NCBI RefSeq assembly: GCF_016412875.1
Contig: NZ_JAEKPD010000006.1
Span: 62,001-126,000 of the forward strand
Source of the DNA: Palleronia pontilimi
GTDB taxonomy: Bacteria; Pseudomonadota; Alphaproteobacteria; Rhodobacterales; Rhodobacteraceae
Direction: 5' to 3'
DNA: 64,000 bases
Shown in pieces: positions 1 to 64,000 of the stretch. Below the pieces are notes generated by a model, which worked only from the letters and a program-made list of their open reading frames with translations, was not told where the DNA came from and searched no databases. How positions within the stretch are numbered: the first letter of the stretch is position 1; each line of letters starts with the position of its first letter. Made by a program: the position numbers and the translations under genes.

Positions 1-48
1 ACCGTGTTTCAAATAATGAAACCGTCACAACGATCTGGGAGGATCCAC

Positions 49-1311
49 ATGACATCGACTTTGAAGGCATCCGTCGCCGTGTTCGCCCTGCTGGCGGGCG
101 GCGCCGCCCATGCCGCCGAGCACACCGCCCCCCTGTCGGGCGACATGACCATCTTTTCGGACATGTCGAACCCCGCGCCGCGCGCGGTGATGGAATCGCT
201 GGTCGAGGAATTCGGCGCGATGCACCCGGATCTGAACATCGAGCTGACCGTCATCGACCGCGAGGCCTACAAGACCCAGATCCGCAACTTCCTGACCGCC
301 AACGCGCCCGACGTGGCCAACTGGTACGCGGGCAACCGCATGGCCCCTTACGTGGATGCGGGCCTGTTCCTGGACGTGAGCGACATCTGGGACGACGAGA
401 TGTCGGCCAACCTGTCGTCGACCAAGGAAGCGATGACCATGGACGGCAAGCAATGGGGCGTGCCCTATACCTACTACCAGTGGGGCGTTTATTACCGGAA
501 GGATCTTTACGACCAGTACGGGCTGGAAGAGCCGCAGGATTGGGAGACCTTCAAGTCCAACTGCCAGACACTGCTGGATAACGGCATCAAGTGCTTCACC
601 ATCGGCACCAAGTTCCTGTGGACCGCGGGTGGCTGGTTCGACTACCTCAACATGCGCACCAACGGCTACGACTACCACATGCAGCTGACGGCGGGCGAGA
701 TCCCGTGGACCGACGACGGCGTGAAGCAGACCTTCGCCAACTGGCGCGAGCTCATCGACATGGGCGCGTTCATCGACAACCACACCGCCTATTCCTGGCA
801 GGAAGCGCTGCCCTTCATGACCAACGGCGACGCGGCCGCCTACCTCATGGGCAATTTCGCGGTGGCGCCTTTGCGCGAGGCGGGGCTGACGGACGACCAG
901 CTGGACTATTACCAGTTCCCGGCGATCAACCCGGATGTGGAACTGGCCGAGGACGCGCCCACCGACACGTTCCACGTGCCCGCGCAGGCCGGCAATCCCG
1001 AGGCCGGGAAGGCGTTCCTGAAGTTCGTGACCACCCCGGAAACGCAGACCCGCATCAACGCGGGCGACGCGCTGGGACAGCTGCCGGTCAACAGCCAGTC
1101 GTCGGTGGATGACGACAAGTTCCTGCAGCAGGGCTTCGAGGTGCTGTCGTCCAACAGCCCCGGCGGCGTTGCGCAGTTCTTCGACCGCGACGCGCCGGCC
1201 GAGATGGCGAAGGTCGCGATGGAGGGCTTCCAGCAGTTCATGGTTCAGCCCGACCAGATCGACAACATCCTGAGCCGTCTCGACCAGGCGGCGCAGCGGA
1301 TCTACAAGTAA
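49..1311 (+). CDS. Sugar ABC transporter substrate-binding protein (family 1)
   Basis: This is the periplasmic binding protein of a CUT1-type carbohydrate importer. The start at 49 is preceded by a GGGAGGA ribosome site and gives a clean signal peptide: short basic start, hydrophobic core VAVFALLAGGAA and an AHA-AE cleavage site near residue 23. An in-frame start at 4 would add an implausible extension. The mature part of about 395 residues has the family 1 layout, with an early 'ADVANWYAG'-like binding segment and many aromatic residues (for example YTYYQWGVYY) suited to stacking on sugars. Two permease genes follow, then galactosidases, so galactosides are the inferred ligands. The sugar specificity cannot be read from the sequence. 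Confidence 0.88.
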   Translation: MTSTLKASVAVFALLAGGAAHAAEHTAPLSGDMTIFSDMSNPAPRAVMESLVEEFGAMHPDLNIELTVIDREAYKTQIRNFLTANAPDVANWYAGNRMAPYVDAGLFLDVSDIWDDEMSANLSSTKEAMTMDGKQWGVPYTYYQWGVYYRKDLYDQYGLEEPQDWETFKSNCQTLLDNGIKCFTIGTKFLWTAGGWFDYLNMRTNGYDYHMQLTAGEIPWTDDGVKQTFANWRELIDMGAFIDNHTAYSWQEALPFMTNGDAAAYLMGNFAVAPLREAGLTDDQLDYYQFPAINPDVELAEDAPTDTFHVPAQAGNPEAGKAFLKFVTTPETQTRINAGDALGQLPVNSQSSVDDDKFLQQGFEVLSSNSPGGVAQFFDRDAPAEMAKVAMEGFQQFMVQPDQIDNILSRLDQAAQRIYK

Positions 1312-1320
1312 GCGAGGCCC

Positions 1321-1394
1321 GGGGCGGATGCGCGACGCATCCGCCCCGCATCGTTTTCCTCGAGGAAAACGTCACGGACTTCTCGAGAAGTCCG
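1321..1394. promoter_or_regulatory. Three consecutive inverted repeats between binding-protein and permease genes
   Basis: Three separate palindromes lie head to tail just after the binding-protein stop. 1321-1347 has a stem of 11-12 bp (GGGGCGGATGC with its complement) and a loop of 3-5 nt. 1352-1371 is a perfect 20-bp palindrome centred on CTCGAG. 1375-1394 is a second perfect 20-bp palindrome, also centred on CTCGAG. The first resembles the hairpin often found after periplasmic binding-protein genes, which protects the upstream mRNA or attenuates read-through so that binding protein exceeds permease. The two CTCGAG palindromes could be further hairpins or a DNA operator. The role is inferred. 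Confidence 0.6.
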
Positions 1395-1417
1395 GTCCGA
1401 CGTCAAAGGACAGTGCC

Positions 1418-2335
1418 ATGACCACAGCCGCCCTGCCCCAGTCCAAAACCCACCGGTCCTGGTGGCATCGCAACCAGATCCGGATCACGCCGTGGCTGTT
1501 CCTGGCGCCCGGTATCCTGTTCTTCGCGGTCTATGTCATCCTGCCGATCTTCCAGAGCTTCGGCATCTCGCTGCAGGACTGGGACGGCCTGGGCGAGGCC
1601 ACGTATATCGGCACCCAGAACTACGAAGAGCTTTGGAGCGATCCGGCCTTCTATACCTCGCTGAAGAACAACCTGCTGTGGCTTCTGCTCTATCTACTGG
1701 CGATCCCGGCGGGGCTGTTCATCGCGCTGTTCCTGAACCAGACGGTCACTGGCATCCGGCTTTACAAGTCGCTTTTCTTCTTTCCCTTCGTCATCAGCCA
1801 GGTGGTCGTGGGACTGGTCTTCACCTGGTTCTACGATCCGGCCTTCGGGCTCCTGAACATCATGCTGGGCTGGTTTGGCGCGGGTCCGATCAACGTGCTG
1901 GGCGATCCGAATTACGTGACCTACGGGATCATCGCGGCGGGGCTCTGGCCGCAGACGGCCTATTGCATGATCCTGTACCTGACCGGCCTGAACGCCGTGA
2001 ATCCCGAGCTGATCGAGGCGGGACGCCTGGACAACGCCAAGGGCTGGCGGATGCTGTGGCACGTGGTGCTGCCGCAGTTGAAACCCGCCACCTTCATCGC
2101 CTTCGTCGTGACCATCATCGGCGCGCTGCGCAGCTTCGACCTGATCTCGGTGATGACGCAGGGCGGGCCGTTCGGATCGAGCCGGGTGCTCAGCTTCTAC
2201 ATGTTCGAGGTGGCGCTGTCGGAATACGGCTTCCGCATGGGCTACGGCGCGGCGATCGCGGTGGTGCTGTTCCTGATCATGCTGCTTTTCATAGCCTATT
2301 TCCTCTACTCGATGTACCGCGAGGAGCGTCGCTGA
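1418..2335 (+). CDS. Sugar ABC transporter permease (MalF/UgpA-like)
   Basis: First inner-membrane permease of the sugar importer, about 305 residues. The start at 1418 follows an AAAGGA ribosome site 7 nt upstream. A longer frame reaching back to 1328 would run through the inverted repeats and is unlikely. Six hydrophobic segments are visible, beginning with a helix around residues 24-45. The EAA loop that contacts the ATPase is present near residue 215 (ELIEAGRLDNAKGWRMLWHV). The stop overlaps the ATG of the second permease (TGATG), so the two are translationally coupled. No ATP-binding subunit is encoded in the visible part of this operon; it may lie upstream of the window or be shared. 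Confidence 0.9.
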   Translation: MTTAALPQSKTHRSWWHRNQIRITPWLFLAPGILFFAVYVILPIFQSFGISLQDWDGLGEATYIGTQNYEELWSDPAFYTSLKNNLLWLLLYLLAIPAGLFIALFLNQTVTGIRLYKSLFFFPFVISQVVVGLVFTWFYDPAFGLLNIMLGWFGAGPINVLGDPNYVTYGIIAAGLWPQTAYCMILYLTGLNAVNPELIEAGRLDNAKGWRMLWHVVLPQLKPATFIAFVVTIIGALRSFDLISVMTQGGPFGSSRVLSFYMFEVALSEYGFRMGYGAAIAVVLFLIMLLFIAYFLYSMYREERR

Positions 2336-3183
2336 TGTTTCCCACCCCCATCGAAAAGGCCCCGCGCGCGGCGCAGCTCAGCTACCAGGCGCTGCTGCCG
2401 CTGGCGCTGATCCTGTGGTTGCTGCCGCTGATCGCGGTGATGATCTTCTCGATCAAGCCGGGGGCCGATTTCGGCAATGCCAATTACTGGGGCTGGCCGT
2501 CCAGCTTCGAGGGCTTCACCAATTACGGCAAGGTGTTCTTCGAATCGGAAATGCCGCGCTACATGCTGAACTCGGTCCTGATCACGGTGCCCACGGTGAT
2601 CGGCGCCGTGGCCTTGAGCGCCATGACCGGCTTCGCGCTCGGCATCTACAAGTTCCGCAGCAACCTGTGGATCTTCTTCATGTTCGTGGCGGGCAATTTC
2701 GTGCCGTTCCAGATCCTGATGGTGCCGGTGCGCGACCTGACGCTGGACCTGGGCCTTTACAACACCAAGACGGGCCTCGTGCTGTTCCACATCGCGTTCC
2801 AGACCGGGTTCTGCACGCTTTTCATGCGCAACTTCATCAAGCAGCTGCCCTTCGAGCTGATCGAGGCCGCGCGCGTCGAAGGCGTCGCCGAGTGGCGCAT
2901 CTTCTGGTACGTGGTGCTGCCGCTGATGAAGCCCGCGCTGGCCGCGCTGGCGGTGCTGGTCTTCACCTTCATCTGGAACGATTATTTCTGGGCCGTGGTC
3001 CTGACCCAGGGCGCGGAAAGCCAACCCGTCACGGCGGGCATCACCAGCTTCAACGCGCAGTACCGCGCCGCCTATCACCTGATGAGCGCGGGCAGCATCG
3101 TCGCCGCCCTGCCCCCGGTGGCGATGTTCTTCCTGATGCAAAGGCACTTCATCGCGGGCCTGACTTTGGGTGCGGTCAAATAA
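2335..3183 (+). CDS. Sugar ABC transporter permease (MalG/UgpE-like)
   Basis: Second inner-membrane permease, 282 residues, the usual length for MalG-type subunits. The start codon overlaps the previous stop. It has an N-terminal membrane helix near residues 20-40 and the EAA loop ELIEAARVEGVAEWRIFWYV around residue 180, which is the ATPase docking site in this family. The end is hydrophobic with a final LTLGAVK tail, as in MalG homologues. Its stop codon overlaps the start of the alpha-galactosidase gene, tying transport directly to hydrolysis of the imported sugar. Together with the genes at 49 and 1418 it forms the transport core, without the ATPase. Confidence 0.9.
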   Translation: MFPTPIEKAPRAAQLSYQALLPLALILWLLPLIAVMIFSIKPGADFGNANYWGWPSSFEGFTNYGKVFFESEMPRYMLNSVLITVPTVIGAVALSAMTGFALGIYKFRSNLWIFFMFVAGNFVPFQILMVPVRDLTLDLGLYNTKTGLVLFHIAFQTGFCTLFMRNFIKQLPFELIEAARVEGVAEWRIFWYVVLPLMKPALAALAVLVFTFIWNDYFWAVVLTQGAESQPVTAGITSFNAQYRAAYHLMSAGSIVAALPPVAMFFLMQRHFIAGLTLGAVK

Positions 3184-5261
3184 TGCCGCAATGGCGACTG
3201 GATGACGGGCACCAGACCCTTGTGCTGGCCGCGGACGGCGACGCGCTGCCGGGCGTGATCCATTGGGGCGCGCCGCTGCCGCTGGACGAGGATCTGGACG
3301 CGCTGGCCGCGGCGCATCGCGCGGATCTGGGCGGCGGGTCCCTGGACGTGACGGCGCCGCTCAGCCTGTGTCCCGAGGCGGGGCGCGGCTTCGCGGGGCA
3401 TCCCGGTGCGATCCTGCGCGACGGCGACGGCATGCCGGTTCCGCTGCGGCTTGCGGGGACCACGGTCGAGCGCGACGACTCCGCGCTGCGCATCAGCGCC
3501 CGGTGCCGGGACGCGGACCTGCGCTACACGGCGACCCTGGCGGTGCAGGGTCCGGGGCTTCTGGCCCTGTCGGCGCGCCTGGACTGCGCGGAACTGATGA
3601 TCTGCGACTGGCTGGCGGCCCCCGTCCTGCCCGGCCCCGCCCACGCCGCGCAGATGGTCGACGTGCATGGCGGCTGGATCGGGGAATGGCACCTGAACAG
3701 GGCGCCGTGGCAGCCGGGCCAGCGGGTCCGCGACAGCCGCCAAGGCCGCTCGGGGCACGAGCATCCGCCGCACGCGATCTTCCCCGAGCGCGGCGCGACC
3801 ATGACGCAAGGCCGCGCCAGCGCGCTGCATTACGGCTGGTCCGGCGGGCACCGGATGGTCGCGGAAGAACTGCCCGACGGGCGTCGGCAGATCCAGATGG
3901 GCCACGCGCCCGGCGCCTATCACGGCCTGGCCAGGCGGTTCGAGACCGCGACCCTGCTGGCCGCGCATAGCGACGCGGGCATCGGCGGCACGGGCGTGAT
4001 CTTCCAGCGCCACATCCGCGACCGGGTCTGCCGGTGGCCCGATGCGTCGCGGCCCCGGCCGGTGCATTACAATTGCTGGGAAGCGATCTATTTCCAGCAC
4101 GACATGGCGACGCTGAAGGATATCGCCACGGCGGCCGCGGACCTGGGCGCCGAGCGCTTCGTGCTGGACGATGGCTGGTTCGGGCGGCGCGACGACGACA
4201 CCAGCAGCCTGGGCGACTGGTGGATCGACGAGCGCAAGTACCCCGACGGGCTGGGCCCGCTGATCGAGCACGTGCGCGGCCTTGGCATGGCCTTCGGCCT
4301 GTGGGTCGAGCCCGAGATGGTGAACGAGGACAGCGACCTTTACCGCATCCACCCAAGCTGGGTGCTGGGGCTGCCCGACCAGACGCGCGGGCGCGGGCAG
4401 ATGGTGCTGGACCTGAGCCGCGAGGACGTGCGCGACCACCTGTTCGGCGCGCTGGACGCGATCCTGCGCGACCACGCCGTCGACTACCTGAAATGGGACC
4501 ACAACCGCCTGCTGCCGTTCAGCGACGCGACCCAGACGGAAGGCATCTACGATCTGCTGGACCGGCTGCGCGCGGCCCATCCAGGGGTCGAGATCGAAAG
4601 CTGCGCCTCGGGCGGCGGGCGCATCGACGCGGGCATCCTGGCGCGCACCCACCGGGTGTGGCTGAGCGACAGCAACGACGCGCTGGAACGCACCCGCATC
4701 CAGCACGCGGCCGCGCTGCTGCTGCCCGCGGCGGTGACGGGCAGCCACGTGGGACCGGAGGTGTCGCATACGTCGGGTCGGCACTTGCCCATGTCGTTCC
4801 GCGCCTGGGTGGCCGCCCAGCGCCACATGGGCTTCGAGATGGATCCGCGCACGATCGGCCCCGCCGACGCGGGCGTGCTGCGCGCGGTCACGCGCTGGTA
4901 CAAGGCCAACCGCGCCTGGATGCATGGCGGCGACATCGTGCGCCTTGCGCCCGAGGATCCGGCGATGACGGCCGAGTTGCAGCGCGCCGCCGACGGGTCG
5001 CGCTTCGTCGTGTTCGCGGCGCAGACCGCGGTGTCGTCCCAGACGCTGCCGCGCCCGCTTCTGCTGGCCGGGCTGGCGCGGGACGCGCGCTACCGGGTCA
5101 GCCTGCGCAATCCCGAAGACATCCCGCCGCAAAGCCGCGGACCCGTGGCGCTGAAGGACGGCCCGATCGAGCTGAGCGGTGCCGCGCTGATGGAGATGGG
5201 CCTGCGCTTGCCCTGGGCGTGGCCCGCGACCATGTGGGTGATCGAGGGGGAGCGCCTGTGA
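3183..5261 (+). CDS. Alpha-galactosidase, GH36
   Basis: Cytoplasmic GH36 enzyme of 692 residues that would release galactose from alpha-galactosides such as melibiose or raffinose-type sugars. It has no signal peptide, fitting hydrolysis after import. A beta-rich N-terminal domain precedes the TIM barrel. Visible GH36 signatures are the barrel start VLDDGWFGRRDDD, the nucleophile Asp439 in LKWDHNR, and the acid/base Asp482 in ESCASGGGRID. GLWVEPEMVN and MSFRAWVAAQRHMG are also typical of bacterial GH36. The ATG overlaps the permease stop, and the gene ends in GTGA, overlapping the next start. Assignment to the family is secure; exact substrate is inferred from neighbours. Confidence 0.9.
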   Translation: MPQWRLDDGHQTLVLAADGDALPGVIHWGAPLPLDEDLDALAAAHRADLGGGSLDVTAPLSLCPEAGRGFAGHPGAILRDGDGMPVPLRLAGTTVERDDSALRISARCRDADLRYTATLAVQGPGLLALSARLDCAELMICDWLAAPVLPGPAHAAQMVDVHGGWIGEWHLNRAPWQPGQRVRDSRQGRSGHEHPPHAIFPERGATMTQGRASALHYGWSGGHRMVAEELPDGRRQIQMGHAPGAYHGLARRFETATLLAAHSDAGIGGTGVIFQRHIRDRVCRWPDASRPRPVHYNCWEAIYFQHDMATLKDIATAAADLGAERFVLDDGWFGRRDDDTSSLGDWWIDERKYPDGLGPLIEHVRGLGMAFGLWVEPEMVNEDSDLYRIHPSWVLGLPDQTRGRGQMVLDLSREDVRDHLFGALDAILRDHAVDYLKWDHNRLLPFSDATQTEGIYDLLDRLRAAHPGVEIESCASGGGRIDAGILARTHRVWLSDSNDALERTRIQHAAALLLPAAVTGSHVGPEVSHTSGRHLPMSFRAWVAAQRHMGFEMDPRTIGPADAGVLRAVTRWYKANRAWMHGGDIVRLAPEDPAMTAELQRAADGSRFVVFAAQTAVSSQTLPRPLLLAGLARDARYRVSLRNPEDIPPQSRGPVALKDGPIELSGAALMEMGLRLPWAWPATMWVIEGERL

Positions 5262-6148
5262 CCAAGCCCGACTGGATCGCCGTCGACTGGGGCACGACCC
5301 ACGCCCGCGCCTGGGCCATGTCGGGCGGCGACGTGCTGGCCGAAGCGCCGCGCGGGCCGGGGATGGGCGAACTGGCCCGCGACGCGTTCGAGCCCGCGCT
5401 TCTGGCGATGATCGACGGATGGGACATTGCCCCCGCGACCCCTGTGATCGCCTGCGGCATGGTCGGCGCCCGGCAGGGCTGGGCCGAGGCGGGCTATCGC
5501 GCCGTGCCCGCCACGCCGCTGGCGGCCGGGATGACGCGGGTGGCCTGCAACGATCCGCGGCTGGACCTGCGCATCGTGGCGGGCCTGTCGCAAGCCGCGC
5601 CGCCCGACGTGATGCGCGGCGAGGAAACGCAGATCGCGGGTTTCCTGTCCCTGAACGCCGATTTCGACGGCGCGATCTGCCTGCCCGGCAGCCATTCCAA
5701 GTGGGTGCAGATCAGCGCGGGCGAGGTCGTGTCGTTCCGCACGATGATGACCGGCGAGCTATACGCCGCGCTGTCGACGCACACGGTGTTGCGCCACTCG
5801 GTCGGCGATGGCTGGGACGCGGACGCCTTCGCGCAGGCGGTCTCGGCCACCCTGTCGCGGCCCGAAGGCCTGGCCGCCACCCTGTTCTCGATCCGCGCGT
5901 CGGGGCTGCTGGGCGACCAGGGCCCCGGCCAGGCCGCCGCGCGCCTGTCGGGCCTGCTGATCGGCGCGGAGCTGGCCGCGGCCAAGCCCTATTGGCTGGG
6001 TCTGCCGGTGGCGTTGATCGGGGACGCGACGCTGGCGGGGCATTACGCCACCGCGCTGCAGACCCAGGGCGCCCACGTGATCCGCACCCGCGCCGAGACG
6101 CTGACGCTGCACGGTCTGACCGCTGCCTACCGCCTGATGAAAGGATAG
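5258..6148 (+). CDS. dgoK: 2-dehydro-3-deoxygalactonokinase
   Basis: ATP-dependent kinase of 296 residues that phosphorylates 2-keto-3-deoxygalactonate in the De Ley-Doudoroff branch of galactose breakdown. It begins with GTG, overlapping the previous stop by 4 nt, and opens with the family phosphate-binding strand [13 protein letters not shown]. Other DgoK features are [14 protein letters not shown], the catalytic region [10 protein letters not shown] and [12 protein letters not shown], and the C-terminal [14 protein letters not shown]. The gene for the matching aldolase follows 4 nt downstream. Length and motif order match the family with no missing parts. Confidence 0.92.
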
Positions 6149-6152
6149 TGCC

Positions 6153-6758
6153 ATGAGCCGCCCCCTGATCGCCATCCTGCGCGGGATCGACCCGGACGAG
6201 GCCGTGCCGGTGACCGAAGCCTTGATCGACGCGGGCATCACCCGGATCGAGGTGCCGCTGAACTCGCCCTCGCCCCTACGCTCGATCGAGGCGATGGCGA
6301 CGGCCTTCGGCGACGTGGCGCAGATCGGCGCGGGCACGGTGCTGGCGGTCGACCAGGTGGACCAGGTCCGCGACGCGGGCGGCTGGATGGTCGTGTCGCC
6401 CTGCTTCGATCCGGCAGTGGTCTCGCGGACGCTGGCCTTGGGGATGGAAAGCTATCCCGGCGTGCTGACGCCATCGGAATGCTTTGCCGCGCTGCATGCG
6501 GGGGCCACGGGGCTGAAGGTCTTTCCGGCCTTTCAGATGGGCATCGACGGGCTGAAGGCGCTGCGCGCGGTGCTGCCCACCGAAACGCAGGTCTACATGG
6601 TCGGGGGCGTGGGGCCCGAGAATTTCGCCGAATGGATGCGCGCGGGCGCGTCCGGCTTCGGGATCGGCAGCGCGCTTTACAGGCCCGGCGACACGGTCGA
6701 AGACGTGGCCACGCGCGCGGCCCAGATCGTCGCGGCCCATGACGCGGGGGTGGTCTGA
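6153..6758 (+). CDS. dgoA: 2-dehydro-3-deoxy-6-phosphogalactonate aldolase
   Basis: Class I aldolase of the KDPG/KDPGal family, 201 residues, which splits 2-keto-3-deoxy-6-phosphogalactonate into pyruvate and glyceraldehyde 3-phosphate. The catalytic Glu is seen in [10 protein letters not shown]. The Schiff-base Lys is Lys122 in [11 protein letters not shown], and the glycine-rich phosphate site is [10 protein letters not shown]. It sits directly after the kinase that makes its substrate, which favours the galactose rather than the glucose version of the enzyme. Only the aldolase part is present; there is no fused dehydratase as in some older dgoA annotations. Confidence 0.92.
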
Positions 6759-6759
6759 C

Positions 6760-7632
6760 ATGATCGAGACGGGCACCCCGGAGCTTCATGACAGCACCCG
6801 CTGCCTGCTGGGCGAAGGCGCGTTCTGGCACCCCGAGCGGCAGCAATTCTTCTGGGTCGATATCCTGTCGAAGCGGCTTCTGACCCGGGTGGACGGGGGC
6901 TTGCGCGACTGGACCTTCCGGCGCCACGTCTCGTGCATGGGCTGGGTGGACCGCGACCGGCTGGTGGTGGCCACGCGCGACGACCTGACCCTGCTCGACC
7001 TTGGCACCAACGCGCGCGAGCGCATCGTTCCGCTGGAAGACGACAAGCCGCTGAACCGCCCCAACGATGGCCGCGCCGATCCGCAGGGCGGGTTCTGGGT
7101 TTCGACCATGGGCGTGGCCAAGGGCGTGGGCGACGGCGCGCTCTACCGCTTTTATCGCGGCGCGCTCACGAAGCTGAAGGGCGGCATGACGATCCCCAAC
7201 GCGATTTGCTTCACGCCCGATCATCGCCACGCCTATTTTACCGACACGCCGACGCAGATGATCATGCGCTGGCGGCTGGACGCCGACGGCTGGCCCGAGG
7301 GCAAGCCGGAAACCTGGCTCGACCTGCGCGACACGCCGCACCATCCCGACGGCGCGATCTGCGACGCGGACGGCAATGTCTGGTCGGCGCAATGGGGATC
7401 GGGTCGCGTGGTCTGCTATGGCCCCGACGCGCGCCAGATCCTGACGGTCGAGCTGCCCGCGATCCAGACCACCTGCCCGGCGCTTGGCGGCCCCGATCTG
7501 AACCTGTTGCATGTCACGTCCGCCGCCGTGGGCCTGGACGAGCCGACCATCGCGACCGAGGACGGCCATGGCCGCACCTTCCATGTCCAGACCACCGCGC
7601 GTGGCCAGAAGGAACATCGCGTGATCCTCTAG
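6760..7632 (+). CDS. SMP-30/gluconolactonase-family lactonase (probable galactonolactonase)
   Basis: A six-bladed beta-propeller protein of 290 residues from the SMP-30/gluconolactonase/LRE family. The metal-binding Glu is in LLGEGAFWHP near residue 18, and the family signatures LNRPNDGRADPQGGFWVSTM and HHPDGAICDADGNVWSAQWG are present. The Asn of the first and the Asp of the second are usual metal ligands. Within this operon it would hydrolyse the galactonolactone made by galactose dehydrogenase. The ATG at 6760 lies 1 nt after the aldolase stop. Substrate is inferred from position. The gene is followed by a short conserved 3' motif (7647-7668). Confidence 0.88.
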   Translation: MIETGTPELHDSTRCLLGEGAFWHPERQQFFWVDILSKRLLTRVDGGLRDWTFRRHVSCMGWVDRDRLVVATRDDLTLLDLGTNARERIVPLEDDKPLNRPNDGRADPQGGFWVSTMGVAKGVGDGALYRFYRGALTKLKGGMTIPNAICFTPDHRHAYFTDTPTQMIMRWRLDADGWPEGKPETWLDLRDTPHHPDGAICDADGNVWSAQWGSGRVVCYGPDARQILTVELPAIQTTCPALGGPDLNLLHVTSAAVGLDEPTIATEDGHGRTFHVQTTARGQKEHRVIL

Positions 7633-7646
7633 CCGCACCGCCCTGC

Positions 7647-7668
7647 TTCATCTTTCCATAAATACCTC
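7647..7668 (+). repeat. Recurrent 3'-UTR motif, copy 1
   Basis: The sequence TTCATCTTTCC followed by ATAAATACCTC lies 15 nt after the lactonase stop codon. It nearly matches a copy at 60075-60094 and resembles copies at 10592-10613, 39543-39568 and 62751-62773. All five lie shortly downstream of a gene and point the same way as that gene. Confidence 0.55.
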
Positions 7669-7701
7669 AAACGCCACACCAGCCGCAGGCGATACAATCC
7701 C

Positions 7702-9594
7702 ATGACGCAGCGCACGCTCGGCACCTGCTACTATCCCGAACACTGGCCCGAAGAGATCTGGCCCGAGGACGCGCGCCGCATGGTCGAGGCGGGCCTGACT
7801 TGGGTGCGGATCGGCGAATTCGCGTGGTCCCGGATCGAGCCCGCGCCGGATCGGCTGGACTGGGGCTGGCTCGACCGGGCGCTGGAAACCCTGGGCGCGG
7901 CGGGCCTGAAAATCGTCATGGGCACACCCACCGCCACGCCGCCGCGCTGGCTGGTGGAGAAGCTGCCCGACATGCTGGCCGTGGGCCCGGACGGGCGCCC
8001 CCGCGGCTTCGGGTCGCGTCGGCACTACTGCTTTTCCCACGCGGGCTACCTGGACGAATGCCGCCGCATCGTCACGCTTCTGGCCGATCGCTACGGCGCG
8101 CATCCCCATATCCACGCCTGGCAGATCGACAACGAATATGGCTGCCACGACACGGTGGTCAGCTATTCGACCGCCGCGCGCGATGCCTTTCGGGACTGGT
8201 GCGCGCAGACCTACCAGAGCCCCGGGGCGCTGAACCGGGCCTGGGGCAACGTGTTCTGGTCCATGGAGTACGACGATTTCGCGCAGATCGACCTGCCCAC
8301 CGCCACCGTGACCGAGCCGAACCCGGCCCACGCGCTGGCCTTCCGGCAGTTCAGCAGCGACATGGTGGTGCGCTTCAACCGTGCCCAGGCCGAGATCCTG
8401 CGCGCCCGGACACGCGCGCCGCTTCTGCACAATTACATGGGCCGCGAGGTCGCCTTCGATCACTACGCGGTGGGCGCCGACCTCGATATTGCCACCTGGG
8501 ACAGCTACCCGCTGGGCTTCCTGGAGGACCGCGTGCCCGCCAGCGACGACGGCCGCGCGCGGTTCCTGCGGCAGGGCCACCCGGACATGCAGGCGTTTCA
8601 CCACGATCTTTACCGCGCCGTGGGGCGCGGCCGCTGGTGGGTGATCGAGCAGCAGCCCGGCCCCGTGAACTGGGCCGCCCACAACCCCGCGCCGCTGCCG
8701 GGCATGGCGCGGCTTTGGGCGTGGGAGGCCTTCGCCCACGGCGCCGAGGCGGTGTGCTATTTCCGCTGGCGCCAGGTTCCCTTCGCGCAGGAACAACACC
8801 ACGCAGGATTGCTGCGCCCCGACAGCGCCCCCGCCCCAGCGCTGGCCGAATGCCGCTTGGTGGCCGACGAACTGGCCGCGATGCCCGACGCGGCAACGGC
8901 GCGCGCGCGGGTTGCGCTGGTCTTCGACTATGCCTCGGCCTGGGCATGGCAGGTCCAACCCCAAGGTGCCGAGTTCGACCATTTCGCGATCTGCTTCGCC
9001 TTCTACGGCGCGCTGCGGCGGCTGGGCCTCAGCATCGACATCGTGCCGCCCGACGCGGACCTGTCGGGCTACGCGCTGGTGCTGGCCCCGGGCCTGGCCA
9101 CCCTGCCCGACGGGTTCTGCGAGGGGCTGACCGGCACCGCGATCCTGGGGCCGCGCACCAATGCCAAGACGGCGCAGATGGCGATTCCCGTGCCGCTGCC
9201 CCCTGCCCTGCCGGGCCTCGATACGGTGGTCGAGCTGGTCGAGACGATGCCCGCGGCGGGCGCGCTGCCGCTGGCGCAGGGGGGCAGGCTGGTCCACTGG
9301 GCCGAGCAGCTGGGCGGGACGGCCGAAATCGTCGAGGCCCGCGCCGACGGCCGCCCCGCCCTGGTGCGCGCGGGCAAGCTGCACTACCTGGGTGGCTGGC
9401 CGGACGCCGACGCGCTGGACCGGATCCTGCGCCGCGCCTGCGCCGCGGAAGGCATCGCCACGCTGGACCTGCCGCGCGGCCTGCGCGTGCGCGACACCGA
9501 CACCCACCGATTCTGGTTCAACTACGACATGAAACCCGTCCGCTTCGAGGATCGCGAGATCCCGGAGGCGGGCGTGCTATGGGAGGCGCTATGA
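7702..9594 (+). CDS. Beta-galactosidase, GH42
   Basis: Cytoplasmic GH42 beta-galactosidase, 630 residues. The TIM-barrel acid/base Glu145 is in WQIDNEYGCHD and the nucleophile Glu316 is in WVIEQQPGPVNW. The N-terminus (CYYPEHWPEEIW) and the trimerisation and C-terminal domains follow the usual order. No signal peptide is present. It lies 69 nt after the lactonase gene, with the conserved 3' motif in between, so it may begin a separate transcript segment. It overlaps the aldose 1-epimerase start by 4 nt (ATGA). With the GH36 enzyme it lets the operon use both alpha- and beta-linked galactosides. Confidence 0.92.
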   Translation: MTQRTLGTCYYPEHWPEEIWPEDARRMVEAGLTWVRIGEFAWSRIEPAPDRLDWGWLDRALETLGAAGLKIVMGTPTATPPRWLVEKLPDMLAVGPDGRPRGFGSRRHYCFSHAGYLDECRRIVTLLADRYGAHPHIHAWQIDNEYGCHDTVVSYSTAARDAFRDWCAQTYQSPGALNRAWGNVFWSMEYDDFAQIDLPTATVTEPNPAHALAFRQFSSDMVVRFNRAQAEILRARTRAPLLHNYMGREVAFDHYAVGADLDIATWDSYPLGFLEDRVPASDDGRARFLRQGHPDMQAFHHDLYRAVGRGRWWVIEQQPGPVNWAAHNPAPLPGMARLWAWEAFAHGAEAVCYFRWRQVPFAQEQHHAGLLRPDSAPAPALAECRLVADELAAMPDAATARARVALVFDYASAWAWQVQPQGAEFDHFAICFAFYGALRRLGLSIDIVPPDADLSGYALVLAPGLATLPDGFCEGLTGTAILGPRTNAKTAQMAIPVPLPPALPGLDTVVELVETMPAAGALPLAQGGRLVHWAEQLGGTAEIVEARADGRPALVRAGKLHYLGGWPDADALDRILRRACAAEGIATLDLPRGLRVRDTDTHRFWFNYDMKPVRFEDREIPEAGVLWEAL

Positions 9595-10583
9595 GCATCA
9601 CGGATTTCGGAACTCGGTCGGACGGGCGCGCGGTGGGGCGCGTGACGCTGGAAAACGGATCCCTCAGCGCCAGTTTCCTGACCCTCGGCGCACTGATCCA
9701 CGAGGTGCGGCTGGAGGGCGTCGCCCATTCGCTGACGCTGGGCGGTGAGACGCCCCGCGACTACGAGGGCGTGATGGAGCATTTCGGTGCGATCATGGGC
9801 CCGGTCGCCAACCGCATCACCGACGCGCGGGCGATGATCGACGGGACGGAATTCAGTTTCGACGCCAACCAGGACGGCCGCCACACGCTGCACGGTGGCA
9901 GCGCGGCCACCCACACGAAGCTGTGGCAGGTTGCGGATCACGACGCGCGCAGCGTCACCTTCGCGCTGGATTTGCCCGACGGCGAAGGCGGCTTTCCCGG
10001 ACGACGCCGGATCGAGGCGACCTACACGCTCGACCCCGACGCGCTGGTGCTGGAGCTGCGCGCGGCGACGGACCGGCCCACGCTGATGAACCTGGCCAGC
10101 CACGGCTACTGGACGATGCAGCCGCCGGGCGACTGGAGCGGGCAGCGCCTGCAGATCCTGGCCGACCGCTACCTGCCCACCGACGACGCGAACCTGCCCA
10201 CGGGCGAGATCGCGGACGTTGCGGGCACGGCTTACGACTTCCGCGAACCGCGCCTGCTGGACGCGGCCACGGCGCCGAAGCTCGATCACAATTTCTGCCT
10301 GTCGGACGCGCCGCGCGACCTGTCCCCCGCGCTGCGGCTGAGCGGGCCGGAGGGGCTGACGCTGGAGATCTCGACCACCGCGCCGGGGATGCAGGTCTTT
10401 GGAATGGGCAGCTTCGCGGTGGACGAGGCCACGCTGCACGGGCGTGGCTACCCGCGCTTCGCGGCGCTGGCCTTCGAGCCGCAGCACTGGCCCGACGCGC
10501 CGACCCATCCGGCCTTCCCGGCGGTCCTGCTGCGGCCCGGCACTGTCTACACGCAGACCAGCCGCTTCGCCTTTTCGCGGTGA
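9591..10583 (+). CDS. galM: Aldose 1-epimerase (mutarotase)
   Basis: GalM-type mutarotase of 330 residues that interconverts alpha- and beta-galactose, supplying the anomer preferred by the next enzyme. Family marks include the substrate-binding Arg in GPVANRITDAR, the catalytic His in HTLHGG and NLASHGYW, and the base Glu in FAALAFEPQHWPDAPTHP near the C-terminus. The start overlaps the beta-galactosidase stop. It is the last gene of the galactoside operon; the next gene is on the opposite strand. Confidence 0.92.
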   Translation: MSITDFGTRSDGRAVGRVTLENGSLSASFLTLGALIHEVRLEGVAHSLTLGGETPRDYEGVMEHFGAIMGPVANRITDARAMIDGTEFSFDANQDGRHTLHGGSAATHTKLWQVADHDARSVTFALDLPDGEGGFPGRRRIEATYTLDPDALVLELRAATDRPTLMNLASHGYWTMQPPGDWSGQRLQILADRYLPTDDANLPTGEIADVAGTAYDFREPRLLDAATAPKLDHNFCLSDAPRDLSPALRLSGPEGLTLEISTTAPGMQVFGMGSFAVDEATLHGRGYPRFAALAFEPQHWPDAPTHPAFPAVLLRPGTVYTQTSRFAFSR

Positions 10584-10591
10584 TCCGACAG

Positions 10592-10613
10592 AGGTATTTG
10601 AGGACCAGTGATG
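10592..10613 (-). repeat. Recurrent 3'-UTR motif, copy 2
   Basis: On the minus strand this reads CATCACTGGTCC followed by TCAAATACCT. It begins about 59 nt after the stop of the Sco gene and has the same orientation. It is almost identical to the copy at 62751-62773. It also sits in the convergent gap after galM. Confidence 0.55.
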
Positions 10614-10671
10614 CACGCGCCATGCGCCCGGTCCGCGCCGTTCGGGACGGAGCCCGGGCGCGGTGCGGCGG

Positions 10672-11268
10672 TCAGGAGGCGAAGAGGCGGCGCAGCTTGT
10701 CGGTCGCGCGCTCGATGCCTTCGCCGTAGCCGATGGGCTCGAAGAGCCGCCCGTCTTCGTCGAAGAGCAGCGTCAGAGCCGAGTGATCCATGGTGTAGTC
10801 GTCGCCTTCGGTCGGGACCTTGCGGGCGTAGATGCGGAACGCGTCGATGGCCGCCGCGACCTGGTCGGGGCTCCCGGTCACGCCGATCACGCCAGGCGTG
10901 TAGGAGACGTAGTCGCGCATCACGTCGGGCGTGTCGCGCTCGGGATCGACGGTGATGAGGAAGACGCGGAGCTCTTCGCCCTCGGCCGCCATGGCCTCCT
11001 GCCAGGCCATCGCGTCGCCCATGGTCGTGGGGCAGACATCGGGGCAATGGGTGAAGCCGAAGAAGACCGCGGACGGGGTGCCTTTCAGCGTGTCGGCGGT
11101 GAAGGGCTGGCCGTCGGTGGTGACGAGTTCGTAGTCGCCCTGTCCCAGCGTGTCGCCCACGGACGCGTTCAGGCGCGGCTCGATCACGCGCAGCCACAGG
11201 ACCGCCGCGCCCGCGAGGGCGACCAGAAGCCACAGGGCGATGACGAGCGGTTTCAGGCGCGTGGGCAT
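10672..11268 (-). CDS. SCO1/SenC/PrrC-family copper chaperone
   Basis: Membrane-anchored thioredoxin-fold protein of 198 residues that helps deliver copper to the CuA centre of cytochrome c oxidase. One N-terminal helix (about residues 8-26) anchors it facing the periplasm. The copper ligands are visible: Cys75 and Cys79 in THCPDVCP, and His162 in YTMDHSAL. The conserved VDPERDTPDV region is also present. It starts within the stop of the PCuAC gene (ATGA overlap), so the two copper proteins are co-translated. Confidence 0.93.
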   Translation of the reverse strand: MPTRLKPLVIALWLLVALAGAAVLWLRVIEPRLNASVGDTLGQGDYELVTTDGQPFTADTLKGTPSAVFFGFTHCPDVCPTTMGDAMAWQEAMAAEGEELRVFLITVDPERDTPDVMRDYVSYTPGVIGVTGSPDQVAAAIDAFRIYARKVPTEGDDYTMDHSALTLLFDEDGRLFEPIGYGEGIERATDKLRRLFAS

Positions 11269-11777
11269 CAGTGGTGCATCCCCGTCGTTTCGCGTTGGCC
11301 GGGCGCGGCTATGGCGAAGGGCACGTCGACAGCGCCCGCGCGCTCGAAGGTCAGGCGGACGGGCGCGATTTCGCCCGCGACCAGCGGGCCCGCAAGATCC
11401 ATGAACATCAGGTGCGGGCCGCCGGGTTCCAGCGTGATCGTTTCCCCGGCCGGGACCGGCAGGCCGTCGGGCAGCGGGCGCATCCGCATCACGTCGCCGT
11501 CCATGCGCATCTCGTGGAGTTCCGCGCGTCCCGCCACGGGGCTGGACACCGCGACGAGCCGGTCGTCGGTGTCGCCCGCGTTGGTGACGGTCATGTAGCC
11601 GCCGCCGACCGGCTGGCCCGGCAGGGTGGCGCGCGCATGGGCGCCGGTGACGGTCAGATCGCCCACGGTGACGGCCGCGGCATTGGGCGCGGCGGCCGCG
11701 ATATTGGCAAGGCCGAGGCCGAGCAAGACCAAGGTGGGGGTAAGGGGCGTACGAATTCGTGTGAACATGGCCGTCAT
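11268..11777 (-). CDS. Periplasmic copper chaperone PCuAC
   Basis: Copper chaperone of the PCuAC (DUF461) family, 169 residues. A signal peptide of about 29 residues ends near IAAAAP. The copper-binding His/Met set is visible as LHEMRMDGDVMRMRP followed by GGPHLMFM, matching the H(M)X10MX21HXM pattern of the family. A His-Met rich tail (TGMHH) may add metal contacts. It is translationally coupled to the Sco gene and probably feeds it copper for oxidase assembly. The start could instead be the Met three codons downstream (11768); neither has a strong ribosome site. Confidence 0.92.
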   Translation of the reverse strand: MTAMFTRIRTPLTPTLVLLGLGLANIAAAAPNAAAVTVGDLTVTGAHARATLPGQPVGGGYMTVTNAGDTDDRLVAVSSPVAGRAELHEMRMDGDVMRMRPLPDGLPVPAGETITLEPGGPHLMFMDLAGPLVAGEIAPVRLTFERAGAVDVPFAIAAPGQRETTGMHH

Positions 11778-11936
11778 GTAGCAATCGCCGCAAAGCTGCG
11801 AAAGGGTCGGACGTGTCGCAGGGGATCGACCGGGATTGGTCCCAGGATCAACGGCGCGGCTGACCCTGCGATCCGACCGAGGGTGGATTCGGCGGGACGC
11901 GGCGCTCGGTGCGGGGCAGCGGCGCGCGCCGCCCGG

Positions 11937-13826
11937 TCAGGCGGCGCGGAACTCGGCGCGGATGCGGCGCACCCCGGACGAGGAGGACCCTTCCTTGGTG
12001 ATCTTCACGCGGCCGAATTCGGCCACCTCGGACAGGTCGCCCACATGGGGGCCGCCGCAGAGCTCCTGCGACAGGATCTCGCCGTCCTCGGCCTTGATGG
12101 TGTAGACCGTCACCACGTCGGGGTATTTTTCCCAGAACGAGCCTTCGATGCCAGCGTCCAGCGCTTCCTGCTTGGTCATTTCGGTCACGCTGACCGTCGC
12201 GCCGCGCGCGATGGCGTCGTTTATGAATGCCTCGACCTGGTCCAGTTCCTCGCGCGTCACCTTCTGGGGGTGGGACACGTCATAGCGCAGACGCTCGGCG
12301 GTGATGTTGCTGCCCATCTGGTGGACGTGGTCGCCCAGGACGCGCTGCAGGCCCGCCAGGAGCAGGTGCGTGGCGGTGTGGTAGGCGGTCGTCGTTTCCG
12401 AGTGATCGGCCAGACCGCCCGCGAACTTGCCCGCCGCTGCGCTGCGCGACTTGTCGGAATGGACCTTGGCGGCTTCGTCGAATTTCTCAGGCGATTGCAT
12501 GGTCTTGCCCATCTCGCCCAGCACTTCCTCGGTCAGTTCCTTGGGAAAGCCGTAGGTCTCGTAGAACCGGAAGGCGTCGGCACCGTCGAGCGTGTCGTTC
12601 TTGGCGACGAAGGCGCGGATTTCCTTTTCGCCGGTGACCAGCGTGCGCTGGAACTGCTCTTCCTCGCGGGTGATGGCTTCGACGATCTTGTCGGCGCGGG
12701 CGTAGAGTTCCTGGAAGGACTTGGCCTCGTCGATATAGATGCGCGCCAGCCGCGCCATCAGGTCGGCGGGCGCGTCGAGGCCGCGGCCCACGCGCACGGC
12801 GCGGCGCAGCAGGCGGCGCACGACGTAGCCCGCGTCGGAATTGCTGGGCGTCACGCCGTCGCCGATCAGGAACGTCACCGCGCGGGCGTGGTCCAGGATG
12901 ATGCGGAAGGACGACGTGTCGATCTCATAACCGTGACCGGTCAGCTTTTCCAACTCGGTGATGGCAGAGGCGAAGAACGGCGTGCGATAGACGTCGGGGT
13001 TGCCCTGCACGGCCGAGAAGATCCGCTCGAGCCCGCCGCCGTAGTCGATATTGGGCGCAGGGAGCGGGACGAAGCCGTCATCGGTCTTCTTCACGGACAT
13101 GAAGACGTTGTTGCCGATTTCGACCAGGCGCGAATCGTCGGCTGCCGGGTGGTCGGTGTCGGGGCCCGAGGGGTCGAAATCGTAGAACATTTCCGAATCC
13201 GGCCCGCCGACCTCGCCCACCGGCATGTTTTCCGGGACGCCCGCGCGGGACCACCAGTTTTCGGACGTGTCATACAGGAAGATGCGGCCGCCGCGCGACA
13301 TGCCGTATTTCGCCGGTTCGGGCTCGACCTTGGCGTCGATGCCGAGCTTGGCGAATTCGTCCTGCCAGATGGCGATGGCCTCGTCGTCCTGGGGGATGCC
13401 GAGCGCCTGGTCGCCCGCGAACACGCTGATATAGACGCGGCTGGCATCCAGACCCAGCACCTGGGTCTGCCAGCCGAAGATCAGCTCGATCTGGCGGCGC
13501 TTGTAGGTGGCGGGATCGGCGTTGAGCTGCCAGCGGCCGATCATCTCGAAGAAGGTCAGGTGGGTGGGATCGCCCACCTCGTCGATATCGCCGGTGCGCA
13601 CGCAGCGCTGGACGTTGGACAGGTCGTCGCCCTTGGGGTGCTTCTGGCCCAGAAGGTAGGGGACCATGGGCTGCATCCCCGACCCGGTGAAGAGCGTGGT
13701 CGAGTCGTTCTCGGGCACCAGACCGTCGGACGGGATTTCGACCGACCCAGCGGCGACCATGTAATCGATGTAGGATTTGCGAAGTTCGTCCGGCGTCATC
13801 ACGGGTGGGTCCGTCCTTGGGGTCAT
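11937..13826 (-). CDS. Short alanyl-tRNA synthetase-like protein
   Basis: A class II synthetase of 629 residues related to AlaRS, but about 240 residues shorter than the usual bacterial enzyme. The aminoacylation part has a motif TTLFTGSGMQPM and the signature GDPTHLTFFEMIGRW. The editing part is intact: HTATH at 483-487, CGGPH at 590-594 and the closing EGSSSSGVRRIRAE. The protein stops there, so the C-Ala domain is missing. It may be a second AlaRS, a trans-editing enzyme for mischarged tRNA-Ala, or a functional short AlaRS. The Met at 13799 (MTPDELRKS) is an alternative start and fits the family better; neither has a clear ribosome site. It is a single gene, divergent from the aconitase X gene. 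Confidence 0.85.
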   Translation of the reverse strand: MTPRTDPPVMTPDELRKSYIDYMVAAGSVEIPSDGLVPENDSTTLFTGSGMQPMVPYLLGQKHPKGDDLSNVQRCVRTGDIDEVGDPTHLTFFEMIGRWQLNADPATYKRRQIELIFGWQTQVLGLDASRVYISVFAGDQALGIPQDDEAIAIWQDEFAKLGIDAKVEPEPAKYGMSRGGRIFLYDTSENWWSRAGVPENMPVGEVGGPDSEMFYDFDPSGPDTDHPAADDSRLVEIGNNVFMSVKKTDDGFVPLPAPNIDYGGGLERIFSAVQGNPDVYRTPFFASAITELEKLTGHGYEIDTSSFRIILDHARAVTFLIGDGVTPSNSDAGYVVRRLLRRAVRVGRGLDAPADLMARLARIYIDEAKSFQELYARADKIVEAITREEEQFQRTLVTGEKEIRAFVAKNDTLDGADAFRFYETYGFPKELTEEVLGEMGKTMQSPEKFDEAAKVHSDKSRSAAAGKFAGGLADHSETTTAYHTATHLLLAGLQRVLGDHVHQMGSNITAERLRYDVSHPQKVTREELDQVEAFINDAIARGATVSVTEMTKQEALDAGIEGSFWEKYPDVVTVYTIKAEDGEILSQELCGGPHVGDLSEVAEFGRVKITKEGSSSSGVRRIRAEFRAA

Positions 13827-13934
13827 GGGATTGCGCGCGATGCGGTTGGGATCGCGGGTTTTTCGCTAGATACTGGACTTGCCAAGAGCCTGCAATCGGG
13901 GACCATGGGTTTTCGGGCCTGGGGGATTTGCGGG

Positions 13935-15611
13935 ATGGCGCAGCTTATCTTGGACGTCCTCGCCGAGGGCCGCACGCTGGTCTGCGACGCGGGGTTGAGC
14001 GTCTGGGGCGGGGTTGACCCGGCGACCGGGACGATCGTGGACGCGCAGCACCCCCAACGCGGCGAAAGCCTGGCGGGGCGGGTGGTGCTGATGCCGACCT
14101 CGCGGGGGTCGTGCTCGGGCTCGGCGGTGCTGCTGGGCTTGGTGCTGGCGGGACGCGGACCGGCGGCGCTGGTCTTCGGCGCGCGGGAAGAGGTGCTGAC
14201 GCTGGGCGCGCTGGTGGCCGCGCGGCTGTTCGGGCGGGCGCTTCCGGTGGTGCGCCTGGGGGCCGAGGATTACGCCCGCGTCGCGCGGTCCGGGCGCGTG
14301 GCCATCGGCGACGGCAGGCTGGTGGCGGACAGGGTTTCGCTGGACCTGGCGCCGCTTGGGGACGGCTTGGCCCTGGACGACCGGGACCGGGAGTTCCTAT
14401 CGGGGACGCATGGCCGGGCGGCGCGGCTGGCGATGGGGATCATCTGCGACATGGCCCGCGTGCAGGGGGCGACGGGGCTGCTGGACGTCACGCGCGCGCA
14501 TATCGACGGGTGCATCTACGCCGATCCTGCCTTCCTGGCCTTCGCGCGCATGATGGCGGATCTGGGGGCACGGGTGCGGGTGCCGACCACGACCAACGCG
14601 ATCTCGGTCGATCGCGAGAATTGGCGCGCGCAGGGGGTGGACGGCGATTTCGGAACTGCCGCGCAGGCGCTGGCGGATGCCTACGTGTCCATGGGCGCGG
14701 CGCCGAGCTTCACCTGCGCGCCTTACCTGCTGGACGACCCGCCCGCACGCGGCGAGGTCATCGCCTGGTCGGAATCGAACGCGGTGGTGTTCGCCAACTC
14801 GGTGCTGGGCGCGCGCACGGCGAAGCACGCGGACTTGCTGGACCTGTGCATCGCGATGACGGGCCGCGCGCCCGCGTCGGGCGTGTATCTGGACGCGGGC
14901 CGCGTGGCGCGGCGGGTGGTCGATGTCGCTATGCCGCCCGGCGCGGACGATGCGGCGTGGCCCTTGCTGGGCTGGCTGCTGGGCCAGGCGTCGCCGGACC
15001 GGGTGCCGCTGGTGCGCGGGCTGGACGGCAGCCGCCCGGGTGCCGACGACCTGAAGGCTCTCTGCGCGGCGTTCGGGACGACCTCGGCCGCGCCGATGCT
15101 GCACGTGGCGGGCGTCACGCCGGAAGGCGACGCGCCGCCCGCGCCGGACGCGGATCACGTGCGGATCCGGCTGGCGGATTTCAGGCGCGGCTGGGCCGAT
15201 CTCAATCGGGGCAGTACCTCGGTGGACCTGGTTGCCATCGGGTCGCCCCATGCCAGCGCGGCGGAGTGCCGGGGGTTCCTGGCCGCTTTGGGCGACCGGC
15301 GCTGCGACGGGGCGCGGGCGATGGCGACGGTGGGGCGCGCGACGCTGACCGGGTTGGACCGCGACGGGACGCTTGCGGCGCTGGGCGCGCGCGGGGTGCG
15401 GGTGTTGCCCGATCTCTGCTGGTGCTCGATCACCGAGCCGGTGTTCCCGCCGGACGCGCGCGTGGTGATGACCAATTCGGCAAAATACGCTCATTACGGG
15501 CCGAGCCTGTCGGGCCGCGCCCTGCGCTTCGCCAGCTTGGCGGATTGTGCCGAGGCGGCGGTGACGGGACGCGCGCCGGGGCGGCCGCGGTGGCTAGAGG
15601 GTGTCGAGTGA
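13935..15611 (+). CDS. Aconitase X (AcnX), fused small and large domains
   Basis: A single-chain aconitase X hydro-lyase of 558 residues. The N-terminal swivel domain (former DUF126, about 1-125) contains TSRGSCSGSAVL. The catalytic large domain (former DUF521) starts near LSGTHGRAARLAMGI and includes RAHIDGCIY and PTTTNAIS. Characterised relatives dehydrate cis-3-hydroxy-L-proline, and the archaeal type acts on mevalonate 5-phosphate. The bacterial single-chain type makes a hydroxyproline-like substrate the first guess, but none of its pathway partners is adjacent. The ATG at 13935 was chosen because family members start this close to the first strand; 13905 is an alternative. Its 3' end overlaps the convergent dehydrogenase gene by 18 nt. 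Confidence 0.87.
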   Translation: MAQLILDVLAEGRTLVCDAGLSVWGGVDPATGTIVDAQHPQRGESLAGRVVLMPTSRGSCSGSAVLLGLVLAGRGPAALVFGAREEVLTLGALVAARLFGRALPVVRLGAEDYARVARSGRVAIGDGRLVADRVSLDLAPLGDGLALDDRDREFLSGTHGRAARLAMGIICDMARVQGATGLLDVTRAHIDGCIYADPAFLAFARMMADLGARVRVPTTTNAISVDRENWRAQGVDGDFGTAAQALADAYVSMGAAPSFTCAPYLLDDPPARGEVIAWSESNAVVFANSVLGARTAKHADLLDLCIAMTGRAPASGVYLDAGRVARRVVDVAMPPGADDAAWPLLGWLLGQASPDRVPLVRGLDGSRPGADDLKALCAAFGTTSAAPMLHVAGVTPEGDAPPAPDADHVRIRLADFRRGWADLNRGSTSVDLVAIGSPHASAAECRGFLAALGDRRCDGARAMATVGRATLTGLDRDGTLAALGARGVRVLPDLCWCSITEPVFPPDARVVMTNSAKYAHYGPSLSGRALRFASLADCAEAAVTGRAPGRPRWLEGVE

Positions 15612-16982
15612 GGCGCGGACGCCGTTCCTCCAGATCCGGCGGGCGGCGTCGATCAGCGGCGTTTGCAGGCGCGCGGCCAGGTCGGCGGGGAAGATTCCGC
15701 GCACGGTCAGAAGGGCGGTGACGGTCGCGTCGGGATCGTCACTGGCCAGCGCCTTCAGTCGATCGGCCATGGGATCGCGCAGGTCGATGGGGTGGCCCCG
15801 CTCGTCCACGCCGCGCACGTAGCGCATCCACGCGGCGACGGCGTGGCAAAGGGCGGGGCTGGGCTGGTCCCGCTCAAGCCGGTCGCCGAGCGGGCCCAAC
15901 AGGCGCTGGGGCAGCTTCTGGCTGCCATCCATGGCGATCTGCCAGGTGCGGTGCCGGATCGCGGGATTGGCGAAGCGGGCCCGCAGGCTGTCGGCATAGG
16001 CGTCCAGCGACACGCCGGGCGGCGCGGTCACGGTGGGCGCGATTTCGGACCAGAGCCGCTGCGCGTAGGCGGCGAAGACCGGGTCGGCCATGGCGTCGGC
16101 GATGGTCTCGTGCCCCGCAAGGTAGCCGGTATAGGCCAGCGCGGAATGGGCGCCGTTCAGCATCCGCAGCTTCATGCGCTCGTGGGCGGTGACGTCGGCC
16201 ACCATCTCGGCCCCCGCGGCGGCGAGGTCGGGGCGGGCGCCGTCGACGAAATCGTCCTCGATCGCCCATTGGGCGAAGGGCTCGTGCATCACCGGCGCGG
16301 GGTCGTGCTGGCCGGTCAGGTGCGCGACGCGCGCGATATCGGCGTCGGTCGTGGCGGGCGTGATGCGGTCGACCATGGTGGCGGGGAAGCGTGCCTCGGC
16401 CGCGATCCAGTCGGCCAGGGCCGGATCGATACGGGCGGCGAGGTCCAGCACGACGCCGCGCAGCAGCGCGCCGTTGCCCGGCAGGTTGTCGCAACTCATC
16501 GCCGTGGAGGGGCGCAGGCCCGCGTCGCGGCGGCGCTGCAATGCGCGCACGAGGTAGCCGGGGGCCGAGACGGGGTGGGCGTCGGTCAGATCGTGGCGGA
16601 TATCGGGGTGATCCGGGTTCAGCGCGCCGGTCGCCGGGTCGTGGCAATATCCCTTCTCGGTCACGGTGAGGCTGACGATCTTCACGCGCGGGTCGCACAA
16701 AACGTCCAACACCGCGCCGGGATCCTCGGGGGCGACCAGCACGTCATTCAGCACCGTCACGCGGCGCGGGGCCGGGGCGTCCGGGGTCAGCGCGACCGCG
16801 TAATAGGCCCAGCCTTGGCCGCGCAACGCATCGCGGGTGTCCGGCGTTCGAAGCGAAACCCCGGTGATGCCCCAATCGCCGCCCGAGGCCGCCATGGCGT
16901 CGGCCACGAACGGGCAGACGAAGGCGCGGGCGAAGGCGCCGAGGCCCAGGTGGACGATGCCCGTCGCGGGGCGGCGGCTCAC
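15594..16982 (-). CDS. Mannitol 2-dehydrogenase/fructuronate reductase-family oxidoreductase
   Basis: NAD(P)-dependent polyol/uronate dehydrogenase of 462 residues. The Rossmann start is GIVHLGLGAFARAF. Family signatures are MSCDNLPGNG and the catalytic Lys region KLRMLNGAHSALAY. Members convert mannitol to fructose, arabinitol to xylulose, or fructuronate to mannonate; the sequence does not say which. It begins with GTG overlapping the stop of the TRAP large permease (GTGA), so it is the last gene of that operon. The transporter therefore probably brings in its substrate or a precursor. Confidence 0.85.
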   Translation of the reverse strand: MSRRPATGIVHLGLGAFARAFVCPFVADAMAASGGDWGITGVSLRTPDTRDALRGQGWAYYAVALTPDAPAPRRVTVLNDVLVAPEDPGAVLDVLCDPRVKIVSLTVTEKGYCHDPATGALNPDHPDIRHDLTDAHPVSAPGYLVRALQRRRDAGLRPSTAMSCDNLPGNGALLRGVVLDLAARIDPALADWIAAEARFPATMVDRITPATTDADIARVAHLTGQHDPAPVMHEPFAQWAIEDDFVDGARPDLAAAGAEMVADVTAHERMKLRMLNGAHSALAYTGYLAGHETIADAMADPVFAAYAQRLWSEIAPTVTAPPGVSLDAYADSLRARFANPAIRHRTWQIAMDGSQKLPQRLLGPLGDRLERDQPSPALCHAVAAWMRYVRGVDERGHPIDLRDPMADRLKALASDDPDATVTALLTVRGIFPADLAARLQTPLIDAARRIWRNGVRASLDTL

Positions 16983-18289
16983 AGGCTCGGCAGCCACAGC
17001 GCGAGGCCCGGGAAGACGATGAGCAGGAAGACCAGGAACATCGAGCAGCCGATGAACGGGAAGGCCGAGGTGTAGATGTCGCGCATGGACGTGCCCGCGG
17101 GGGCCACGCCTTTCATGACGAACAGCAGCAGTCCGAAGGGCGGCGTGGTGAAGCTGATCTCGAGCGCCAGCAGCATCACCAGCGCGAACCAGATGGGATC
17201 GAAGCCCAAGCCCTGCGCCAGCGGGAAGAAGATCGGCACCGTCAGCAGCATGATCGAGATCTGTTCCATGAACATGCCCAGCAGCAGCAGCACCGCGAAC
17301 ATCACCAGCAGCATCGCCAGCGGCGACAGGTCGAACCCCGTGGCCCAGTCGATCAGCCCGCTGGAGGCCCCCGAGAACGCCAGCAGCTGGCTGAACGTGG
17401 CCGAGCCGAAGACGATGAGGTAGGCCATCAGCGTCACCCGAAGCGCGCCGTCGATGGATTTCAGCAGGTTCTCCCAACTCAGGCAGCGATAGGCCACGGC
17501 CAGGATCAGCACGCCCAGAGCACCGAAGGCCGCGGCTTCGGACGGGGTGAAGATGCCGCCGATCATACCCGCCACGGTGATGACCATGACCGACAGCATG
17601 GGCACCACGTCGCGCAGGATCAGCCGCAGCTTTTCGGCAAGGCCCATGGACGGCACGTCGTAGGCGGGGGCGGCGTCGGGATCGATACGGACCTGCAACC
17701 AGATCGTCGCGATGTAGAGCCCGGCCAGGATCAGCCCGGGGATCACGCCCGCGATCAGCAGCGCGCCCACGTCGATGCGCGCCAGCGTCGCCAGCAGCAC
17801 CGCCAGCGCCGAGGGCGGAATGATGATCGCCAGCCCGCCCGTGCCCAGGATCGGGCCAATTGACATGTGCTTTTTGTAGCCGCGGGCGTTCATCTCGGGC
17901 ACCATCAGCGCGCCCAGCAGCGCGGTCGAGCCCATGGACGACCCCGACAGCGTGGAAAACCCGGTGCCGCCGATCACCGTGACGTAGGACAGCCGCCCCG
18001 GCAGGCGGCCCAGCAGCTTGTCGATGGCGTTGAACATGCGGCTCCCGAGGCCGGTGAAGAAGAAGAGCTCGCCCATCAGCAGGAACAGCGGGATCGGCAC
18101 CAGCGCGAAGCTGGTCAGCGAGCCGAAGCCGTTGTTGAGAAGCTGGGTGATCCCCGCCTCGCCGCCCATGAAGATCCACGCGCCGATGATGTTGGCGGCC
18201 AGGAAGGCCAGCGCCACGGGCATCCCCGCCGCCATCAGCAGCATGATCGAGCCCAGCAGCAGGCCCAGTGCCGCGTACCATTCCATCAT
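16979..18289 (-). CDS. dctM: TRAP transporter large permease (DctM)
   Basis: Large membrane subunit of a tripartite ATP-independent periplasmic transporter, 436 residues, with about 12 hydrophobic segments. Typical DctM stretches are seen early (AAGMPVALAFLAANIIGAW), in the middle (GSSMGSTALLGALMVPEM and SIGPILGTGGLAIIIPPS) and late (FTTPPFGLLLFVMKGVAP). The start codon overlaps the small-subunit stop (two adjacent ATGs at 18289 and 18286; the first overlaps). It works with the dctQ- and dctP-like genes upstream to import an organic acid using a sodium gradient. Confidence 0.93.
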   Translation of the reverse strand: MMEWYAALGLLLGSIMLLMAAGMPVALAFLAANIIGAWIFMGGEAGITQLLNNGFGSLTSFALVPIPLFLLMGELFFFTGLGSRMFNAIDKLLGRLPGRLSYVTVIGGTGFSTLSGSSMGSTALLGALMVPEMNARGYKKHMSIGPILGTGGLAIIIPPSALAVLLATLARIDVGALLIAGVIPGLILAGLYIATIWLQVRIDPDAAPAYDVPSMGLAEKLRLILRDVVPMLSVMVITVAGMIGGIFTPSEAAAFGALGVLILAVAYRCLSWENLLKSIDGALRVTLMAYLIVFGSATFSQLLAFSGASSGLIDWATGFDLSPLAMLLVMFAVLLLLGMFMEQISIMLLTVPIFFPLAQGLGFDPIWFALVMLLALEISFTTPPFGLLLFVMKGVAPAGTSMRDIYTSAFPFIGCSMFLVFLLIVFPGLALWLPSL

Positions 18290-18792
18290 TCGTGGATCCC
18301 CGCCTCGCCCGAATGCATGAGCTCGGGGCCGAAGACGAAGCGGGCGAACTCGACGGCCATCAGCGTGAAGCTGACCGGGAAGGCCGCGGTCAGGATCCAC
18401 TTGGGGAAGTAGTAGGCGCGCACGTCGTAATCGTTGCGCTCGAGGTTGGTGACGACCAGTTCCGCCCCCTTCCACGCCAGGATCACCGACACGACGACGC
18501 AAGCCGCGGCCACGAGGCGGCTGACGATGGCCTGCGCGGCGTCGGGCAAGGCGGCGGTGACCAGCTCGATATGGACGTGGCCCCGTTCGCGCACCAGCCA
18601 CGGCGCGCCCAGCATGGTCATGTAGAGCAGCGCGTATTCCGAGGACGTGAAGAGCCACGCGAAGGGCTGCAGGCCCGCGTTGCGCATGGCGACCGACACG
18701 ACGATCGAGACCATGAGCCAGACCAGCATGGCGCCCGCGATGATCGCCATGAGCGTCAGGACGGCGTCATAGGCGCGTCGGATGGAATGCAT
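18286..18792 (-). CDS. dctQ: TRAP transporter small permease (DctQ)
   Basis: Small four-helix membrane subunit of the TRAP transporter, 168 residues. Hydrophobic segments fall near residues 10-32, 48-66, 88-108 and 130-150. The family motif APWLVRERGHVHIELV lies between helices two and three. An AAAGG ribosome site precedes the ATG. It is placed between the binding-protein gene and the large permease, the usual P-Q-M order. Confidence 0.92.
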   Translation of the reverse strand: MHSIRRAYDAVLTLMAIIAGAMLVWLMVSIVVSVAMRNAGLQPFAWLFTSSEYALLYMTMLGAPWLVRERGHVHIELVTAALPDAAQAIVSRLVAAACVVVSVILAWKGAELVVTNLERNDYDVRAYYFPKWILTAAFPVSFTLMAVEFARFVFGPELMHSGEAGIHE

Positions 18793-18852
18793 GGCGGGCC
18801 TTTCCCGGCGGGCGGTGCGGCGGCCCGGAATGGGGCCGCCGCGCGGTCTGGA

Positions 18853-19869
18853 TCAGGTGGGATCGGCGCTTTCGTCGTAGAAGAGCTCGATCAGCTTGTC
18901 GTAGTTCTCGGTGCCCATGGGGTGCTCTTCCATCAGGCCCTGCATCCGCGCCCAGGTCTTTTCGCGCGCGGCGGCCAGGTAGTCGGCGGCGGCCTGCCCT
19001 TCGAGCGTGACGACCTGCATCCCCTGCTCTTCCAGGGCGGCGAAATCCTCGTCCCGCTTGGCCTTCAGCGCCCCGACCGATGCGGCTTCGTGCTCGATCG
19101 CGACGTCCTGCAGGATGGTCTTGGCCTCGTCGCTGAGGTTGTTCCACTTGTCGAGGTTCACGATCACGCCCAGGTCGGTCGAGAAGAAGCACGGCTCGAT
19201 CCGGTAGTTCAGGAACTCGTTCCATTTCAGGTCGATCAGGCCGATCTGGGTCCAGCCGGTGGCGTCGACCACGCCGCGCTCGAGCCCCGAATAGACCTCG
19301 GTCGTGGGCAGGTCGATGACCTGCGCGCCCAGGTAGTCGGTGAAGAAGGCGTTGTAGACGGCGTTGCCGCGCAGCTTCAGGCCCGACACGTCCAGGTTGC
19401 CGTTGGCGTCCAGCGTGGGCTCGTCGCGGGTCCAGAGGTTGTAGCAGACACCACTGTCGAACCAGCCGAGATACTTCACGCCCATCTTTTCCTGGTGGAT
19501 CTGGTCGATCAGCTCGATCCCGCCATTCTCGCGCGTCTCGATGGCGGTCAGGTTCGACGCCACCAGCGCGTCCTTCTCGGGCAGCGCACCGCCGTAGAAC
19601 GAGCCTGGGGTATAGACCATGTCCACGACACCGTTGCGCACCGCGTCGGGCTGCTGGAACATGCCGATCGCCTCGGGGCCGCCGCGGACCTGGATTTCGA
19701 CGACGCCCTCGCCGCGTTCGTTCACCTTTTCCACGAAATCCAGGAAGCTCTGGGTATAGATCAGCGTTTCGGGGAAGGCGTGGACGGCGGTCAGCGTGTC
19801 CTGCGCCTGGGCCATGCCGCCCAGCGACAGAAGGACCGAGACGGCCCCGGTGATGGGTGTCAGTTTCAT
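18853..19869 (-). CDS. dctP: TRAP transporter substrate-binding protein (DctP)
   Basis: Periplasmic receptor of the TRAP transporter, 338 residues. The start at 19869 has a near-perfect AAGGAG ribosome site and gives a signal peptide ending at GGMAQAQD (about residue 22). An upstream in-frame Met would spoil it. DctP signatures include the carboxylate-binding Arg in SGLKLRGNAVY and the stretch TTEVYSGLERGVVDATGW. The ligand is most likely a mono- or dicarboxylic acid. The gene follows leuD-like by 68 nt, so the transporter may be in the same transcript as the LeuCD-type hydratase. Confidence 0.92.
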   Translation of the reverse strand: MKLTPITGAVSVLLSLGGMAQAQDTLTAVHAFPETLIYTQSFLDFVEKVNERGEGVVEIQVRGGPEAIGMFQQPDAVRNGVVDMVYTPGSFYGGALPEKDALVASNLTAIETRENGGIELIDQIHQEKMGVKYLGWFDSGVCYNLWTRDEPTLDANGNLDVSGLKLRGNAVYNAFFTDYLGAQVIDLPTTEVYSGLERGVVDATGWTQIGLIDLKWNEFLNYRIEPCFFSTDLGVIVNLDKWNNLSDEAKTILQDVAIEHEAASVGALKAKRDEDFAALEEQGMQVVTLEGQAAADYLAAAREKTWARMQGLMEEHPMGTENYDKLIELFYDESADPT

Positions 19870-19937
19870 GTAACTCTCCTTGCTATGCGCCCCCGGTGTC
19901 GTCCGGGGATCTTGGGTTCGCTGTCGGATCTTGCGGG

Positions 19938-20528
19938 TCACGATGCCCCGTCGGGCCAGGCCCAGGAAGCGGTTTTTGCGCGGGTCTTGCGGTAGGCCGC
20001 GATGGCGTCCGCGTGGGCGCGGGTGAGGTCGATATCGTCCCAGCCGTTGACCAGCTTTTCGCGCCAGATCTTCGGCAGATCGAACGCGTAGGTCTTGCCG
20101 TCGATCGTCAGCGTTCCGCCGTCCAGATCGACCCGCGCGGATGCCGTGCCGTCGCCCAGCGCGTCGAGGATGGCGCCCGCGTCTGGGATCGCGGCGGGCA
20201 GCAGGCCGTTATTGACCGCGTTGCCCGCGAAGATGTCGGCGAAGCTTTCGGCCACGACGACGCGGATGCCCGCATCGACCAGCGCGTAGACCGCCGCCTC
20301 GCGCGACGAGCCGCAGCCGAAATTGGGGCCCGCCACCAGCACGCTGGCGTCGGGGTGGCGGTCGAGCGGGAAGTCGGGATCGCCGTCGCGCAGGTCGGCG
20401 AAAAGGTATCCGCCGTATCCTTCGGCGCGGCTGGCGGACATGAAGCGCGCGGGGATCACCTGGTCGGTGTCGACATTGGCGCGCGGCAGGGCCACCGCCT
20501 TGCCGTTATGGGTGGTCCAGCCCGCCAT
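19938..20528 (-). CDS. LeuD-type hydro-lyase small subunit
   Basis: Swivel-domain subunit of an isopropylmalate-dehydratase-type enzyme, 196 residues. It has ANVDTDQVIPARF near the start and the substrate loop GPNFGCGSSREAAVYALVDAG, both family hallmarks. It begins immediately at the end of the large-subunit gene. Although full length and close to true LeuD, its place beside a GntR regulator and a TRAP transporter, without leuB or other leucine genes, suggests a catabolic hydratase acting on an isopropylmalate-like acid (for example a methyl- or dimethylmalate). That role is inferred. Confidence 0.85.
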   Translation of the reverse strand: MAGWTTHNGKAVALPRANVDTDQVIPARFMSASRAEGYGGYLFADLRDGDPDFPLDRHPDASVLVAGPNFGCGSSREAAVYALVDAGIRVVVAESFADIFAGNAVNNGLLPAAIPDAGAILDALGDGTASARVDLDGGTLTIDGKTYAFDLPKIWREKLVNGWDDIDLTRAHADAIAAYRKTRAKTASWAWPDGAS

Positions 20529-21913
20529 CACAGGAACTCCCGCGCGTCGGTCAGATGGCCCGTGACCGCCGCGGCGGCGACCATCACGGGCGACATGATG
20601 TGGGTGCGCGCGCCGCGCCCCTGGCGGCCGCGGAAGTTGCGGTTGGTGGACGACGCGCAACGGTTGCCAGCGGGCACGGTGTCGCCGTTCATGCCGACGC
20701 ACATGGAGCAGCCCGAGGCGACCCAGTCGAGGCCTGCGTCGGTGAAGATCCGGTCGAGCCCTTCGCGTTCGGCCTGCGCGCGCACCAGCATCGAGCCGGG
20801 CGAGACGATGCCCGGAACCTTCGCGCGGCGGCCCTTCAGGATGGCGGCGGCGGCGCGCAGGTCCTCGATCCGGGCGTTGGTGCAGGAGCCCAGGAACACC
20901 TGGTCCACCGCGATATCGCTGAGCTTCTGGCCGGGCACCAGGTCCATGTAATCCAGCGCCTCGCGCGCGGCCTTGACGCGCGCGCCGTCGAAGCTGTCGG
21001 GGTCTGGCACGGTGCCGGTGATCGGCAGCGCCTGTTCGGGCGTCGTGCCCCAGGTGACCGTGGGCGCGATATCGCCCGCGTCGATGCGCACCTCGCGGTC
21101 GAAATCGGCGCCCGCGTCCGAGGCCAGCGCGCGCCAGTCCTGCACCGCCGCGTCCCAGGCGTCGTCCTTGGGGGCGAAGGGGCGACCGTCGAGATATGCG
21201 AAGGTGGTGTCGTCGGGGGCCACCATGCCGAAGCGCGCGCCGCCCTCGATGGACAGGTTGCAGAGTGTCATGCGCCCTTCCATCGACAGGGCGCGGATGG
21301 TCGATCCGGCGTATTCCACCGCGTGGCCCGTGGCGCCCCCGGTGCCGAGCTTGGCGATCCAGTGCAGCGCGATGTCCTTGGCGGTGACGCCCTTGGGCAG
21401 CGCGCCCTCGACCGTGATCCGCATGGATCGGGGCCGGGTCTGCCAGATCGTCTGGGTGGCCAGCACGTGGGCCACCTGGGTCGCGCCGATCCCGAAGGCC
21501 AGCGCGCCGAAGGCACCGTGGGTCGAGGTGTGGCTGTCGCCGCAATTGATCAGAAGGCCCGGCAGGGTGATCCCCTGCTCGGGGCCGATGACGTGGACGA
21601 TGCCCTGCCGCGGGTCGCGCAGGCCGAACAGGCGAATGCCGTGCGCGTCGGTGTTGCGGGACAGCCGATCCAGCATCTTGGCCACGTCGGCGTTGTCCAC
21701 GTGGTCGCGGTGGCGCGTGGGCGCGTAGTGGTCGGCGACGCCAAAGGTCAGCTCGGGCGCGGCCACGGGCAGGTCGCGCTCGGCCAGCTTGGCGAAGGCG
21801 TGGTGCGAGCCTTCGTGGACCAGGTGGCGGTCGACCCAGAGCAGCGACGCGCCTTCGTCATTGGTCAGGATCTCGTGCGCGTCCCACAGCTTGTCGAGCA
21901 TCGTGACGCTCAT
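20528..21913 (-). CDS. LeuC-type hydro-lyase large subunit
   Basis: Aconitase-family catalytic subunit of 461 residues. The three 4Fe-4S ligands are present: Cys344 in FLGSCTNARIED, and Cys402 and Cys405 in SGCSMCVGMN. The conserved NCGDSHTSTHGAFGALAFGIG segment is intact. The ATG overlaps the GntR stop, so regulator and enzyme are co-translated. It pairs with the LeuD-type subunit downstream. The position next to a lyase of the isocitrate-lyase superfamily across the divergent promoter supports a hydration step in a catabolic route rather than leucine synthesis. Confidence 0.85.
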   Translation of the reverse strand: MSVTMLDKLWDAHEILTNDEGASLLWVDRHLVHEGSHHAFAKLAERDLPVAAPELTFGVADHYAPTRHRDHVDNADVAKMLDRLSRNTDAHGIRLFGLRDPRQGIVHVIGPEQGITLPGLLINCGDSHTSTHGAFGALAFGIGATQVAHVLATQTIWQTRPRSMRITVEGALPKGVTAKDIALHWIAKLGTGGATGHAVEYAGSTIRALSMEGRMTLCNLSIEGGARFGMVAPDDTTFAYLDGRPFAPKDDAWDAAVQDWRALASDAGADFDREVRIDAGDIAPTVTWGTTPEQALPITGTVPDPDSFDGARVKAAREALDYMDLVPGQKLSDIAVDQVFLGSCTNARIEDLRAAAAILKGRRAKVPGIVSPGSMLVRAQAEREGLDRIFTDAGLDWVASGCSMCVGMNGDTVPAGNRCASSTNRNFRGRQGRGARTHIMSPVMVAAAAVTGHLTDAREFL

Positions 21914-22710
21914 GGCGCGCCCTCGGCCCCGCGGTCGCCGACGACCGGTTCCCAGTGGCGCGCGGACCCTTTGCCCACCCGGCTCAGCGACATTTCCAGC
22001 TTGAACCGGTCGGGCCTGTAGAGCGCCGACAGGTATTCGACCACGCGCTGATCGTCGTCCCGGACGATCCGGTTGAGCGACATCAGCGCCGTCCCTGTGG
22101 CGACGCCCAGCGCATCCGCGACCTCGGGGCCCGCAAGGGTCGCGCTGACGGATTGGTGGGCGGCCGCGACGACGACGCCCGAGCGTTCGAGCAGCTGGTA
22201 AAGCGGGGTCCCGGCCAGGTCGGCTTCGGAATAGTTGGCGGCGATGTCTTCGGGCACGAAGGTGGTCAGGTGCGAAAACGGAGCACCATCCACCAGCCGG
22301 ACGCGCACGGCCATCTGCACCCGCGCGCCGGGCGCGATCCCCATCTCGCGGGCGATGCGGTCGGGCGGCGTGTCGTAGGAAAACGACAGCAGCCGGGCCG
22401 AATGCTGCCCCATGCTGACCAGCTGCGGGATCAGCGTGCTCATGTCGGCGGACATTGCAGCCGTTGCGGGCGCGGCCAGGACGCGAGTGCCGCTGCCCGC
22501 GCGGCGGTCGATCAGGCCGTCCCGCTCGAGCGCGTCCAGGGCGCGGCGGACGGTGACGCGGCTGACCTGGTAGGTATCGGTCATGGCATGCTCGCCCGGC
22601 AACAGCGCGCCGGGGCCGTGCGCGCCGGACGCGATGGCGTCGCGCAGCAGCAGATAGACCCTGCGGGCCTTCCCCCCTTCCGGCAACTCGTGTCGCGCGT
22701 CGTCTGGCAT
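21910..22710 (-). CDS. GntR-family regulator, HutC type (UTRA domain)
   Basis: DNA-binding repressor or activator of 266 residues. The N-terminal winged helix (about 15-80) has the GntR pattern LPGEHAMTDTYQVSRVTVRRAL followed by a GLIDRRAGSGTRV wing, given here in pieces of one continuous motif. The C-terminal UTRA ligand-binding domain spans about 105-250. The start at 22710 has an AGGAG ribosome site; a longer frame to 22893 would run through the AT-rich promoter region. It is divergent from the hydantoinase operon and coupled to the LeuCD genes, so it most likely controls both directions in response to a pathway intermediate. Confidence 0.9.
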   Translation of the reverse strand: MPDDARHELPEGGKARRVYLLLRDAIASGAHGPGALLPGEHAMTDTYQVSRVTVRRALDALERDGLIDRRAGSGTRVLAAPATAAMSADMSTLIPQLVSMGQHSARLLSFSYDTPPDRIAREMGIAPGARVQMAVRVRLVDGAPFSHLTTFVPEDIAANYSEADLAGTPLYQLLERSGVVVAAAHQSVSATLAGPEVADALGVATGTALMSLNRIVRDDDQRVVEYLSALYRPDRFKLEMSLSRVGKGSARHWEPVVGDRGAEGAP

Positions 22711-22849
22711 AAGCGCTCCTGTGCTGTGCAACAGCGTAACGGGCGGGATCGGGAAGGCAACATATTTGTATCGCCCGGACCCACTTATTTGTTCTTTATT
22801 ATCGAAATTATCTGTCTTATGAAAGATACATCTGAACAGGGAGGCGTCC
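22711..22849. promoter_or_regulatory. Divergent promoter region of the catabolic locus
   Basis: The 139-nt gap between the GntR gene and the NTF2-like gene is distinctly AT-rich at 22760-22830, unlike the surrounding DNA. It must hold promoters for both directions. An imperfect inverted repeat, TATCT ... AGATA, lies at 22809-22828 and is a candidate GntR operator. No canonical promoter hexamers can be assigned with confidence. Confidence 0.5.
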
Positions 22850-23275
22850 GTGCCAGAACTGAATGCCCACCCGGCCGACGGCGACGGTGCCAAGACCCGC
22901 GCGGCCCCGCCCGACCCGGTGGCGGTCGTGAAGGACTACTTGCGCGCCATGGAGGCGCGCGACCTCGACGCGGCGCGCGCGCATCTTGCGCCCGGTTTCA
23001 CGATGACCTTCCCGGGCGCGGCCCCGATGACCAATCTGGACGAGCTTATCGCCTGGTCGCGGCCCCGATACGCCCACGTCGCCAAGACCATCGACGGGAC
23101 CGATCTGTGCGCGGCCCGGGGCACATCGGTCGTCTTCGTGCGCGGCACGCTGCACGGCGCGTGGCCCGACGGCACCCCCTTCGACGGCATCCGCTTCATC
23201 GACCGGTTCGAGCTGGAGGGCGGCAGGATCACCCGGCAGGATGTGTGGAACGACATCGCCGAGGTGCGCCCGTGA
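22850..23275 (+). CDS. NTF2/SnoaL-like protein
   Basis: A small cone-shaped-fold protein of 141 residues. The GTG start has a strong GGGAGG ribosome site. After a disordered 20-residue head, the pattern VVKDYLRAMEARDLDAARAHLAP is the typical first helix pair of nuclear-transport-factor-2-like enzymes and binding proteins, followed by four strands ending ITRQDVWNDIAEV. Such proteins can be isomerases, hydrolases or accessory subunits. It is the first gene of the hydantoinase operon and overlaps hyuB-like by 4 nt (GTGA), so it probably acts in the same pathway. No catalytic residue can be named. Confidence 0.8.
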   Translation: MPELNAHPADGDGAKTRAAPPDPVAVVKDYLRAMEARDLDAARAHLAPGFTMTFPGAAPMTNLDELIAWSRPRYAHVAKTIDGTDLCAARGTSVVFVRGTLHGAWPDGTPFDGIRFIDRFELEGGRITRQDVWNDIAEVRP

Positions 23276-24969
23276 CCGAAGGACCGCTCGACCCCATCAC
23301 GCTGGCGGTGCTCGCGGGCCGGATGGAGCAGATCGCGGACGAGATGGACGCCACCCTGTTCCGCGCCGCCTTCAACCCGATCATCGCCGAGGCGCATGAC
23401 GCGTCGCACGGGCTTTACCACGCGCAAACCGGCGACACGCTGGTGCAGGGGAAATCCGGCCTGCCGATCTTCGTGGGCGTCATGTCCTTCGCCGTGAAGG
23501 CCGTGATCGACAAGGTGGCCGAGACCGGGCGCGCGCCGCAGGACGGCGACATCTGGATCTTCAACGACGCCCATATCGGCGGCACGCATCTGAACGACAT
23601 GCGGCTCGTGCGGCCCTATTTCCGGGACGGGCGGTTGTTCTGCTGGCTCGCCTCGGTCGGGCACTGGCACGATCTGGGTGGCGGTGCCCCGGGCAACTAC
23701 AACCCGGCGGCCAAGGATGTCTTCCAGGAAGCCTTCGTGCTGCCGCCGGTAATGCTGGCGCGCGGCGGCGAGGTGGACCAGGGGATCATCGACATCATCC
23801 TTCGCAACACCCGTCTGCCGCAATCGGCAGAGGGCGATCTGAACGGCCAGTTGGGTGCGCTGGACCTGGGTGTGAAGCGGATGGACGAGCTGCTGGACAG
23901 CTACGGCGCCGATGCGGTGTCCGGTGCGCTGCGGGCGCTGTCGGACCGGGCCGAGACGCTGATGCGCGAGGAGCTGAAGGGCCTGCCGGACGGCGTGTGG
24001 GAGGCCGAGGATTTCCTGGACAATGACGGCATCACCGACGCGCCCCTGAAGATCCGCGTGCGTCTTGAAATCTCGGGCGACCGGATGAGCCTGGACTTCG
24101 CGGGCAGCGCGCCGCAATGCCTCGGCCCCGTGAACATCGCGCGGCCGACGGCGGTGGCGACGGCCTACGTGGCGATCAAGCACATTTTCCCGAGCCTGCC
24201 CGCCAATGCGGGCGTCATGCGGCCCATCGACGTGAAGATCCCCGAAGGATCGATCCTGTCGGCCGCGTTTCCCGCGCCCGTGGGAGGCTACACCGAAACG
24301 ATCCTGCGGATGATCGACGTGATCTTCGCCGCCGCAGCAGGGGCCGCGCCCGACCGGGTGGTGGCCAACGCCTATGGCACGATCAACGCGCTGTCGATCG
24401 CCGGGCGGCGCAAGGATGGCAGCCAGTGGGTCATGTTCAGCTTCTACGGCGGCGGGCATGGCGGATCGTCGGACTCGGACGGGCTGAACCACGGCAGCGC
24501 GCCGATCTCCACCGCGACGATCCCGCCCATGGAGATCCTGGAAGCGGCCTATCCGGTGATGTTCCGGCAATGGGCGCTGCGCCCCGGTTCGGGCGGCGCG
24601 GGGGCGCATCGGGGCGGCTTGGGCGCGATCTACGAGATCGAGGTGCTGGAGGAAAACGGCGCCGAGGCGTTCCTGTTCGGCGAGCGGGGCAAGCACGCGC
24701 CCAAGGGCGTGGCGGGCGGCGGCGATGCGGCGATGAACGTGTTTTCGTATGAGCAGGATGACGGCTGGCACGCGCCGCCCATGGTGTCGAAGATGCGCGG
24801 TATCGGGTTGAAGCAGGGCCAGGCGGTGCGGCTGGAGACACCTGGCGGGGGCGGCTACGGCGCGCCCGCGGATCGCAGCGCCGACGCCATCGCCCGCGAC
24901 GTGGAACGGGGATTGCTGAGCGCGGACGACGCCGAGCGGCTGTACGGCTGGACCGGGGGCGCGGCATGA
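23272..24969 (+). CDS. Hydantoinase B/oxoprolinase-family subunit
   Basis: Beta subunit (HyuB type) of an ATP-dependent lactamase, 565 residues. It opens with LDPITLAVLAGRMEQIADEMDAT, split here as one family signature of exactly this kind, and contains IFNDAHIGGTHLNDM, SVGHWHDLGG and the C-terminal LETPGGGGYGAP. The His and Asp residues in the first two are likely metal ligands. It begins with GTG inside the previous stop and ends overlapping the alpha subunit. Relatives open N-methylhydantoin, 5-oxoproline or similar rings, or carboxylate ketones. The substrate is unknown. Confidence 0.9.
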   Translation: MTEGPLDPITLAVLAGRMEQIADEMDATLFRAAFNPIIAEAHDASHGLYHAQTGDTLVQGKSGLPIFVGVMSFAVKAVIDKVAETGRAPQDGDIWIFNDAHIGGTHLNDMRLVRPYFRDGRLFCWLASVGHWHDLGGGAPGNYNPAAKDVFQEAFVLPPVMLARGGEVDQGIIDIILRNTRLPQSAEGDLNGQLGALDLGVKRMDELLDSYGADAVSGALRALSDRAETLMREELKGLPDGVWEAEDFLDNDGITDAPLKIRVRLEISGDRMSLDFAGSAPQCLGPVNIARPTAVATAYVAIKHIFPSLPANAGVMRPIDVKIPEGSILSAAFPAPVGGYTETILRMIDVIFAAAAGAAPDRVVANAYGTINALSIAGRRKDGSQWVMFSFYGGGHGGSSDSDGLNHGSAPISTATIPPMEILEAAYPVMFRQWALRPGSGGAGAHRGGLGAIYEIEVLEENGAEAFLFGERGKHAPKGVAGGGDAAMNVFSYEQDDGWHAPPMVSKMRGIGLKQGQAVRLETPGGGGYGAPADRSADAIARDVERGLLSADDAERLYGWTGGAA

Positions 24970-27035
24970 GCGGGGCCAAGCGGATGATCGGCGTCGACGT
25001 GGGCGGCACCTTCACGGACGTGTTCTTCCTGGACGAGGATGCGGGGCTGGCCAGCGTCGCCAAGGTGCCCACCACCCGGCCCGACCAGTCGGGCGGGTTC
25101 CTAGAAGGCATCCGCCAGCAGGCCCCGGACCTGGGCGCGATCTCGGCGGTGATCCACGGGACCACCGCGGGCACCAACGCGCTGCTGGAGCGCAAGGGCG
25201 CGCGGGTCGGTGTCGTGACGACCGAAGGTTTGCGCGACGTGCTGGAAATGCGCCGCCGCGACCGTCCCCGCACCTGGGGTCTGCGCGGCGAATTCGAGCC
25301 TGTGGTGCCGCGCGATTTGCGGCTGGAAGTGCCCGAACGCACGCTGGCCGATGGCACGGTTCGCACGCCGGTGGACCTGGACGCGGTGCGCGACGCGGGC
25401 CGGACGCTGCTGGAGGCGGGCTGCGAGGCGATCGTGGTGCTGTTCGCCAACAGCTACGCCAACCCCGACAACGAAGCGCGGGCCGTGGCGGCCCTGCGGG
25501 AGATGTGGCCCAACCCGCATGTCTCGGCCTCGTCCGAGATCCTGCCGGAGATCCGCGAGTTCGAGCGGTTCTCGACCACCGCGCTCAACGCCTATCTACA
25601 GCCCGAGGTGTCGGGATATATCGACCGGCTGGACACCGCCTTGCGCGACGGCGGGTTCGGGTCGGAGTTCATGATCGTACAATCCAACGGCGGCGCGATG
25701 GACGTGGGCACCGCCTGCCGCCTGCCCGTGCGCACGGCGCTGTCGGGACCGGCGGCGGGCGTCATCGCGGCGGCGCATATCGCGACCGAGGCGGGGTTTC
25801 CGGACGTCATCACCGGCGACATGGGGGGCACCAGCTTCGACGTGTCGCTGGTGGCCGACGGACGGTCCATGCTGGCGCCGCAAACCTCGATCGATTTCGG
25901 CATGGTGGTGCGCACGCCGATGATCGAGATCACGACGATCGGTGCGGGCGGCGGATCCATCGCGTGGGTCGACAAGGGGGGCTTGCTGAATATCGGCCCC
26001 GAAAGCGCGGGCTCGACCCCCGGCCCCGTCGCCTACGGGCAGGGCAACGACCGGCCCACGGTGACCGACGCCAGCGTGGTGCTGGGCCGGATCGACGCCG
26101 AGCATCCCATCGGCGGCAAGCTGGACCGGCTGGACGTGGACGCCGCGCGGCGGGCCATCGACGCGCATGTGGGCAACACGCTGGGCCTGGATACCGAAGC
26201 GGCGGCCGAGGCGATCCTGCGCGTCGCCAACAGCCGCATGGCGGGCGCGATCCGGCTGGTGTCGGTCGAGCGCGGCTTCGATCCCAAGACCTTCGCCTTC
26301 ATGCCCTTCGGCGGCGGCGGCGCGCTGCACGCGGGTGCGATGCTGGACGAGGTCGGCATCGGCCGCGCCATCGTGCCGCGCTATCCCGGCGTGACCTCGG
26401 CGCTCGGATGCGTCATCGCGGATATGCGGCAGGATTTCGTGCAGACGGTGAACGCCACGGTCGACGCGCTGGACACCGACGCGCTGGGCCGCTTCATGCA
26501 GGGCCACGTGGAGGGCGGCATGGCGATCCTGGACGCGACCGAGACCCGGTTCGAGGCGCGCGAAACTCGGTTCGAGCTGGACATGGCCTATGTGGGCCAG
26601 ACCCACACCGTGTCGGTTCCGATCCCGGTGACGGTGGTGGATGGCAAGGTGGCCCCGCCCACGCGCGACGAGATCCGCGACGCGTTCGATGCGGCCTATC
26701 ACGCGGCCTACGGGCGGCTGCTGAAATCCGGCACGCGGCGGGTGATGAACCTGCGCTCGGCCGTGATCGGCAAGCGGCCCAAGTTCGACCTGAGGACGCT
26801 GGCACCCCAGGGCGGGACCGTGGAGGCGGCCAGGAAGGGCACCCGCCGCGTGCATTTCGGCGACGCCTGGCACGACACGGCGATCTATGACCGGCTGGCG
26901 CTGCCGGTGGATGCGGTGGTGGACGGCCCCGCGATCCTGGAGCAGGCCGACACGACCGTGCTGATCGAGCCCGACTTGACCGGCCGCGTTGACCGGTTCG
27001 GCAACACCATCATCACCCGGAAGGACGCACCATGA
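24966..27035 (+). CDS. Hydantoinase A/oxoprolinase-family subunit
   Basis: Alpha subunit (HyuA type), 689 residues, ATP-binding. It starts with the actin-fold phosphate loop MIGVDVGGTFTDVFFLD, then HGTTAGTNALLERKGA. A second phosphate loop, GDMGGTSFDVSL, lies near residue 285, and FMPFGGGGALHAG near 450. It is full length and pairs with the HyuB-type subunit just upstream. The pair would activate and open a cyclic amide or carboxylate a carbonyl with ATP. It overlaps the next gene by 4 nt (ATGA). Confidence 0.9.
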   Translation: MSGAKRMIGVDVGGTFTDVFFLDEDAGLASVAKVPTTRPDQSGGFLEGIRQQAPDLGAISAVIHGTTAGTNALLERKGARVGVVTTEGLRDVLEMRRRDRPRTWGLRGEFEPVVPRDLRLEVPERTLADGTVRTPVDLDAVRDAGRTLLEAGCEAIVVLFANSYANPDNEARAVAALREMWPNPHVSASSEILPEIREFERFSTTALNAYLQPEVSGYIDRLDTALRDGGFGSEFMIVQSNGGAMDVGTACRLPVRTALSGPAAGVIAAAHIATEAGFPDVITGDMGGTSFDVSLVADGRSMLAPQTSIDFGMVVRTPMIEITTIGAGGGSIAWVDKGGLLNIGPESAGSTPGPVAYGQGNDRPTVTDASVVLGRIDAEHPIGGKLDRLDVDAARRAIDAHVGNTLGLDTEAAAEAILRVANSRMAGAIRLVSVERGFDPKTFAFMPFGGGGALHAGAMLDEVGIGRAIVPRYPGVTSALGCVIADMRQDFVQTVNATVDALDTDALGRFMQGHVEGGMAILDATETRFEARETRFELDMAYVGQTHTVSVPIPVTVVDGKVAPPTRDEIRDAFDAAYHAAYGRLLKSGTRRVMNLRSAVIGKRPKFDLRTLAPQGGTVEAARKGTRRVHFGDAWHDTAIYDRLALPVDAVVDGPAILEQADTTVLIEPDLTGRVDRFGNTIITRKDAP

Positions 27036-27643
27036 GCGGCCAAATTGATCCCGCGCGCACGGCGCTTCTGACCATCGACCTGCAGAACGATTTCCTGCAT
27101 CCCGACGGCGCCTACGGACGCGCGGGACAGGGATCGGACGCCATCGCCGCCCTGCCCGACCGGATCGCGCCGGTGCGCGACGCTTTGCGCAAGGCGGGCG
27201 GGATCTACGTCTCGGCGCAGTTCACGCTGGTGCCCATGCCCGACGGCGCGCCGCTGATCTCGCCGCACCTGGCCAAGCTGCGGCCGTTCCTGACAAAGGG
27301 CGACTTCGCGCCCGGCCAGTTCGGGCACGCGCTGGTCGAGACGCTGGCGCCTGCCGACTACACGGTGGAAAAGGTCGCCTATTCCGCCTTCTACCAGACC
27401 CGGCTGGAATTCATCCTGCGCAAGCTGGGGGTCGACAGGATCCTGCTGGGCGGGATCGTGACCAATGGCGGCGTGGCGTCCACGCTGCGCGACGCCCATC
27501 TGCGCGACATCGACACTGTGCTGCTGACCGACGGCTGCGCGGCGTTCAGGCCCGAGGTGCACGACGCCACGGTGCTGTCGCTGGGATCCCTGGGCAGCCA
27601 GATGACCTGCGCGGACGCCGTCGCGGCGCTGGAGGCCGCGTGA
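27032..27643 (+). CDS. Isochorismatase-fold hydrolase lacking the Cys nucleophile
   Basis: A cysteine-hydrolase-superfamily fold of 203 residues. Two of the three usual catalytic residues are seen: Asp16 in LLTIDLQNDF and Lys114 in TVEKVAYSAF. The nucleophile position reads GIVTNGGVAST, with Gly147 where amidases have Cys. True isochorismatases such as EntB also carry Gly there, so the protein may hydrolyse a vinyl ether or enol-type bond instead of an amide, or bind without catalysis. It sits between hyuA-like and the lyase gene with ATGA-type overlaps on both sides. Confidence 0.82.
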   Translation: MSGQIDPARTALLTIDLQNDFLHPDGAYGRAGQGSDAIAALPDRIAPVRDALRKAGGIYVSAQFTLVPMPDGAPLISPHLAKLRPFLTKGDFAPGQFGHALVETLAPADYTVEKVAYSAFYQTRLEFILRKLGVDRILLGGIVTNGGVASTLRDAHLRDIDTVLLTDGCAAFRPEVHDATVLSLGSLGSQMTCADAVAALEAA

Positions 27644-28509
27644 TGGGCTTGCGCGACAGGCTGGCCGCCGACGAGATCCTGGTGGCGCCCGGCGTCTATG
27701 ACGGGCTGACGGCGGCGCTGGCGAGCCAGGCAGGGTTCGAGGCGCTGTACCTGTCGGGCGCTGCGGTGGCCTATACCCGGCTGGGTCGGCCCGACATCGG
27801 CCTGAGCACGTCGTCCGAGATGGCCGACACCATGGCGCTGATCGCCGACCGGGTGGCGCTGCCGGTCATCATCGACGCGGATACCGGCTTCGGCAACGCG
27901 CTGAACGCGCAGCGGACCATGCGGCTTTACGAGCGCGCGGGCGCGAGCGCGCTGCAGGTCGAGGATCAGACCTATCCCAAACGCTGCGGCCACCTGTCGG
28001 ACAAGACATTGATCCCGCGGTCGGAAATGGCGGGCAAGATTGCCGCCATGGCCGATGCGCGGGCCAGCGACGACACGCTGATCATCGCGCGCACCGACGC
28101 CATCGCGGTCGAAGGCTTTGATGCCGCGTTGGAGCGGGCCGAGGCCTACGTGACGGCGGGGGCGGATGCGCTGTTCATCGAAGCGCCGCGCTCGCGGGAC
28201 CAGATGACGCGTATCACGGACCAGTTCGCAGGCCGCCTGCCCCTGCTGGCCAACATGGTCGAAGGCGGTGCCACGCCGATCTCGACCGCGTCCGAGCTGC
28301 AGGAACTGGGCTTTTCCATCGCCATCTTCCCCGGCGGGATCGTGCGGGCGCTGGCGCGCACGGCGCAGGACTATTACGCCAGCCTGCACGCGCACGGCTC
28401 GAACACGCCGTTCAAGCAGCGCATGTTCGATTTCGACGGGCTGAACGACGTGATCGGCACCGACGCCATGCTGGCCGAAGGCCGGAAATGGGAGGGCGCG
28501 GATGGCTGA
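27643..28509 (+). CDS. Isocitrate lyase/PEP mutase-superfamily lyase
   Basis: A TIM-barrel enzyme of 288 residues. Conserved marks are PGVYDGLTAALA, the metal site IIDADTGFGNALN, QVEDQTYPKRCGHL (the KRCGH loop with the catalytic Cys of lyases) and IIARTDAIAVEGFD. Relatives include methylisocitrate lyase, 2,3-dimethylmalate lyase, oxaloacetate decarboxylase and carboxyPEP mutase. KRCGH favours a C-C lyase. With the LeuCD-type hydratase across the promoter, cleavage of a substituted malate into pyruvate plus a short acid is a reasonable guess. GTG at 27640, directly before the ATG, is an alternative start. It overlaps the flavoprotein gene by 8 nt. Confidence 0.85.
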   Translation: MGLRDRLAADEILVAPGVYDGLTAALASQAGFEALYLSGAAVAYTRLGRPDIGLSTSSEMADTMALIADRVALPVIIDADTGFGNALNAQRTMRLYERAGASALQVEDQTYPKRCGHLSDKTLIPRSEMAGKIAAMADARASDDTLIIARTDAIAVEGFDAALERAEAYVTAGADALFIEAPRSRDQMTRITDQFAGRLPLLANMVEGGATPISTASELQELGFSIAIFPGGIVRALARTAQDYYASLHAHGSNTPFKQRMFDFDGLNDVIGTDAMLAEGRKWEGADG

Positions 28510-29863
28510 CGTCCAGCCGAGCCCAGACGCGTTCGACTTCGAGGTCGAGACGCTGATCGTGGGCGCGGGCGCCTGCGGGCTGGTGGCGGCGCTGGCGGCG
28601 CGGGATGCGGGCCAGCAGGTGCTGGTGATCGAGGCCGACGCGGTGCCCCAGGGCTCGACCGCGCTGTCGGCGGGGCTGATCCCGGCGGCGGGCACGCGGT
28701 TCCAGAAGGCCGCGGGCATCGATGACGACCCGGCCATGTTCGCGCGCGACATCCAGGCCAAGGCCCATGGCGAGAACGATCCGGTATTAGTGGACGCCAT
28801 GGCGACAGGCGCGGGGCCGGTGGTGGAATGGCTGGCGGACCGCTTCGGCCTGCCCTTCTCGGTGGTGGAGAATTTCGACTATCCCGGACATTCGCGCCGC
28901 CGGATGCATGGGCTGCCGTCGCGGGCGGGACGCGAGCTGATCGACCGGTTGCGCCAGGCGGCCGAGGGCGAAGGCATCGACATCATCTGCGAACGCCGCG
29001 CCCGGACGCTGTTCGCGGATGGGCGGCGGATCACCGGCATCGCCATGACGCGCCCCGATGGCGGGGTCGAGACGGTGGGCTGCGGGAAGCTTATCCTGGC
29101 CTGCAACGGCTTCGGCGGCAATCGCGACAAGGTGGCCGACCTGCTGCCCGGGATCAGCGACGCGCTGTGGTTCGGCCATGACGGCAACCGGGGCGAGGCG
29201 CTGGATTGGGGCGCGGCGCTGGGGGCGGCCACGCATCACCTGGGCGCCTACCAGGGTCACGGCAACGTCGCCCACCCCCACGGCATCCTGATCACATGGG
29301 CCGTCATCACCGAGGGCGGCGTGCAGGTGAACACGGAAGGCCAGCGGTTCTGGGACGAATCCCAGGGCTATTCCGAGGCCGCGCGCCAGGTCGTCGCCCA
29401 GCCCGGCGGCCTGGCGGTGACGATCTTCGACGCCCGCATCGCCGACATCGCCCGCCAGTTCGAGGATTTCCAGGCCGCCGAGGCGCAGGGCGCGGTCAAG
29501 AGCGCGGACACGCTCGACGCACTGGCCGCGGCGTTCGACCTTCCCGGCGACGCGCTGCGGGCGACGATGGATTCCCTGCCCGAGCGGGGCGTGGATGCTT
29601 TCGGGCGCGCCTGGCCGGGCGGGCAGGCCCTTGCGCCGCCTTACATGGGGGTGCGCGTCACCGGGGCGCTGTTCCACACCCAGGGCGGTCTGAGGACCGA
29701 CGGGACGGGCCGGGTGATCGGCACCGACGGCGCGCCGTTTCCCAACCTGTTCGCGGCCGGGGGGGCCGCCTGCGGCGTGTCGGGATCGGGGGATTCGGGG
29801 TATCTCAGCGGCAACGGGTTGCTGGCGGCCGTGACGCTTGGCTACGCCGCGGGCCGGGCCTGA
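28502..29863 (+). CDS. FAD-dependent dehydrogenase/fumarate reductase-type flavoprotein
   Basis: Flavoprotein of 453 residues in the FAD_binding_2 family, which includes fumarate reductase, 3-ketosteroid dehydrogenase and tricarballylate dehydrogenase. The FAD Rossmann motif LIVGAGACGLVAALAARDAG lies near residue 20. The C-terminal FAD site is GGAACGVSGSGDSGYLSGNG. LACNGFGGN marks the middle of the FAD domain. It lacks a signal peptide and haem motifs, so it is a cytoplasmic enzyme needing an external electron partner. Being last in the operon, it could introduce or remove a C=C bond in a dicarboxylate intermediate. Confidence 0.86.
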   Translation: MADVQPSPDAFDFEVETLIVGAGACGLVAALAARDAGQQVLVIEADAVPQGSTALSAGLIPAAGTRFQKAAGIDDDPAMFARDIQAKAHGENDPVLVDAMATGAGPVVEWLADRFGLPFSVVENFDYPGHSRRRMHGLPSRAGRELIDRLRQAAEGEGIDIICERRARTLFADGRRITGIAMTRPDGGVETVGCGKLILACNGFGGNRDKVADLLPGISDALWFGHDGNRGEALDWGAALGAATHHLGAYQGHGNVAHPHGILITWAVITEGGVQVNTEGQRFWDESQGYSEAARQVVAQPGGLAVTIFDARIADIARQFEDFQAAEAQGAVKSADTLDALAAAFDLPGDALRATMDSLPERGVDAFGRAWPGGQALAPPYMGVRVTGALFHTQGGLRTDGTGRVIGTDGAPFPNLFAAGGAACGVSGSGDSGYLSGNGLLAAVTLGYAAGRA

Positions 29864-29868
29864 GCCGG

Positions 29869-30306
29869 TCAGGTGCGGCGCAGGCGGATCACCACGTCGA
29901 CCGAGCTGATCTCGGTTCCTTCGGGGGCGTCGGGCAGCGACAGGATCTTCAGCTGGTCGGCGGGGGCATCGCTCAGCCGCGCCTCGTCCTCCCAGTAGAA
30001 ATGCGGGTGGTCGTCCACGCGGGTGTCGAAATAGCTTTTCGAGCCTTCCACGTTCACTTCCTGCATCAGTCCCGCGTCGCAAAAGGCGCGCAGCGTGTTG
30101 TAGACGGTGGCGAGCGACACGGCCTCGCCCGCGTCGCGGCTGGCGGCGTGCAGACTTTCGGCCGTCACGTGACGGTCGTCCCCGTCGCCCACCAGCAGGG
30201 CCGCCAGCGACACGCGCTGACGGGTCGGGCGCAACTGGGCGCGGGCCAGCCAGCGGGCGCCACGTTCAAGCGCCGAAGACGGCAGCGGAAGATCTGAAGT
30301 GTCCAT
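29869..30306 (-). CDS. irr: Iron response regulator Irr (Fur family)
   Basis: Fur-superfamily regulator of 145 residues. The N-terminal winged helix contains LRPTRQRVSLAALLVGDGDDRH and AVSLATVYNTLRAF. The Irr-type HPHFYWEDE replaces the usual Fur metal site, and the Cys pairs of Fur zinc sites are absent. Location immediately upstream of and divergent from fabA is the usual place for irr in this family of bacteria. In relatives Irr responds to haem and controls iron-dependent genes. The start at 30306 (MDTSDLP) is preferred over 30342. Its 3' end is 5 nt from the flavoprotein stop (convergent). Confidence 0.85.
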   Translation of the reverse strand: MDTSDLPLPSSALERGARWLARAQLRPTRQRVSLAALLVGDGDDRHVTAESLHAASRDAGEAVSLATVYNTLRAFCDAGLMQEVNVEGSKSYFDTRVDDHPHFYWEDEARLSDAPADQLKILSLPDAPEGTEISSVDVVIRLRRT

Positions 30307-30440
30307 CACCGCTATATAGGGCACGCAAGGCGCTGTTTTCAATCCGCAATGGGGCCTGACGCTGCGCTTGCGCCGCCCGGACGCGCGATGATAGACCCCG
30401 TGAAGCCAATAATCGCCCGTATCGGAAGGGGTCCGCCCGC

Positions 30441-30950
30441 ATGAGCCAAAATCCCACCAGCTTCGACCGTGACGACTTGCTGAAATGCGCGCGGGGCGAG
30501 TTGTTCGGCCCCGGCAATGCGCAGCTTCCCGAACCGCCGATGCTGATGATGGACCGGATCACCGACATCTCGGGCGATGGCGGCGCGCACGGCAAGGGCC
30601 ATGTCGTGGCCGAGTTCGACATCCATCCGGACCTATGGTTCTTCGCGTGCCACTTCCCCGGCAACCCGATCATGCCGGGCTGCCTGGGGCTGGACGGGCT
30701 GTGGCAGCTGACCGGCTTCAACCTGGGCTGGCGCGGCTGGACGGGGCGCGGTTATGCGCTGGGCGTGGGCGAGGTCAAGCTGACCGGCATGGTGCGGCCC
30801 GATCGCAAGATGCTGACCTACAACGTGAATTTCACCAAGGCCGTGCAATCGCGCCGCCTGACCATGGGCGTCGCCGACGGCACCGTCCACGCGGATGGCG
30901 AGCTGATCTACCAGGTCAGCGGCATGAAGGTGGCGCTGAGCGAAAGCTAA
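30441..30950 (+). CDS. fabA: 3-hydroxydecanoyl-ACP dehydratase/isomerase
   Basis: Hot-dog-fold enzyme of 169 residues that dehydrates 3-hydroxydecanoyl-ACP and isomerises the product to start unsaturated fatty acid synthesis. The active-site His is in [14 protein letters not shown] and the Asp in [13 protein letters not shown], both at normal positions. Length and ends match FabA throughout. FabB and FabI genes follow on the same strand, but separated here by an inverted gene. Confidence 0.95.
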
Positions 30951-30953
30951 CTG

Positions 30954-31487
30954 CTACCAGCTGACCGTGGTCGGTCGAATTCTTTGTACGTCAACCCGTC
31001 GGCCCACATACTCGCCACGGAGCGCTGCGAACAGGTAGGGGGCAACGTCGTCCCAGACCGCAATTATGCGCTTGGCCTCTTCCAACGGCGCTTCTGCGGC
31101 ACGCTTGCGTGTCGAGAAGCCACTGTTGCCCGACCAAGGCCAGAGATTCATCTTCGGCTGCGCCGCGAACCGTGTCGATCCCTGCACCAGCATCAGTCGC
31201 GACCAGTCGACCGGGTCGGTGCCGACATCCTGCACACAACTCACATCTTTCGGTGACGGGGATCTGTGGACCATTACGCTCGCTTCCTCGCTCGCGGGTC
31301 GGTAATTGATCTCGAAGTTGTCTATCCTCTGCGTCACATCAGGCCAAAGAAGATACCTGCTGTAATCCTGGTTGCCTGGATCCCAGCCCGGAATGTAGGC
31401 GGGATGAGGGATGAACCCCTCCGCCTCCGCACGTGCCCCGATGCGCTCGGCAATCTCGGAAAAGAATTTGCCGTTTTTCGATGCCAT
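30954..31487 (-). CDS. Hypothetical protein inserted between fabA and fabB
   Basis: An unrecognised protein of 177 residues, on the strand opposite to the fab genes. It is rich in Trp and Pro, with features such as HPAYIPGWDPGNQDYSRYLL and NLWPWSGNSG, and has no signal peptide or membrane helix. The stop codon is 4 nt from the fabA stop. Base composition is visibly more AT-rich than the fab genes, suggesting acquisition. MGQTS at 31502 is an alternative start. No function is proposed. It displaces fabB from fabA, which are normally adjacent. Confidence 0.6.
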   Translation of the reverse strand: MASKNGKFFSEIAERIGARAEAEGFIPHPAYIPGWDPGNQDYSRYLLWPDVTQRIDNFEINYRPASEEASVMVHRSPSPKDVSCVQDVGTDPVDWSRLMLVQGSTRFAAQPKMNLWPWSGNSGFSTRKRAAEAPLEEAKRIIAVWDDVAPYLFAALRGEYVGRRVDVQRIRPTTVSW

Positions 31488-31581
31488 GCTCGTTTGGCCC
31501 ACTTAATCCGTTGAAACTCTTTCGCCTTGCTACAGGGGATGCCGCTCTCATAATAGTCCGGAAACAATGGAAGGAGCGCCC

Positions 31582-32808
31582 ATGCGCCGCGTCGTCGTCA
31601 CCGGGTTGGGGATCGTGTCCCCCATCGGCAATTCCGCTGAAGAAGTCACCGCCGCCCTGAAGGCGGGCAAATCGGGGATCGAGGCCAGCGCTGAGATGGC
31701 CGAGCGCGGCTTTCGCAGCCAGATCGCGGGCACGCTGAAGATCGACGTTGCCGAGCACGTGGACAAGCGCACCCTGCGCTTCATGGGACCGGGCGCGGCT
31801 TACGCCCACATCGCCATGAGCCAGGCCATCGCCGATGCGGGGCTGACCGACGACATGGTGTCGAACGTGTCCACGGGCCTGATCGCGGGATCGGGCGGGC
31901 CGTCCACCAGCGCCATGTTCGACGCACACCAGACGGTGCTGGAAAAGGGCAGCCCCAAGCGGATCGGGCCGTTCGCAGTGCCCAAGTGCATGTCGTCAAC
32001 GATCAGCGCGAACCTGTCGACGGCGTTCAAGATCAAGGGGATGAACTTCTCGATCACCTCGGCCTGCTCGACGTCGCTGCACTGCATCGGGATGGCCGCC
32101 CAGCAGATCCAGCTGGGCGCGCAGGACGTGATGTTCGCGGGCGGCGGCGAAGAGCTCGATTGGACGCTGTCGTGCCTGTTCGACGCCATGGGCGCGATGT
32201 CGTCCAAGTATAACGACACGCCGCAGAAGGCGTCGCGCGCCTTCGACAAGGATCGCGACGGCTTCGTCATCGCGGGCGGCGGCGGCATCGTGGTGCTGGA
32301 GTCGCTCGAACACGCGCAGGCGCGCGGCGCGAAGATCTACGCCGAGGTCACGGGCTTCGGCGCCACCAGCGACGGGCACGACATGGTGGCGCCTTCGGGC
32401 GAGGGCGGCGAGCGGGCGATGCGGCTGGCGCTGAGGGATGTCGACCCGGGACGCGTGGGCTATATCAACGCGCACGGCACCTCGACCCCGGTGGGCGACG
32501 TGGGCGAGGTCGAGGCGGTGCGCCGCACCTTCGGCGAGGGGAGCGCGCCGCCGATCAGCTCGACCAAGTCGATGACCGGCCACAGCCAGGGGGCCACCGG
32601 CGCGCAGGAAGCGATCTATTGCCTGCTGATGCTCGAGCATGACTTCATCGCGCCGTCGATCAACGTGGATACCTTGGACCCGGCCATCCACGCGGGCGAA
32701 ATCGCGACGGCGCTGGTGGAAAACGCCGGGCTCGATACGGTGATGACCAATTCCTTCGGGTTCGGCGGCACCAACGGGTCCATGCTGCTCAGCAAGTTCA
32801 GGGAGTAG
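31582..32808 (+). CDS. fabB: 3-oxoacyl-ACP synthase I
   Basis: Condensing enzyme of 408 residues needed for elongating unsaturated acyl chains. The catalytic triad is visible: Cys in [12 protein letters not shown], His in [11 protein letters not shown] and His in [13 protein letters not shown]. The start at 31582 is set by an AAGGAG site 6 nt upstream; a start at 31567 lies before that site. It is followed 4 nt later by fabI. The promoter must lie in the short gap after the inverted hypothetical gene, or transcription must pass through that gene from fabA. Confidence 0.95.
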
Positions 32809-32812
32809 TCAC

Positions 32813-33601
<789 letters not shown>

Positions 33602-33610
33602 TCGGGGGGG

Positions 33611-33634
33611 GCAAGGCGCCCGAAAGCGCCTTGC
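33611..33634. terminator. Hairpin terminator between fabI and FKBP gene
   Basis: A perfect 9-bp stem, GCAAGGCGC with GCGCCTTGC, and a 6-nt loop lie in the 39-nt gap between the convergent fabI and FKBP genes. The sequence after it on the plus strand is TG-T rich (TGTTGTT). It could end transcripts in both directions. Confidence 0.65.
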
Positions 33635-33640
33635 TGTTGT

Positions 33641-34075
33641 TCAGGCGGCCTTGATCGCCACGATCTCGACCGCGAAGGTCAGATCCTTGCCCGCAAGCGG
33701 GTGATTGGCGTCCAGCGTCACCTCGGTCTCGGTCGCGTCGGCGACCATGACGGGAACCGCCTGTCCGTCGGGGGTCTGCATCTGCAGCTGGGTGCCCGGC
33801 TCGGTCGGCAAGTCGTCGGGGAACTGGTCGCGCGGAACCGCCTGCACCCGGTTGGGATCATGGGCGCCGTACGCGTCGTCGGGCGCGACGGTCACGGTCT
33901 TCTTGTCGCCCACTTCCATGCCGGCGATCGCGCTGTCGAGACCGGGAATGATCATCCCCGAGCCCAGCGTGAACTCCAGCGGCGCGCGGCCTTCGGAGCT
34001 GTCGAACTGGGTGCCATCCGGCAGGCTGCCGGAATAGTGCATGGAAATCGTGTCGCCTTCTTTCGCCTGAGTCAT
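33641..34075 (-). CDS. FKBP-type peptidyl-prolyl isomerase (SlyD-like)
   Basis: A small prolyl isomerase and chaperone, 144 residues. The FKBP half has GDTISMHYSGSLPDG and FTLGSGMIIPGLDSAIAGM. The inserted IF domain spans about 75-125, and the chain ends in NHPLAGKDLTFAVEIV, as in SlyD/FkpB-type proteins. The His-rich metal tail of E. coli SlyD is absent. It has no signal peptide, so it acts in the cytoplasm. An AGGA ribosome site precedes the ATG at 34075. Confidence 0.92.
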   Translation of the reverse strand: MTQAKEGDTISMHYSGSLPDGTQFDSSEGRAPLEFTLGSGMIIPGLDSAIAGMEVGDKKTVTVAPDDAYGAHDPNRVQAVPRDQFPDDLPTEPGTQLQMQTPDGQAVPVMVADATETEVTLDANHPLAGKDLTFAVEIVAIKAA

Positions 34076-34300
34076 AAAGTGTCCTTTGGTTTCAAGGGAA
34101 ATTTGCCAAGCGCGCCGATCCCCGGCGCCGTGCCTGGTCGTGATGGGGCCCATTGCTGAACGCCCGAGCGCCGAATGTAAACCCCGGCCCCGAATCCGCC
34201 CCGCTTGCCGGAAGATCGCCGCTTTCGCGCCGGGCGGGGCAAGTCGCGCGACCTTTCCCCGCCGCGCGCTCTGTGGCAGGAGGAACCCGAGGAGGGCGCC

Positions 34301-34990
34301 ATGGCGATCAAGATCTGCGTATTCGATGCCTACGGCACGCTGTTCGACGTGGCCTCGGCCGCGCGGCGGGCCGCCGATGAACCCGGGCGCGACGCCCTGC
34401 GCGCGGTCTGGCAGGATCTGGCGCGCGACTGGCGGCTGAAACAGCTGGAATATAGCTGGCTCAGGGCCGCGGCGGGGCGGCATTGCAGCTTCTGGCAGGT
34501 GACCCAGGACGGTCTGGACTGGGCGCTGGAGGCTTGCGGTCTGCAGGCGGACAAGAGCCTGCGCGAAAGGCTGCTGGCGCTTTACTGGGAATTGCAGGCC
34601 TACCCGGAAGTGCCCCGGATGCTCGCGACCCTGAAAGAGCGCGGCTTCGCGACCGCCATCCTGTCCAACGGGTCGCCGGACATGCTGGACGGCGCGGTGA
34701 GCTCGGCGGGCGTGGGGGCGTCCCTCGACGCGGTTCTGTCGGTCGAGGACGTGGGCGTCTTCAAGCCCGCGACGCCGGTCTACGACATGGTGGGCGCGCG
34801 CTTCGGCTGCGCGCCGGACGAGGTCCTGTTCGTGTCGTCGAACGGCTGGGACGCCGCGGCGGCGGCGGGCTACGGCTTCGTCACCGCCTGGGTCAACCGC
34901 GCGGGCGCGCCGACGGATCGGCTGTGGGCCGCACCGCATCACATCTTGCACGACCTGACACCCATACCGGAGATCGCCGCGAATGCCTGA
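34301..34990 (+). CDS. HAD-superfamily hydrolase, haloacid dehalogenase type II
   Basis: A HAD hydrolase of 229 residues. The nucleophile Asp9 is in ICVFDAYGTLFD, the motif II Ser in ILSNGSPDM, the Lys in DVGVFKPATPVY, and the closing motif FVSSNGWDAAAA. The FDAYGTLFD and SSNGWDA pair is typical of L-2-haloacid dehalogenases (type II), but phosphatases can look similar. The start at 34301 has a GAGGAG-like ribosome site. It overlaps the following alpha/beta hydrolase by 8 nt. Confidence 0.85.
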   Translation: MAIKICVFDAYGTLFDVASAARRAADEPGRDALRAVWQDLARDWRLKQLEYSWLRAAAGRHCSFWQVTQDGLDWALEACGLQADKSLRERLLALYWELQAYPEVPRMLATLKERGFATAILSNGSPDMLDGAVSSAGVGASLDAVLSVEDVGVFKPATPVYDMVGARFGCAPDEVLFVSSNGWDAAAAAGYGFVTAWVNRAGAPTDRLWAAPHHILHDLTPIPEIAANA

Positions 34991-35801
34991 TTTCACCACG
35001 TCGGACGGTCTGCGACTGCATTACACCGATCGCGGCACCGGCCAGCCGATCCTGTGCCTGTCGGGCCTGACGCGCAACGCGACCGATTTCGACTACGTGG
35101 CCCCCCACCAGTCGGACGCGCGGCTGATCGCGCTGGATTACCGCGGCCGGGGCCAGTCGGACTGGGCCGATCCGGCCAGCTACACGATCCCGGTCGAGGC
35201 GCGCGACGTGGTCGAGCTGCTCGATCACCTGGAGCTTCAGCGCGCGCCGATCCTGGGCACGTCGCGGGGCGGGCTGATCGCGATGATGCTCTGCGCGACG
35301 GCGAAGGACCGCGTGGCGGGCGTGTGCCTGAACGACATCGGACCCGAGATCGCGCCCGAAGGCATCGCCGCCATCATGGCCTATATCGGCCGCAACCCGG
35401 TGCAAAAGACCCATGCCGAGGCCGCGGCCATGCGCGCCGAGCTGATGGCGGGATTCGCCAACGTGCCCCACGCGCGCTGGGTCGACGAGGTGGAAAAGCA
35501 CTATCGGCAAACCGACGAGGGCCTGGTCATCAACTACGATCCCGGCCTGGCCGACACGGTGCGCGCGGGCGGGGCCCAGCCCGCGCCCGACCTGTGGCCG
35601 CTCTTCGATGCCATGGACGGTTTGCCCTTGGCCTGCATAAGGGGCGCGAATTCCAACCTGCTGGCGCCCGCCACGCTGGCCGAGATGCGCCGCCGCCGCC
35701 CCGACATGATCGTGGCCGAGGTGCCCGACCGCGGGCATGTGCCGTTCCTGGACGAGCCGCAGGCGCTGGCGGCCATCGCCGCCTGGAGGGCGCTGCTGTG
35801 A
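34983..35801 (+). CDS. Alpha/beta hydrolase
   Basis: A cytoplasmic alpha/beta-fold hydrolase of 272 residues. The oxyanion region is LCLSGLTRNATDF, the nucleophile elbow GTSRGGLIAMML gives the catalytic Ser, and the catalytic His is in PDRGHVPFLDEP near the C-terminus. DYRGRGQSD is a common marker for small-molecule esterases. It is coupled to its neighbours on both sides (8-nt and 4-nt overlaps), so it likely shares a pathway with the HAD hydrolase and the PLP enzyme. Substrate is unknown. Confidence 0.85.
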   Translation: MPDFTTSDGLRLHYTDRGTGQPILCLSGLTRNATDFDYVAPHQSDARLIALDYRGRGQSDWADPASYTIPVEARDVVELLDHLELQRAPILGTSRGGLIAMMLCATAKDRVAGVCLNDIGPEIAPEGIAAIMAYIGRNPVQKTHAEAAAMRAELMAGFANVPHARWVDEVEKHYRQTDEGLVINYDPGLADTVRAGGAQPAPDLWPLFDAMDGLPLACIRGANSNLLAPATLAEMRRRRPDMIVAEVPDRGHVPFLDEPQALAAIAAWRALL

Positions 35802-36766
35802 ATATCGACGAGATCCACGCCGCCCGGGACCGGCTGGCGGGCCACGCGCGGCGGACGCCGCTGCTGAGCTCTCCCTTCCTGGACGAGCTTGCCGGTCGGC
35901 GGGTGCTGGTGAAGGCGGAATGCCTGCAGCATACCGGCAGCTTCAAGTTCCGCGGCGCGTGGTCGGCGATCAGCGCGCTGGATCCGGACGTCCGCGCGCG
36001 CGGCGTGCTGGCCTATTCGTCCGGCAACCACGCGCAGGGGGTCGCCCGCGCGGCGCAGATCCATGGCTGCCCCGCCGTCATCGTCATGCCCGCCGATGCG
36101 CCCGCGCTGAAGATCGCCAACACGCGCGGCTTCGGCGCCGAGGTGGTGCTTTACGATCGGGCCCGCGAAAGCCGCGAAGAGATCGGCGGCGCGCTGGCGT
36201 CCGAGCGCGGATTGACACTGATCCCGCCCTACGACCACCCGATGGTGATCGCGGGACAGGCCTCCTGCGGCATCGAGATCGCCGAGGATTTGCCGGACAC
36301 GACCGCCGACGTGCTGGTCTGCTGCGGCGGCGGCGGGCTGACTTCGGGCATGGCGCTGGCGTTCGAACATCACGCGCCGGGCCTGCGCGTCCGCCCGACC
36401 GAGCCCGACGGCTTCGACGACATGGCCCGGTCGCTGCAGGCGGGCGAAATCCGGCGCAATTCCAGCACCACGGGCAGCATCTGCGACGCGATCCTGACCC
36501 CCGCGCCGGGCGATCTGACCTTTCCGATCCTGAACCGGTTGGCCGGACCGGGACTGACCGTCAGCGACGACCAGGCGATGCACGCCATGGCGCTGGCGTT
36601 CAAGCGGCTGAAGCTGGTGGCCGAGCCGGGCGGTGCTGTGGCGCTGGCCGCGGCATTGTTTCGCGCCGATGAAATCGTTGGCGACACGGTTGTTTGCGTT
36701 ATCTCTGGGGGGAACGTCGATCCCGCCCTGTTCGCCGAGGCGCTTGGGAAATTCGGCGACGCTTGA
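35798..36766 (+). CDS. Threonine dehydratase-like PLP enzyme (serine racemase/hydroxyaspartate dehydratase type)
   Basis: A fold-type II PLP enzyme of 322 residues. PLP Lys is in HTGSFKFRGAW, followed by YSSGNHAQGVA and the glycine-rich phosphate loop VCCGGGGLTSG. It has only the catalytic domain, without the regulatory ACT domain of biosynthetic IlvA. That makes it resemble catabolic threonine dehydratase, serine racemase or 3-hydroxyaspartate dehydratase. GTG start overlaps the previous stop. It ends this three-gene unit; the next gene begins 78 nt later. Confidence 0.85.
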   Translation: MNIDEIHAARDRLAGHARRTPLLSSPFLDELAGRRVLVKAECLQHTGSFKFRGAWSAISALDPDVRARGVLAYSSGNHAQGVARAAQIHGCPAVIVMPADAPALKIANTRGFGAEVVLYDRARESREEIGGALASERGLTLIPPYDHPMVIAGQASCGIEIAEDLPDTTADVLVCCGGGGLTSGMALAFEHHAPGLRVRPTEPDGFDDMARSLQAGEIRRNSSTTGSICDAILTPAPGDLTFPILNRLAGPGLTVSDDQAMHAMALAFKRLKLVAEPGGAVALAAALFRADEIVGDTVVCVISGGNVDPALFAEALGKFGDA

Positions 36767-36844
36767 CCAAATAGAATAATTCCGCCCCTGTCTGTCGTCA
36801 GTTTCCGCCGTTAGCCTGCAGAAATCGAGCAAAAGGATCTGACC

Positions 36845-37633
36845 ATGCCCATTGCCAGACTGGACGGCCTGCACGTGAACTACGAGGAAAGCGGCCAGCC
36901 GGACGGCGCGCCCATCGTCTTCGTCAATTCACTGGGCACGGATCTGCGCCTGTGGGACGCCATCCTGCCGCTTTTGCCCGCCGGGCTGCGGATCATCCGC
37001 TACGACAAGCGCGGCCACGGCTTAAGCGATTGCCCGCACATGCCCTATTCCATGGGGGCGCTGATCTCGGATGCCGAGCGCCTGCTTGACCACCTGGGCG
37101 TGCGCGACTGCCTACTGGTGGGCCTCAGCATCGGCGGCATGATCGCCCAGGGGCTGGCCGTGAAACGACCCGACCAGGTGCGCGCGCTGGTCCTGAGCAA
37201 TACCGGCGCCAAGATCGGAACGCCCGAGATTTGGAAGACCCGGATCGAGGACATGAAGATAGGCGGGATCGAAGTCCTGGCCGACGCGGTCATGCAGCGC
37301 TGGTTCCCGGCCACCTTCCGCGCCAGCGACGAGGTGGTGAAGTGGCGCCACATGCTGACGCGCACGCCGCTGCATGGCTATGGCGGCTGTTCGGCGGCGA
37401 TCGCGCACAGCGATTTCTTCGCCTCGACGGCGACCCTGCGGCTGCCCGCGCTGGGCATCGCGGGCAGCGAGGACGCCAGCACGCCCCCGGACCTGGTGCG
37501 CGAAACCATGGCGCTGATCCCCGGCTCGGATTTCCAGCTGATCCGCGGTTCGGGGCACCTGCCCTGCGTCGACGCGCCCAAGGACTACGCCGAGATCCTG
37601 AACGGCTTCATCGCGAAGACCGGCCATGTCTGA
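36845..37633 (+). CDS. pcaD: 3-oxoadipate enol-lactonase-like hydrolase
   Basis: An alpha/beta hydrolase of 262 residues resembling PcaD, which hydrolyses 3-oxoadipate enol-lactone in the beta-ketoadipate pathway. It has VFVNSLGTDLRLWD, YDKRGHGLSD, the nucleophile elbow GLSIGGMIAQGLA and the His in RGSGHLPCVDAP. All match PcaD well. No other pca genes are nearby, so the function in vivo is less certain than the family. It overlaps the next hydrolase gene by 8 nt. Confidence 0.8.
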   Translation: MPIARLDGLHVNYEESGQPDGAPIVFVNSLGTDLRLWDAILPLLPAGLRIIRYDKRGHGLSDCPHMPYSMGALISDAERLLDHLGVRDCLLVGLSIGGMIAQGLAVKRPDQVRALVLSNTGAKIGTPEIWKTRIEDMKIGGIEVLADAVMQRWFPATFRASDEVVKWRHMLTRTPLHGYGGCSAAIAHSDFFASTATLRLPALGIAGSEDASTPPDLVRETMALIPGSDFQLIRGSGHLPCVDAPKDYAEILNGFIAKTGHV

Positions 37634-38330
37634 GCTGCTGCTGATCCACGGGTCGTGCCACGGCGCGTGGTGCTGGCGCGACGTGCTGGCCGAGTTGGAT
37701 GCCATGGGCCAGCCCGCGCGCGCCATCGACCTGCCCGGCCATGGCGACGACGCGACGCCCCGCGCCGGGATCACGATGGACGATTACGTGGCGCGCATCA
37801 CGGGCAGTATCGACGCACCCGTGACGCTGGTCGGCCATTCGATGGGGGGCTTCCCGATCACCCACGCGGCCTTGACCGCACCCGACAAGATCACGCGGCT
37901 GGTCTATGTCTGCGCCTACGTGCCCGAGCCGGGCAAGGATATCGGCGACATGCGCCGCGCCTGGCCCGACCAGCCGCTGGTCCCGGTGATCGAGATGTCC
38001 GACGACGGTGCCACCTTCACCTTCGACGCCGCGCGCCTTCGCGAAATGTTCTACCACGACTGTCCCGAAGGCACGCTCGACTACGCACGGCCCCGCCTGA
38101 CACCGCAACCCGTCGCCGCCCAATCGCGCGCCACCGAGGCCCAGCCCGACTGCCCGCGCAGCTACATCATTTGCGACCGCGACCGCGCGATCCCGCCCGG
38201 CTTCCAGGCGCACATGGTCCGCGACTGGCCCGCGGAGGACGTGCAGACCATGGACGTGTCGCACTCGCCCTTCTTCGCGGCGCCGCGGGACTTGGCCCGC
38301 CGCCTGGCCGACCTGGCGCGCCGCCCATGA
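37626..38330 (+). CDS. Alpha/beta hydrolase (MES/HNL-like)
   Basis: A small alpha/beta hydrolase of 234 residues. The start LLLIHGSCHGAWCWRDV and the elbow LVGHSMGGFPITHAA resemble the plant methylesterase/hydroxynitrile lyase group and its bacterial relatives. The catalytic His is likely in TMDVSHSPFFAAP. It sits between the PcaD-like gene and an MFS exporter with overlaps on both sides (8 nt and 4 nt). The substrate is not evident. Confidence 0.82.
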   Translation: MSELLLIHGSCHGAWCWRDVLAELDAMGQPARAIDLPGHGDDATPRAGITMDDYVARITGSIDAPVTLVGHSMGGFPITHAALTAPDKITRLVYVCAYVPEPGKDIGDMRRAWPDQPLVPVIEMSDDGATFTFDAARLREMFYHDCPEGTLDYARPRLTPQPVAAQSRATEAQPDCPRSYIICDRDRAIPPGFQAHMVRDWPAEDVQTMDVSHSPFFAAPRDLARRLADLARRP

Positions 38331-39535
38331 AGACGCGGCTGCCGCTGACCTTCATCCTGATCACGCTGGTCATCGACGCCATGGGCATCGGGCTGGTGCT
38401 GCCGGTGATGCCCGACCTGATCGAGCAGGTGTCGGGCGGCACCCTGGCCGAAGCCGCACTCTGGGGCGGCATCCTGTCCACCAGCTTCGCGGTCATGCAG
38501 TTCCTGTGCGGCCCGATGCTGGGCTCGCTGTCGGACCGCTACGGGCGGCGGCCGGTCCTGCTGGTGTCGCTGCTGGTGATGAGCCTCGACTACCTGGTGA
38601 TCGCGCTGGCGGGCAGCATCTGGGTGCTGCTGGCGGGACGGATCGTGGGCGGCATCGCGGCCTCGACCCAATCCACCGCCACCGCCTTCGTGGCCGATAT
38701 CTCATCGCCGAGCCAGAAGGCCGCCCGCTTCGGCATGGTCGGCGCGGCCTTCGGGGTGGGCTTCGTGCTGGGGCCGCTCATCGGCGGGGTGCTGGCCGAA
38801 TACGGCACCCGCGCGCCCTTCTACATGGCCAGCGTTCTTGCGGCTCTGAACATGGTCTTCGGCTATTTCATCCTGCCCGAAACCGTGACCGACCGCATCC
38901 GCCGCCCGTTTTCCTGGACCCGCGCCAACCCCCTGGGCGCGCTGATGGACCTGGGCCGCATGGACGGGGTGACACGCCTGGTGGTGATGTTCTTTCTCTA
39001 CCAGGTGGCTTTCTTCGTCTACCCGGCGATCTGGGCCTATTTCGCCAAGGCGCGCTTCGGCTGGGATCCGCAGATGATCGGCCTGTCGCTGGCGGGCTTC
39101 GGCATCGCGCTGGCCGTGGTGCAGGGCTGGCTGATCCGCTACATCCTGCGCTGGCTGGGCGATCGGGGCACCGTGATCTACGGGCTGATCTTCAACACCT
39201 TCGCCTTCATCGCGCTGGCCTTCGTGGCCAACGGCACGCTGGCGCTGATCCTGACGCCGCTGACGGCTCTCGGCGCGGTGGTGACGCCCGCGCTGCAGGG
39301 GCTGATGTCGCGCGCGATCCCCGACAACGCCCAAGGGGGCTTGCAGGGTCTGCTGACCAGTGCGGGGGCGCTCGCCATGATCGTGTCACCACTTATTATG
39401 ACGCAAGTCTTCTGGGTGGCGACCGCCGACAGCACGCCCTTCTACCTGCCCGGCGCGCCGTTCCTGGTGTCGATGGTGCTGATGTTCGCCTGCGGCTGGG
39501 TCTTCATGGGTCGCCCCCGCACCGCCCGCGCCTGA
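38327..39535 (+). CDS. MFS transporter, TetA-like drug:proton antiporter group
   Basis: A 12-helix membrane transporter of 402 residues. The N-terminus has the DHA1/TetA style ITLVIDAMGIGLVLPVMPDL. Motif A is GSLSDRYGRRPVLL after helix 2, and motif C is FGVGFVLGPLIGGVLAEYG in helix 5. These indicate a proton-coupled exporter. The gene follows a hydrolase by a 4-nt overlap, so it may export a product of that pair. Calling it tetracycline resistance would go beyond the evidence. Confidence 0.88.
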   Translation: MKTRLPLTFILITLVIDAMGIGLVLPVMPDLIEQVSGGTLAEAALWGGILSTSFAVMQFLCGPMLGSLSDRYGRRPVLLVSLLVMSLDYLVIALAGSIWVLLAGRIVGGIAASTQSTATAFVADISSPSQKAARFGMVGAAFGVGFVLGPLIGGVLAEYGTRAPFYMASVLAALNMVFGYFILPETVTDRIRRPFSWTRANPLGALMDLGRMDGVTRLVVMFFLYQVAFFVYPAIWAYFAKARFGWDPQMIGLSLAGFGIALAVVQGWLIRYILRWLGDRGTVIYGLIFNTFAFIALAFVANGTLALILTPLTALGAVVTPALQGLMSRAIPDNAQGGLQGLLTSAGALAMIVSPLIMTQVFWVATADSTPFYLPGAPFLVSMVLMFACGWVFMGRPRTARA

Positions 39536-39542
39536 CCGCCCC

Positions 39543-39568
39543 ATCTTAGCTCTTCGAAAATATCCCGT
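39543..39568 (+). repeat. Recurrent 3'-UTR motif, divergent copy
   Basis: CATCTTAGCTCTTCGAAAAT followed by ATCCC lies 8 nt after the MFS stop codon. It has the CATCTT...AAATA layout of the motif copies at 7647, 60075 and 62751, with a longer middle. It points in the same direction as the gene it follows. Confidence 0.4.
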
Positions 39569-39635
39569 GGGAGTCCGAAGGACGGGGGCAGCGCCTGCCC
39601 GATCGTCGCTCGAGTGTCGCAGGCCACATCCGGAC

Positions 39636-39785
39636 GTCGCGGCAGCCAAAACGGTCATCTCCGACCTTGACGTCGGGCGCACCGCAGTCCCCGTAGACCA
39701 TGAGATCTGTCAGGAGGTGCTTCGGGCGGCGCGCAGCATTCGGAGTGCCGCGCGCTGTTGCTGTCTCGCGGCACTTGTCCATTCT
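39636..39785 (-). pseudogene. Serine recombinase zinc-ribbon remnant
   Basis: A minus-strand fragment of about 50 codons matches the zinc beta-ribbon region of large serine recombinases. It reads DKCRETATARGTPNAARRPK, then HLLTDLMVYGDCGAP, then DDRFGCRD, where intact proteins have a pattern like RPKHLLSGLLVCGECGG and FGCS. The first Cys of the ribbon is replaced by Tyr. No catalytic resolvase domain or other recombinase part can be found nearby, so it is a decayed remnant. It marks an old integration event at the left edge of the unusual gene block. Confidence 0.55.
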
Positions 39786-40244
39786 TGCGTGCCGCATACC
39801 AGCCGTTCCGCGGTACGATCCCGGCCGCTTCGAACATCGCCGGGACCGCCTCGTCATCGGTTGCGGACATGGCCTTCTCGCCCATCTCCGGGTTAAACTA
39901 TCTGCTTATCTTGCAGACAGGAGGCTCGCCCAGGCAGAGCCGCTTATGAAGCAACCTCTCGTGAAGGCCTATGTCACAGCGGATGGTGGACGCAATTTCG
40001 GTCCCGTCTTCGGGGGCGGGAACTATAGCCTTCGCCACGAGAGCTATTCCGCCGCTCTGCCAAAATCTCTGGATTTTAGTCGGAAGGGAGAGGACCGCAG
40101 CTGAGCCGACATCAGCCAAGCTGCCGGAAGACGGCTTCCATGCGGACGAACCGGTCCTTCGCCTCGTCACAATCGAAGGTCCTTTTCGGGTTGCGCATCA
40201 GGATGGGAATGTGCCGCGCCGACACATCCAAAATGGACGGTAGA
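39786..40244. other. No convincing gene
   Basis: About 460 bp between the recombinase remnant and the 3' end of the large-protein operon. Short open frames exist on both strands, but none has a recognisable family pattern or ribosome site. It is likely decayed mobile DNA plus the operon's 3' region. Confidence 0.5.
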
Positions 40245-42287
40245 TCAGGATTGGTCGATCTCTTCGGCAAGGCGCGCGGTGGCACTCCGGAAGCTGCCAT
40301 CGACAGAGCGGTTCGCCAGAAGCGCCGACAGGCTCTGGGGCGCGTCCGCGGCATAGCTTGCCACGTCTCGAAAGGAAATGCGGAACTCTGTGTCGAGCGC
40401 CTCGAAGCCTCTGTTGACCGGCGAAAGCGTGTCGAAACGCAAGCCTGAGCTGCCGAGCTGCGGCTTTCGCGGCAATCGCTCGCGCGTCGTCCAGGCCCGA
40501 ACCGAGCCGCCTGTCCAGCGAACGCGTATCGGAGCGCGCTCTATCCGCACTCCGCCGGGGGGAACGGCTTCGTCGTTGATGGGCGAGGGCGCGCGGAGGA
40601 TCTCGCCAGATGGATCGGCGGCCGCGTTGCGTGGGGCGTCGAAGAGCCGCGCGCGGACGAGCTTCCGGTGGTCCAGATCGGGCGGCATCTCGTATGGGAA
40701 ACGATTCTCCGGGACGTCCCCCGCGATCCGATAGGCCATCTGTGCCTCGGTCGGGGCGCGTCTGACATCGGGCGGTCGCGGAGCGGCCAGCACCTGCTCG
40801 GTCCGGTCTACCGTGAGGCCGGTCGCAGCGTCGGGGGCCTGCGCCTCCACGGCCCAGACGAGGTTCGCCCCCGGATCGCGCACGAGGTCAACGCGCTCGA
40901 TCACCGGACCGCGGTGGTGGTGGGGCAGGACGGGCGAGACGACGAGGGCCGTTTCCGGCCGACCGTCCGTGGCCGAGACATTCCTGCAGAAGACGAATCG
41001 ACCGTCCTCGGCCGGGACCTCCCGCGCCTCGGCCTCGCGACCGAAGGTGTCGCGGAAGACAACCCGACGCATCCTCGTCACGCTTCCTGCAAGGACGCCG
41101 AACGGCGCTATGAACCAGTTTCGCGCACCGCCGAGGGCGAATTCCGCTACCACCAGACGGGCAAGATCCTCAGGCGCCGGATCAAGATGGCCGTAATTCG
41201 TCTCGGGCGGCTCGACGGACCAGAGTCGCGCCAGCGGCATCCCTGGAAACCGCGCGGCAACGGGAATCGCAGTCACTTCGAACGGAGGGGCCGGGCGCGG
41301 CGCCTCGGCCGCGGGAAGACTGGCCTCCGTCGAAAAATCCATGTCCCACCAGTCGAGCGGGCCGCTTCGATGATCATTTATGCGCAGCACTGCGAGCCGC
41401 GTGGGAACCAGATCAGGCAGGATCAGGTCGGAGATGTCCGGCAGCGTGCTGCCCTGCCCGCCAAGAAGCGCGCCGAGATCTATCCCGCCGAGTACGCCCA
41501 CGCCTGGCATCATGATCGGCCCAATTCCCGCCACGTCGGTCACGACGCCGTCGGTCAGGATGTCCGGCCTCGCCAGGATGATCGGTTCGGCATTGCCCTG
41601 TGGGACGAGGATCTCGGCCTCGTGATCGAGGCTCGCGTCGCGCCACGTCGGCGCGCCTGCCTCGGATCTGTTCAACTCTTCCCGCAGGAGGCCGGAGAGC
41701 CCCTCCTGCACGACGGCGATGGCCGGGTCTCCGACGGCGATGCCTGCCGCTATTAGGATGTCGTCGATCGGCGCGTTCCGCACCATGTCGAGAAGGCCCA
41801 CGCCGTCGAAGCCACGCCCACCTCGATGAAGCGCCACGGCGCGCGCCGCCTTGCCCACACGCGGATCGGACGGAGTAGGCAGCGGGAACCGCTCGGCGAC
41901 GGCCTTACGGACCTCGGGCGGAAGGCCCGCATCGCGCAGGAGTCGCGCGATCTCACGGCCGAGGGAAAGACGCCGCGTGTCCCAGTGACGGAGTGGTGCG
42001 GCCCCCTCATCTCGGCCGACGCGCATTTCGAGCGGCATCACGCGCGGGTCGTAAGGTGCGGGTCTCTCCGTGGGTCCAGCCCGCGTGGCGGTGAAAGTGT
42101 TACTCTCCCCTTCTAGGCGGAGAAGGGCGGGGGTTCCGACGTCGCGTGCGGCGAACTCGCCCATCTCCGCCTGCCGGAGAAGAAACCAAAGCGGATCGGC
42201 AACGGGCATTCGCGCGGCCCGGGCTGGATCAGGATCGCGATCAAGCGGGACGAGACTGGCTGCGAGCTGTTCGGGATGCAGGGTCAT
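40245..42287 (-). CDS. Large uncharacterised protein, fifth of the coupled operon
   Basis: A soluble-looking protein of 680 residues with no signal peptide or membrane helix. The first half is helical (MTLHPEQLAASL, then ADPLWFLLRQAEMGEFAARD). A glycine- and isoleucine-rich stretch falls near 255-285. The region FPGMPLARLWSVEPPETNYG with APEDLARLVVAEFALGGARNW and VVFRDTFGREA, around 350-430, is one I associate with large proteins of unknown function, but I cannot name the family. The C-terminus is Arg-rich and rich in predicted strands. It overlaps the upstream gene by 4 nt, so it should be made in step with it. A structural role is an inference. Confidence 0.8.
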   Translation of the reverse strand: MTLHPEQLAASLVPLDRDPDPARAARMPVADPLWFLLRQAEMGEFAARDVGTPALLRLEGESNTFTATRAGPTERPAPYDPRVMPLEMRVGRDEGAAPLRHWDTRRLSLGREIARLLRDAGLPPEVRKAVAERFPLPTPSDPRVGKAARAVALHRGGRGFDGVGLLDMVRNAPIDDILIAAGIAVGDPAIAVVQEGLSGLLREELNRSEAGAPTWRDASLDHEAEILVPQGNAEPIILARPDILTDGVVTDVAGIGPIMMPGVGVLGGIDLGALLGGQGSTLPDISDLILPDLVPTRLAVLRINDHRSGPLDWWDMDFSTEASLPAAEAPRPAPPFEVTAIPVAARFPGMPLARLWSVEPPETNYGHLDPAPEDLARLVVAEFALGGARNWFIAPFGVLAGSVTRMRRVVFRDTFGREAEAREVPAEDGRFVFCRNVSATDGRPETALVVSPVLPHHHRGPVIERVDLVRDPGANLVWAVEAQAPDAATGLTVDRTEQVLAAPRPPDVRRAPTEAQMAYRIAGDVPENRFPYEMPPDLDHRKLVRARLFDAPRNAAADPSGEILRAPSPINDEAVPPGGVRIERAPIRVRWTGGSVRAWTTRERLPRKPQLGSSGLRFDTLSPVNRGFEALDTEFRISFRDVASYAADAPQSLSALLANRSVDGSFRSATARLAEEIDQS

Positions 42288-45200
42288 GGGCGGGGATCCT
42301 GAAAGCTGAGGACAGGTGGGAGCGCGCCAAGATCGGTGCCGAGATCGGTTGGGGCGGTGGCGCGCAAGCGAACGAGCTCGAAGGCCCGGTCGAGCGCGCG
42401 CAGGCCCGCATCCGCGGACCAGGCCGTATCCGTCGTCGCAATAAGTATCGTCTGCGGCGCCCGCGCCACCGGGCTAGGCGCCTCGACGGCGACGGCGGCT
42501 GTCACCTCGGGGTCGGGCAGGACCTCGGACCAATCGTCGAGGACCAACCCGCCAGCAGGCGCCACGGGTCGCGGGCCAATCACGGCCACGGCCCGGGAGA
42601 CGGGCGTATCCGCGGCAGAAGGTCCCATCGCCGCCCAGGGACCCGGCGCGTCCTGGATCGGGCAGAGCTTGAGCAGAGTCTCGTCGCGCAGGAGCTCGGC
42701 CGCCTCAATCGCTTCCAGCCCCTCGCGCAGACGACCCCGGACGGAGGCGGCTTCGGTTGCCCAGCGGCGCAACTCCTGCGGCCTAATTGCCGTCGCCTCG
42801 CCCGCTCTGATCCTTTCCGTCAGATCCTGTGCCGCATCGGTTGGAAGGCCAGGCACAAGCGGAAGCGTCGGGCCCAGTAGGTGCCGCAATGCATCGCCTG
42901 GTGTTTTCGCGTCCGCAGCGGCGGCGCGGTCAGAGGCGAGCCGCGCCGCAACCCCGGTCGCGAGCACCGGCAGCACCTCAGCCTCGGCACCCGGCGCGGA
43001 CTCGGCATCTGCGCGCCCGAAGCGCGCCGCATCGGCGAGGGCGGCGCGCAGGGTCGCCTCGTCAGCCTCGGCGATGGCCGCACTCAGACGGTCCTCTAGC
43101 TTCCCCGCTAGGGCCATGACATATTTGGGGCGCTTGCCGAAAGACGCGGCCTCGCCGGTCGGATCGGCTGGCAGGTCCTCGGGGAGGATGCCGCGCGCGT
43201 CCGTAACCATCGCGCGGAGACTGGCGAGCATTACTTTTGTCGCCGCGAATTCCGGCTGCCCATCAGGGCCTGCCGCCGCCGAGTCGATCCAGTCTCCGCG
43301 CGCGCCGACGAGCAGCGCCTCGACAAGCGGGTGGCGGGGCGCGTTGCCTGCCCGGGCCGAAAGCACGAGGCTTACGGCGTCGAGGCCGGTTGCTGTTAGG
43401 CTGACCCACCTGCGGGGGCCCGCGGCATCCACGACCCACGCGCCGTATTCGTCGAGCGGCCCGACAATGCTGGCAAGCGCATCTGCAAGTGGGCCCGTCG
43501 CGATGGCCCGGGCGGAAGCGAAGTCGCCTGGCCCTGGCTCGTCGGGCAGGGCGCCGAACGGCGTCTCCGCGCCGACTAGCAAGACCTTCACGTCGAGCCC
43601 CCGGCCCGCACGCTGCGTTCGCGCGACGGTGAAGCCTTCCGGAGAGACCGCTCCGCGGGAGACAGCGTCGAGCGCGGCACCCGCCCGCTCGGGCGTGGAG
43701 GCCGCAATGGCGTGGACGCCTTCGGCCAGACCCAGATCGGCGATGGCGTCGACGATGCCCGCCGCCACCTCGATGGCTTCGCGTGCTGCCTGGGGAAGCG
43801 CGGGGAGGTCGCCCGCATCATGCAGATCGACCAGCCGGATCCCGTCGCAGACATCCGTCGCCGCGAGGTCGCTTCCCGCATCGACGCCCGCGATCAATCC
43901 CTCGCGGAGTGGCGCGATAGCGCGCAGCGCAAGGATCAACTCGCGCAGCTGATTTGGCGCCAGCGAGGGCGCCGCCCGAAGCGCAGCTTCGATCCGAGTG
44001 CCGAGCACCTCGCCCAGCGCGCGGCCGGCCCTCAGGTCGTCCATTACGTCGGTTGCCGCGCGGACGCGCGCCGAACCAAGATCGAGAGCAAAGGCCCCGT
44101 CCCCGCCACCCGCGGCGCGGCGCCGCCTCCCCCCATCGCGGAGGATGGCGCCGGTGACGGCCTGGGTGGGGCTGCGGGCAAGAAGGTATTCGCCCGCCGT
44201 TGCACCCTTCGGATCGCGGGCGAGGCCGAAGACGCGCCCTGCCCCCGCGATCAGGATTCCGCGTCCCGATGCCGCCTCGAGCCGCGCGGCGTCGAGCGCC
44301 GTGATCCACGCATCGGGACGCGCCGAGACCAGTCCCAGATGCTCGCGCATTGCCAGCTCAAGCCGATCGACGGGATGCCTCGCGAGCAGGGTCATCGCCT
44401 TCTCAAGGTCGCGGTCGACAGCGGCGAGCGGCCCGTCGATACCCAGATCGCGTCGCGTTTCTTCTCCGAGCGGGATTGTCAGCGCTTCGAGATCGACGCC
44501 CGTCTTGTCGAGGAATGCGTCCAGGAGTGGGATCGCGGCGGGACCAGAACTCAGGTCATAGAGCGGCGGCGGGTCGATCGACTCGCGCTCCAGAACGTCA
44601 CGCATGACCTCGGCTAGGTGAGTGAAGAGCGCGTGGCGCATCAGCGTGAAGAGCAGCGGGTCGCCGGGGGCACCGGTGTCGAAGCTCCAGGTTCCGTCTG
44701 CCCGCATGAAGATCGGCCGAATTTCTGGCATCTCGCGCCAGGCTCGCACGGGCCAGCGTTCCTTCGGCATTAGTTGGAACAGTCGTCCGAGCGTCGGTGG
44801 CCCATCTCGTAGGAGTATCTCTTCGGTCTGGTCGCTGCGCCTGTCTTCGGCGAGGCGCCGGTCCCAACGCGACATCGGAAGGGGCGGAACGATGGGCAGG
44901 CTGGGAGCGGTGATGAGCGCATCGCGGGCCGGTGCCGCGTCTGGGTCGAGGCCGAGCGCGCGAAGCACGCGTCCGGTGCGAGGATTGTCGAGCGGTCGGA
45001 GGGCCGTCCAGATCGTCGCGGCGACGGTCTGGGGATGCGCACTCCGGGCGTGACGGAAGAGCCAATCCTTTCGGTCGGCGGGCGGATCGGTCGCAACCGA
45101 AGTGCGCGGCAAGAGCGCGAGGACCTTCGCGACCCGTTCGGCCAGCGCGGCGTCGCTGTCTCGCAGCGCGCGGGACGTGCCCGCCGGGCCTGCGCCGTCC

Positions 45201-46420
45201 ACCACCACCGGGAGAACGCCGTAGGGCTCGGTCCCGATCTGGAGGGCCGAAAATGGTCCGCGCGCGCGCAAACGCTCGATAAAGGTCCGGCGGATCGCTT
45301 CTCGCGGCTCCTGCCCGAGCCCGAGCGCCGCGTGACACCACAGACCCGCGCTTCCCGGCCAGAGCATCGTCGCCATGGCAGCGGCAAGCGTGTCCTCGTC
45401 GTGATCGGTGTCGCCCGCAAGCGCCAAGGTTTCCGGTGCAAGGCCGAACGCGCGTTCGAGCCGGGCAAGGTTCGGACCGCCGCGCCTTTCCGGCGGGCCG
45501 GGCGTGCGATGCACGCCGTCGTTCGCGGTAGCAGAACCTTGTGGCAGGACACGCAGTCCGCGCGCTGCCACATGGCCCTTCATGAGCGTGGTCAGATGCG
45601 CCGCGCCGACCTCGGCCGTCGCCCACCGGAGCCCGTGCACCGTCACGGTGTCGATCGTTCCGTCGGCGGCCAAGTGTTGCTCGAGCGTGGCTCCGTCGCC
45701 GCTCGACAGGTCGACACGGATGGCCATCCCGGCGGCGAGCGCCGCGTCGAAATCGAACATCCAGGCAATCCCGTCGGCGCTGATGGATCCGCCGGACCAG
45801 AGCCGGTCGAGCGCGCCCTCGTCCAGCAGGCCCCGGCGGTCCAGGACGGAGGGTCCGATCGGCAGCGGATCGGCCACGAGGGCGGGGAACGCCTGCTCCA
45901 ACGTGCCGCCCGGCCATTCGAGCCGCAGCGTCCAGCGATCCGCCAGTGCGCCGACCAGCCCGGGGCGGTCGTCCGCATCGGCGGGCCGCGGCGCCTTGCC
46001 GACGGCGACGGCATCGCGGGCGCGGACCGCACGCGCCACGCCCAACGTCTCGTCCATCCAGCGGTGCAGCTCCGACTGGCGAGCGGGAGCCCCGGCAACC
46101 GTCTCGGCCACCGCTGTAGCGACCTGATGGTCGCCCGTCGGCACCCGTGGATCGTAATCGTCGAGATGGATCGTGTCTGGATAGACGCGGACGCAGAGGG
46201 CACCGTCGAGAAAGGCCGTCTCCAGCCGGACCGGCAGGCAGGCGACAGGTGCCTCCGCGTCCCACAGGGCCGCGCGTTCTTCGGGCCGTAGCGACGACAT
46301 CTGCTGGCGAAGTCTATCCAGATCCCTGCGGATGGGTTCCGGGTCTGCGCCGTCATCGAATGCGCGGCGCAACGCGTCGCGAGCCTGCTCAATCTTCTGG
46401 GCAAGGTCGTGTGCGCTCAT
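42284..46420 (-). CDS. Very large uncharacterised protein, fourth of the coupled operon
   Basis: A 1378-residue protein with no signal peptide or clear membrane helix. An N-terminal helical segment (about 5-50) precedes a conserved-looking block CLPVRLETAFLDGALCVRVY at 61-80, continued by PDTIHLDDYDPRVP. A second landmark, FSALQIGTEPYGVLPVV, lies at 390-406. The remainder is Ala-rich and mostly helical with repeated 'ALRA/ALAD' runs. I associate the two landmarks with giant proteins of unknown function in several phyla, but know no assigned activity. It overlaps both neighbours by 4 nt. No catalytic motif was recognised. Confidence 0.82.
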   Translation of the reverse strand: MSAHDLAQKIEQARDALRRAFDDGADPEPIRRDLDRLRQQMSSLRPEERAALWDAEAPVACLPVRLETAFLDGALCVRVYPDTIHLDDYDPRVPTGDHQVATAVAETVAGAPARQSELHRWMDETLGVARAVRARDAVAVGKAPRPADADDRPGLVGALADRWTLRLEWPGGTLEQAFPALVADPLPIGPSVLDRRGLLDEGALDRLWSGGSISADGIAWMFDFDAALAAGMAIRVDLSSGDGATLEQHLAADGTIDTVTVHGLRWATAEVGAAHLTTLMKGHVAARGLRVLPQGSATANDGVHRTPGPPERRGGPNLARLERAFGLAPETLALAGDTDHDEDTLAAAMATMLWPGSAGLWCHAALGLGQEPREAIRRTFIERLRARGPFSALQIGTEPYGVLPVVVDGAGPAGTSRALRDSDAALAERVAKVLALLPRTSVATDPPADRKDWLFRHARSAHPQTVAATIWTALRPLDNPRTGRVLRALGLDPDAAPARDALITAPSLPIVPPLPMSRWDRRLAEDRRSDQTEEILLRDGPPTLGRLFQLMPKERWPVRAWREMPEIRPIFMRADGTWSFDTGAPGDPLLFTLMRHALFTHLAEVMRDVLERESIDPPPLYDLSSGPAAIPLLDAFLDKTGVDLEALTIPLGEETRRDLGIDGPLAAVDRDLEKAMTLLARHPVDRLELAMREHLGLVSARPDAWITALDAARLEAASGRGILIAGAGRVFGLARDPKGATAGEYLLARSPTQAVTGAILRDGGRRRRAAGGGDGAFALDLGSARVRAATDVMDDLRAGRALGEVLGTRIEAALRAAPSLAPNQLRELILALRAIAPLREGLIAGVDAGSDLAATDVCDGIRLVDLHDAGDLPALPQAAREAIEVAAGIVDAIADLGLAEGVHAIAASTPERAGAALDAVSRGAVSPEGFTVARTQRAGRGLDVKVLLVGAETPFGALPDEPGPGDFASARAIATGPLADALASIVGPLDEYGAWVVDAAGPRRWVSLTATGLDAVSLVLSARAGNAPRHPLVEALLVGARGDWIDSAAAGPDGQPEFAATKVMLASLRAMVTDARGILPEDLPADPTGEAASFGKRPKYVMALAGKLEDRLSAAIAEADEATLRAALADAARFGRADAESAPGAEAEVLPVLATGVAARLASDRAAAADAKTPGDALRHLLGPTLPLVPGLPTDAAQDLTERIRAGEATAIRPQELRRWATEAASVRGRLREGLEAIEAAELLRDETLLKLCPIQDAPGPWAAMGPSAADTPVSRAVAVIGPRPVAPAGGLVLDDWSEVLPDPEVTAAVAVEAPSPVARAPQTILIATTDTAWSADAGLRALDRAFELVRLRATAPTDLGTDLGALPPVLSFQDPRP

Positions 46421-49353
46421 GGCCGGGCAACTCCGATCAGCGCGTCGGCATGGAAGGCCACGCGGACGTCGAGTTGCAAGGTGATCGCAGCCATGTGCGC
46501 GGCGCTCCGGCCCCAGGTGACGCCACCATGAGCGGCACCGCCGAGCGTGGCGTTCAGCCTTGCCTCGGGCGCATCTGGGGGCGGCGGCGCCTGTGGATCG
46601 GGAAGTTCGACAGGCACGTGGGTGAGCCCGTCAAGCTCCGCCTCGCGCGCTTCTCCAGGCAACTTGTCGCTCATGAGATCGCCCCAATATATCGGGTCCC
46701 AGGCCGAGTCTGCCGGATAGGAAACGAGCGGTGCCGCGGCGGATCCGCCCGCGCCGAAATTCCTTCCGAAGTCCTCCGCATCGTACTTCAGCGTCTCGTC
46801 AAGGCCGAAGCGCGGCTCGGTCGGCGGGCCCTCGATCATGAAGAACCAACCGCCATCCTCACCGTTGGCCTGCACCTGCTCCGGCGTCAGGTCAAATCCC
46901 AGGAACGTCACGTCCGGTGAGAGCGTGCCGCGGAAGATCGGCATGCGCGCGTCGCCGTACGTCCTGAGCTCAGGGGCCGGGAAAGCGCCGTCCGACCCCG
47001 CGGTGCGGGCCTTCGCGGGCAGGCCGTAGATCATCGTTTCCGGGAAGCGGCGCAAGAGGTCGCCCCGGATCAGGAGCACCAAGCCCGCTACCCCCGCCGC
47101 GTCCCTTGGCGCATGGCTGCCGAGGGTGCCGCCCCATTCGTGGATAGGGACAATGTCGGCGGTGCTGGCGACGGAAGCGGTGCCCCGCCGATCCCAGAAC
47201 GTCCGGGCGGGCGTGCCCCGCCGGTCGGTCGGGAAGCCGCGCCAAAGCATCTCGGCGCTAAGCTCGTGATTGAAACCCGCCAGCAGCGCTTCGACAAATT
47301 CCGGGTCTGGCTCCAGAAGCGAAATCGCGTTCTGCGGCACCCTGTCGAGGCCCGGTAGCATCCAGTCCTGCGACTGGGCCTTCAGGTCGAGGTAAAGCGG
47401 ACGAGGTAAATCCGGCCATGTGACAACGGGGTGCAGTGGGTCGTCCGTCGGCTGATGCGCGGACACGGCAGGCCCCAAGCGGCCCTTGGTCCGACGCGGC
47501 AGCGTAACATCGGGGTCAAGGCCCGCGCAAAGGATGCTACGCGCGGTCTGCCAGTCAGGGTCGGCGGCGAAGGCGGTCGGGATGTCGGCGGGCCGGATCC
47601 CGGCGACAGCGGTCCTGAGCTCCTCGATCGCCTCGCGGTCGGATGCGGAGAGCCGCCCATCGATCTCAGGGCCATTCAGCAGTCCTGCTACGCGGGCGGC
47701 AAGCTTCATCCGATCCGCAATTTCACCCGCAACACCCGGAGCGGCGGCTTCCGCGCGCCGCAGCGCCGCTCCGCTCGGCACCCCGCGGACGGCTTCGGCG
47801 GCCGTTGCCGTCATGGAAGTGGAAGTGGAAGTGGAAACCACACGGTCTGCTACCGAGCCTATGGTATCCCAAATCCGCGTGGGTGGCGCATCTTGACCTA
47901 CCGGGCAGAGCCCATCGTCGAGTTCCAAATGCCGGGCGGCGATGCGGCGGCTGGCGGCCCGTGAGAGGCGCGCGCGGTCCAGGCGCGCATTGATCTGCTC
48001 GATGGCGCCGAACTGGGCCCATATCTCCTCCATCAGCGCGTCCTGCTTCCGGCGAACGATCTCGGCCCCGATACCCGCAGCGGCGCGGTGGCGCGTGGCC
48101 GTCGAGATCTCGCGCAGCCAGTCATGCTCAGGCGCAAGCCTGTCGAGCCCGCGCGTGCTGCGCCCGGCGGCCCAGCGGCCCCAGGCGGGGGGGCCGAGCA
48201 GATGACCGTTTGCCCCGTCGTCAGGATCGCGCATCGCGTCGGCGAGTGCAGGCGCCAACGGATCGGCGGGTGGTGGCGACGGCATCATCCGCACCGGCCG
48301 AAGCGCGCCACCGATGTCAAGTGTCGGCGTCTCGGCGGTGGTGAGGGCCGGGAAGGGCAGGCCCCGAAGCGCGCCTTCGGCCGTGCCAGGTGTGCCGTCG
48401 TCCTGCGGGATCTCGGCGGCGGGCAGGCGCACCGCGCGCATTCCCAACTCAACCGGAAGGCCGGGGCGCTGAACGTCGACCGCACGGCGGCCGATATCGG
48501 GGCCGAGCGGCTGCGCCTCGAGTAAACGGGCCAGCGCCTCGAAATCGCCCTCTGCCGTAGTGCGGAAGCGCCAATGATGGAAGACGGGGAGGTAGATGGG
48601 CCCGGTATCTTCCACGGTCCAGGCGGGTCCTGTTTCGTCGGTGCCGTCCTCGCCGAGCGCAGCCGCCCGCCCGGCGGCGAAGAGCGGCACAACGGCGCAA
48701 AGATATGCCCGACGCGGCGAGAGGTTACGGGGACAGAGCAGCCGGGCGATGACACCCCGTTCGCCTGCAATCTTTGCAGCGACCTCGTCCGCCGTGGGTG
48801 TCGTCGCCGCATCGATCCCTGATACCTGCACATGCGCCCAGGCCCAAGCTTCCTCTGGGTCGGGAAGCACGCCGCGCCAGCCAGCAAGCGGACGACCCTC
48901 TGGGGGCGCGACACGGAGAACAGGGCGCCCGTTGCCGTCCCGGTCGAGAGTTGCCTCCGTCCCCTCCTCAACGCAGACGAGGACAATCCAGGGCGTGAGG
49001 TTGCCGTTCGCGTCGGGGGCCGCGGGCGTAAACATCCACGGCAGGTCCGCCGCGCCGAACTCGACAGACGGCATCAGATTGGGGAACATGTCCGGTGTGC
49101 CATCCGGCGGTTCCGAGCGGAGCACGACGTCGGGGCCGAACCCGGCGACATCGCCCGGCCCCATCATGGCGAGGCCGTCGACCGCGATCGGGTCGCGCGC
49201 CATGAGTTGCGACGCGTTTTCACCGGCCTCAATCGTCACGGACACGTCCAGCGGCGGTCGCGCAGGCATTGTCGCGAGTGCGGATGGGCCGATCAGCGTG
49301 CCCGCAAAGCCGCGGCGAACCCACGGCAGGAAAAGGCGGTCGGGCGTGCTCAT
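46417..49353 (-). CDS. Large uncharacterised protein, third of the coupled operon
   Basis: A 978-residue protein without a signal peptide. Landmarks are DRLFLPWVRRGFAG at the start, TPWIVLVCVEEGTEAT near 135, LPDPEEAWAWAHVQVSG near 185, LLCPRNLSPRRAYLCAVVPL near 225 and PIYLPVFHHWRFRTTAEGDF near 275. The C-terminal third has GWFFMIEGPPTEPRFGLDE. A Ser-Thr repeat (VVSTSTSTSMTA) comes from a hexanucleotide repeat in the DNA. The family is not named to my knowledge. It is coupled to the DUF6603-like gene upstream and the 1378-residue gene downstream, each with ATGA overlap, implying a joint assembly. Confidence 0.82.
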   Translation of the reverse strand: MSTPDRLFLPWVRRGFAGTLIGPSALATMPARPPLDVSVTIEAGENASQLMARDPIAVDGLAMMGPGDVAGFGPDVVLRSEPPDGTPDMFPNLMPSVEFGAADLPWMFTPAAPDANGNLTPWIVLVCVEEGTEATLDRDGNGRPVLRVAPPEGRPLAGWRGVLPDPEEAWAWAHVQVSGIDAATTPTADEVAAKIAGERGVIARLLCPRNLSPRRAYLCAVVPLFAAGRAAALGEDGTDETGPAWTVEDTGPIYLPVFHHWRFRTTAEGDFEALARLLEAQPLGPDIGRRAVDVQRPGLPVELGMRAVRLPAAEIPQDDGTPGTAEGALRGLPFPALTTAETPTLDIGGALRPVRMMPSPPPADPLAPALADAMRDPDDGANGHLLGPPAWGRWAAGRSTRGLDRLAPEHDWLREISTATRHRAAAGIGAEIVRRKQDALMEEIWAQFGAIEQINARLDRARLSRAASRRIAARHLELDDGLCPVGQDAPPTRIWDTIGSVADRVVSTSTSTSMTATAAEAVRGVPSGAALRRAEAAAPGVAGEIADRMKLAARVAGLLNGPEIDGRLSASDREAIEELRTAVAGIRPADIPTAFAADPDWQTARSILCAGLDPDVTLPRRTKGRLGPAVSAHQPTDDPLHPVVTWPDLPRPLYLDLKAQSQDWMLPGLDRVPQNAISLLEPDPEFVEALLAGFNHELSAEMLWRGFPTDRRGTPARTFWDRRGTASVASTADIVPIHEWGGTLGSHAPRDAAGVAGLVLLIRGDLLRRFPETMIYGLPAKARTAGSDGAFPAPELRTYGDARMPIFRGTLSPDVTFLGFDLTPEQVQANGEDGGWFFMIEGPPTEPRFGLDETLKYDAEDFGRNFGAGGSAAAPLVSYPADSAWDPIYWGDLMSDKLPGEAREAELDGLTHVPVELPDPQAPPPPDAPEARLNATLGGAAHGGVTWGRSAAHMAAITLQLDVRVAFHADALIGVARP
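47814..47836. repeat. Hexanucleotide tandem repeat (TGGAAG, 3.8 copies)
   Basis: A perfect short tandem repeat of TGGAAG within the coding region of the 978-residue protein. It encodes alternating Ser and Thr on the minus strand. As the unit is 6 bp, changes in copy number keep the reading frame and vary only the length of this linker. Confidence 0.8.
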
Positions 49354-52300
49354 GCCGCCTCCTCGATCTCGTCGCGGGCGATTACCCGGAGGGCGTCCCG
49401 ATCCTCGGGATGACGGGCGAGATGCGACCGGAGCGCGGCCCGCGCACCCGCCTGCGTGTCGGCACCATCGGCGGCAAGCTCCGGCATGTCGGCAAAGGGC
49501 GCGTTGCCCGTCGGCCCCATTGGCCTTAGATCGGCCGTCGAGACGATAACCCAACTGGCGTCGCGCAGGCCGAAGCCCGCTACCGGACCGGACCTGTCCG
49601 GCGGACGCGTCTGATCGATTGCGGCCGCCATCACGTTAGAGTCCATCCGATCCCGGGTCGGCGCGCGGTCGTCATTGACGGTGATCGTTCGGCGGAAGAC
49701 GTCCCGAGCGACCCAAGGCGCTGTCGCCCCCGATGCGGACGGGAGCGCCCAGCCGGACGCACCGTAGCCGGACGCGCCCGCATTCATCGGCTCGAAGCTC
49801 TCGGCGGCGAGCTTCTCGTCGTCGCTCATGTCGAAGAATTGAGCCGGGGCGAAGTACTCCCGCAGCGGTGTCGTTCCCGTGCGTTCGATCGTAAGAGTGT
49901 CGCCGCCGACGCCTACGGCAACCGAGCCGAGCCTGAAATGACGCAGCACGCCCGGACGGGCCGCGCCGAAACGCTCCAACGTGACGCCGAGTGGAACGAT
50001 GCGCTGACGCACGCCGAGTTGCCCCATCGGGTGCACAGCGCCAGCCTTTTCCGCGCCGCAGCGCAGGCGGACGAGGGTCGCCCCTCCTTTGGGCAACTCG
50101 GCGCGCCAGTTCCCGGCGATCGCCATGGCCTCGGCGAGCGGCGCCCATGGGTCGGTCTGCGGGAGCTGCGCCGTCACGGCTTTCCCGAAAGTCGCGTCGA
50201 AGGGCACGTCGATGTCGAGAAAGAAAAGCGACACCGTCGCGGTGCCCGAAGCGCGGTAGGGGGAGGGCCCAGTCAGCGTCAGCCGCAGCGACACGCCCAT
50301 GATTCGCGAGGCGCCGCGCTTGAGCGCGAGGCCTGCGCGCATCTCAACCTGAAACCGGAAGGGCTCCAGCTCAAAGAGCGCGTCGAAGCCGAGCCAGCCC
50401 TCCACCGTGAAGCCCATCGCAGATGCACGCGCGTCGAGTTGTGCGCCGAATTGCACCGTGTTCGAGGTCAGTGCGACAAAGCATTCGAGCCGCAACCGGG
50501 GGTTGTCCCCCGCGCCGAGCGAGACTGCGATGCGGTTGAGATCCGGAAGCTCCGGCGGCCGCTCGAAGGCAGGATGCACTCCGCCAATTGCCAGCACGAA
50601 GAAGGGTGAGGCGCCCCATCGCATCCGCATCGCCATTTCGCCGTCGAGGGTGTAGAGCGCGATCTTGCTGTCGAAGAGCACCGCGTCTAGAGACGCCTCG
50701 GATCGGTCGAAATCGATGACCCCCAGCAGGTCCATATTGATCTTGACGATCATCGTGTCGATCGCGAGCGACGGCAGGCCGACGCGCAGCTTACCTAGGA
50801 TCAGAAGCCGCAGCGGACTGTCAAGCTCGAGCACTATGCCAAGCTCGGCCGTAATTACACTAGGGGTGCCCCAGCCCAGCTTCGCCATCGGTCCGAAGAC
50901 GTGTTGGTCTTGCCGGATCGGGAACGCGCCCTCCAGATCGCGCACAATCTCGGGGGCCCGAGCGACCGGGTCTTTGGGAAACATGATACTGTCGAGCGTC
51001 TGCGTGCGAAGCCCGTCGCGCAGCGCGTCAGCGTCCACCGTACGATGAATTCCGACGAGCCCGCCAAGCGCGTTCAGCGTGAACCCGAAGCCGAGCTGGA
51101 TCGGCGGGAAATCCGACGCAATCAAAAGGATGAGCGAGAACCCTTCGTCCGGTGCCCCGTCACCATTCGCGTCGGGAAGTTTCGTTACGAGAAGTCCGAC
51201 GGCCGAAACCCCGATTTCGCCGATCTGTAGCGCCAGCGCGCCGCTATACCGGCCCTTCTCAGGCTCGAAGGACAGAAAGCCGCCGCCGGAGACGACGTTG
51301 TTCGTTATCTGCATCCCGATCCCGACTGGCGGACGGGCCACGAGACGCGGCCTTTCATCCGTCGAACGCTCTAGTCGAATGCCGATACCGTCGATGCTCG
51401 CCGTTGCCGGGCCCAAGGTAACGGAGACCGCGGTTCCCAGCTCGATCAGCGTTTCGTCCTTTCCGAACGATACGTCGATGCTTGAGAAGAAGACTGGCCC
51501 GATCTGCAGAGCGACCGGAACCTGAAAGCCCAGGCTGTCGCCGCCGATCAACTTTGGCCCTGAACCCGATTGCCAAGACAGGCCAACGGTTCCCAGGTCG
51601 AGTTTCTGGGAGCTCGGAAGAACCGCTGCCAGAAACCCATCCCCGCCGAGGCGAAACTCGACGGAAACGTTTTCGACACCGAATGTCAGACCGACCCCTT
51701 CCTGCTCGGCCGCCGAGACTTCGATACGCGGCCCGCCAGCCCTCAACATCCCCAGTCTATCTAGCCTTAACCTCTCGGACTGCTCCGGATCGGTGGCCGC
51801 GAAGAGCTTCAGGGAAGCGTCCGATCGCACGCCCGGCACGATCTTCATATCGCCCGGACGGAGCACCAAAGTCGGTCCATCGGCTTCGCCAACCGCCGCC
51901 TCCAAGCCGTAGGTCCAGCCATCCTCGTCGATGGTGCGCGAGATGTCGCCGCGGGCATAAGGCGACAGACCGAGTCCGCCCGGCAGCGGTAGAATTCTGA
52001 AACCTGCCTCTACCGAAAACCCATGGAGCAGAATGGACTGGGCGCCCAGAAGCTGTTCGTCGAACTCCGCCTGGATCAACGGCAGAAGCGTCGCCGTCAC
52101 CTCCTCCGTGATGCCCAGAGCAGTGGGAAGGTTCTCGGGCTGCAGATCGCGCCGATACCCAAGGCCGAGGTCCAGTTCGAAGGCGGCCCTTCGCAGGACC
52201 GCAGTTGCGTTCTCGGCGAACCGTTCCGGCTGATCGCCGTCGCCCCACCCGTATACCTCCTGTGCCCACTGGGCCGGATCGGTGAAGGCCGCCCGCAAGG

Positions 52301-52727
52301 CGTCGATGTGCAGCGATGTTTTTCCGGCGCGATTGTGCCTGAGCACGCCAAGTATCCTCAGCATGGCACCGGCGGTCGGCATGCGCCTGGACAGGTATTC
52401 CGACACGAGCATCGCAATCACGGCCCGCGCCGCGACACGGCCCGCCTCTGTCGAGGTGAAGACCGGCGAGTTGAGCAGATCGGCAAGGATACCCAGCAGG
52501 CCGAACAGCAGGGTCCAGTCGATCTCGACCGGCTCTTCGGGCAGTCTGGTGGCAGCCTGTCCGACCGCGTCCAGCGAGGCTAGAAAGGGACCTGGATCGA
52601 TCGTCTCGGGATCGCCGAGCGATAACTCCGAAAGGAGGACTCTGGCCGCACCCTCGGACCCTGCGGCCTCAGCGAGAGGGTCCAGAAATATCAGCATTTC
52701 CCGGCGGAGCGTCGTGAAACCTGTCAC
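49350..52727 (-). CDS. DUF6603-like giant protein, second of the coupled operon
   Basis: A 1125-residue protein starting at a GTG that overlaps the subtilase stop (GTGA). Residues 1-230 are helical. From about 230 to 900 it is a long chain of amphipathic beta strands with frequent Gly, ending each repeat-like unit in patterns such as VALQIGPVFFSSIDVSFG and LALQIGEIGVSAVGLLV. The signature LGFGFTLNALGGLVGIHRTV at 545-564, followed by IMFPKDPVARAP and HVFGPMAKLGWGTP, is what I recognise as the DUF6603 core. No enzyme motif is seen. Such an extended beta structure could form a scaffold or a groove, but this is inference. There is no signal peptide. Confidence 0.85.
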   Translation of the reverse strand: MTGFTTLRREMLIFLDPLAEAAGSEGAARVLLSELSLGDPETIDPGPFLASLDAVGQAATRLPEEPVEIDWTLLFGLLGILADLLNSPVFTSTEAGRVAARAVIAMLVSEYLSRRMPTAGAMLRILGVLRHNRAGKTSLHIDALRAAFTDPAQWAQEVYGWGDGDQPERFAENATAVLRRAAFELDLGLGYRRDLQPENLPTALGITEEVTATLLPLIQAEFDEQLLGAQSILLHGFSVEAGFRILPLPGGLGLSPYARGDISRTIDEDGWTYGLEAAVGEADGPTLVLRPGDMKIVPGVRSDASLKLFAATDPEQSERLRLDRLGMLRAGGPRIEVSAAEQEGVGLTFGVENVSVEFRLGGDGFLAAVLPSSQKLDLGTVGLSWQSGSGPKLIGGDSLGFQVPVALQIGPVFFSSIDVSFGKDETLIELGTAVSVTLGPATASIDGIGIRLERSTDERPRLVARPPVGIGMQITNNVVSGGGFLSFEPEKGRYSGALALQIGEIGVSAVGLLVTKLPDANGDGAPDEGFSLILLIASDFPPIQLGFGFTLNALGGLVGIHRTVDADALRDGLRTQTLDSIMFPKDPVARAPEIVRDLEGAFPIRQDQHVFGPMAKLGWGTPSVITAELGIVLELDSPLRLLILGKLRVGLPSLAIDTMIVKINMDLLGVIDFDRSEASLDAVLFDSKIALYTLDGEMAMRMRWGASPFFVLAIGGVHPAFERPPELPDLNRIAVSLGAGDNPRLRLECFVALTSNTVQFGAQLDARASAMGFTVEGWLGFDALFELEPFRFQVEMRAGLALKRGASRIMGVSLRLTLTGPSPYRASGTATVSLFFLDIDVPFDATFGKAVTAQLPQTDPWAPLAEAMAIAGNWRAELPKGGATLVRLRCGAEKAGAVHPMGQLGVRQRIVPLGVTLERFGAARPGVLRHFRLGSVAVGVGGDTLTIERTGTTPLREYFAPAQFFDMSDDEKLAAESFEPMNAGASGYGASGWALPSASGATAPWVARDVFRRTITVNDDRAPTRDRMDSNVMAAAIDQTRPPDRSGPVAGFGLRDASWVIVSTADLRPMGPTGNAPFADMPELAADGADTQAGARAALRSHLARHPEDRDALRVIARDEIEEAA

Positions 52728-53794
52728 GGCAACTCTAATCCGGACGCGTCGGGCAAGGGTTGGTCCAGCAAACAGTCTACGTTCAGCTGGCCCGCCAGGG
52801 TTCGCTCCGGCCACCCGCGATTTGCGGGGCCTGCCGAGGCCCGGAGACAATGGATGAAGGCGCTGACGGTTTTGCCCAGGCCGTATTTCATCCGCAGCTT
52901 GGTCTTGCCGTGATGCCTGATCCAAAGCGCGGCGGCGGCAGCCACAAACTGCGTCGAATAGGAGGAGCCAGCGGTGCTTTCACCCACGACCCGCGCCACC
53001 GAACCGGTCGCGGGTTCGTAAGCACGCGTGATGCGAATGTTAATTCCCGGAGAGACAACGTCCAACTCCGCCTCGTCGTAGAAGCCGAGCTGGTTCGGTT
53101 CTCCGGTGCGGTCGATTGCGCCGACACCGACAGACCATGGCCTGTTCGCCGGAAAAACAACGTCGACTTCCCTCCAGGCAGGGCCGAACGGAACCTGACC
53201 ACCGGCCGCGACAATGATGACCCCTTGGCGGGCATACGTGCGCAACAGCTTTTCAACCTTTTTCTGGCTGAAGAAGCGCGATCCAAGGCTCAGGGCGAGA
53301 ACGTGAGGCGCTGGCCCGCCGCCCGGCTCGTTGAGCAGACGTTCTGTGAAATGCCCCAAGGCTTCGCAGAGATAGGTGAGTTCGTCGCTCTTGAGGCCGA
53401 CGAAAGTGGTGATGCGGTACGGGACATATTTGATGCCCGAGATACCATCCAGCGCGGCGTGTATGGGCGACGATCCGGCGACTACGCTATAGGTGGCGGT
53501 CCCGTGGTTGTTGAAGTTCACAAAGCCGCCGAGCTCGTCTTCTGGAAGCTCATCCAAGGGTGTCCATGGTTCGCGGCTTTTACCCTCGATTAGATTGGCG
53601 GAAAAGCGCGTTTCCAAAAATGACGGACCGACATTCGCGGATTCCACAAGGCCTGTATCCATATGAGCCACGAAGACCGTATCGTTCGGATCTTCGGCCG
53701 GGCGGCTGCGGACGACGTCGAAATTGCAGTACCAAGTTGCCCAATCCTGGCCTGTCAACTCATTCGGAGCTTGGCCGTTAGGTGTGCAGGACAT
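52724..53794 (-). CDS. S8 subtilisin-like serine protease, first of the coupled operon
   Basis: A 356-residue subtilase. The catalytic triad can be placed: Asp46 in VAHMDTGLVES, His97 in NFNNHGTATYSVVAG and Ser278 in TAGSSYSTQFVAAAAAL. The oxyanion Asn of typical subtilases is Gly199 (VIIVAAGGQ), so activity may be weak or specialised. It has no signal peptide and no I9 propeptide. The start at 53794 has a GAGG ribosome site 7 nt upstream; a TTG at 53809 is less likely. It overlaps the DUF6603-like gene by 4 nt. It may process the other large proteins of the operon, which is inferred from position only. Confidence 0.85.
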   Translation of the reverse strand: MSCTPNGQAPNELTGQDWATWYCNFDVVRSRPAEDPNDTVFVAHMDTGLVESANVGPSFLETRFSANLIEGKSREPWTPLDELPEDELGGFVNFNNHGTATYSVVAGSSPIHAALDGISGIKYVPYRITTFVGLKSDELTYLCEALGHFTERLLNEPGGGPAPHVLALSLGSRFFSQKKVEKLLRTYARQGVIIVAAGGQVPFGPAWREVDVVFPANRPWSVGVGAIDRTGEPNQLGFYDEAELDVVSPGINIRITRAYEPATGSVARVVGESTAGSSYSTQFVAAAAALWIRHHGKTKLRMKYGLGKTVSAFIHCLRASAGPANRGWPERTLAGQLNVDCLLDQPLPDASGLELP

Positions 53795-53993
53795 GAATGG
53801 ACCTCGCAAGGCTCAGCGCGGGACATCCATGGGTGAGCCCCACGGAGCTCATCATCTTCTGATCCCAATGCACGCCGACGGATCGGCGACAACGGGGGCG
53901 CAGTGGGTGGGAACAGATCGTGGGGCTTGGAAACGTGGCGACAGGACTGCCTCTCCGAAGTGGCCGCACGCGGAAGCTGATTCGGTCGGGAAT

Positions 53994-54617
53994 CTAGCCA
54001 CTTCTGCCGTCCTGTCGCATCCGCAGTTCCGCCACTTCTGCCGCGAGTTCCTTTACTGCTTCGACCAACAGCGGGACGAGCGTCGCATGCTCCACCGCAA
54101 GGTGATCCCCTGAGTCGCGCACGGCCTCGGGCACAGCCCTCCGCAGGTCCTGGGCCAGAAAGCCAAGCCGTTGCTCCTGTGTGCGGGCGGCGAAGCGATA
54201 CCTGTAGCCAGTGACCGAGCGCAGCGTGGACAGGGCGCCATCAATCGGCTGACAATCGGTCTTGAGCGTGGCATCCGATATCTGAACGACCCGGTCGGCC
54301 ACCAGTGTTCCGGACATGGTAACGTCGCCCTTCGCCCCATCCATGTGCACGGTCTGGCGGGTATTGCGGTCGTAGAGCGTGACATCGCCATCCTCGGTGG
54401 TGCCGCCGAGATGCAGCGAGCCGCTCTCTCCGTTCAGTCCGATGGTCAGATTGCCCGCTCGGTCGGTTAACATCAGATCCCCGTCGCGCCCCGCGCCACC
54501 AAGGGTCAGATTGCCGTCATTGACGGACAGGACGACGGTATCGCCCGTCGGCGTGCGTATTCGGATTTCTCTCCCAATCAGTTCCAAGCTATCGCCTGCC
54601 AAAATGACATCACTCAT
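53994..54617 (-). CDS. Protein with beta-repeat stalk and S74 self-cleaving chaperone domain
   Basis: A 207-residue protein with a phage tail-fibre style design. Residues 1-105 are short Gly/Asp-rich beta repeats (GNLTLGGAGRDGDLML, GNLTIGLNGESGSLHLGG, GDVTLYDRN). Residues 110-200 are a peptidase S74/intramolecular chaperone domain: the dyad Ser114 and Lys119 in ISDATLKTD, then LGFLAQDLRRAVPEAV, ending in a coiled coil (LLVEAVKELAAEVAELRM). In known cases this domain trimerises the stalk and then cuts itself off before the Ser. It lies 199 nt upstream of the protease gene on the same strand, probably with its own role in building the same complex. Confidence 0.85.
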   Translation of the reverse strand: MSDVILAGDSLELIGREIRIRTPTGDTVVLSVNDGNLTLGGAGRDGDLMLTDRAGNLTIGLNGESGSLHLGGTTEDGDVTLYDRNTRQTVHMDGAKGDVTMSGTLVADRVVQISDATLKTDCQPIDGALSTLRSVTGYRYRFAARTQEQRLGFLAQDLRRAVPEAVRDSGDHLAVEHATLVPLLVEAVKELAAEVAELRMRQDGRSG

Positions 54618-56219
54618 CTGCGGCCTTTCCTCGTGTAAACCGTCGGTCTGCGATCTTTCCCTTACGTAAGAAATCCTGCTTTCGAAACGGGGCGTTGGTC
54701 AAGGTCGCATTTTTTCAGATCGCGTGGGGGGCAGCATATTTGCGCGAAGTCCTCTGGACAGACCGCCATGCCCGGAATTTCGCCGCCCGTCACGCTGAGC
54801 CCAGCGCGAGCGCGAGACGACCGACGGTCTGGTTCGGCCCCAGGACCCACGTCGGCGTCCGCTGGCAAGCGGGAATGCCGAGCGACGGTCCGACAAGCCG
54901 CAATACGAGCGTGCGCGACGATCGAGCGTGAAGGGGTTTCGGGATAGGCACCGTTGCGCGAAGTCATTCTGATGGCACTTAAGAAGTGATTCGTCGACCA
55001 GAGGGTCAAGTTCCTTGGTGAGACTTGCCCGGCCGATTTAGACCTAGGCGCTGAGATGGCTGCGCGACGCTTCCGAAGCTGACATCGTCCACGCGCACTG
55101 CGACCGGGACGAGATGACGTGTCACATCCAAGCGGTCGTCGTGCCCGAGACATCCGCTTAGCTGACGCGCACCCACAAGACCACCGGCGAAAAACGGGCA
55201 TAGAAAGGGCGCAACGACTAGAGTCCCCACGCTCATTACTCAGGATGCCCTCCGGCCCGCGTCGCCCGACACGCAGTCCGCAATAAGGCTTCTTGCGGTA
55301 AGACCCACCTGGCCGTCCGATGACGAGGCGTCGCCCGAGGAGGATCAATGGAGTAGCGCGCAGCCGATCAGAGCGTCTGGTATTAAGAAGACGATGAAGA
55401 CGGCCTGGGCCAGACCGCGTGCGTCGGCCTCGGCGCGATTTGGGTGGGAGCACGGTCGAGATCCTTGTAGATCGCGCGAAATGGCGCCATGTCCTCCAGA
55501 AGGCTCCCGCTGGAGGCCTGCGTAGCCACGACGTCGATACCCGCGACTTCAAGCGCGGCAGGCGCCGCCTTCGCTTTGGGCCGGGCAAGCCGCATGGACC
55601 GTTTAGCGTCGCGTCGCCACCGAGCACCGCCGCGCTTATGGTTTTCTACGTCCGGATAGCTGCCTCCGCGTCCGATTGAGCCGCGTCGAGTTCAGCTCGC
55701 ATGATAGAATTGATCGCGGCGCTAAATGCCGCCCGGTTCTCGGTCGGCCACGGCGAATAAGTCGGCCGCTGGACGCGACGGAGCGGTCGGCCGCGAACCA
55801 CGCGAACCAGATCTCATTCTGCCACGAGCGGTCCGGAGGGGGGGCGACGCCTTGAGGTCCAAGAACATGCGCACCGCGCTGAAATCACTGCCAGAAGAGT
55901 CAAGCAACCAACTGGACCGATTCCCGCCCGGGTACGGTTCCGATGGTCAACATGCGCCTTCGTTTTATCGACGACGTGGACGACGCTTTGCGAGCTTGGC
56001 AGATTGGATCGCCGAAGCCCAGCACCAAGATCAGTGGCGCAATCACGCGATTGCGAACGTCACGTATGATCCCGGATATGGATGGCAAAAAAGGTTGGCG
56101 ATCCTTCGATCACGGCACGGCCTCGGCGATCTTAGCCAAGAGCCAATTGGCTAATCGAAAGCCCGCAAAGCCCCGCCCCGACATGGCAACCTCCGACTGA
56201 GCAGCTTCCCCTGCCCGGC
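54618..56219. other. 1.6-kb gene-poor region at the island edge
   Basis: No convincing gene is seen on either strand. The long frames present (for example 54662-55627 on the minus strand) are low-complexity Arg/Ser/Pro readings without family motifs or ribosome sites. The stretch 55726-56200 on the plus strand has overlapping frames with no recognisable domain. It is less GC-rich than the flanking operons and probably contains decayed mobile DNA and the promoter for the S74 gene near 54620-54700. Confidence 0.5.
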
Positions 56220-57599
56220 CTAGAGCCCCGCTTGCGCGATGGCCGTGACGGTCTTCTCGACGATCTCGTCCACGTTGTCGCGGCTCAGGCAGAAGGGCGG
56301 CGCGAAGCCCAGGATGTCGCCGCCCGGCATGGCGCGGGCGATCACGTCCTGCTCGGCCAGGTGGCCCACGACGGTGGCCCCCATCTTCCGGTCCGGCTCG
56401 AAGAACGTACGCGGATCGCGATCCGCCACCAGCTCCACCGCGCAGAGCATCCCGTCGCCGCGCACTTCGCCCACGTGGGGATGGTCGGCCAGCGCCTCGG
56501 CCATGCGCGCGTTCAGATACGCCCCCACCGCCCCCGCCTGGTCCACCAGGCCCAGGCTGTCGAGCAATTCCAGGTTCGCGACACCCGCCGCGGTGCCGAT
56601 GGGATGCGCCGAATAGGTCCAGCCGTGGCCCAGCGGCCCGTTCTCGTCCGTGCCCCGCTCCAGCACCTTCCAGACGTCGTCGCTGACGATCGAGCCCGAG
56701 AGCGGCGCGTAGGCGCTGGTCAGGCCCTTGGCGATGGTGATCAGGTCCGGCCGCATCCCGTAATGCTCGGAGCCGAACATGGTGCCCAGCCGCCCGAATC
56801 CGGTCACCACCTCGTCGGCCACCAGCAGGATGTCGTGGCGCCGCAGGATCGGCTGGATCGCGTCCCAGTAGCCCTTGGGCGGCGGCACGATGCCGCCGGT
56901 GCCCAGCAGAGGCTCGGCCCAGAAGGCGGCGATGGTGTCGGCACCTTCACGGTCGATCATCTCTTCCAGGTCCGCGGCGCATTGGGCCACGAACTGCGCC
57001 TCGGACTGGCTGACATCGTCGCGCCGGAAATAATAGGGCGCCGTGGTGTGCATCACCCCGTCCATGGGCAGGTCGAACTTGGCGTGAAAGACTTCGAGCC
57101 CGGTCAGCGACCCGGTCATCAGCCCCGAGCCGTGATAGCCGCGCCAGCGCGAGATGATCTTCTTCTTCCGGGGCCGCCCCAGGATATTGTTGTAATACCA
57201 GATCAGCTTGATGTTGGTCTCGTTCGCGTCCGAGCCCGACAGCCCGAAATAGACCTTCGACATGTGATCGGGCGCGCGTTCCAGCACCATGCGCGCCAGC
57301 GTGATCGACGCCTCGGTGCCGTGGCCCACATAGGCGTGGTAATAGGCAAGCTCGCGCGCCTGCGCGGCGATGGCGTCGGCGATCTCGGTCCGCCCGTAGC
57401 CCACGTTCACGCAGTAAAGCCCGGCGAAGGCGTCCAGCATCCGCCGCCCGTTCCGGTCCTCGATATGCACGCCCGACGCGGTGCGGATGATCCGGCCCAT
57501 CGCCTCGCCCCGCGCGTGCTGCGCCAGGTGGGTCGAGGGATGCATGAAGTGGTCGCGGTCCCACTGGGCCAGTTCGTCGTTGCGGCGCAGATCGTCCAT
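56220..57599 (-). CDS. Class III aminotransferase (omega-transaminase type)
   Basis: A PLP aminotransferase of 459 residues. The PLP Lys is in LITIAKGLTSAYAPLSG, the Asp in LVADEVVTGFGRLG, and SRWRGYHGSGLMTGSLTG is the active-site loop. This set matches the large group of putrescine, taurine, beta-alanine and diaminobutyrate transaminases. The ATG at 57599 follows an AAGGAG site. It is divergent from a DoeA-like gene, so a role in diaminobutyrate or similar amine breakdown is possible but not shown. Confidence 0.88.
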   Translation of the reverse strand: MDDLRRNDELAQWDRDHFMHPSTHLAQHARGEAMGRIIRTASGVHIEDRNGRRMLDAFAGLYCVNVGYGRTEIADAIAAQARELAYYHAYVGHGTEASITLARMVLERAPDHMSKVYFGLSGSDANETNIKLIWYYNNILGRPRKKKIISRWRGYHGSGLMTGSLTGLEVFHAKFDLPMDGVMHTTAPYYFRRDDVSQSEAQFVAQCAADLEEMIDREGADTIAAFWAEPLLGTGGIVPPPKGYWDAIQPILRRHDILLVADEVVTGFGRLGTMFGSEHYGMRPDLITIAKGLTSAYAPLSGSIVSDDVWKVLERGTDENGPLGHGWTYSAHPIGTAAGVANLELLDSLGLVDQAGAVGAYLNARMAEALADHPHVGEVRGDGMLCAVELVADRDPRTFFEPDRKMGATVVGHLAEQDVIARAMPGGDILGFAPPFCLSRDNVDEIVEKTVTAIAQAGL

Positions 57600-57727
57600 C
57601 GGGGCTCTCCTTCGGGGGGTATGCCCTTGCATCTACGCCTCCGGCCGCCCGGTGAAAACCCCCGCCCCCCTTGACCCGCCCCCGGTTTCCGCGTTCGCCT
57701 GAGGTCGCAACAATTGCCGGGGGCCCC

Positions 57728-58909
57728 ATGCCGAACGCCGATCCCGCCTTCGACGACGCCGAGTACCAGCGCCGCCTGTCGCTGCTGCGCCGGTCCATGG
57801 ACGCCGAGGGCATCGAGCTGCTGCTGCTCACCAACCCGTCCAACATGGCCTGGATCACCGGCTATGACGGTTGGTCCTTCTACGTCCACCAGGGCGTCAT
57901 CGTCACCCACGATGCCGACCCGCTGTGGTGGGGGCGGCACATGGACGGGTTCGGCGCGCACCGCACCGTCTGGATGGATAACGACCGGGTGCTGACCTAT
58001 TCCGACGACTGGGTCCAGTCCACCGACCGCCACCCCATGCAGCACCTGGCCGCCCTGCTGGCTGACCGGGGCTTCGCCGCGGCGCGGATCGGGGTCGAGA
58101 TGGACAATTTCTATTTTACCGCCCGCGCCATGGACAGCCTGCGCGCTTCGATGGCGCAAGCGGTCTTCGTCGACGCGACGAGCCTGTGCAACTGGCAGCG
58201 CACGGTCAAATCCGACACGGAATTGGACTTCATGCGCAAGGCCGCGGCGATCTCGACCAAGATGATCGAGGGGCTGATGGACCGGGTCGAGGTGGGCCTG
58301 CCCAAGAACGAGCTGGTGGCCGACATCTACCGCGACGCGATCCGCGGCGTGGACGGCGCCTGGGGCGACTACCCGGCGATCGTGCCGCTGCTGCCCTCGG
58401 GTCCGGACGCGGCCGCCGCGCACCTGACCTGGGACGGACGCCCCTTCCGGGCGGACGAGGCGACGTTCTTCGAGATCTCGGGCTGCTACCGCCGCTACCA
58501 CGCGCCGCTCTGCCGGACGGTGTACCTGGGCGACCCGCCGTCCGAGATGCGCCACGCCGAGACGGCGGTTCTGAAGGGCATCGACGCGGGCCTTGCCGCC
58601 GCGATTCCGGGCAACCGCGCCTGCGATATCGCGATCGCGCTGAAGGGCGCGCTGGCCGAGGCCGGGATCGACCGGCAGGGGCGCGTGGGCTACGCCGTGG
58701 GCCTGAGCTACCCGCCCGACTGGGGCGAGCACACGGTGTCGCTGCGCGAAAGCGACACGACCGAGCTGCGCCCCGGCATGACGTTCCACTTCATGCCCGC
58801 CCTCTGGATGCAGGATTGGGGGCTGGAGCTGACCGAGACCATCGTCATCGCCGAGAGCGGCCCGGCGGAACCCCTGGCCAACTATCCCCGCCGATTGGTG
58901 GCCAAATGA
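57728..58909 (+). CDS. Ectoine hydrolase-like protein (DoeA/EutD family)
   Basis: A creatinase/M24-fold protein of 393 residues. It carries stretches I recognise from DoeA: PSNMAWITGYDGWSFYVHQ, RIGVEMDNFYFTARA, and GDYPAIVPLLPSG with AHLTWDGRPF. The two Asp metal ligands of M24 peptidases are replaced (FFEISGCYRR and HAPLCRT), as expected for this metal-free group. Glu249 in FFEISG is a likely match for the catalytic Glu reported for Ruegeria EutD (from memory). The enzyme would open ectoine to N-acetyl-diaminobutyrate. It overlaps the deacetylase gene by 4 nt. It could act on a related cyclic amidine. Confidence 0.75.
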   Translation: MPNADPAFDDAEYQRRLSLLRRSMDAEGIELLLLTNPSNMAWITGYDGWSFYVHQGVIVTHDADPLWWGRHMDGFGAHRTVWMDNDRVLTYSDDWVQSTDRHPMQHLAALLADRGFAAARIGVEMDNFYFTARAMDSLRASMAQAVFVDATSLCNWQRTVKSDTELDFMRKAAAISTKMIEGLMDRVEVGLPKNELVADIYRDAIRGVDGAWGDYPAIVPLLPSGPDAAAAHLTWDGRPFRADEATFFEISGCYRRYHAPLCRTVYLGDPPSEMRHAETAVLKGIDAGLAAAIPGNRACDIAIALKGALAEAGIDRQGRVGYAVGLSYPPDWGEHTVSLRESDTTELRPGMTFHFMPALWMQDWGLELTETIVIAESGPAEPLANYPRRLVAK

Positions 58910-60066
58910 GCAGGCTGGACGCCTGCATCGACCACCTGCGCGATCTCGTCGCGTTCCCGACGGTGTCGTCCGACAGCAACCTGGCCATGATCGCGCATCT
59001 GGCGAACCGACTGGAAGATGTCGGGGCGCGCTGCCGCATCCTGCGCGACGACAGCGGCCGCAAGGCGAACCTCTTCGCCAGCCTCGGGCCCGACATCTCG
59101 GGCGGGATCGTGCTGTCGGGCCATACGGACGTGGTGCCGGTGGCGGACCAGGACTGGGCCACGGATCCGTTTGCCTTAAGCGCGCGGGACGGGCTGCTTT
59201 ACGGGCGCGGCACCTGCGACATGAAGGGCTTCATCGCCGCGTGCCTTGCGGTCGCGCCGGTCTATGCCGACGGCGCGCTGCGCCGCCCGCTGCATTTCTG
59301 CTTCACCCATGACGAGGAAACCGGCTGCCTGGGCGCGCAGGCGCTGGTGGCCGAGATGGCGGACTGGGACACGCGGCCGGGCCTGGCCATCATCGGCGAG
59401 CCCACGTCCATGCGCCTGGTCGAAGGGCACAAGGGCTGCTGCGAATACACCACGACCTTCCACGGGCTGGCGGGCCACGGATCGAACCCCGACCTGGGCG
59501 TGTCGGCCACGGAATACGCCGCCCGCTTCGTCGCCCGCCTGCTGGAGCTGCGCGGCGAGCTGGCGGCGCGCGCGCCTGCGGACAGCCGCTTCACGCCGCC
59601 CGGAACGACAGTGCAGGTGGGCGGATTGCGCGGCGGCATCGCCCATAACGTGATCGCCGAGCTGGCCGAGGTCGACTGGGAGCTGCGCCCGGTCAACGCC
59701 GCCGACAAGGACCTGGCCACGCGGACAATGCGCGATTTCTGCAACGAAACGCTGCTTCCGGCCATGCGGGCGGTCCACGAAGGTTCGAAAATCGAAACCG
59801 AAACCATCGGCGACGTGGCGGGTCTCGAGCCGGTGGACGACAACGAAGCCGCGCGGATCGTGTCCGGGCTGACCGGGGCCAACGGCGCGGACGTGGTGGC
59901 CTTCGGCACCGAGGCGGGGCTTTTCCAGAAGCTCGGCCTGGACGCCGTGGTCTGCGGCCCCGGCGATATCGCGCAGGCCCACAAGCCCGACGAGTTCGTC
60001 AGCACCGACCAGCTTGCCGCGTGCTTGGCCATGCTCGAAGGGCTCGACGCCCACCTGCGCGCCTGA
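58906..60066 (+). CDS. M20-family deacetylase (acetylornithine deacetylase/ArgE-like)
   Basis: A zinc metallohydrolase of 386 residues. Ligands and catalytic residues are visible: His in VLSGHTDVVPV, Asp in GRGTCDMKGF, the Glu pair in HDEETGCLGA, Glu in IIGEPTSMRL and His near the end in AHKPDEFVS. The lid domain starts at GHKGCCEYTT. Sequence fits ArgE-like enzymes that remove acetyl groups from diamino acids. Coupled to the DoeA-like gene, it could deacetylate N-acetyl-diaminobutyrate in place of the usual M14-type DoeB. That is an inference. Confidence 0.85.
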   Translation: MSRLDACIDHLRDLVAFPTVSSDSNLAMIAHLANRLEDVGARCRILRDDSGRKANLFASLGPDISGGIVLSGHTDVVPVADQDWATDPFALSARDGLLYGRGTCDMKGFIAACLAVAPVYADGALRRPLHFCFTHDEETGCLGAQALVAEMADWDTRPGLAIIGEPTSMRLVEGHKGCCEYTTTFHGLAGHGSNPDLGVSATEYAARFVARLLELRGELAARAPADSRFTPPGTTVQVGGLRGGIAHNVIAELAEVDWELRPVNAADKDLATRTMRDFCNETLLPAMRAVHEGSKIETETIGDVAGLEPVDDNEAARIVSGLTGANGADVVAFGTEAGLFQKLGLDAVVCGPGDIAQAHKPDEFVSTDQLAACLAMLEGLDAHLRA

Positions 60067-60074
60067 CCGCCCGC

Positions 60075-60094
60075 TTCATCTTTCCACAAATACC
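60075..60094 (+). repeat. Recurrent 3'-UTR motif, copy 3
   Basis: TTCATCTTTCCACAAATACC lies 8 nt after the deacetylase stop. It differs at one position from the copy at 7647 over this length. Confidence 0.55.
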
Positions 60095-60117
60095 AGAAAC
60101 CGACGCCCGCAAGGGGC

Positions 60118-61161
60118 TCAGGTCCAGCTTTTTTCAAGCACCCGCAACCAGTTGCCCTGGCACAGTTTTTCCATCAGGGCATCGTCAACGCCATGCGCCC
60201 GCAGCGCCGTTCGCAGCTTGGGCAGATCGGCCACGCTGATCAGCGCCTGCGGCACCATCGCCCCGTCGTAATCCGACCCGAAGCCCACGCGATCCTCGCC
60301 CAGCCGCCCGATCAGGTGGTCGAGATGCCGCATCATCACGTCCAGCCCCACATCCGCCCGCATCTTTCCATCGGGCCGCAGGAACGCGACGGCGAAGTTC
60401 AGCCCCACCATGCCGTCGCTGTCGGCGATGGCGTCGAGCTGCCGGTCGGTCAGGTTGCGCGCGTGGGGCGACACGGCATGGGCGTTGGAATGGGTGGCCA
60501 CCAGCGGCCGGTGCGACAGCCGGGCCACGTCCCAGAACCCGGCTTCGTTCAGGTGCGACAGGTCCAGCATGATCCCCAGGTCGTCGCAGCGCCGCACCAG
60601 CCGCTGCCCCGCATCCGTCAGCCCCGGCCCGGTATCGCCGGTGGACGGGTAGCGGAAGGGCACGCCGTGCCCGAAGATGGTCTCGCGGCTCCAGACCGGC
60701 CCGAGCGAGCGCAGCCCGCGGTCGTGATAGGCGTCCAGCTCGTCCAAGTCCGGCCCGATCGCCTCGGCCCCTTCCATGTGCAGGATGGCGGCCAGGCTGT
60801 CGCCGGACAGGGCCCGGCGCAGATCCTCGACGGTCCGGCAATGGGTGAGATGGCCCAGCGCGACCAGGTCTTCAAACAGCGCGATCTGCGCGTCGACGAC
60901 GCGCCTGGCCTCGGTTTGCGGGACCATGCCCGGCAGGGGCATGTCGTAGCCGTCGCCCTGCATCGCCGCGATCTTCGCGACCACGTCGACCGGCGACGGC
61001 ACCCAGAGCGCGAAGAAGCCGCCGCCAAAGCCCCCCGCCCGGGCGCTTGGCATGTCGATGGCGCCCTGCCCGTCCCGCGCGACGCTGTCGGCCCCCGCAC
61101 CGGCCGTGTGAAGCCGCGTCAGAAGGTCGTTGTGACCGTCGAAGATCTTGGGCAGGCGCAT
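60118..61161 (-). CDS. Membrane (renal) dipeptidase family M19
   Basis: A zinc dipeptidase-fold protein of 347 residues. The metal residues are seen in order: His and Asp in FDGHNDLLTRL, the bridging Glu in ILHMEGAEAIG, His in LDLSHLNEAGF and THSNAHAV, and Asp in VGFGSDYDGAM. No signal peptide is present, so it is probably cytoplasmic; bacterial members act on D-amino acid-containing or other dipeptides. An AAGGAG site fixes the start at 61161 (MRLPKIF), since an upstream Met at 61179 has that site inside its own reading frame. Confidence 0.88.
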   Translation of the reverse strand: MRLPKIFDGHNDLLTRLHTAGAGADSVARDGQGAIDMPSARAGGFGGGFFALWVPSPVDVVAKIAAMQGDGYDMPLPGMVPQTEARRVVDAQIALFEDLVALGHLTHCRTVEDLRRALSGDSLAAILHMEGAEAIGPDLDELDAYHDRGLRSLGPVWSRETIFGHGVPFRYPSTGDTGPGLTDAGQRLVRRCDDLGIMLDLSHLNEAGFWDVARLSHRPLVATHSNAHAVSPHARNLTDRQLDAIADSDGMVGLNFAVAFLRPDGKMRADVGLDVMMRHLDHLIGRLGEDRVGFGSDYDGAMVPQALISVADLPKLRTALRAHGVDDALMEKLCQGNWLRVLEKSWT

Positions 61162-61222
61162 GGCGGAAGGCTCCTTCACGGCCCTTATCGGCGCATCGCG
61201 ATCGCGTTGAAAAGAATGGATC

Positions 61223-61298
61223 TGGTGGAGCCGATCGGGATCGAACCGACGACCTCGTCATTGCGAACGACGCGCTCTACCAACTGAGCTACGGCCCC
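61223..61298 (-). tRNA. tRNA-Ala (anticodon CGC)
   Basis: On the minus strand the sequence folds as a standard tRNA of 76 nt. The acceptor stem is GGGGCCG/CGGCTCC with one G-U pair, the D arm contains AGTTGGTA, and the anticodon loop is TTCGCAA with anticodon CGC. The T arm GTCGG-TTCGATC-CCGAT is intact, and CCA is encoded at the 3' end. It reads the GCG codon, which is common in these genes. Confidence 0.95.
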
Positions 61299-61399
61299 AC
61301 TGACGCTGCCTTTCGCAACTTGGCCGCGGCTTGTCAATACTGGGGAATTGCCCGCGGGCGACTGCGCGGAACCCCCATCACACCCCGGCGTTAGGGCAC

Positions 61400-62731
61400 A
61401 TGTTCTCGTCGCTCATCTGGAAGTTCAGGATGTTCGCGCGGCGCCTTTGGGTGCGCGCGGTCCTGATCTCGTGCCTGGCCCTCGTGGCCGCCGCGCTGAC
61501 CCCCCTGTCCCACCTGATCCCGATCGACCTGTCGGGCCGCATCGACGAGGACGCGCTGACGGGGCTGCTGTCGATCCTGACCAATTCGATGCTGACCGTG
61601 ACGACGTTTTCGCTGTCGATCATGGTCTCGGCGCACCTGGCCGCGGATTCGAACGCGACCCCGCGCGCCCACCGGTTGCTGCAGCAGGACGGCCGCACCC
61701 AGACCGTGATCGCCACCTTCATCGGCGCGTTCATCTACGCGCTGGTGATGACGACGATGCTGAATGTGGGCCTGTTCGAGTCGGCCGATTACCCGCTGAT
61801 CTACGTCTTCACCGTGGGCATCCTGGGGCTGGTGATCGTCGCGGTGCTGCGCTGGGTGGCGCATCTGTCGGGGCTGGGATCGGTCGAGGCGACGATCCGC
61901 CGGGTCGAGGAGCGCGCCCATTCCTGCCTGAAGGCCCGCATCGACCGGCCCTTCCTGGGCGGACGCTCGCTGATCGACACGCCGGTGCCCGGCGACGCGC
62001 CCGCCTTCCAATCCGACAGCTTCGGCTTCGTACAGAACATCGACACCGAGAAGCTGAACGACCTGGCCCAGGACTGGGCGGCACGGGTCTTCGTCACGGT
62101 GCGGCCCGGCGACTGGATCGGCAAGGGCGGCGCATTGGGATATGTCGACGTCGAAGCGCTCGACGAGACGTCCGAAAACGCCCTGCGCGGCGCCATCGCC
62201 ATCGGCGACCGGCGCGAATACGACCAGGACGCGACCTTTTCGCTGGTCGTGCTGGCCGAGATCGCCGAACGCGCCCTGTCGCCGGGCATCAACGATCCGC
62301 GCACCGCGCTGGACGTGATTGGCCGCATCACCCGGATGGTCGCCAACCTGCCCGTCGAGCGTGAACTGGACGAGCCCTACGCGCCCGGCGTCTATTGCCA
62401 GCCCATGGAACGGCGCGACCTGTTGCTGGCGACGCTCGATCCCATCGCGCGGGACGGACGCACCTTCGTCGAGGTTCAACTGGCGCTTCAGCGCGCCTAC
62501 GCCACGCTCAGCGAGCACCGCGATCCCGGCGTGGCCGACGCCGCCATGGCGCTGTCGTCCCGGGCGCTCAGCTATGCGCGCGACGGGATCATGCTCGTGG
62601 AAGACCTGCACCGCGTGGCCCGCTTCGCGCCCGCCGACCACATGGCGGCCACCAGCGCGGCCGAGCCCAAGACATCCGTCATCGACGCGCTCGGGGAAGA
62701 GCGCAATTCGAGCTTCTTTACCGACAGCTGA
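61400..62731 (+). CDS. DUF2254-family membrane protein
   Basis: A predicted membrane protein of 443 residues. Four hydrophobic segments are in the first 190 residues, around 17-37, 63-83, 105-128 and 132-154. TVTTFSLSIMVSAHLAADSN lies in the second, and NDPRTALDVIGR in the soluble C-terminal half marks the DUF2254 family. The second half would face the cytoplasm. No function is known. The start at 61400 gives a normal basic N-terminus (MFSSLIWKFRMFARRLW). Confidence 0.88.
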   Translation: MFSSLIWKFRMFARRLWVRAVLISCLALVAAALTPLSHLIPIDLSGRIDEDALTGLLSILTNSMLTVTTFSLSIMVSAHLAADSNATPRAHRLLQQDGRTQTVIATFIGAFIYALVMTTMLNVGLFESADYPLIYVFTVGILGLVIVAVLRWVAHLSGLGSVEATIRRVEERAHSCLKARIDRPFLGGRSLIDTPVPGDAPAFQSDSFGFVQNIDTEKLNDLAQDWAARVFVTVRPGDWIGKGGALGYVDVEALDETSENALRGAIAIGDRREYDQDATFSLVVLAEIAERALSPGINDPRTALDVIGRITRMVANLPVERELDEPYAPGVYCQPMERRDLLLATLDPIARDGRTFVEVQLALQRAYATLSEHRDPGVADAAMALSSRALSYARDGIMLVEDLHRVARFAPADHMAATSAAEPKTSVIDALGEERNSSFFTDS

Positions 62732-62750
62732 CCGAAGCGCCCCTCAGCTG

Positions 62751-62773
62751 CATCACTGGTCCTTAAATACCTG
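62751..62773 (+). repeat. Recurrent 3'-UTR motif, copy 4
   Basis: CATCACTGGTCC followed by TTAAATACCTG lies 20 nt after the DUF2254 stop and is nearly identical to the minus-strand copy at 10592-10613. A strong hairpin follows at once. Confidence 0.55.
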
Positions 62774-62775
62774 AA

Positions 62776-62800
62776 CGCAGCGCCCGCCACGGGCGCTGCG
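62776..62800. terminator. Strong hairpin between convergent genes
   Basis: A perfect 11-bp stem, CGCAGCGCCCG with its complement, and a CCA loop lie between the convergent DUF2254 and gcvP genes. There is no long T run on either side, so it may act as a bidirectional terminator or transcript-end stabiliser. Confidence 0.6.
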
Positions 62801-62816
62801 ATTGCATCTGGGCCCG

Positions 62817-64000
62817 CTACTCGGCCGCTTCCAGGTAATCCTCGAGCGGCGGGCAGGTGCAGACCAGGTTGCGGTCGCCATAGACATTGTCCACGCGGTT
62901 CACCGGCGGCCAGTACTTGTCCACCCGAAACGCGCCCGCGGGATAGCAGCCGTCCTCGCGGCTATAGGGCCGGTCCCAGTCGCCCACCAGATCCTCGACC
63001 GTGTGGGGCGCGTGTTTCAGCGGGTTGTTGTCCGGATCGCCCCCGTTCTCGATGGTGCGGATCTCGTCGCGGATCGCCAACATGGCGTTGCAGAAACGGT
63101 CGAGCTCGGCCTTCGTCTCGGATTCGGTGGGCTCGACCATCAGCGTGCCCGCCACAGGCCAGCTCATGGTGGGTGCGTGAAAGCCGTTGTCGATCAGCCG
63201 CTTGGCCACGTCGTCGACGGTCACGTGGGCCGATTTCTCGAAGGGCCGGGTGTCGAGGATGCACTCATGGGCGATGCGCCCGTTCTGCCCGCGATAAAGC
63301 ACGTCATAGGCCCCTTCCAGCCGCTTGGCGATGTAGTTGGCGTTCAGGATCGCGACCTTGGTGGCCTGGGTCAGGCCCGCGCCGCCCATGAGCAGGCAAT
63401 AGGCCCAGCTGATCGGCAGGATCGACGCCGAGCCGTAGGGTGCCGCACTCACCGCGCCCGATCCCGTGCCACTGGCGTCCGACTGCACCGCTTGTGGGCC
63501 GGTGGCGTAGCCGGGCAGATGCTCGGCCAGGTGGGCGCGCACGCCGATGGGGCCCATGCCGGGACCGCCGCCGCCATGGGGGATGCAGAAGGTCTTGTGC
63601 AGGTTCAGGTGGGACACGTCCGCGCCGATCTTGCCGGGCTGCGACAGGCCCACCATGGCGTTCAGGTTGGCCCCGTCCAGGTAGACCTGCCCGCCGTGTT
63701 TGTGGGTGATCTCGCAGACCTCGCGCACGGTGTCCTCGAACACGCCATGGGTGGACGGATAGGTGATCATGCAGGCGGCCAGGTCGTCGCCCGCGGCTTC
63801 GGCCTTGGCGCGGAAATCCGCGACGTCGATATCGCCCCGCGCGGTGCATTTCACCACCACCACCTTCATGCCGCACATCTGCGCGCTGGCCGGGTTGGTG
63901 CCGTGGGCGTTCACGGGGATCAGGCAGACCTTGCGGTGCCCCTGCCCGCGCGCCGCGTGGTAGCGCATGATGGTCAGAAGCCCCGCGTATTCGCCCTGTG
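62817..64000 (-). CDS. gcvP: Glycine decarboxylase P protein, C-terminal part (cut by window edge)
   Basis: The C-terminal 393 codons of the glycine cleavage system P protein, running off the right end of the window. It has the PLP Lys in [32 protein letters not shown] before it, and [14 protein letters not shown] near the window edge. The end ([20 protein letters not shown]) is typical of GcvP. The enzyme decarboxylates glycine and passes the aminomethyl group to the H protein. The missing N-terminal half, and probably gcvH and gcvT, would lie beyond the window on the same strand. Confidence 0.95.

What the first reader, a model, noticed from the sequence alone, without database searches (positions are those of the whole stretch)
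40245..54617. Translationally coupled operon of giant proteins with S8 protease, DUF6603-like protein and S74 tail-fibre-like protein
Seen: five genes on one strand, each overlapping the next by exactly 4 nt (GTGA or ATGA): S8 subtilase, 1125-residue DUF6603-like protein, then proteins of 978, 1378 and 680 residues. A gene with an S74 chaperone domain lies 199 nt upstream. None has a signal peptide. No phage capsid, sheath, tube, baseplate or portal gene is present, so it is not a plain prophage. Inference: the products build one large complex, with the S74 protein as a trimeric spike or fibre and the protease as a processing factor. The conserved landmarks in the giant proteins suggest a family found elsewhere but without a known role.
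Basis: partly seen in the sequence, partly recalled or inferred. Interest (0 to 1): 0.88.

Follow-up and report, generated by a model that had tools for sequence, protein, structure and literature searches.

The report
Widespread four-gene giant-protein operon
A set of four very large, uncharacterised proteins is encoded side by side, in the same order, in very different bacteria and salt-loving archaea, sometimes behind an exchangeable enzyme gene; it looks like an undescribed molecular complex whose job is still unknown.

Summary
In detail: coordinates, four 4-nt overlaps and the 199-nt gap are exact. But the conserved unit is four genes, DUF6603–gA(978)–gB(1378)–gC(680); the S8 protease and S74 protein are local additions. 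In genome loci picked by gA alone, wherever enough sequence was held, DUF6603 was present in 69 of 70, gB in 67 of 67, gC in 56 of 56. Order and strand hold in 70 of 74 complete loci. Hosts span six bacterial phyla in the tree plus haloarchaeal plasmids. gA, gB and gC have no credible Pfam, NCBIfam or PHROGs family. Models of DUF6603 and gA show no convincing match to solved structures. No relative was found among phage records (DUF6603 searched) or viral contigs (DUF6603, gA). The gene upstream varies: PhoD-like phosphatase in 22 of 75 loci, elsewhere subtilase (as here), phospholipase D or M64 peptidase. A same-genus genome lacks the 16.7-kb stretch. Best explanation (inferred, about 0.4): a complex without Sec signals that carries an exchangeable hydrolase and acts at a surface. 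Rivals: conflict system, lipid handling, injection-system partner.

The parts
53994..54617 (-). Accessory gene: 207-aa protein with a repetitive N-terminal part and a C-terminal Peptidase_S74 (endosialidase-type chaperone) domain
   Evidence: Pfam S74 E 9.1e-12; PHROGs tail-fibre/baseplate families, mostly over its C-terminal half; the only S74 match in its genome; not a conserved partner
52724..53794 (-). Accessory gene in the variable first position: 356-aa S8 subtilase, triad residues D46/H97/S278 present
   Evidence: Pfam E 5.6e-9; triad alignment; other loci carry larger S8, PhoD-like, PLD or M64 proteins in this position
49350..52727 (-). Core gene 1 (D): DUF6603 protein, 1125 aa; helical N-terminus, then a long run of amphipathic beta-strands
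   Evidence: Pfam E 2.2e-130; AlphaFold2 pLDDT 76.5, pTM 0.54; strand amphipathicity 2.65 against 1.38 (sd 0.18) shuffled, highest of 1000 shuffles 1.99
46417..49353 (-). Core gene 2 (gA): 978 aa, no named family; N-terminal part homologous to a gene of a second kind of DUF6603 cluster
   Evidence: no credible family; AlphaFold2 pLDDT 78.5, pTM 0.76, no PDB match at E 0.001; hhalign 97.9% over 227 columns to 'type B' gene B1
42284..46420 (-). Core gene 3 (gB): 1378 aa, no named family
   Evidence: present in 67 of 67 gA-selected loci with room
40245..42287 (-). Core gene 4 (gC): 680 aa, no named family; two haloarchaeal relatives end in Lamin Tail Domains
   Evidence: present in 56 of 56 gA-selected loci with room
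39515..56213 (.). Stretch of 16,699 bases absent from a same-genus genome: its flanks are adjacent there
   Evidence: window 39514 and 56214 map to L123 positions 16525 and 16510; that genome also has no DUF6603 match

Best explanation
The four core proteins (4,161 residues together) assemble in the cytoplasm into one large complex. Where present, the exchangeable gene at the front of the operon supplies a hydrolase that the complex carries or positions: here a subtilase, elsewhere a PhoD-type phosphoesterase, a phospholipase D-family protein or an M64 peptidase. The complex has no recognisable Sec signal, so it would leave by lysis or an unknown route and act at or outside a cell surface, aimed by add-on binding modules; the S74 protein would be such a module here. 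Shown: the operon, the near-obligate co-occurrence and order, the variable front gene, the absence from one same-genus genome, the lack of relatives in the phage and viral collections searched. Inferred: complex formation, carriage of the enzyme, release, targets.
For: Co-occurrence 69/70, 67/67 and 56/56 in loci chosen by gA alone; conserved order 70 of 74, three of the four exceptions being merged reading frames and one, L092, an inversion of gB-gC; exact 4-nt overlaps at 38/89, 33/84 and 25/77 core joins, most others with a possible start within -30..+60 nt of the stop. Front gene: PhoD-like in 22 of 75 type-A loci with at least 2.5 kb upstream, overlapping DUF6603 by exactly 4 nt in six of them, 19 of 22 with the GDQIYAD stretch; S8 in the window, L022/L046, L079 and L080; PLD in L034 and M64 in L109. 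Add-on modules usual in extracellular or surface proteins (recalled): Lamin Tail Domain and TIG in gC relatives, FG-GAP in one gA, PG_binding_1 in 5 of 48 front proteins, S74 here. N-terminal hydrophobic 19-mer above 1.8 in 0 of 94 D, 0 of 95 gA, 0 of 86 gB, 0 of 78 gC reading frames. Absent from a same-genus genome and found on plasmids.
Against: No complex was predicted or measured. 53 of 75 loci have no PhoD-like front gene; I recognised another enzyme in only a few of these and did not scan all of them, so the enzyme is not obligatory. Surface modules occur in few members (LTD 2 of 36, TIG 1 of 36); 0 of 29 gB relatives have a Pfam match at E 0.01, and the 'BGTF surface domain' named in PLSDB for two haloarchaeal gB proteins was not found by Pfam. 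The signal-peptide test on relatives used the longest possible reading frames, whose first 60 residues may lie before the true start. No release route is encoded. 12 of 15 plasmids with DUF6603 are predicted non-mobilizable.
Confidence: 0.4

Rival explanations
1. Intracellular conflict (defence-like) system: the giant core senses an invader and switches on the exchangeable hydrolase, which damages the cell or the invader.
For: Patchy distribution (DUF6603 in 10 of 295 family genomes; 9 of 398 phylum genomes), plasmid loci with recombinase genes within about 10 kb, absence from a same-genus genome and an exchangeable hydrolytic front gene are usual for defence systems (recalled).
Against: No PADLOC model matches any of the seven proteins scanned; no nucleotide-binding or sensor domain was found in the core by Pfam; the few add-on modules are surface-type.
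Confidence: 0.2
2. Lipid- or envelope-handling complex: DUF6603 forms a hydrophobic beta-groove or barrel that binds lipid-like molecules, and the front enzyme (PhoD, PLD) processes phosphodiester-containing envelope material.
For: 30 strands of 8 or more residues with strong alternation of hydrophobic and polar residues; Foldseek's top PDB listings are FimD/PapC ushers, LptD and ApoB, 13 of them at E 0.001 or better; PhoD and PLD act on phosphodiesters (recalled).
Against: TM-scores of those listings are at most 0.16 by the query and 0.30 by the target in the 50 shown; ordinary soluble beta-barrels and sandwiches are amphipathic too; hosts without outer membranes (Actinomycetota, haloarchaea) carry it; subtilase and M64 front genes do not fit.
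Confidence: 0.17
3. Payload or accessory of an extracellular contractile injection system encoded elsewhere in the genome.
For: The genome has an eCIS-like locus on contig C18 with two sheath and two tube matches. Tube family PF06841 is in 5 of 10 DUF6603-positive family genomes against 27 of 285 others (Fisher p 0.0019; without the own genome 4 of 9, p 0.0088). Of these ten, type-A genomes have it in 2 of 3 and type-B genomes in 3 of 7.
Against: Half of the DUF6603 genomes in that sample lack the tube family; in the phylum sample it is 3 of 9 against 21 of 389, and 2 of 8 without the own genome, p 0.073. PF06841 is not confined to eCIS (recalled). No homologue of the window proteins was found in the 20 kb of the eCIS-like contig examined. 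Genome size and kinship were not controlled.
Confidence: 0.1
4. Relic or module of a phage or prophage.
For: S74 domain resembling tail-fibre families; weak tail-collar match in a type-B cluster; in the viral structure library the DUF6603 model's best listings reach E 3.4e-6 and, for a putative tail-fibre protein, 2.7e-5.
Against: Those two structural listings have TM-scores by query of 0.09 and 0.10. tblastn of DUF6603 finds none of 50,697 phage records (gA, gB and gC were not searched there); viral contig scans gave 0 relatives among 24 candidate stretches for gA and 35 for DUF6603, from two peptide patterns each; no PHROGs family for DUF6603, gA or gC and only E 0.31 for gB; seven of ten flanking genes scanned have non-viral families, the other three none.
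Confidence: 0.03

Closest known systems
DUF6603 (Pfam PF20248)
   Same: Core gene 1 is a full-length member (E 2.2e-130, profile 2-501 of 502)
   Different: The Pfam entry names one domain of unknown function, not the four-gene unit. None of the papers held contains 'DUF6603', 'PF20248' or 'IPR046538' (the last number recalled)
Second DUF6603 cluster ('type B', seven loci here)
   Same: DUF6603 gene with a gA-related gene beside it (hhalign 97.9%, E 5.5e-13 over 227 columns) and further giant genes
   Different: Its other giant genes gave no hhalign match to gB or gC in the three comparisons made; its DUF6603 proteins lie on one side of a branch with SH-aLRT 100
Extracellular contractile injection systems
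   Same: Large multi-gene operon without recognisable Sec signals, patchy; an eCIS-like locus is encoded elsewhere in this genome
   Different: No sheath, tube, baseplate or ATPase family in the six proteins, apart from baseplate/tail-fibre PHROGs that the S74 part shares
Defence systems with exchangeable effectors
   Same: Conserved core, variable hydrolase, patchy distribution
   Different: No PADLOC match

Membership tests
DUF6603 (PF20248) | score over the curated cut-off | tested here: met
   436.1 bits against 27
Peptidase_S8 | family profile and Asp/His/Ser triad | tested here: met
   36.2 bits against 21.8; D46, H97, S278 align with three larger subtilases; activity not testable
Peptidase_S74 | family profile | tested here: met
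   45.5 bits against 22
Peptidase_S74 | self-cleavage and trimer formation | not testable with these tools
   needs protein; an S-D-x-x-L-K stretch is at 114-119 (motif recalled)
Extracellular contractile injection system | sheath, tube and baseplate genes in the operon | tested here: not met
   Pfam and PHROGs scans of the six proteins
Phage tail module / prophage | relatives of the giant genes in phage genomes | tested here: not met
   none found: phage records with DUF6603, viral contigs with gA and DUF6603
Known anti-phage defence system | match to a catalogued defence protein | tested here: not met
   PADLOC, 7 proteins, none at E 0.01
Usher / LptD-type outer-membrane barrel | same overall fold as solved members | tested here: inconclusive
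   top Foldseek listings at E 1e-4 but TM-score by query at most 0.16; the model's own pTM is only 0.54
Tc/RHS toxin complexes | Tc or RHS domains in the core proteins | tested here: not met
   no such Pfam match in the core or in the relatives scanned

The most novel reading that the evidence does not exclude
A virus-independent, cell-built giant protein particle, shared by bacteria and haloarchaea and spread horizontally, made of four so far undescribed structural proteins and able to carry an exchangeable hydrolase: a delivery or display device unrelated to tails, pili, secretion systems and Tc complexes.
Probability: 0.3. Interest if true: 0.92.

Novelty: categorically new. Interest (0 to 1): 0.8.

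Why it matters
Four genes that are almost never found apart across several bacterial phyla and haloarchaeal plasmids probably make something together. Three of the four have no family name, the two that were modelled have no convincing match among solved structures, and the front gene swaps enzymes. If it is a particle or complex it would be a new class of prokaryotic molecular machine, and the operon gives a defined set of genes with which to test that directly.

Tried and rejected
Phage origin: disfavoured. Sequence-profile search of solved structures with the four core alignments: nothing useful; the best (E 0.0056) is a designed helical protein on the helical N-terminus of DUF6603. Foldseek of the DUF6603 model in the PDB and viral libraries and of the gA model in the PDB: listings with low E for DUF6603 but TM-scores by query of 0.16 or less in the rows shown; none at E 0.001 for gA (best E 0.1; two small CopC beta-domains fit part of it with TM by target 0.41-0.55). 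Mobile-element signatures at the ends of the 16.7-kb stretch: no plasmid DNA match for either flank, only short imperfect repeats, no integrase found. Homology of gB to B2, and of gC to B3 or B2, in type-B clusters: not supported. A lead about PhoD in root-nodule bacteria (PMC4653623, two passages seen) was unrelated. A search combining PhoD-like phosphatase, effector, contractile injection, peptidase S8 and gene neighborhood listed 10 papers; from listing and abstract starts none seemed to describe this operon. GH59 and regulator genes at the -1 position were treated as probable chance neighbours.
Full report
The thing itself. The coordinates in the finding are right. Five minus-strand genes, S8 (52724-53794), DUF6603 (49350-52727), gA (46417-49353), gB (42284-46420) and gC (40245-42287), each overlap the next by 4 nt. 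An S74 gene (53994-54617) lies 199 nt upstream. Pfam names only S8, S74 and DUF6603. For gA, gB and gC the best listings are E 0.16 in Pfam, 0.047 in NCBIfam and 0.31 in PHROGs. The subtilase is short but keeps the three catalytic residues when aligned with larger subtilases from three other loci.

The conserved unit. In the plasmid collection DUF6603 has relatives in 15 records: Streptomyces 5, Embleya 2, and one each of Halalkalicoccus, Salinigranum, Natrinema, Halobellus, Gemmatirosa, Rhizobium, Nocardia and Paraburkholderia; 12 of the 15 are predicted non-mobilizable. I opened eight of the 15; all eight show relatives of gA, gB and gC by BLAST. I then built a gA alignment of seven sequences (A2) and used it alone to scan the 84,980-species collection: 103 stretches, 86 relatives, the best 80 kept. 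Iterated profiles over 99 sources (the window and L012-L109) found DUF6603 in 94, gA in 97, gB in 86 and gC in 78 (E 1e-5). At E < 1e-8, 98 of the 99 sources have at least one core gene: all four 74, DUF6603+gA 9, no gC 8, no DUF6603 4, DUF6603 only 3. Of the 24 incomplete ones, seven are type B (below), three are the rearranged Aestuariivita pair and L104, and the other 14 stop at or near an end of the sequence held on the side where a gene is missing. In the 80 gA-selected loci, wherever enough sequence was held, DUF6603 was present in 69 of 70, gB in 67 of 67 and gC in 56 of 56. The one miss, L104, has a gene behind gC that clusters with one in Aestuariivita. L025 and L089 both come from a contig of 102,970 bases and are taken as one contig; there DUF6603 lies beyond two extra genes behind gC. 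Order and strand are the same in 70 of 74; of the four exceptions L030, L051 and L062 are merged or overlapping reading-frame calls, and L092 has gB-gC on the other strand. The set is not an even sample: it holds near-copies such as L050/L055 and L022/L046, and it was picked by one peptide pattern.

Translational coupling is common elsewhere too: exact 4-nt overlap at 38 of 89, 33 of 84 and 25 of 77 of the three joins, most of the rest with a possible start within -30 to +60 nt of the stop.

The front position. Profiles started from the window's S8 and S74 hit nothing but the window in the 99 sources. The gene just upstream of DUF6603 changes. I gave 48 upstream proteins to Pfam (52 candidates were listed, four were left out as duplicates or fragments and one was swapped for a neighbouring gene). 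38 families matched, 25 shown: PhoD-like phosphatase in 17 of 48, PG_binding_1 in 5, Peptidase_S8 in 3, Peptidase_M14 in 2, and single hits such as M64, PLD, GH59, a sulfatase and several regulators, some of which are surely chance neighbours. An iterated profile finds the PhoD-like protein in 22 of 75 type-A loci with at least 2.5 kb upstream of the DUF6603 frame, 19 of the 22 with a GDQIYAD stretch, and six with an exact 4-nt overlap with DUF6603. Large subtilases sit there in L079 and L080 (Pfam) and L022/L046, one genome (profile and triad); a phospholipase D-type protein in L034 and an M64 peptidase in L109. So the window's subtilase fills a slot that elsewhere holds other hydrolases. But 53 of 75 loci have no PhoD-like gene there, I recognised another enzyme in only a few of those, and I did not scan them all.

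Spread. In a same-genus genome (G066) the sequence left of window 39514 and right of 56214 is adjacent, with 14 bases between (L123 16525 and 16510), so 16,699 bases have been gained here or lost there. No integrase, clear end repeat or plasmid match was found at the ends. A quick maximum-likelihood tree of 89 DUF6603 proteins puts the seven type-B sequences apart from the 82 type-A ones (SH-aLRT 100). By supported branches it needs at least 5 changes for Actinomycetota and 4 for Pseudomonadota, which suggests transfer but does not prove it. The window's own branch is long (1.14) and its place is unsure; the highest identity to another row is 42% over 497 columns.

Type B. Seven of the ten DUF6603-positive family genomes carry another arrangement. 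A gene beside DUF6603 is homologous to gA (hhalign 97.9%, E 5.5e-13, 227 columns), but gB did not match B2 and gC matched neither B3 nor B2 (B3 rests on two sequences). One B3 has a weak, below-cut-off tail-collar match.

Structure. The AlphaFold2 model of the DUF6603 protein (pLDDT 76.5, pTM 0.54) is mostly helical in the first 185 residues and then a long succession of beta-strands, high in confidence from about 400 to 850. Alternation of hydrophobicity in 30 strands of 8 or more residues is 2.65 against 1.38 (sd 0.18) after shuffling within strands, the highest of 1000 being 1.99. Foldseek lists ushers, LptD and ApoB at E 1e-4 to 7e-3, 13 entries at E 0.001 or better, but in the 50 rows shown TM-scores are at most 0.16 by query and 0.30 by target, so no shared overall fold is shown. 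The viral library gives three at E 0.001 or better, the best at 3.4e-6 with TM by query 0.09, the second a putative phage tail-fibre protein at 2.7e-5 with 0.10. The gA model is better as a whole (pLDDT 78.5, pTM 0.76); its best PDB listing has E 0.1 and TM by query 0.07, and small beta-domains (CopC) fit a part. A hydrophobic 19-mer above 1.8 in the first 60 residues occurs in 0 of 94, 0 of 95, 0 of 86 and 0 of 78 reading frames of D, gA, gB and gC. This is a simple threshold, not a signal-peptide predictor, and the frames run from the first possible start, so it is firm only for the window's own proteins.

Not phage, as far as searched. DUF6603 has no relative in 50,697 phage records (the other three were not searched there). 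IMG/VR scans gave no relatives among 24 candidate stretches for gA and 35 for DUF6603. Of ten neighbouring reading frames scanned, seven have Pfam families, all hydrolase, aminotransferase, peptidase or membrane, none viral; three have none.

Link with contractile injection systems. The same genome has an eCIS-like locus on another contig. PF06841 occurs in 5 of 10 DUF6603-positive family genomes and 27 of 285 others (p 0.0019; without the own genome 4 of 9, p 0.0088), and in the phylum sample in 3 of 9 and 21 of 389 (p 0.013; without the own genome 2 of 8, p 0.073) (both searches of a sample are taken to have drawn the same genomes, as handles and totals agree). This is an association of unknown cause. 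In the phylum sample gA was found only in the own genome (1 of 398, E 1e-10), a search that scored at most two candidates per genome and did not pick up the type-B relative in G205.

Mechanism. I commit to a multi-protein complex that can carry or position an exchangeable hydrolase and acts at a surface. The operon logic, the near-absolute co-occurrence and the front-gene swapping are shown. Association of the proteins, carriage, release and target are inferred. Add-on modules in some members, Lamin Tail Domain, TIG, FG-GAP and PG_binding_1, and the S74 protein here, are of kinds usual outside the cell (recalled), but only a few members have them; PLSDB's 'BGTF surface domain' in two haloarchaeal gB proteins was not found by Pfam. 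The defence-like reading is the main rival.

Novelty. No held paper contains DUF6603, PF20248 or IPR046538, and two wider word searches showed nothing on this operon. Subscription papers and preprints were not searchable, so absence from print is not proved. 'Categorically new' refers to the four-gene unit: three unnamed families, no convincing fold match for the two proteins modelled, and no match of the core to catalogued phage or defence families.

Noticed in passing
G000 contig C18, L128 (C18:12001-32000): The same genome carries an eCIS-like locus with two sheath (PF04984) and two tube (PF06841) matches on a 32.7-kb contig.
   Followed up: partly
L080 and L032: These two Nitrospira loci have two DUF6603 genes, with a subtilase between them in L080, and an extra gene of 269-311 aa between gA and gB.
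   Followed up: partly
L025 and L089 (both from a 102,970-base Aestuariivita contig): Rearranged operon: gA-gB-gC, then unnamed genes of 981 and 763 aa, then DUF6603.
   Followed up: partly
L039 and L041 (NZ_FRCQ01000016.1): Rhizobacter sp. OV335 has two different copies of the operon roughly 60 kb apart on one contig.
   Followed up: no
L023:150-2393 (-): Last gene of a type-B DUF6603 cluster ends in a weak phage tail-collar match (E 0.0071, below the curated cut-off).
   Followed up: no
G126:C4:5250-5924: Another family genome with a type-A operon (on contig C33) has, on contig C4, a 715-aa reading frame with four matches to the repetitive N-terminal part of the window's S74 protein.
   Followed up: no
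L092: Streptomyces rubellomurinus has gB and gC on the strand opposite to DUF6603 and gA, and a GH59 gene upstream.
   Followed up: no
window 54618-56213: About 1.6 kb without a recognised gene between the S74 gene and the right end of the 16.7-kb stretch; the 2-kb bins at 52-56 kb have the lowest GC of the window apart from the first bin (0.619 and 0.625; the whole range is 0.619-0.739).
   Followed up: partly
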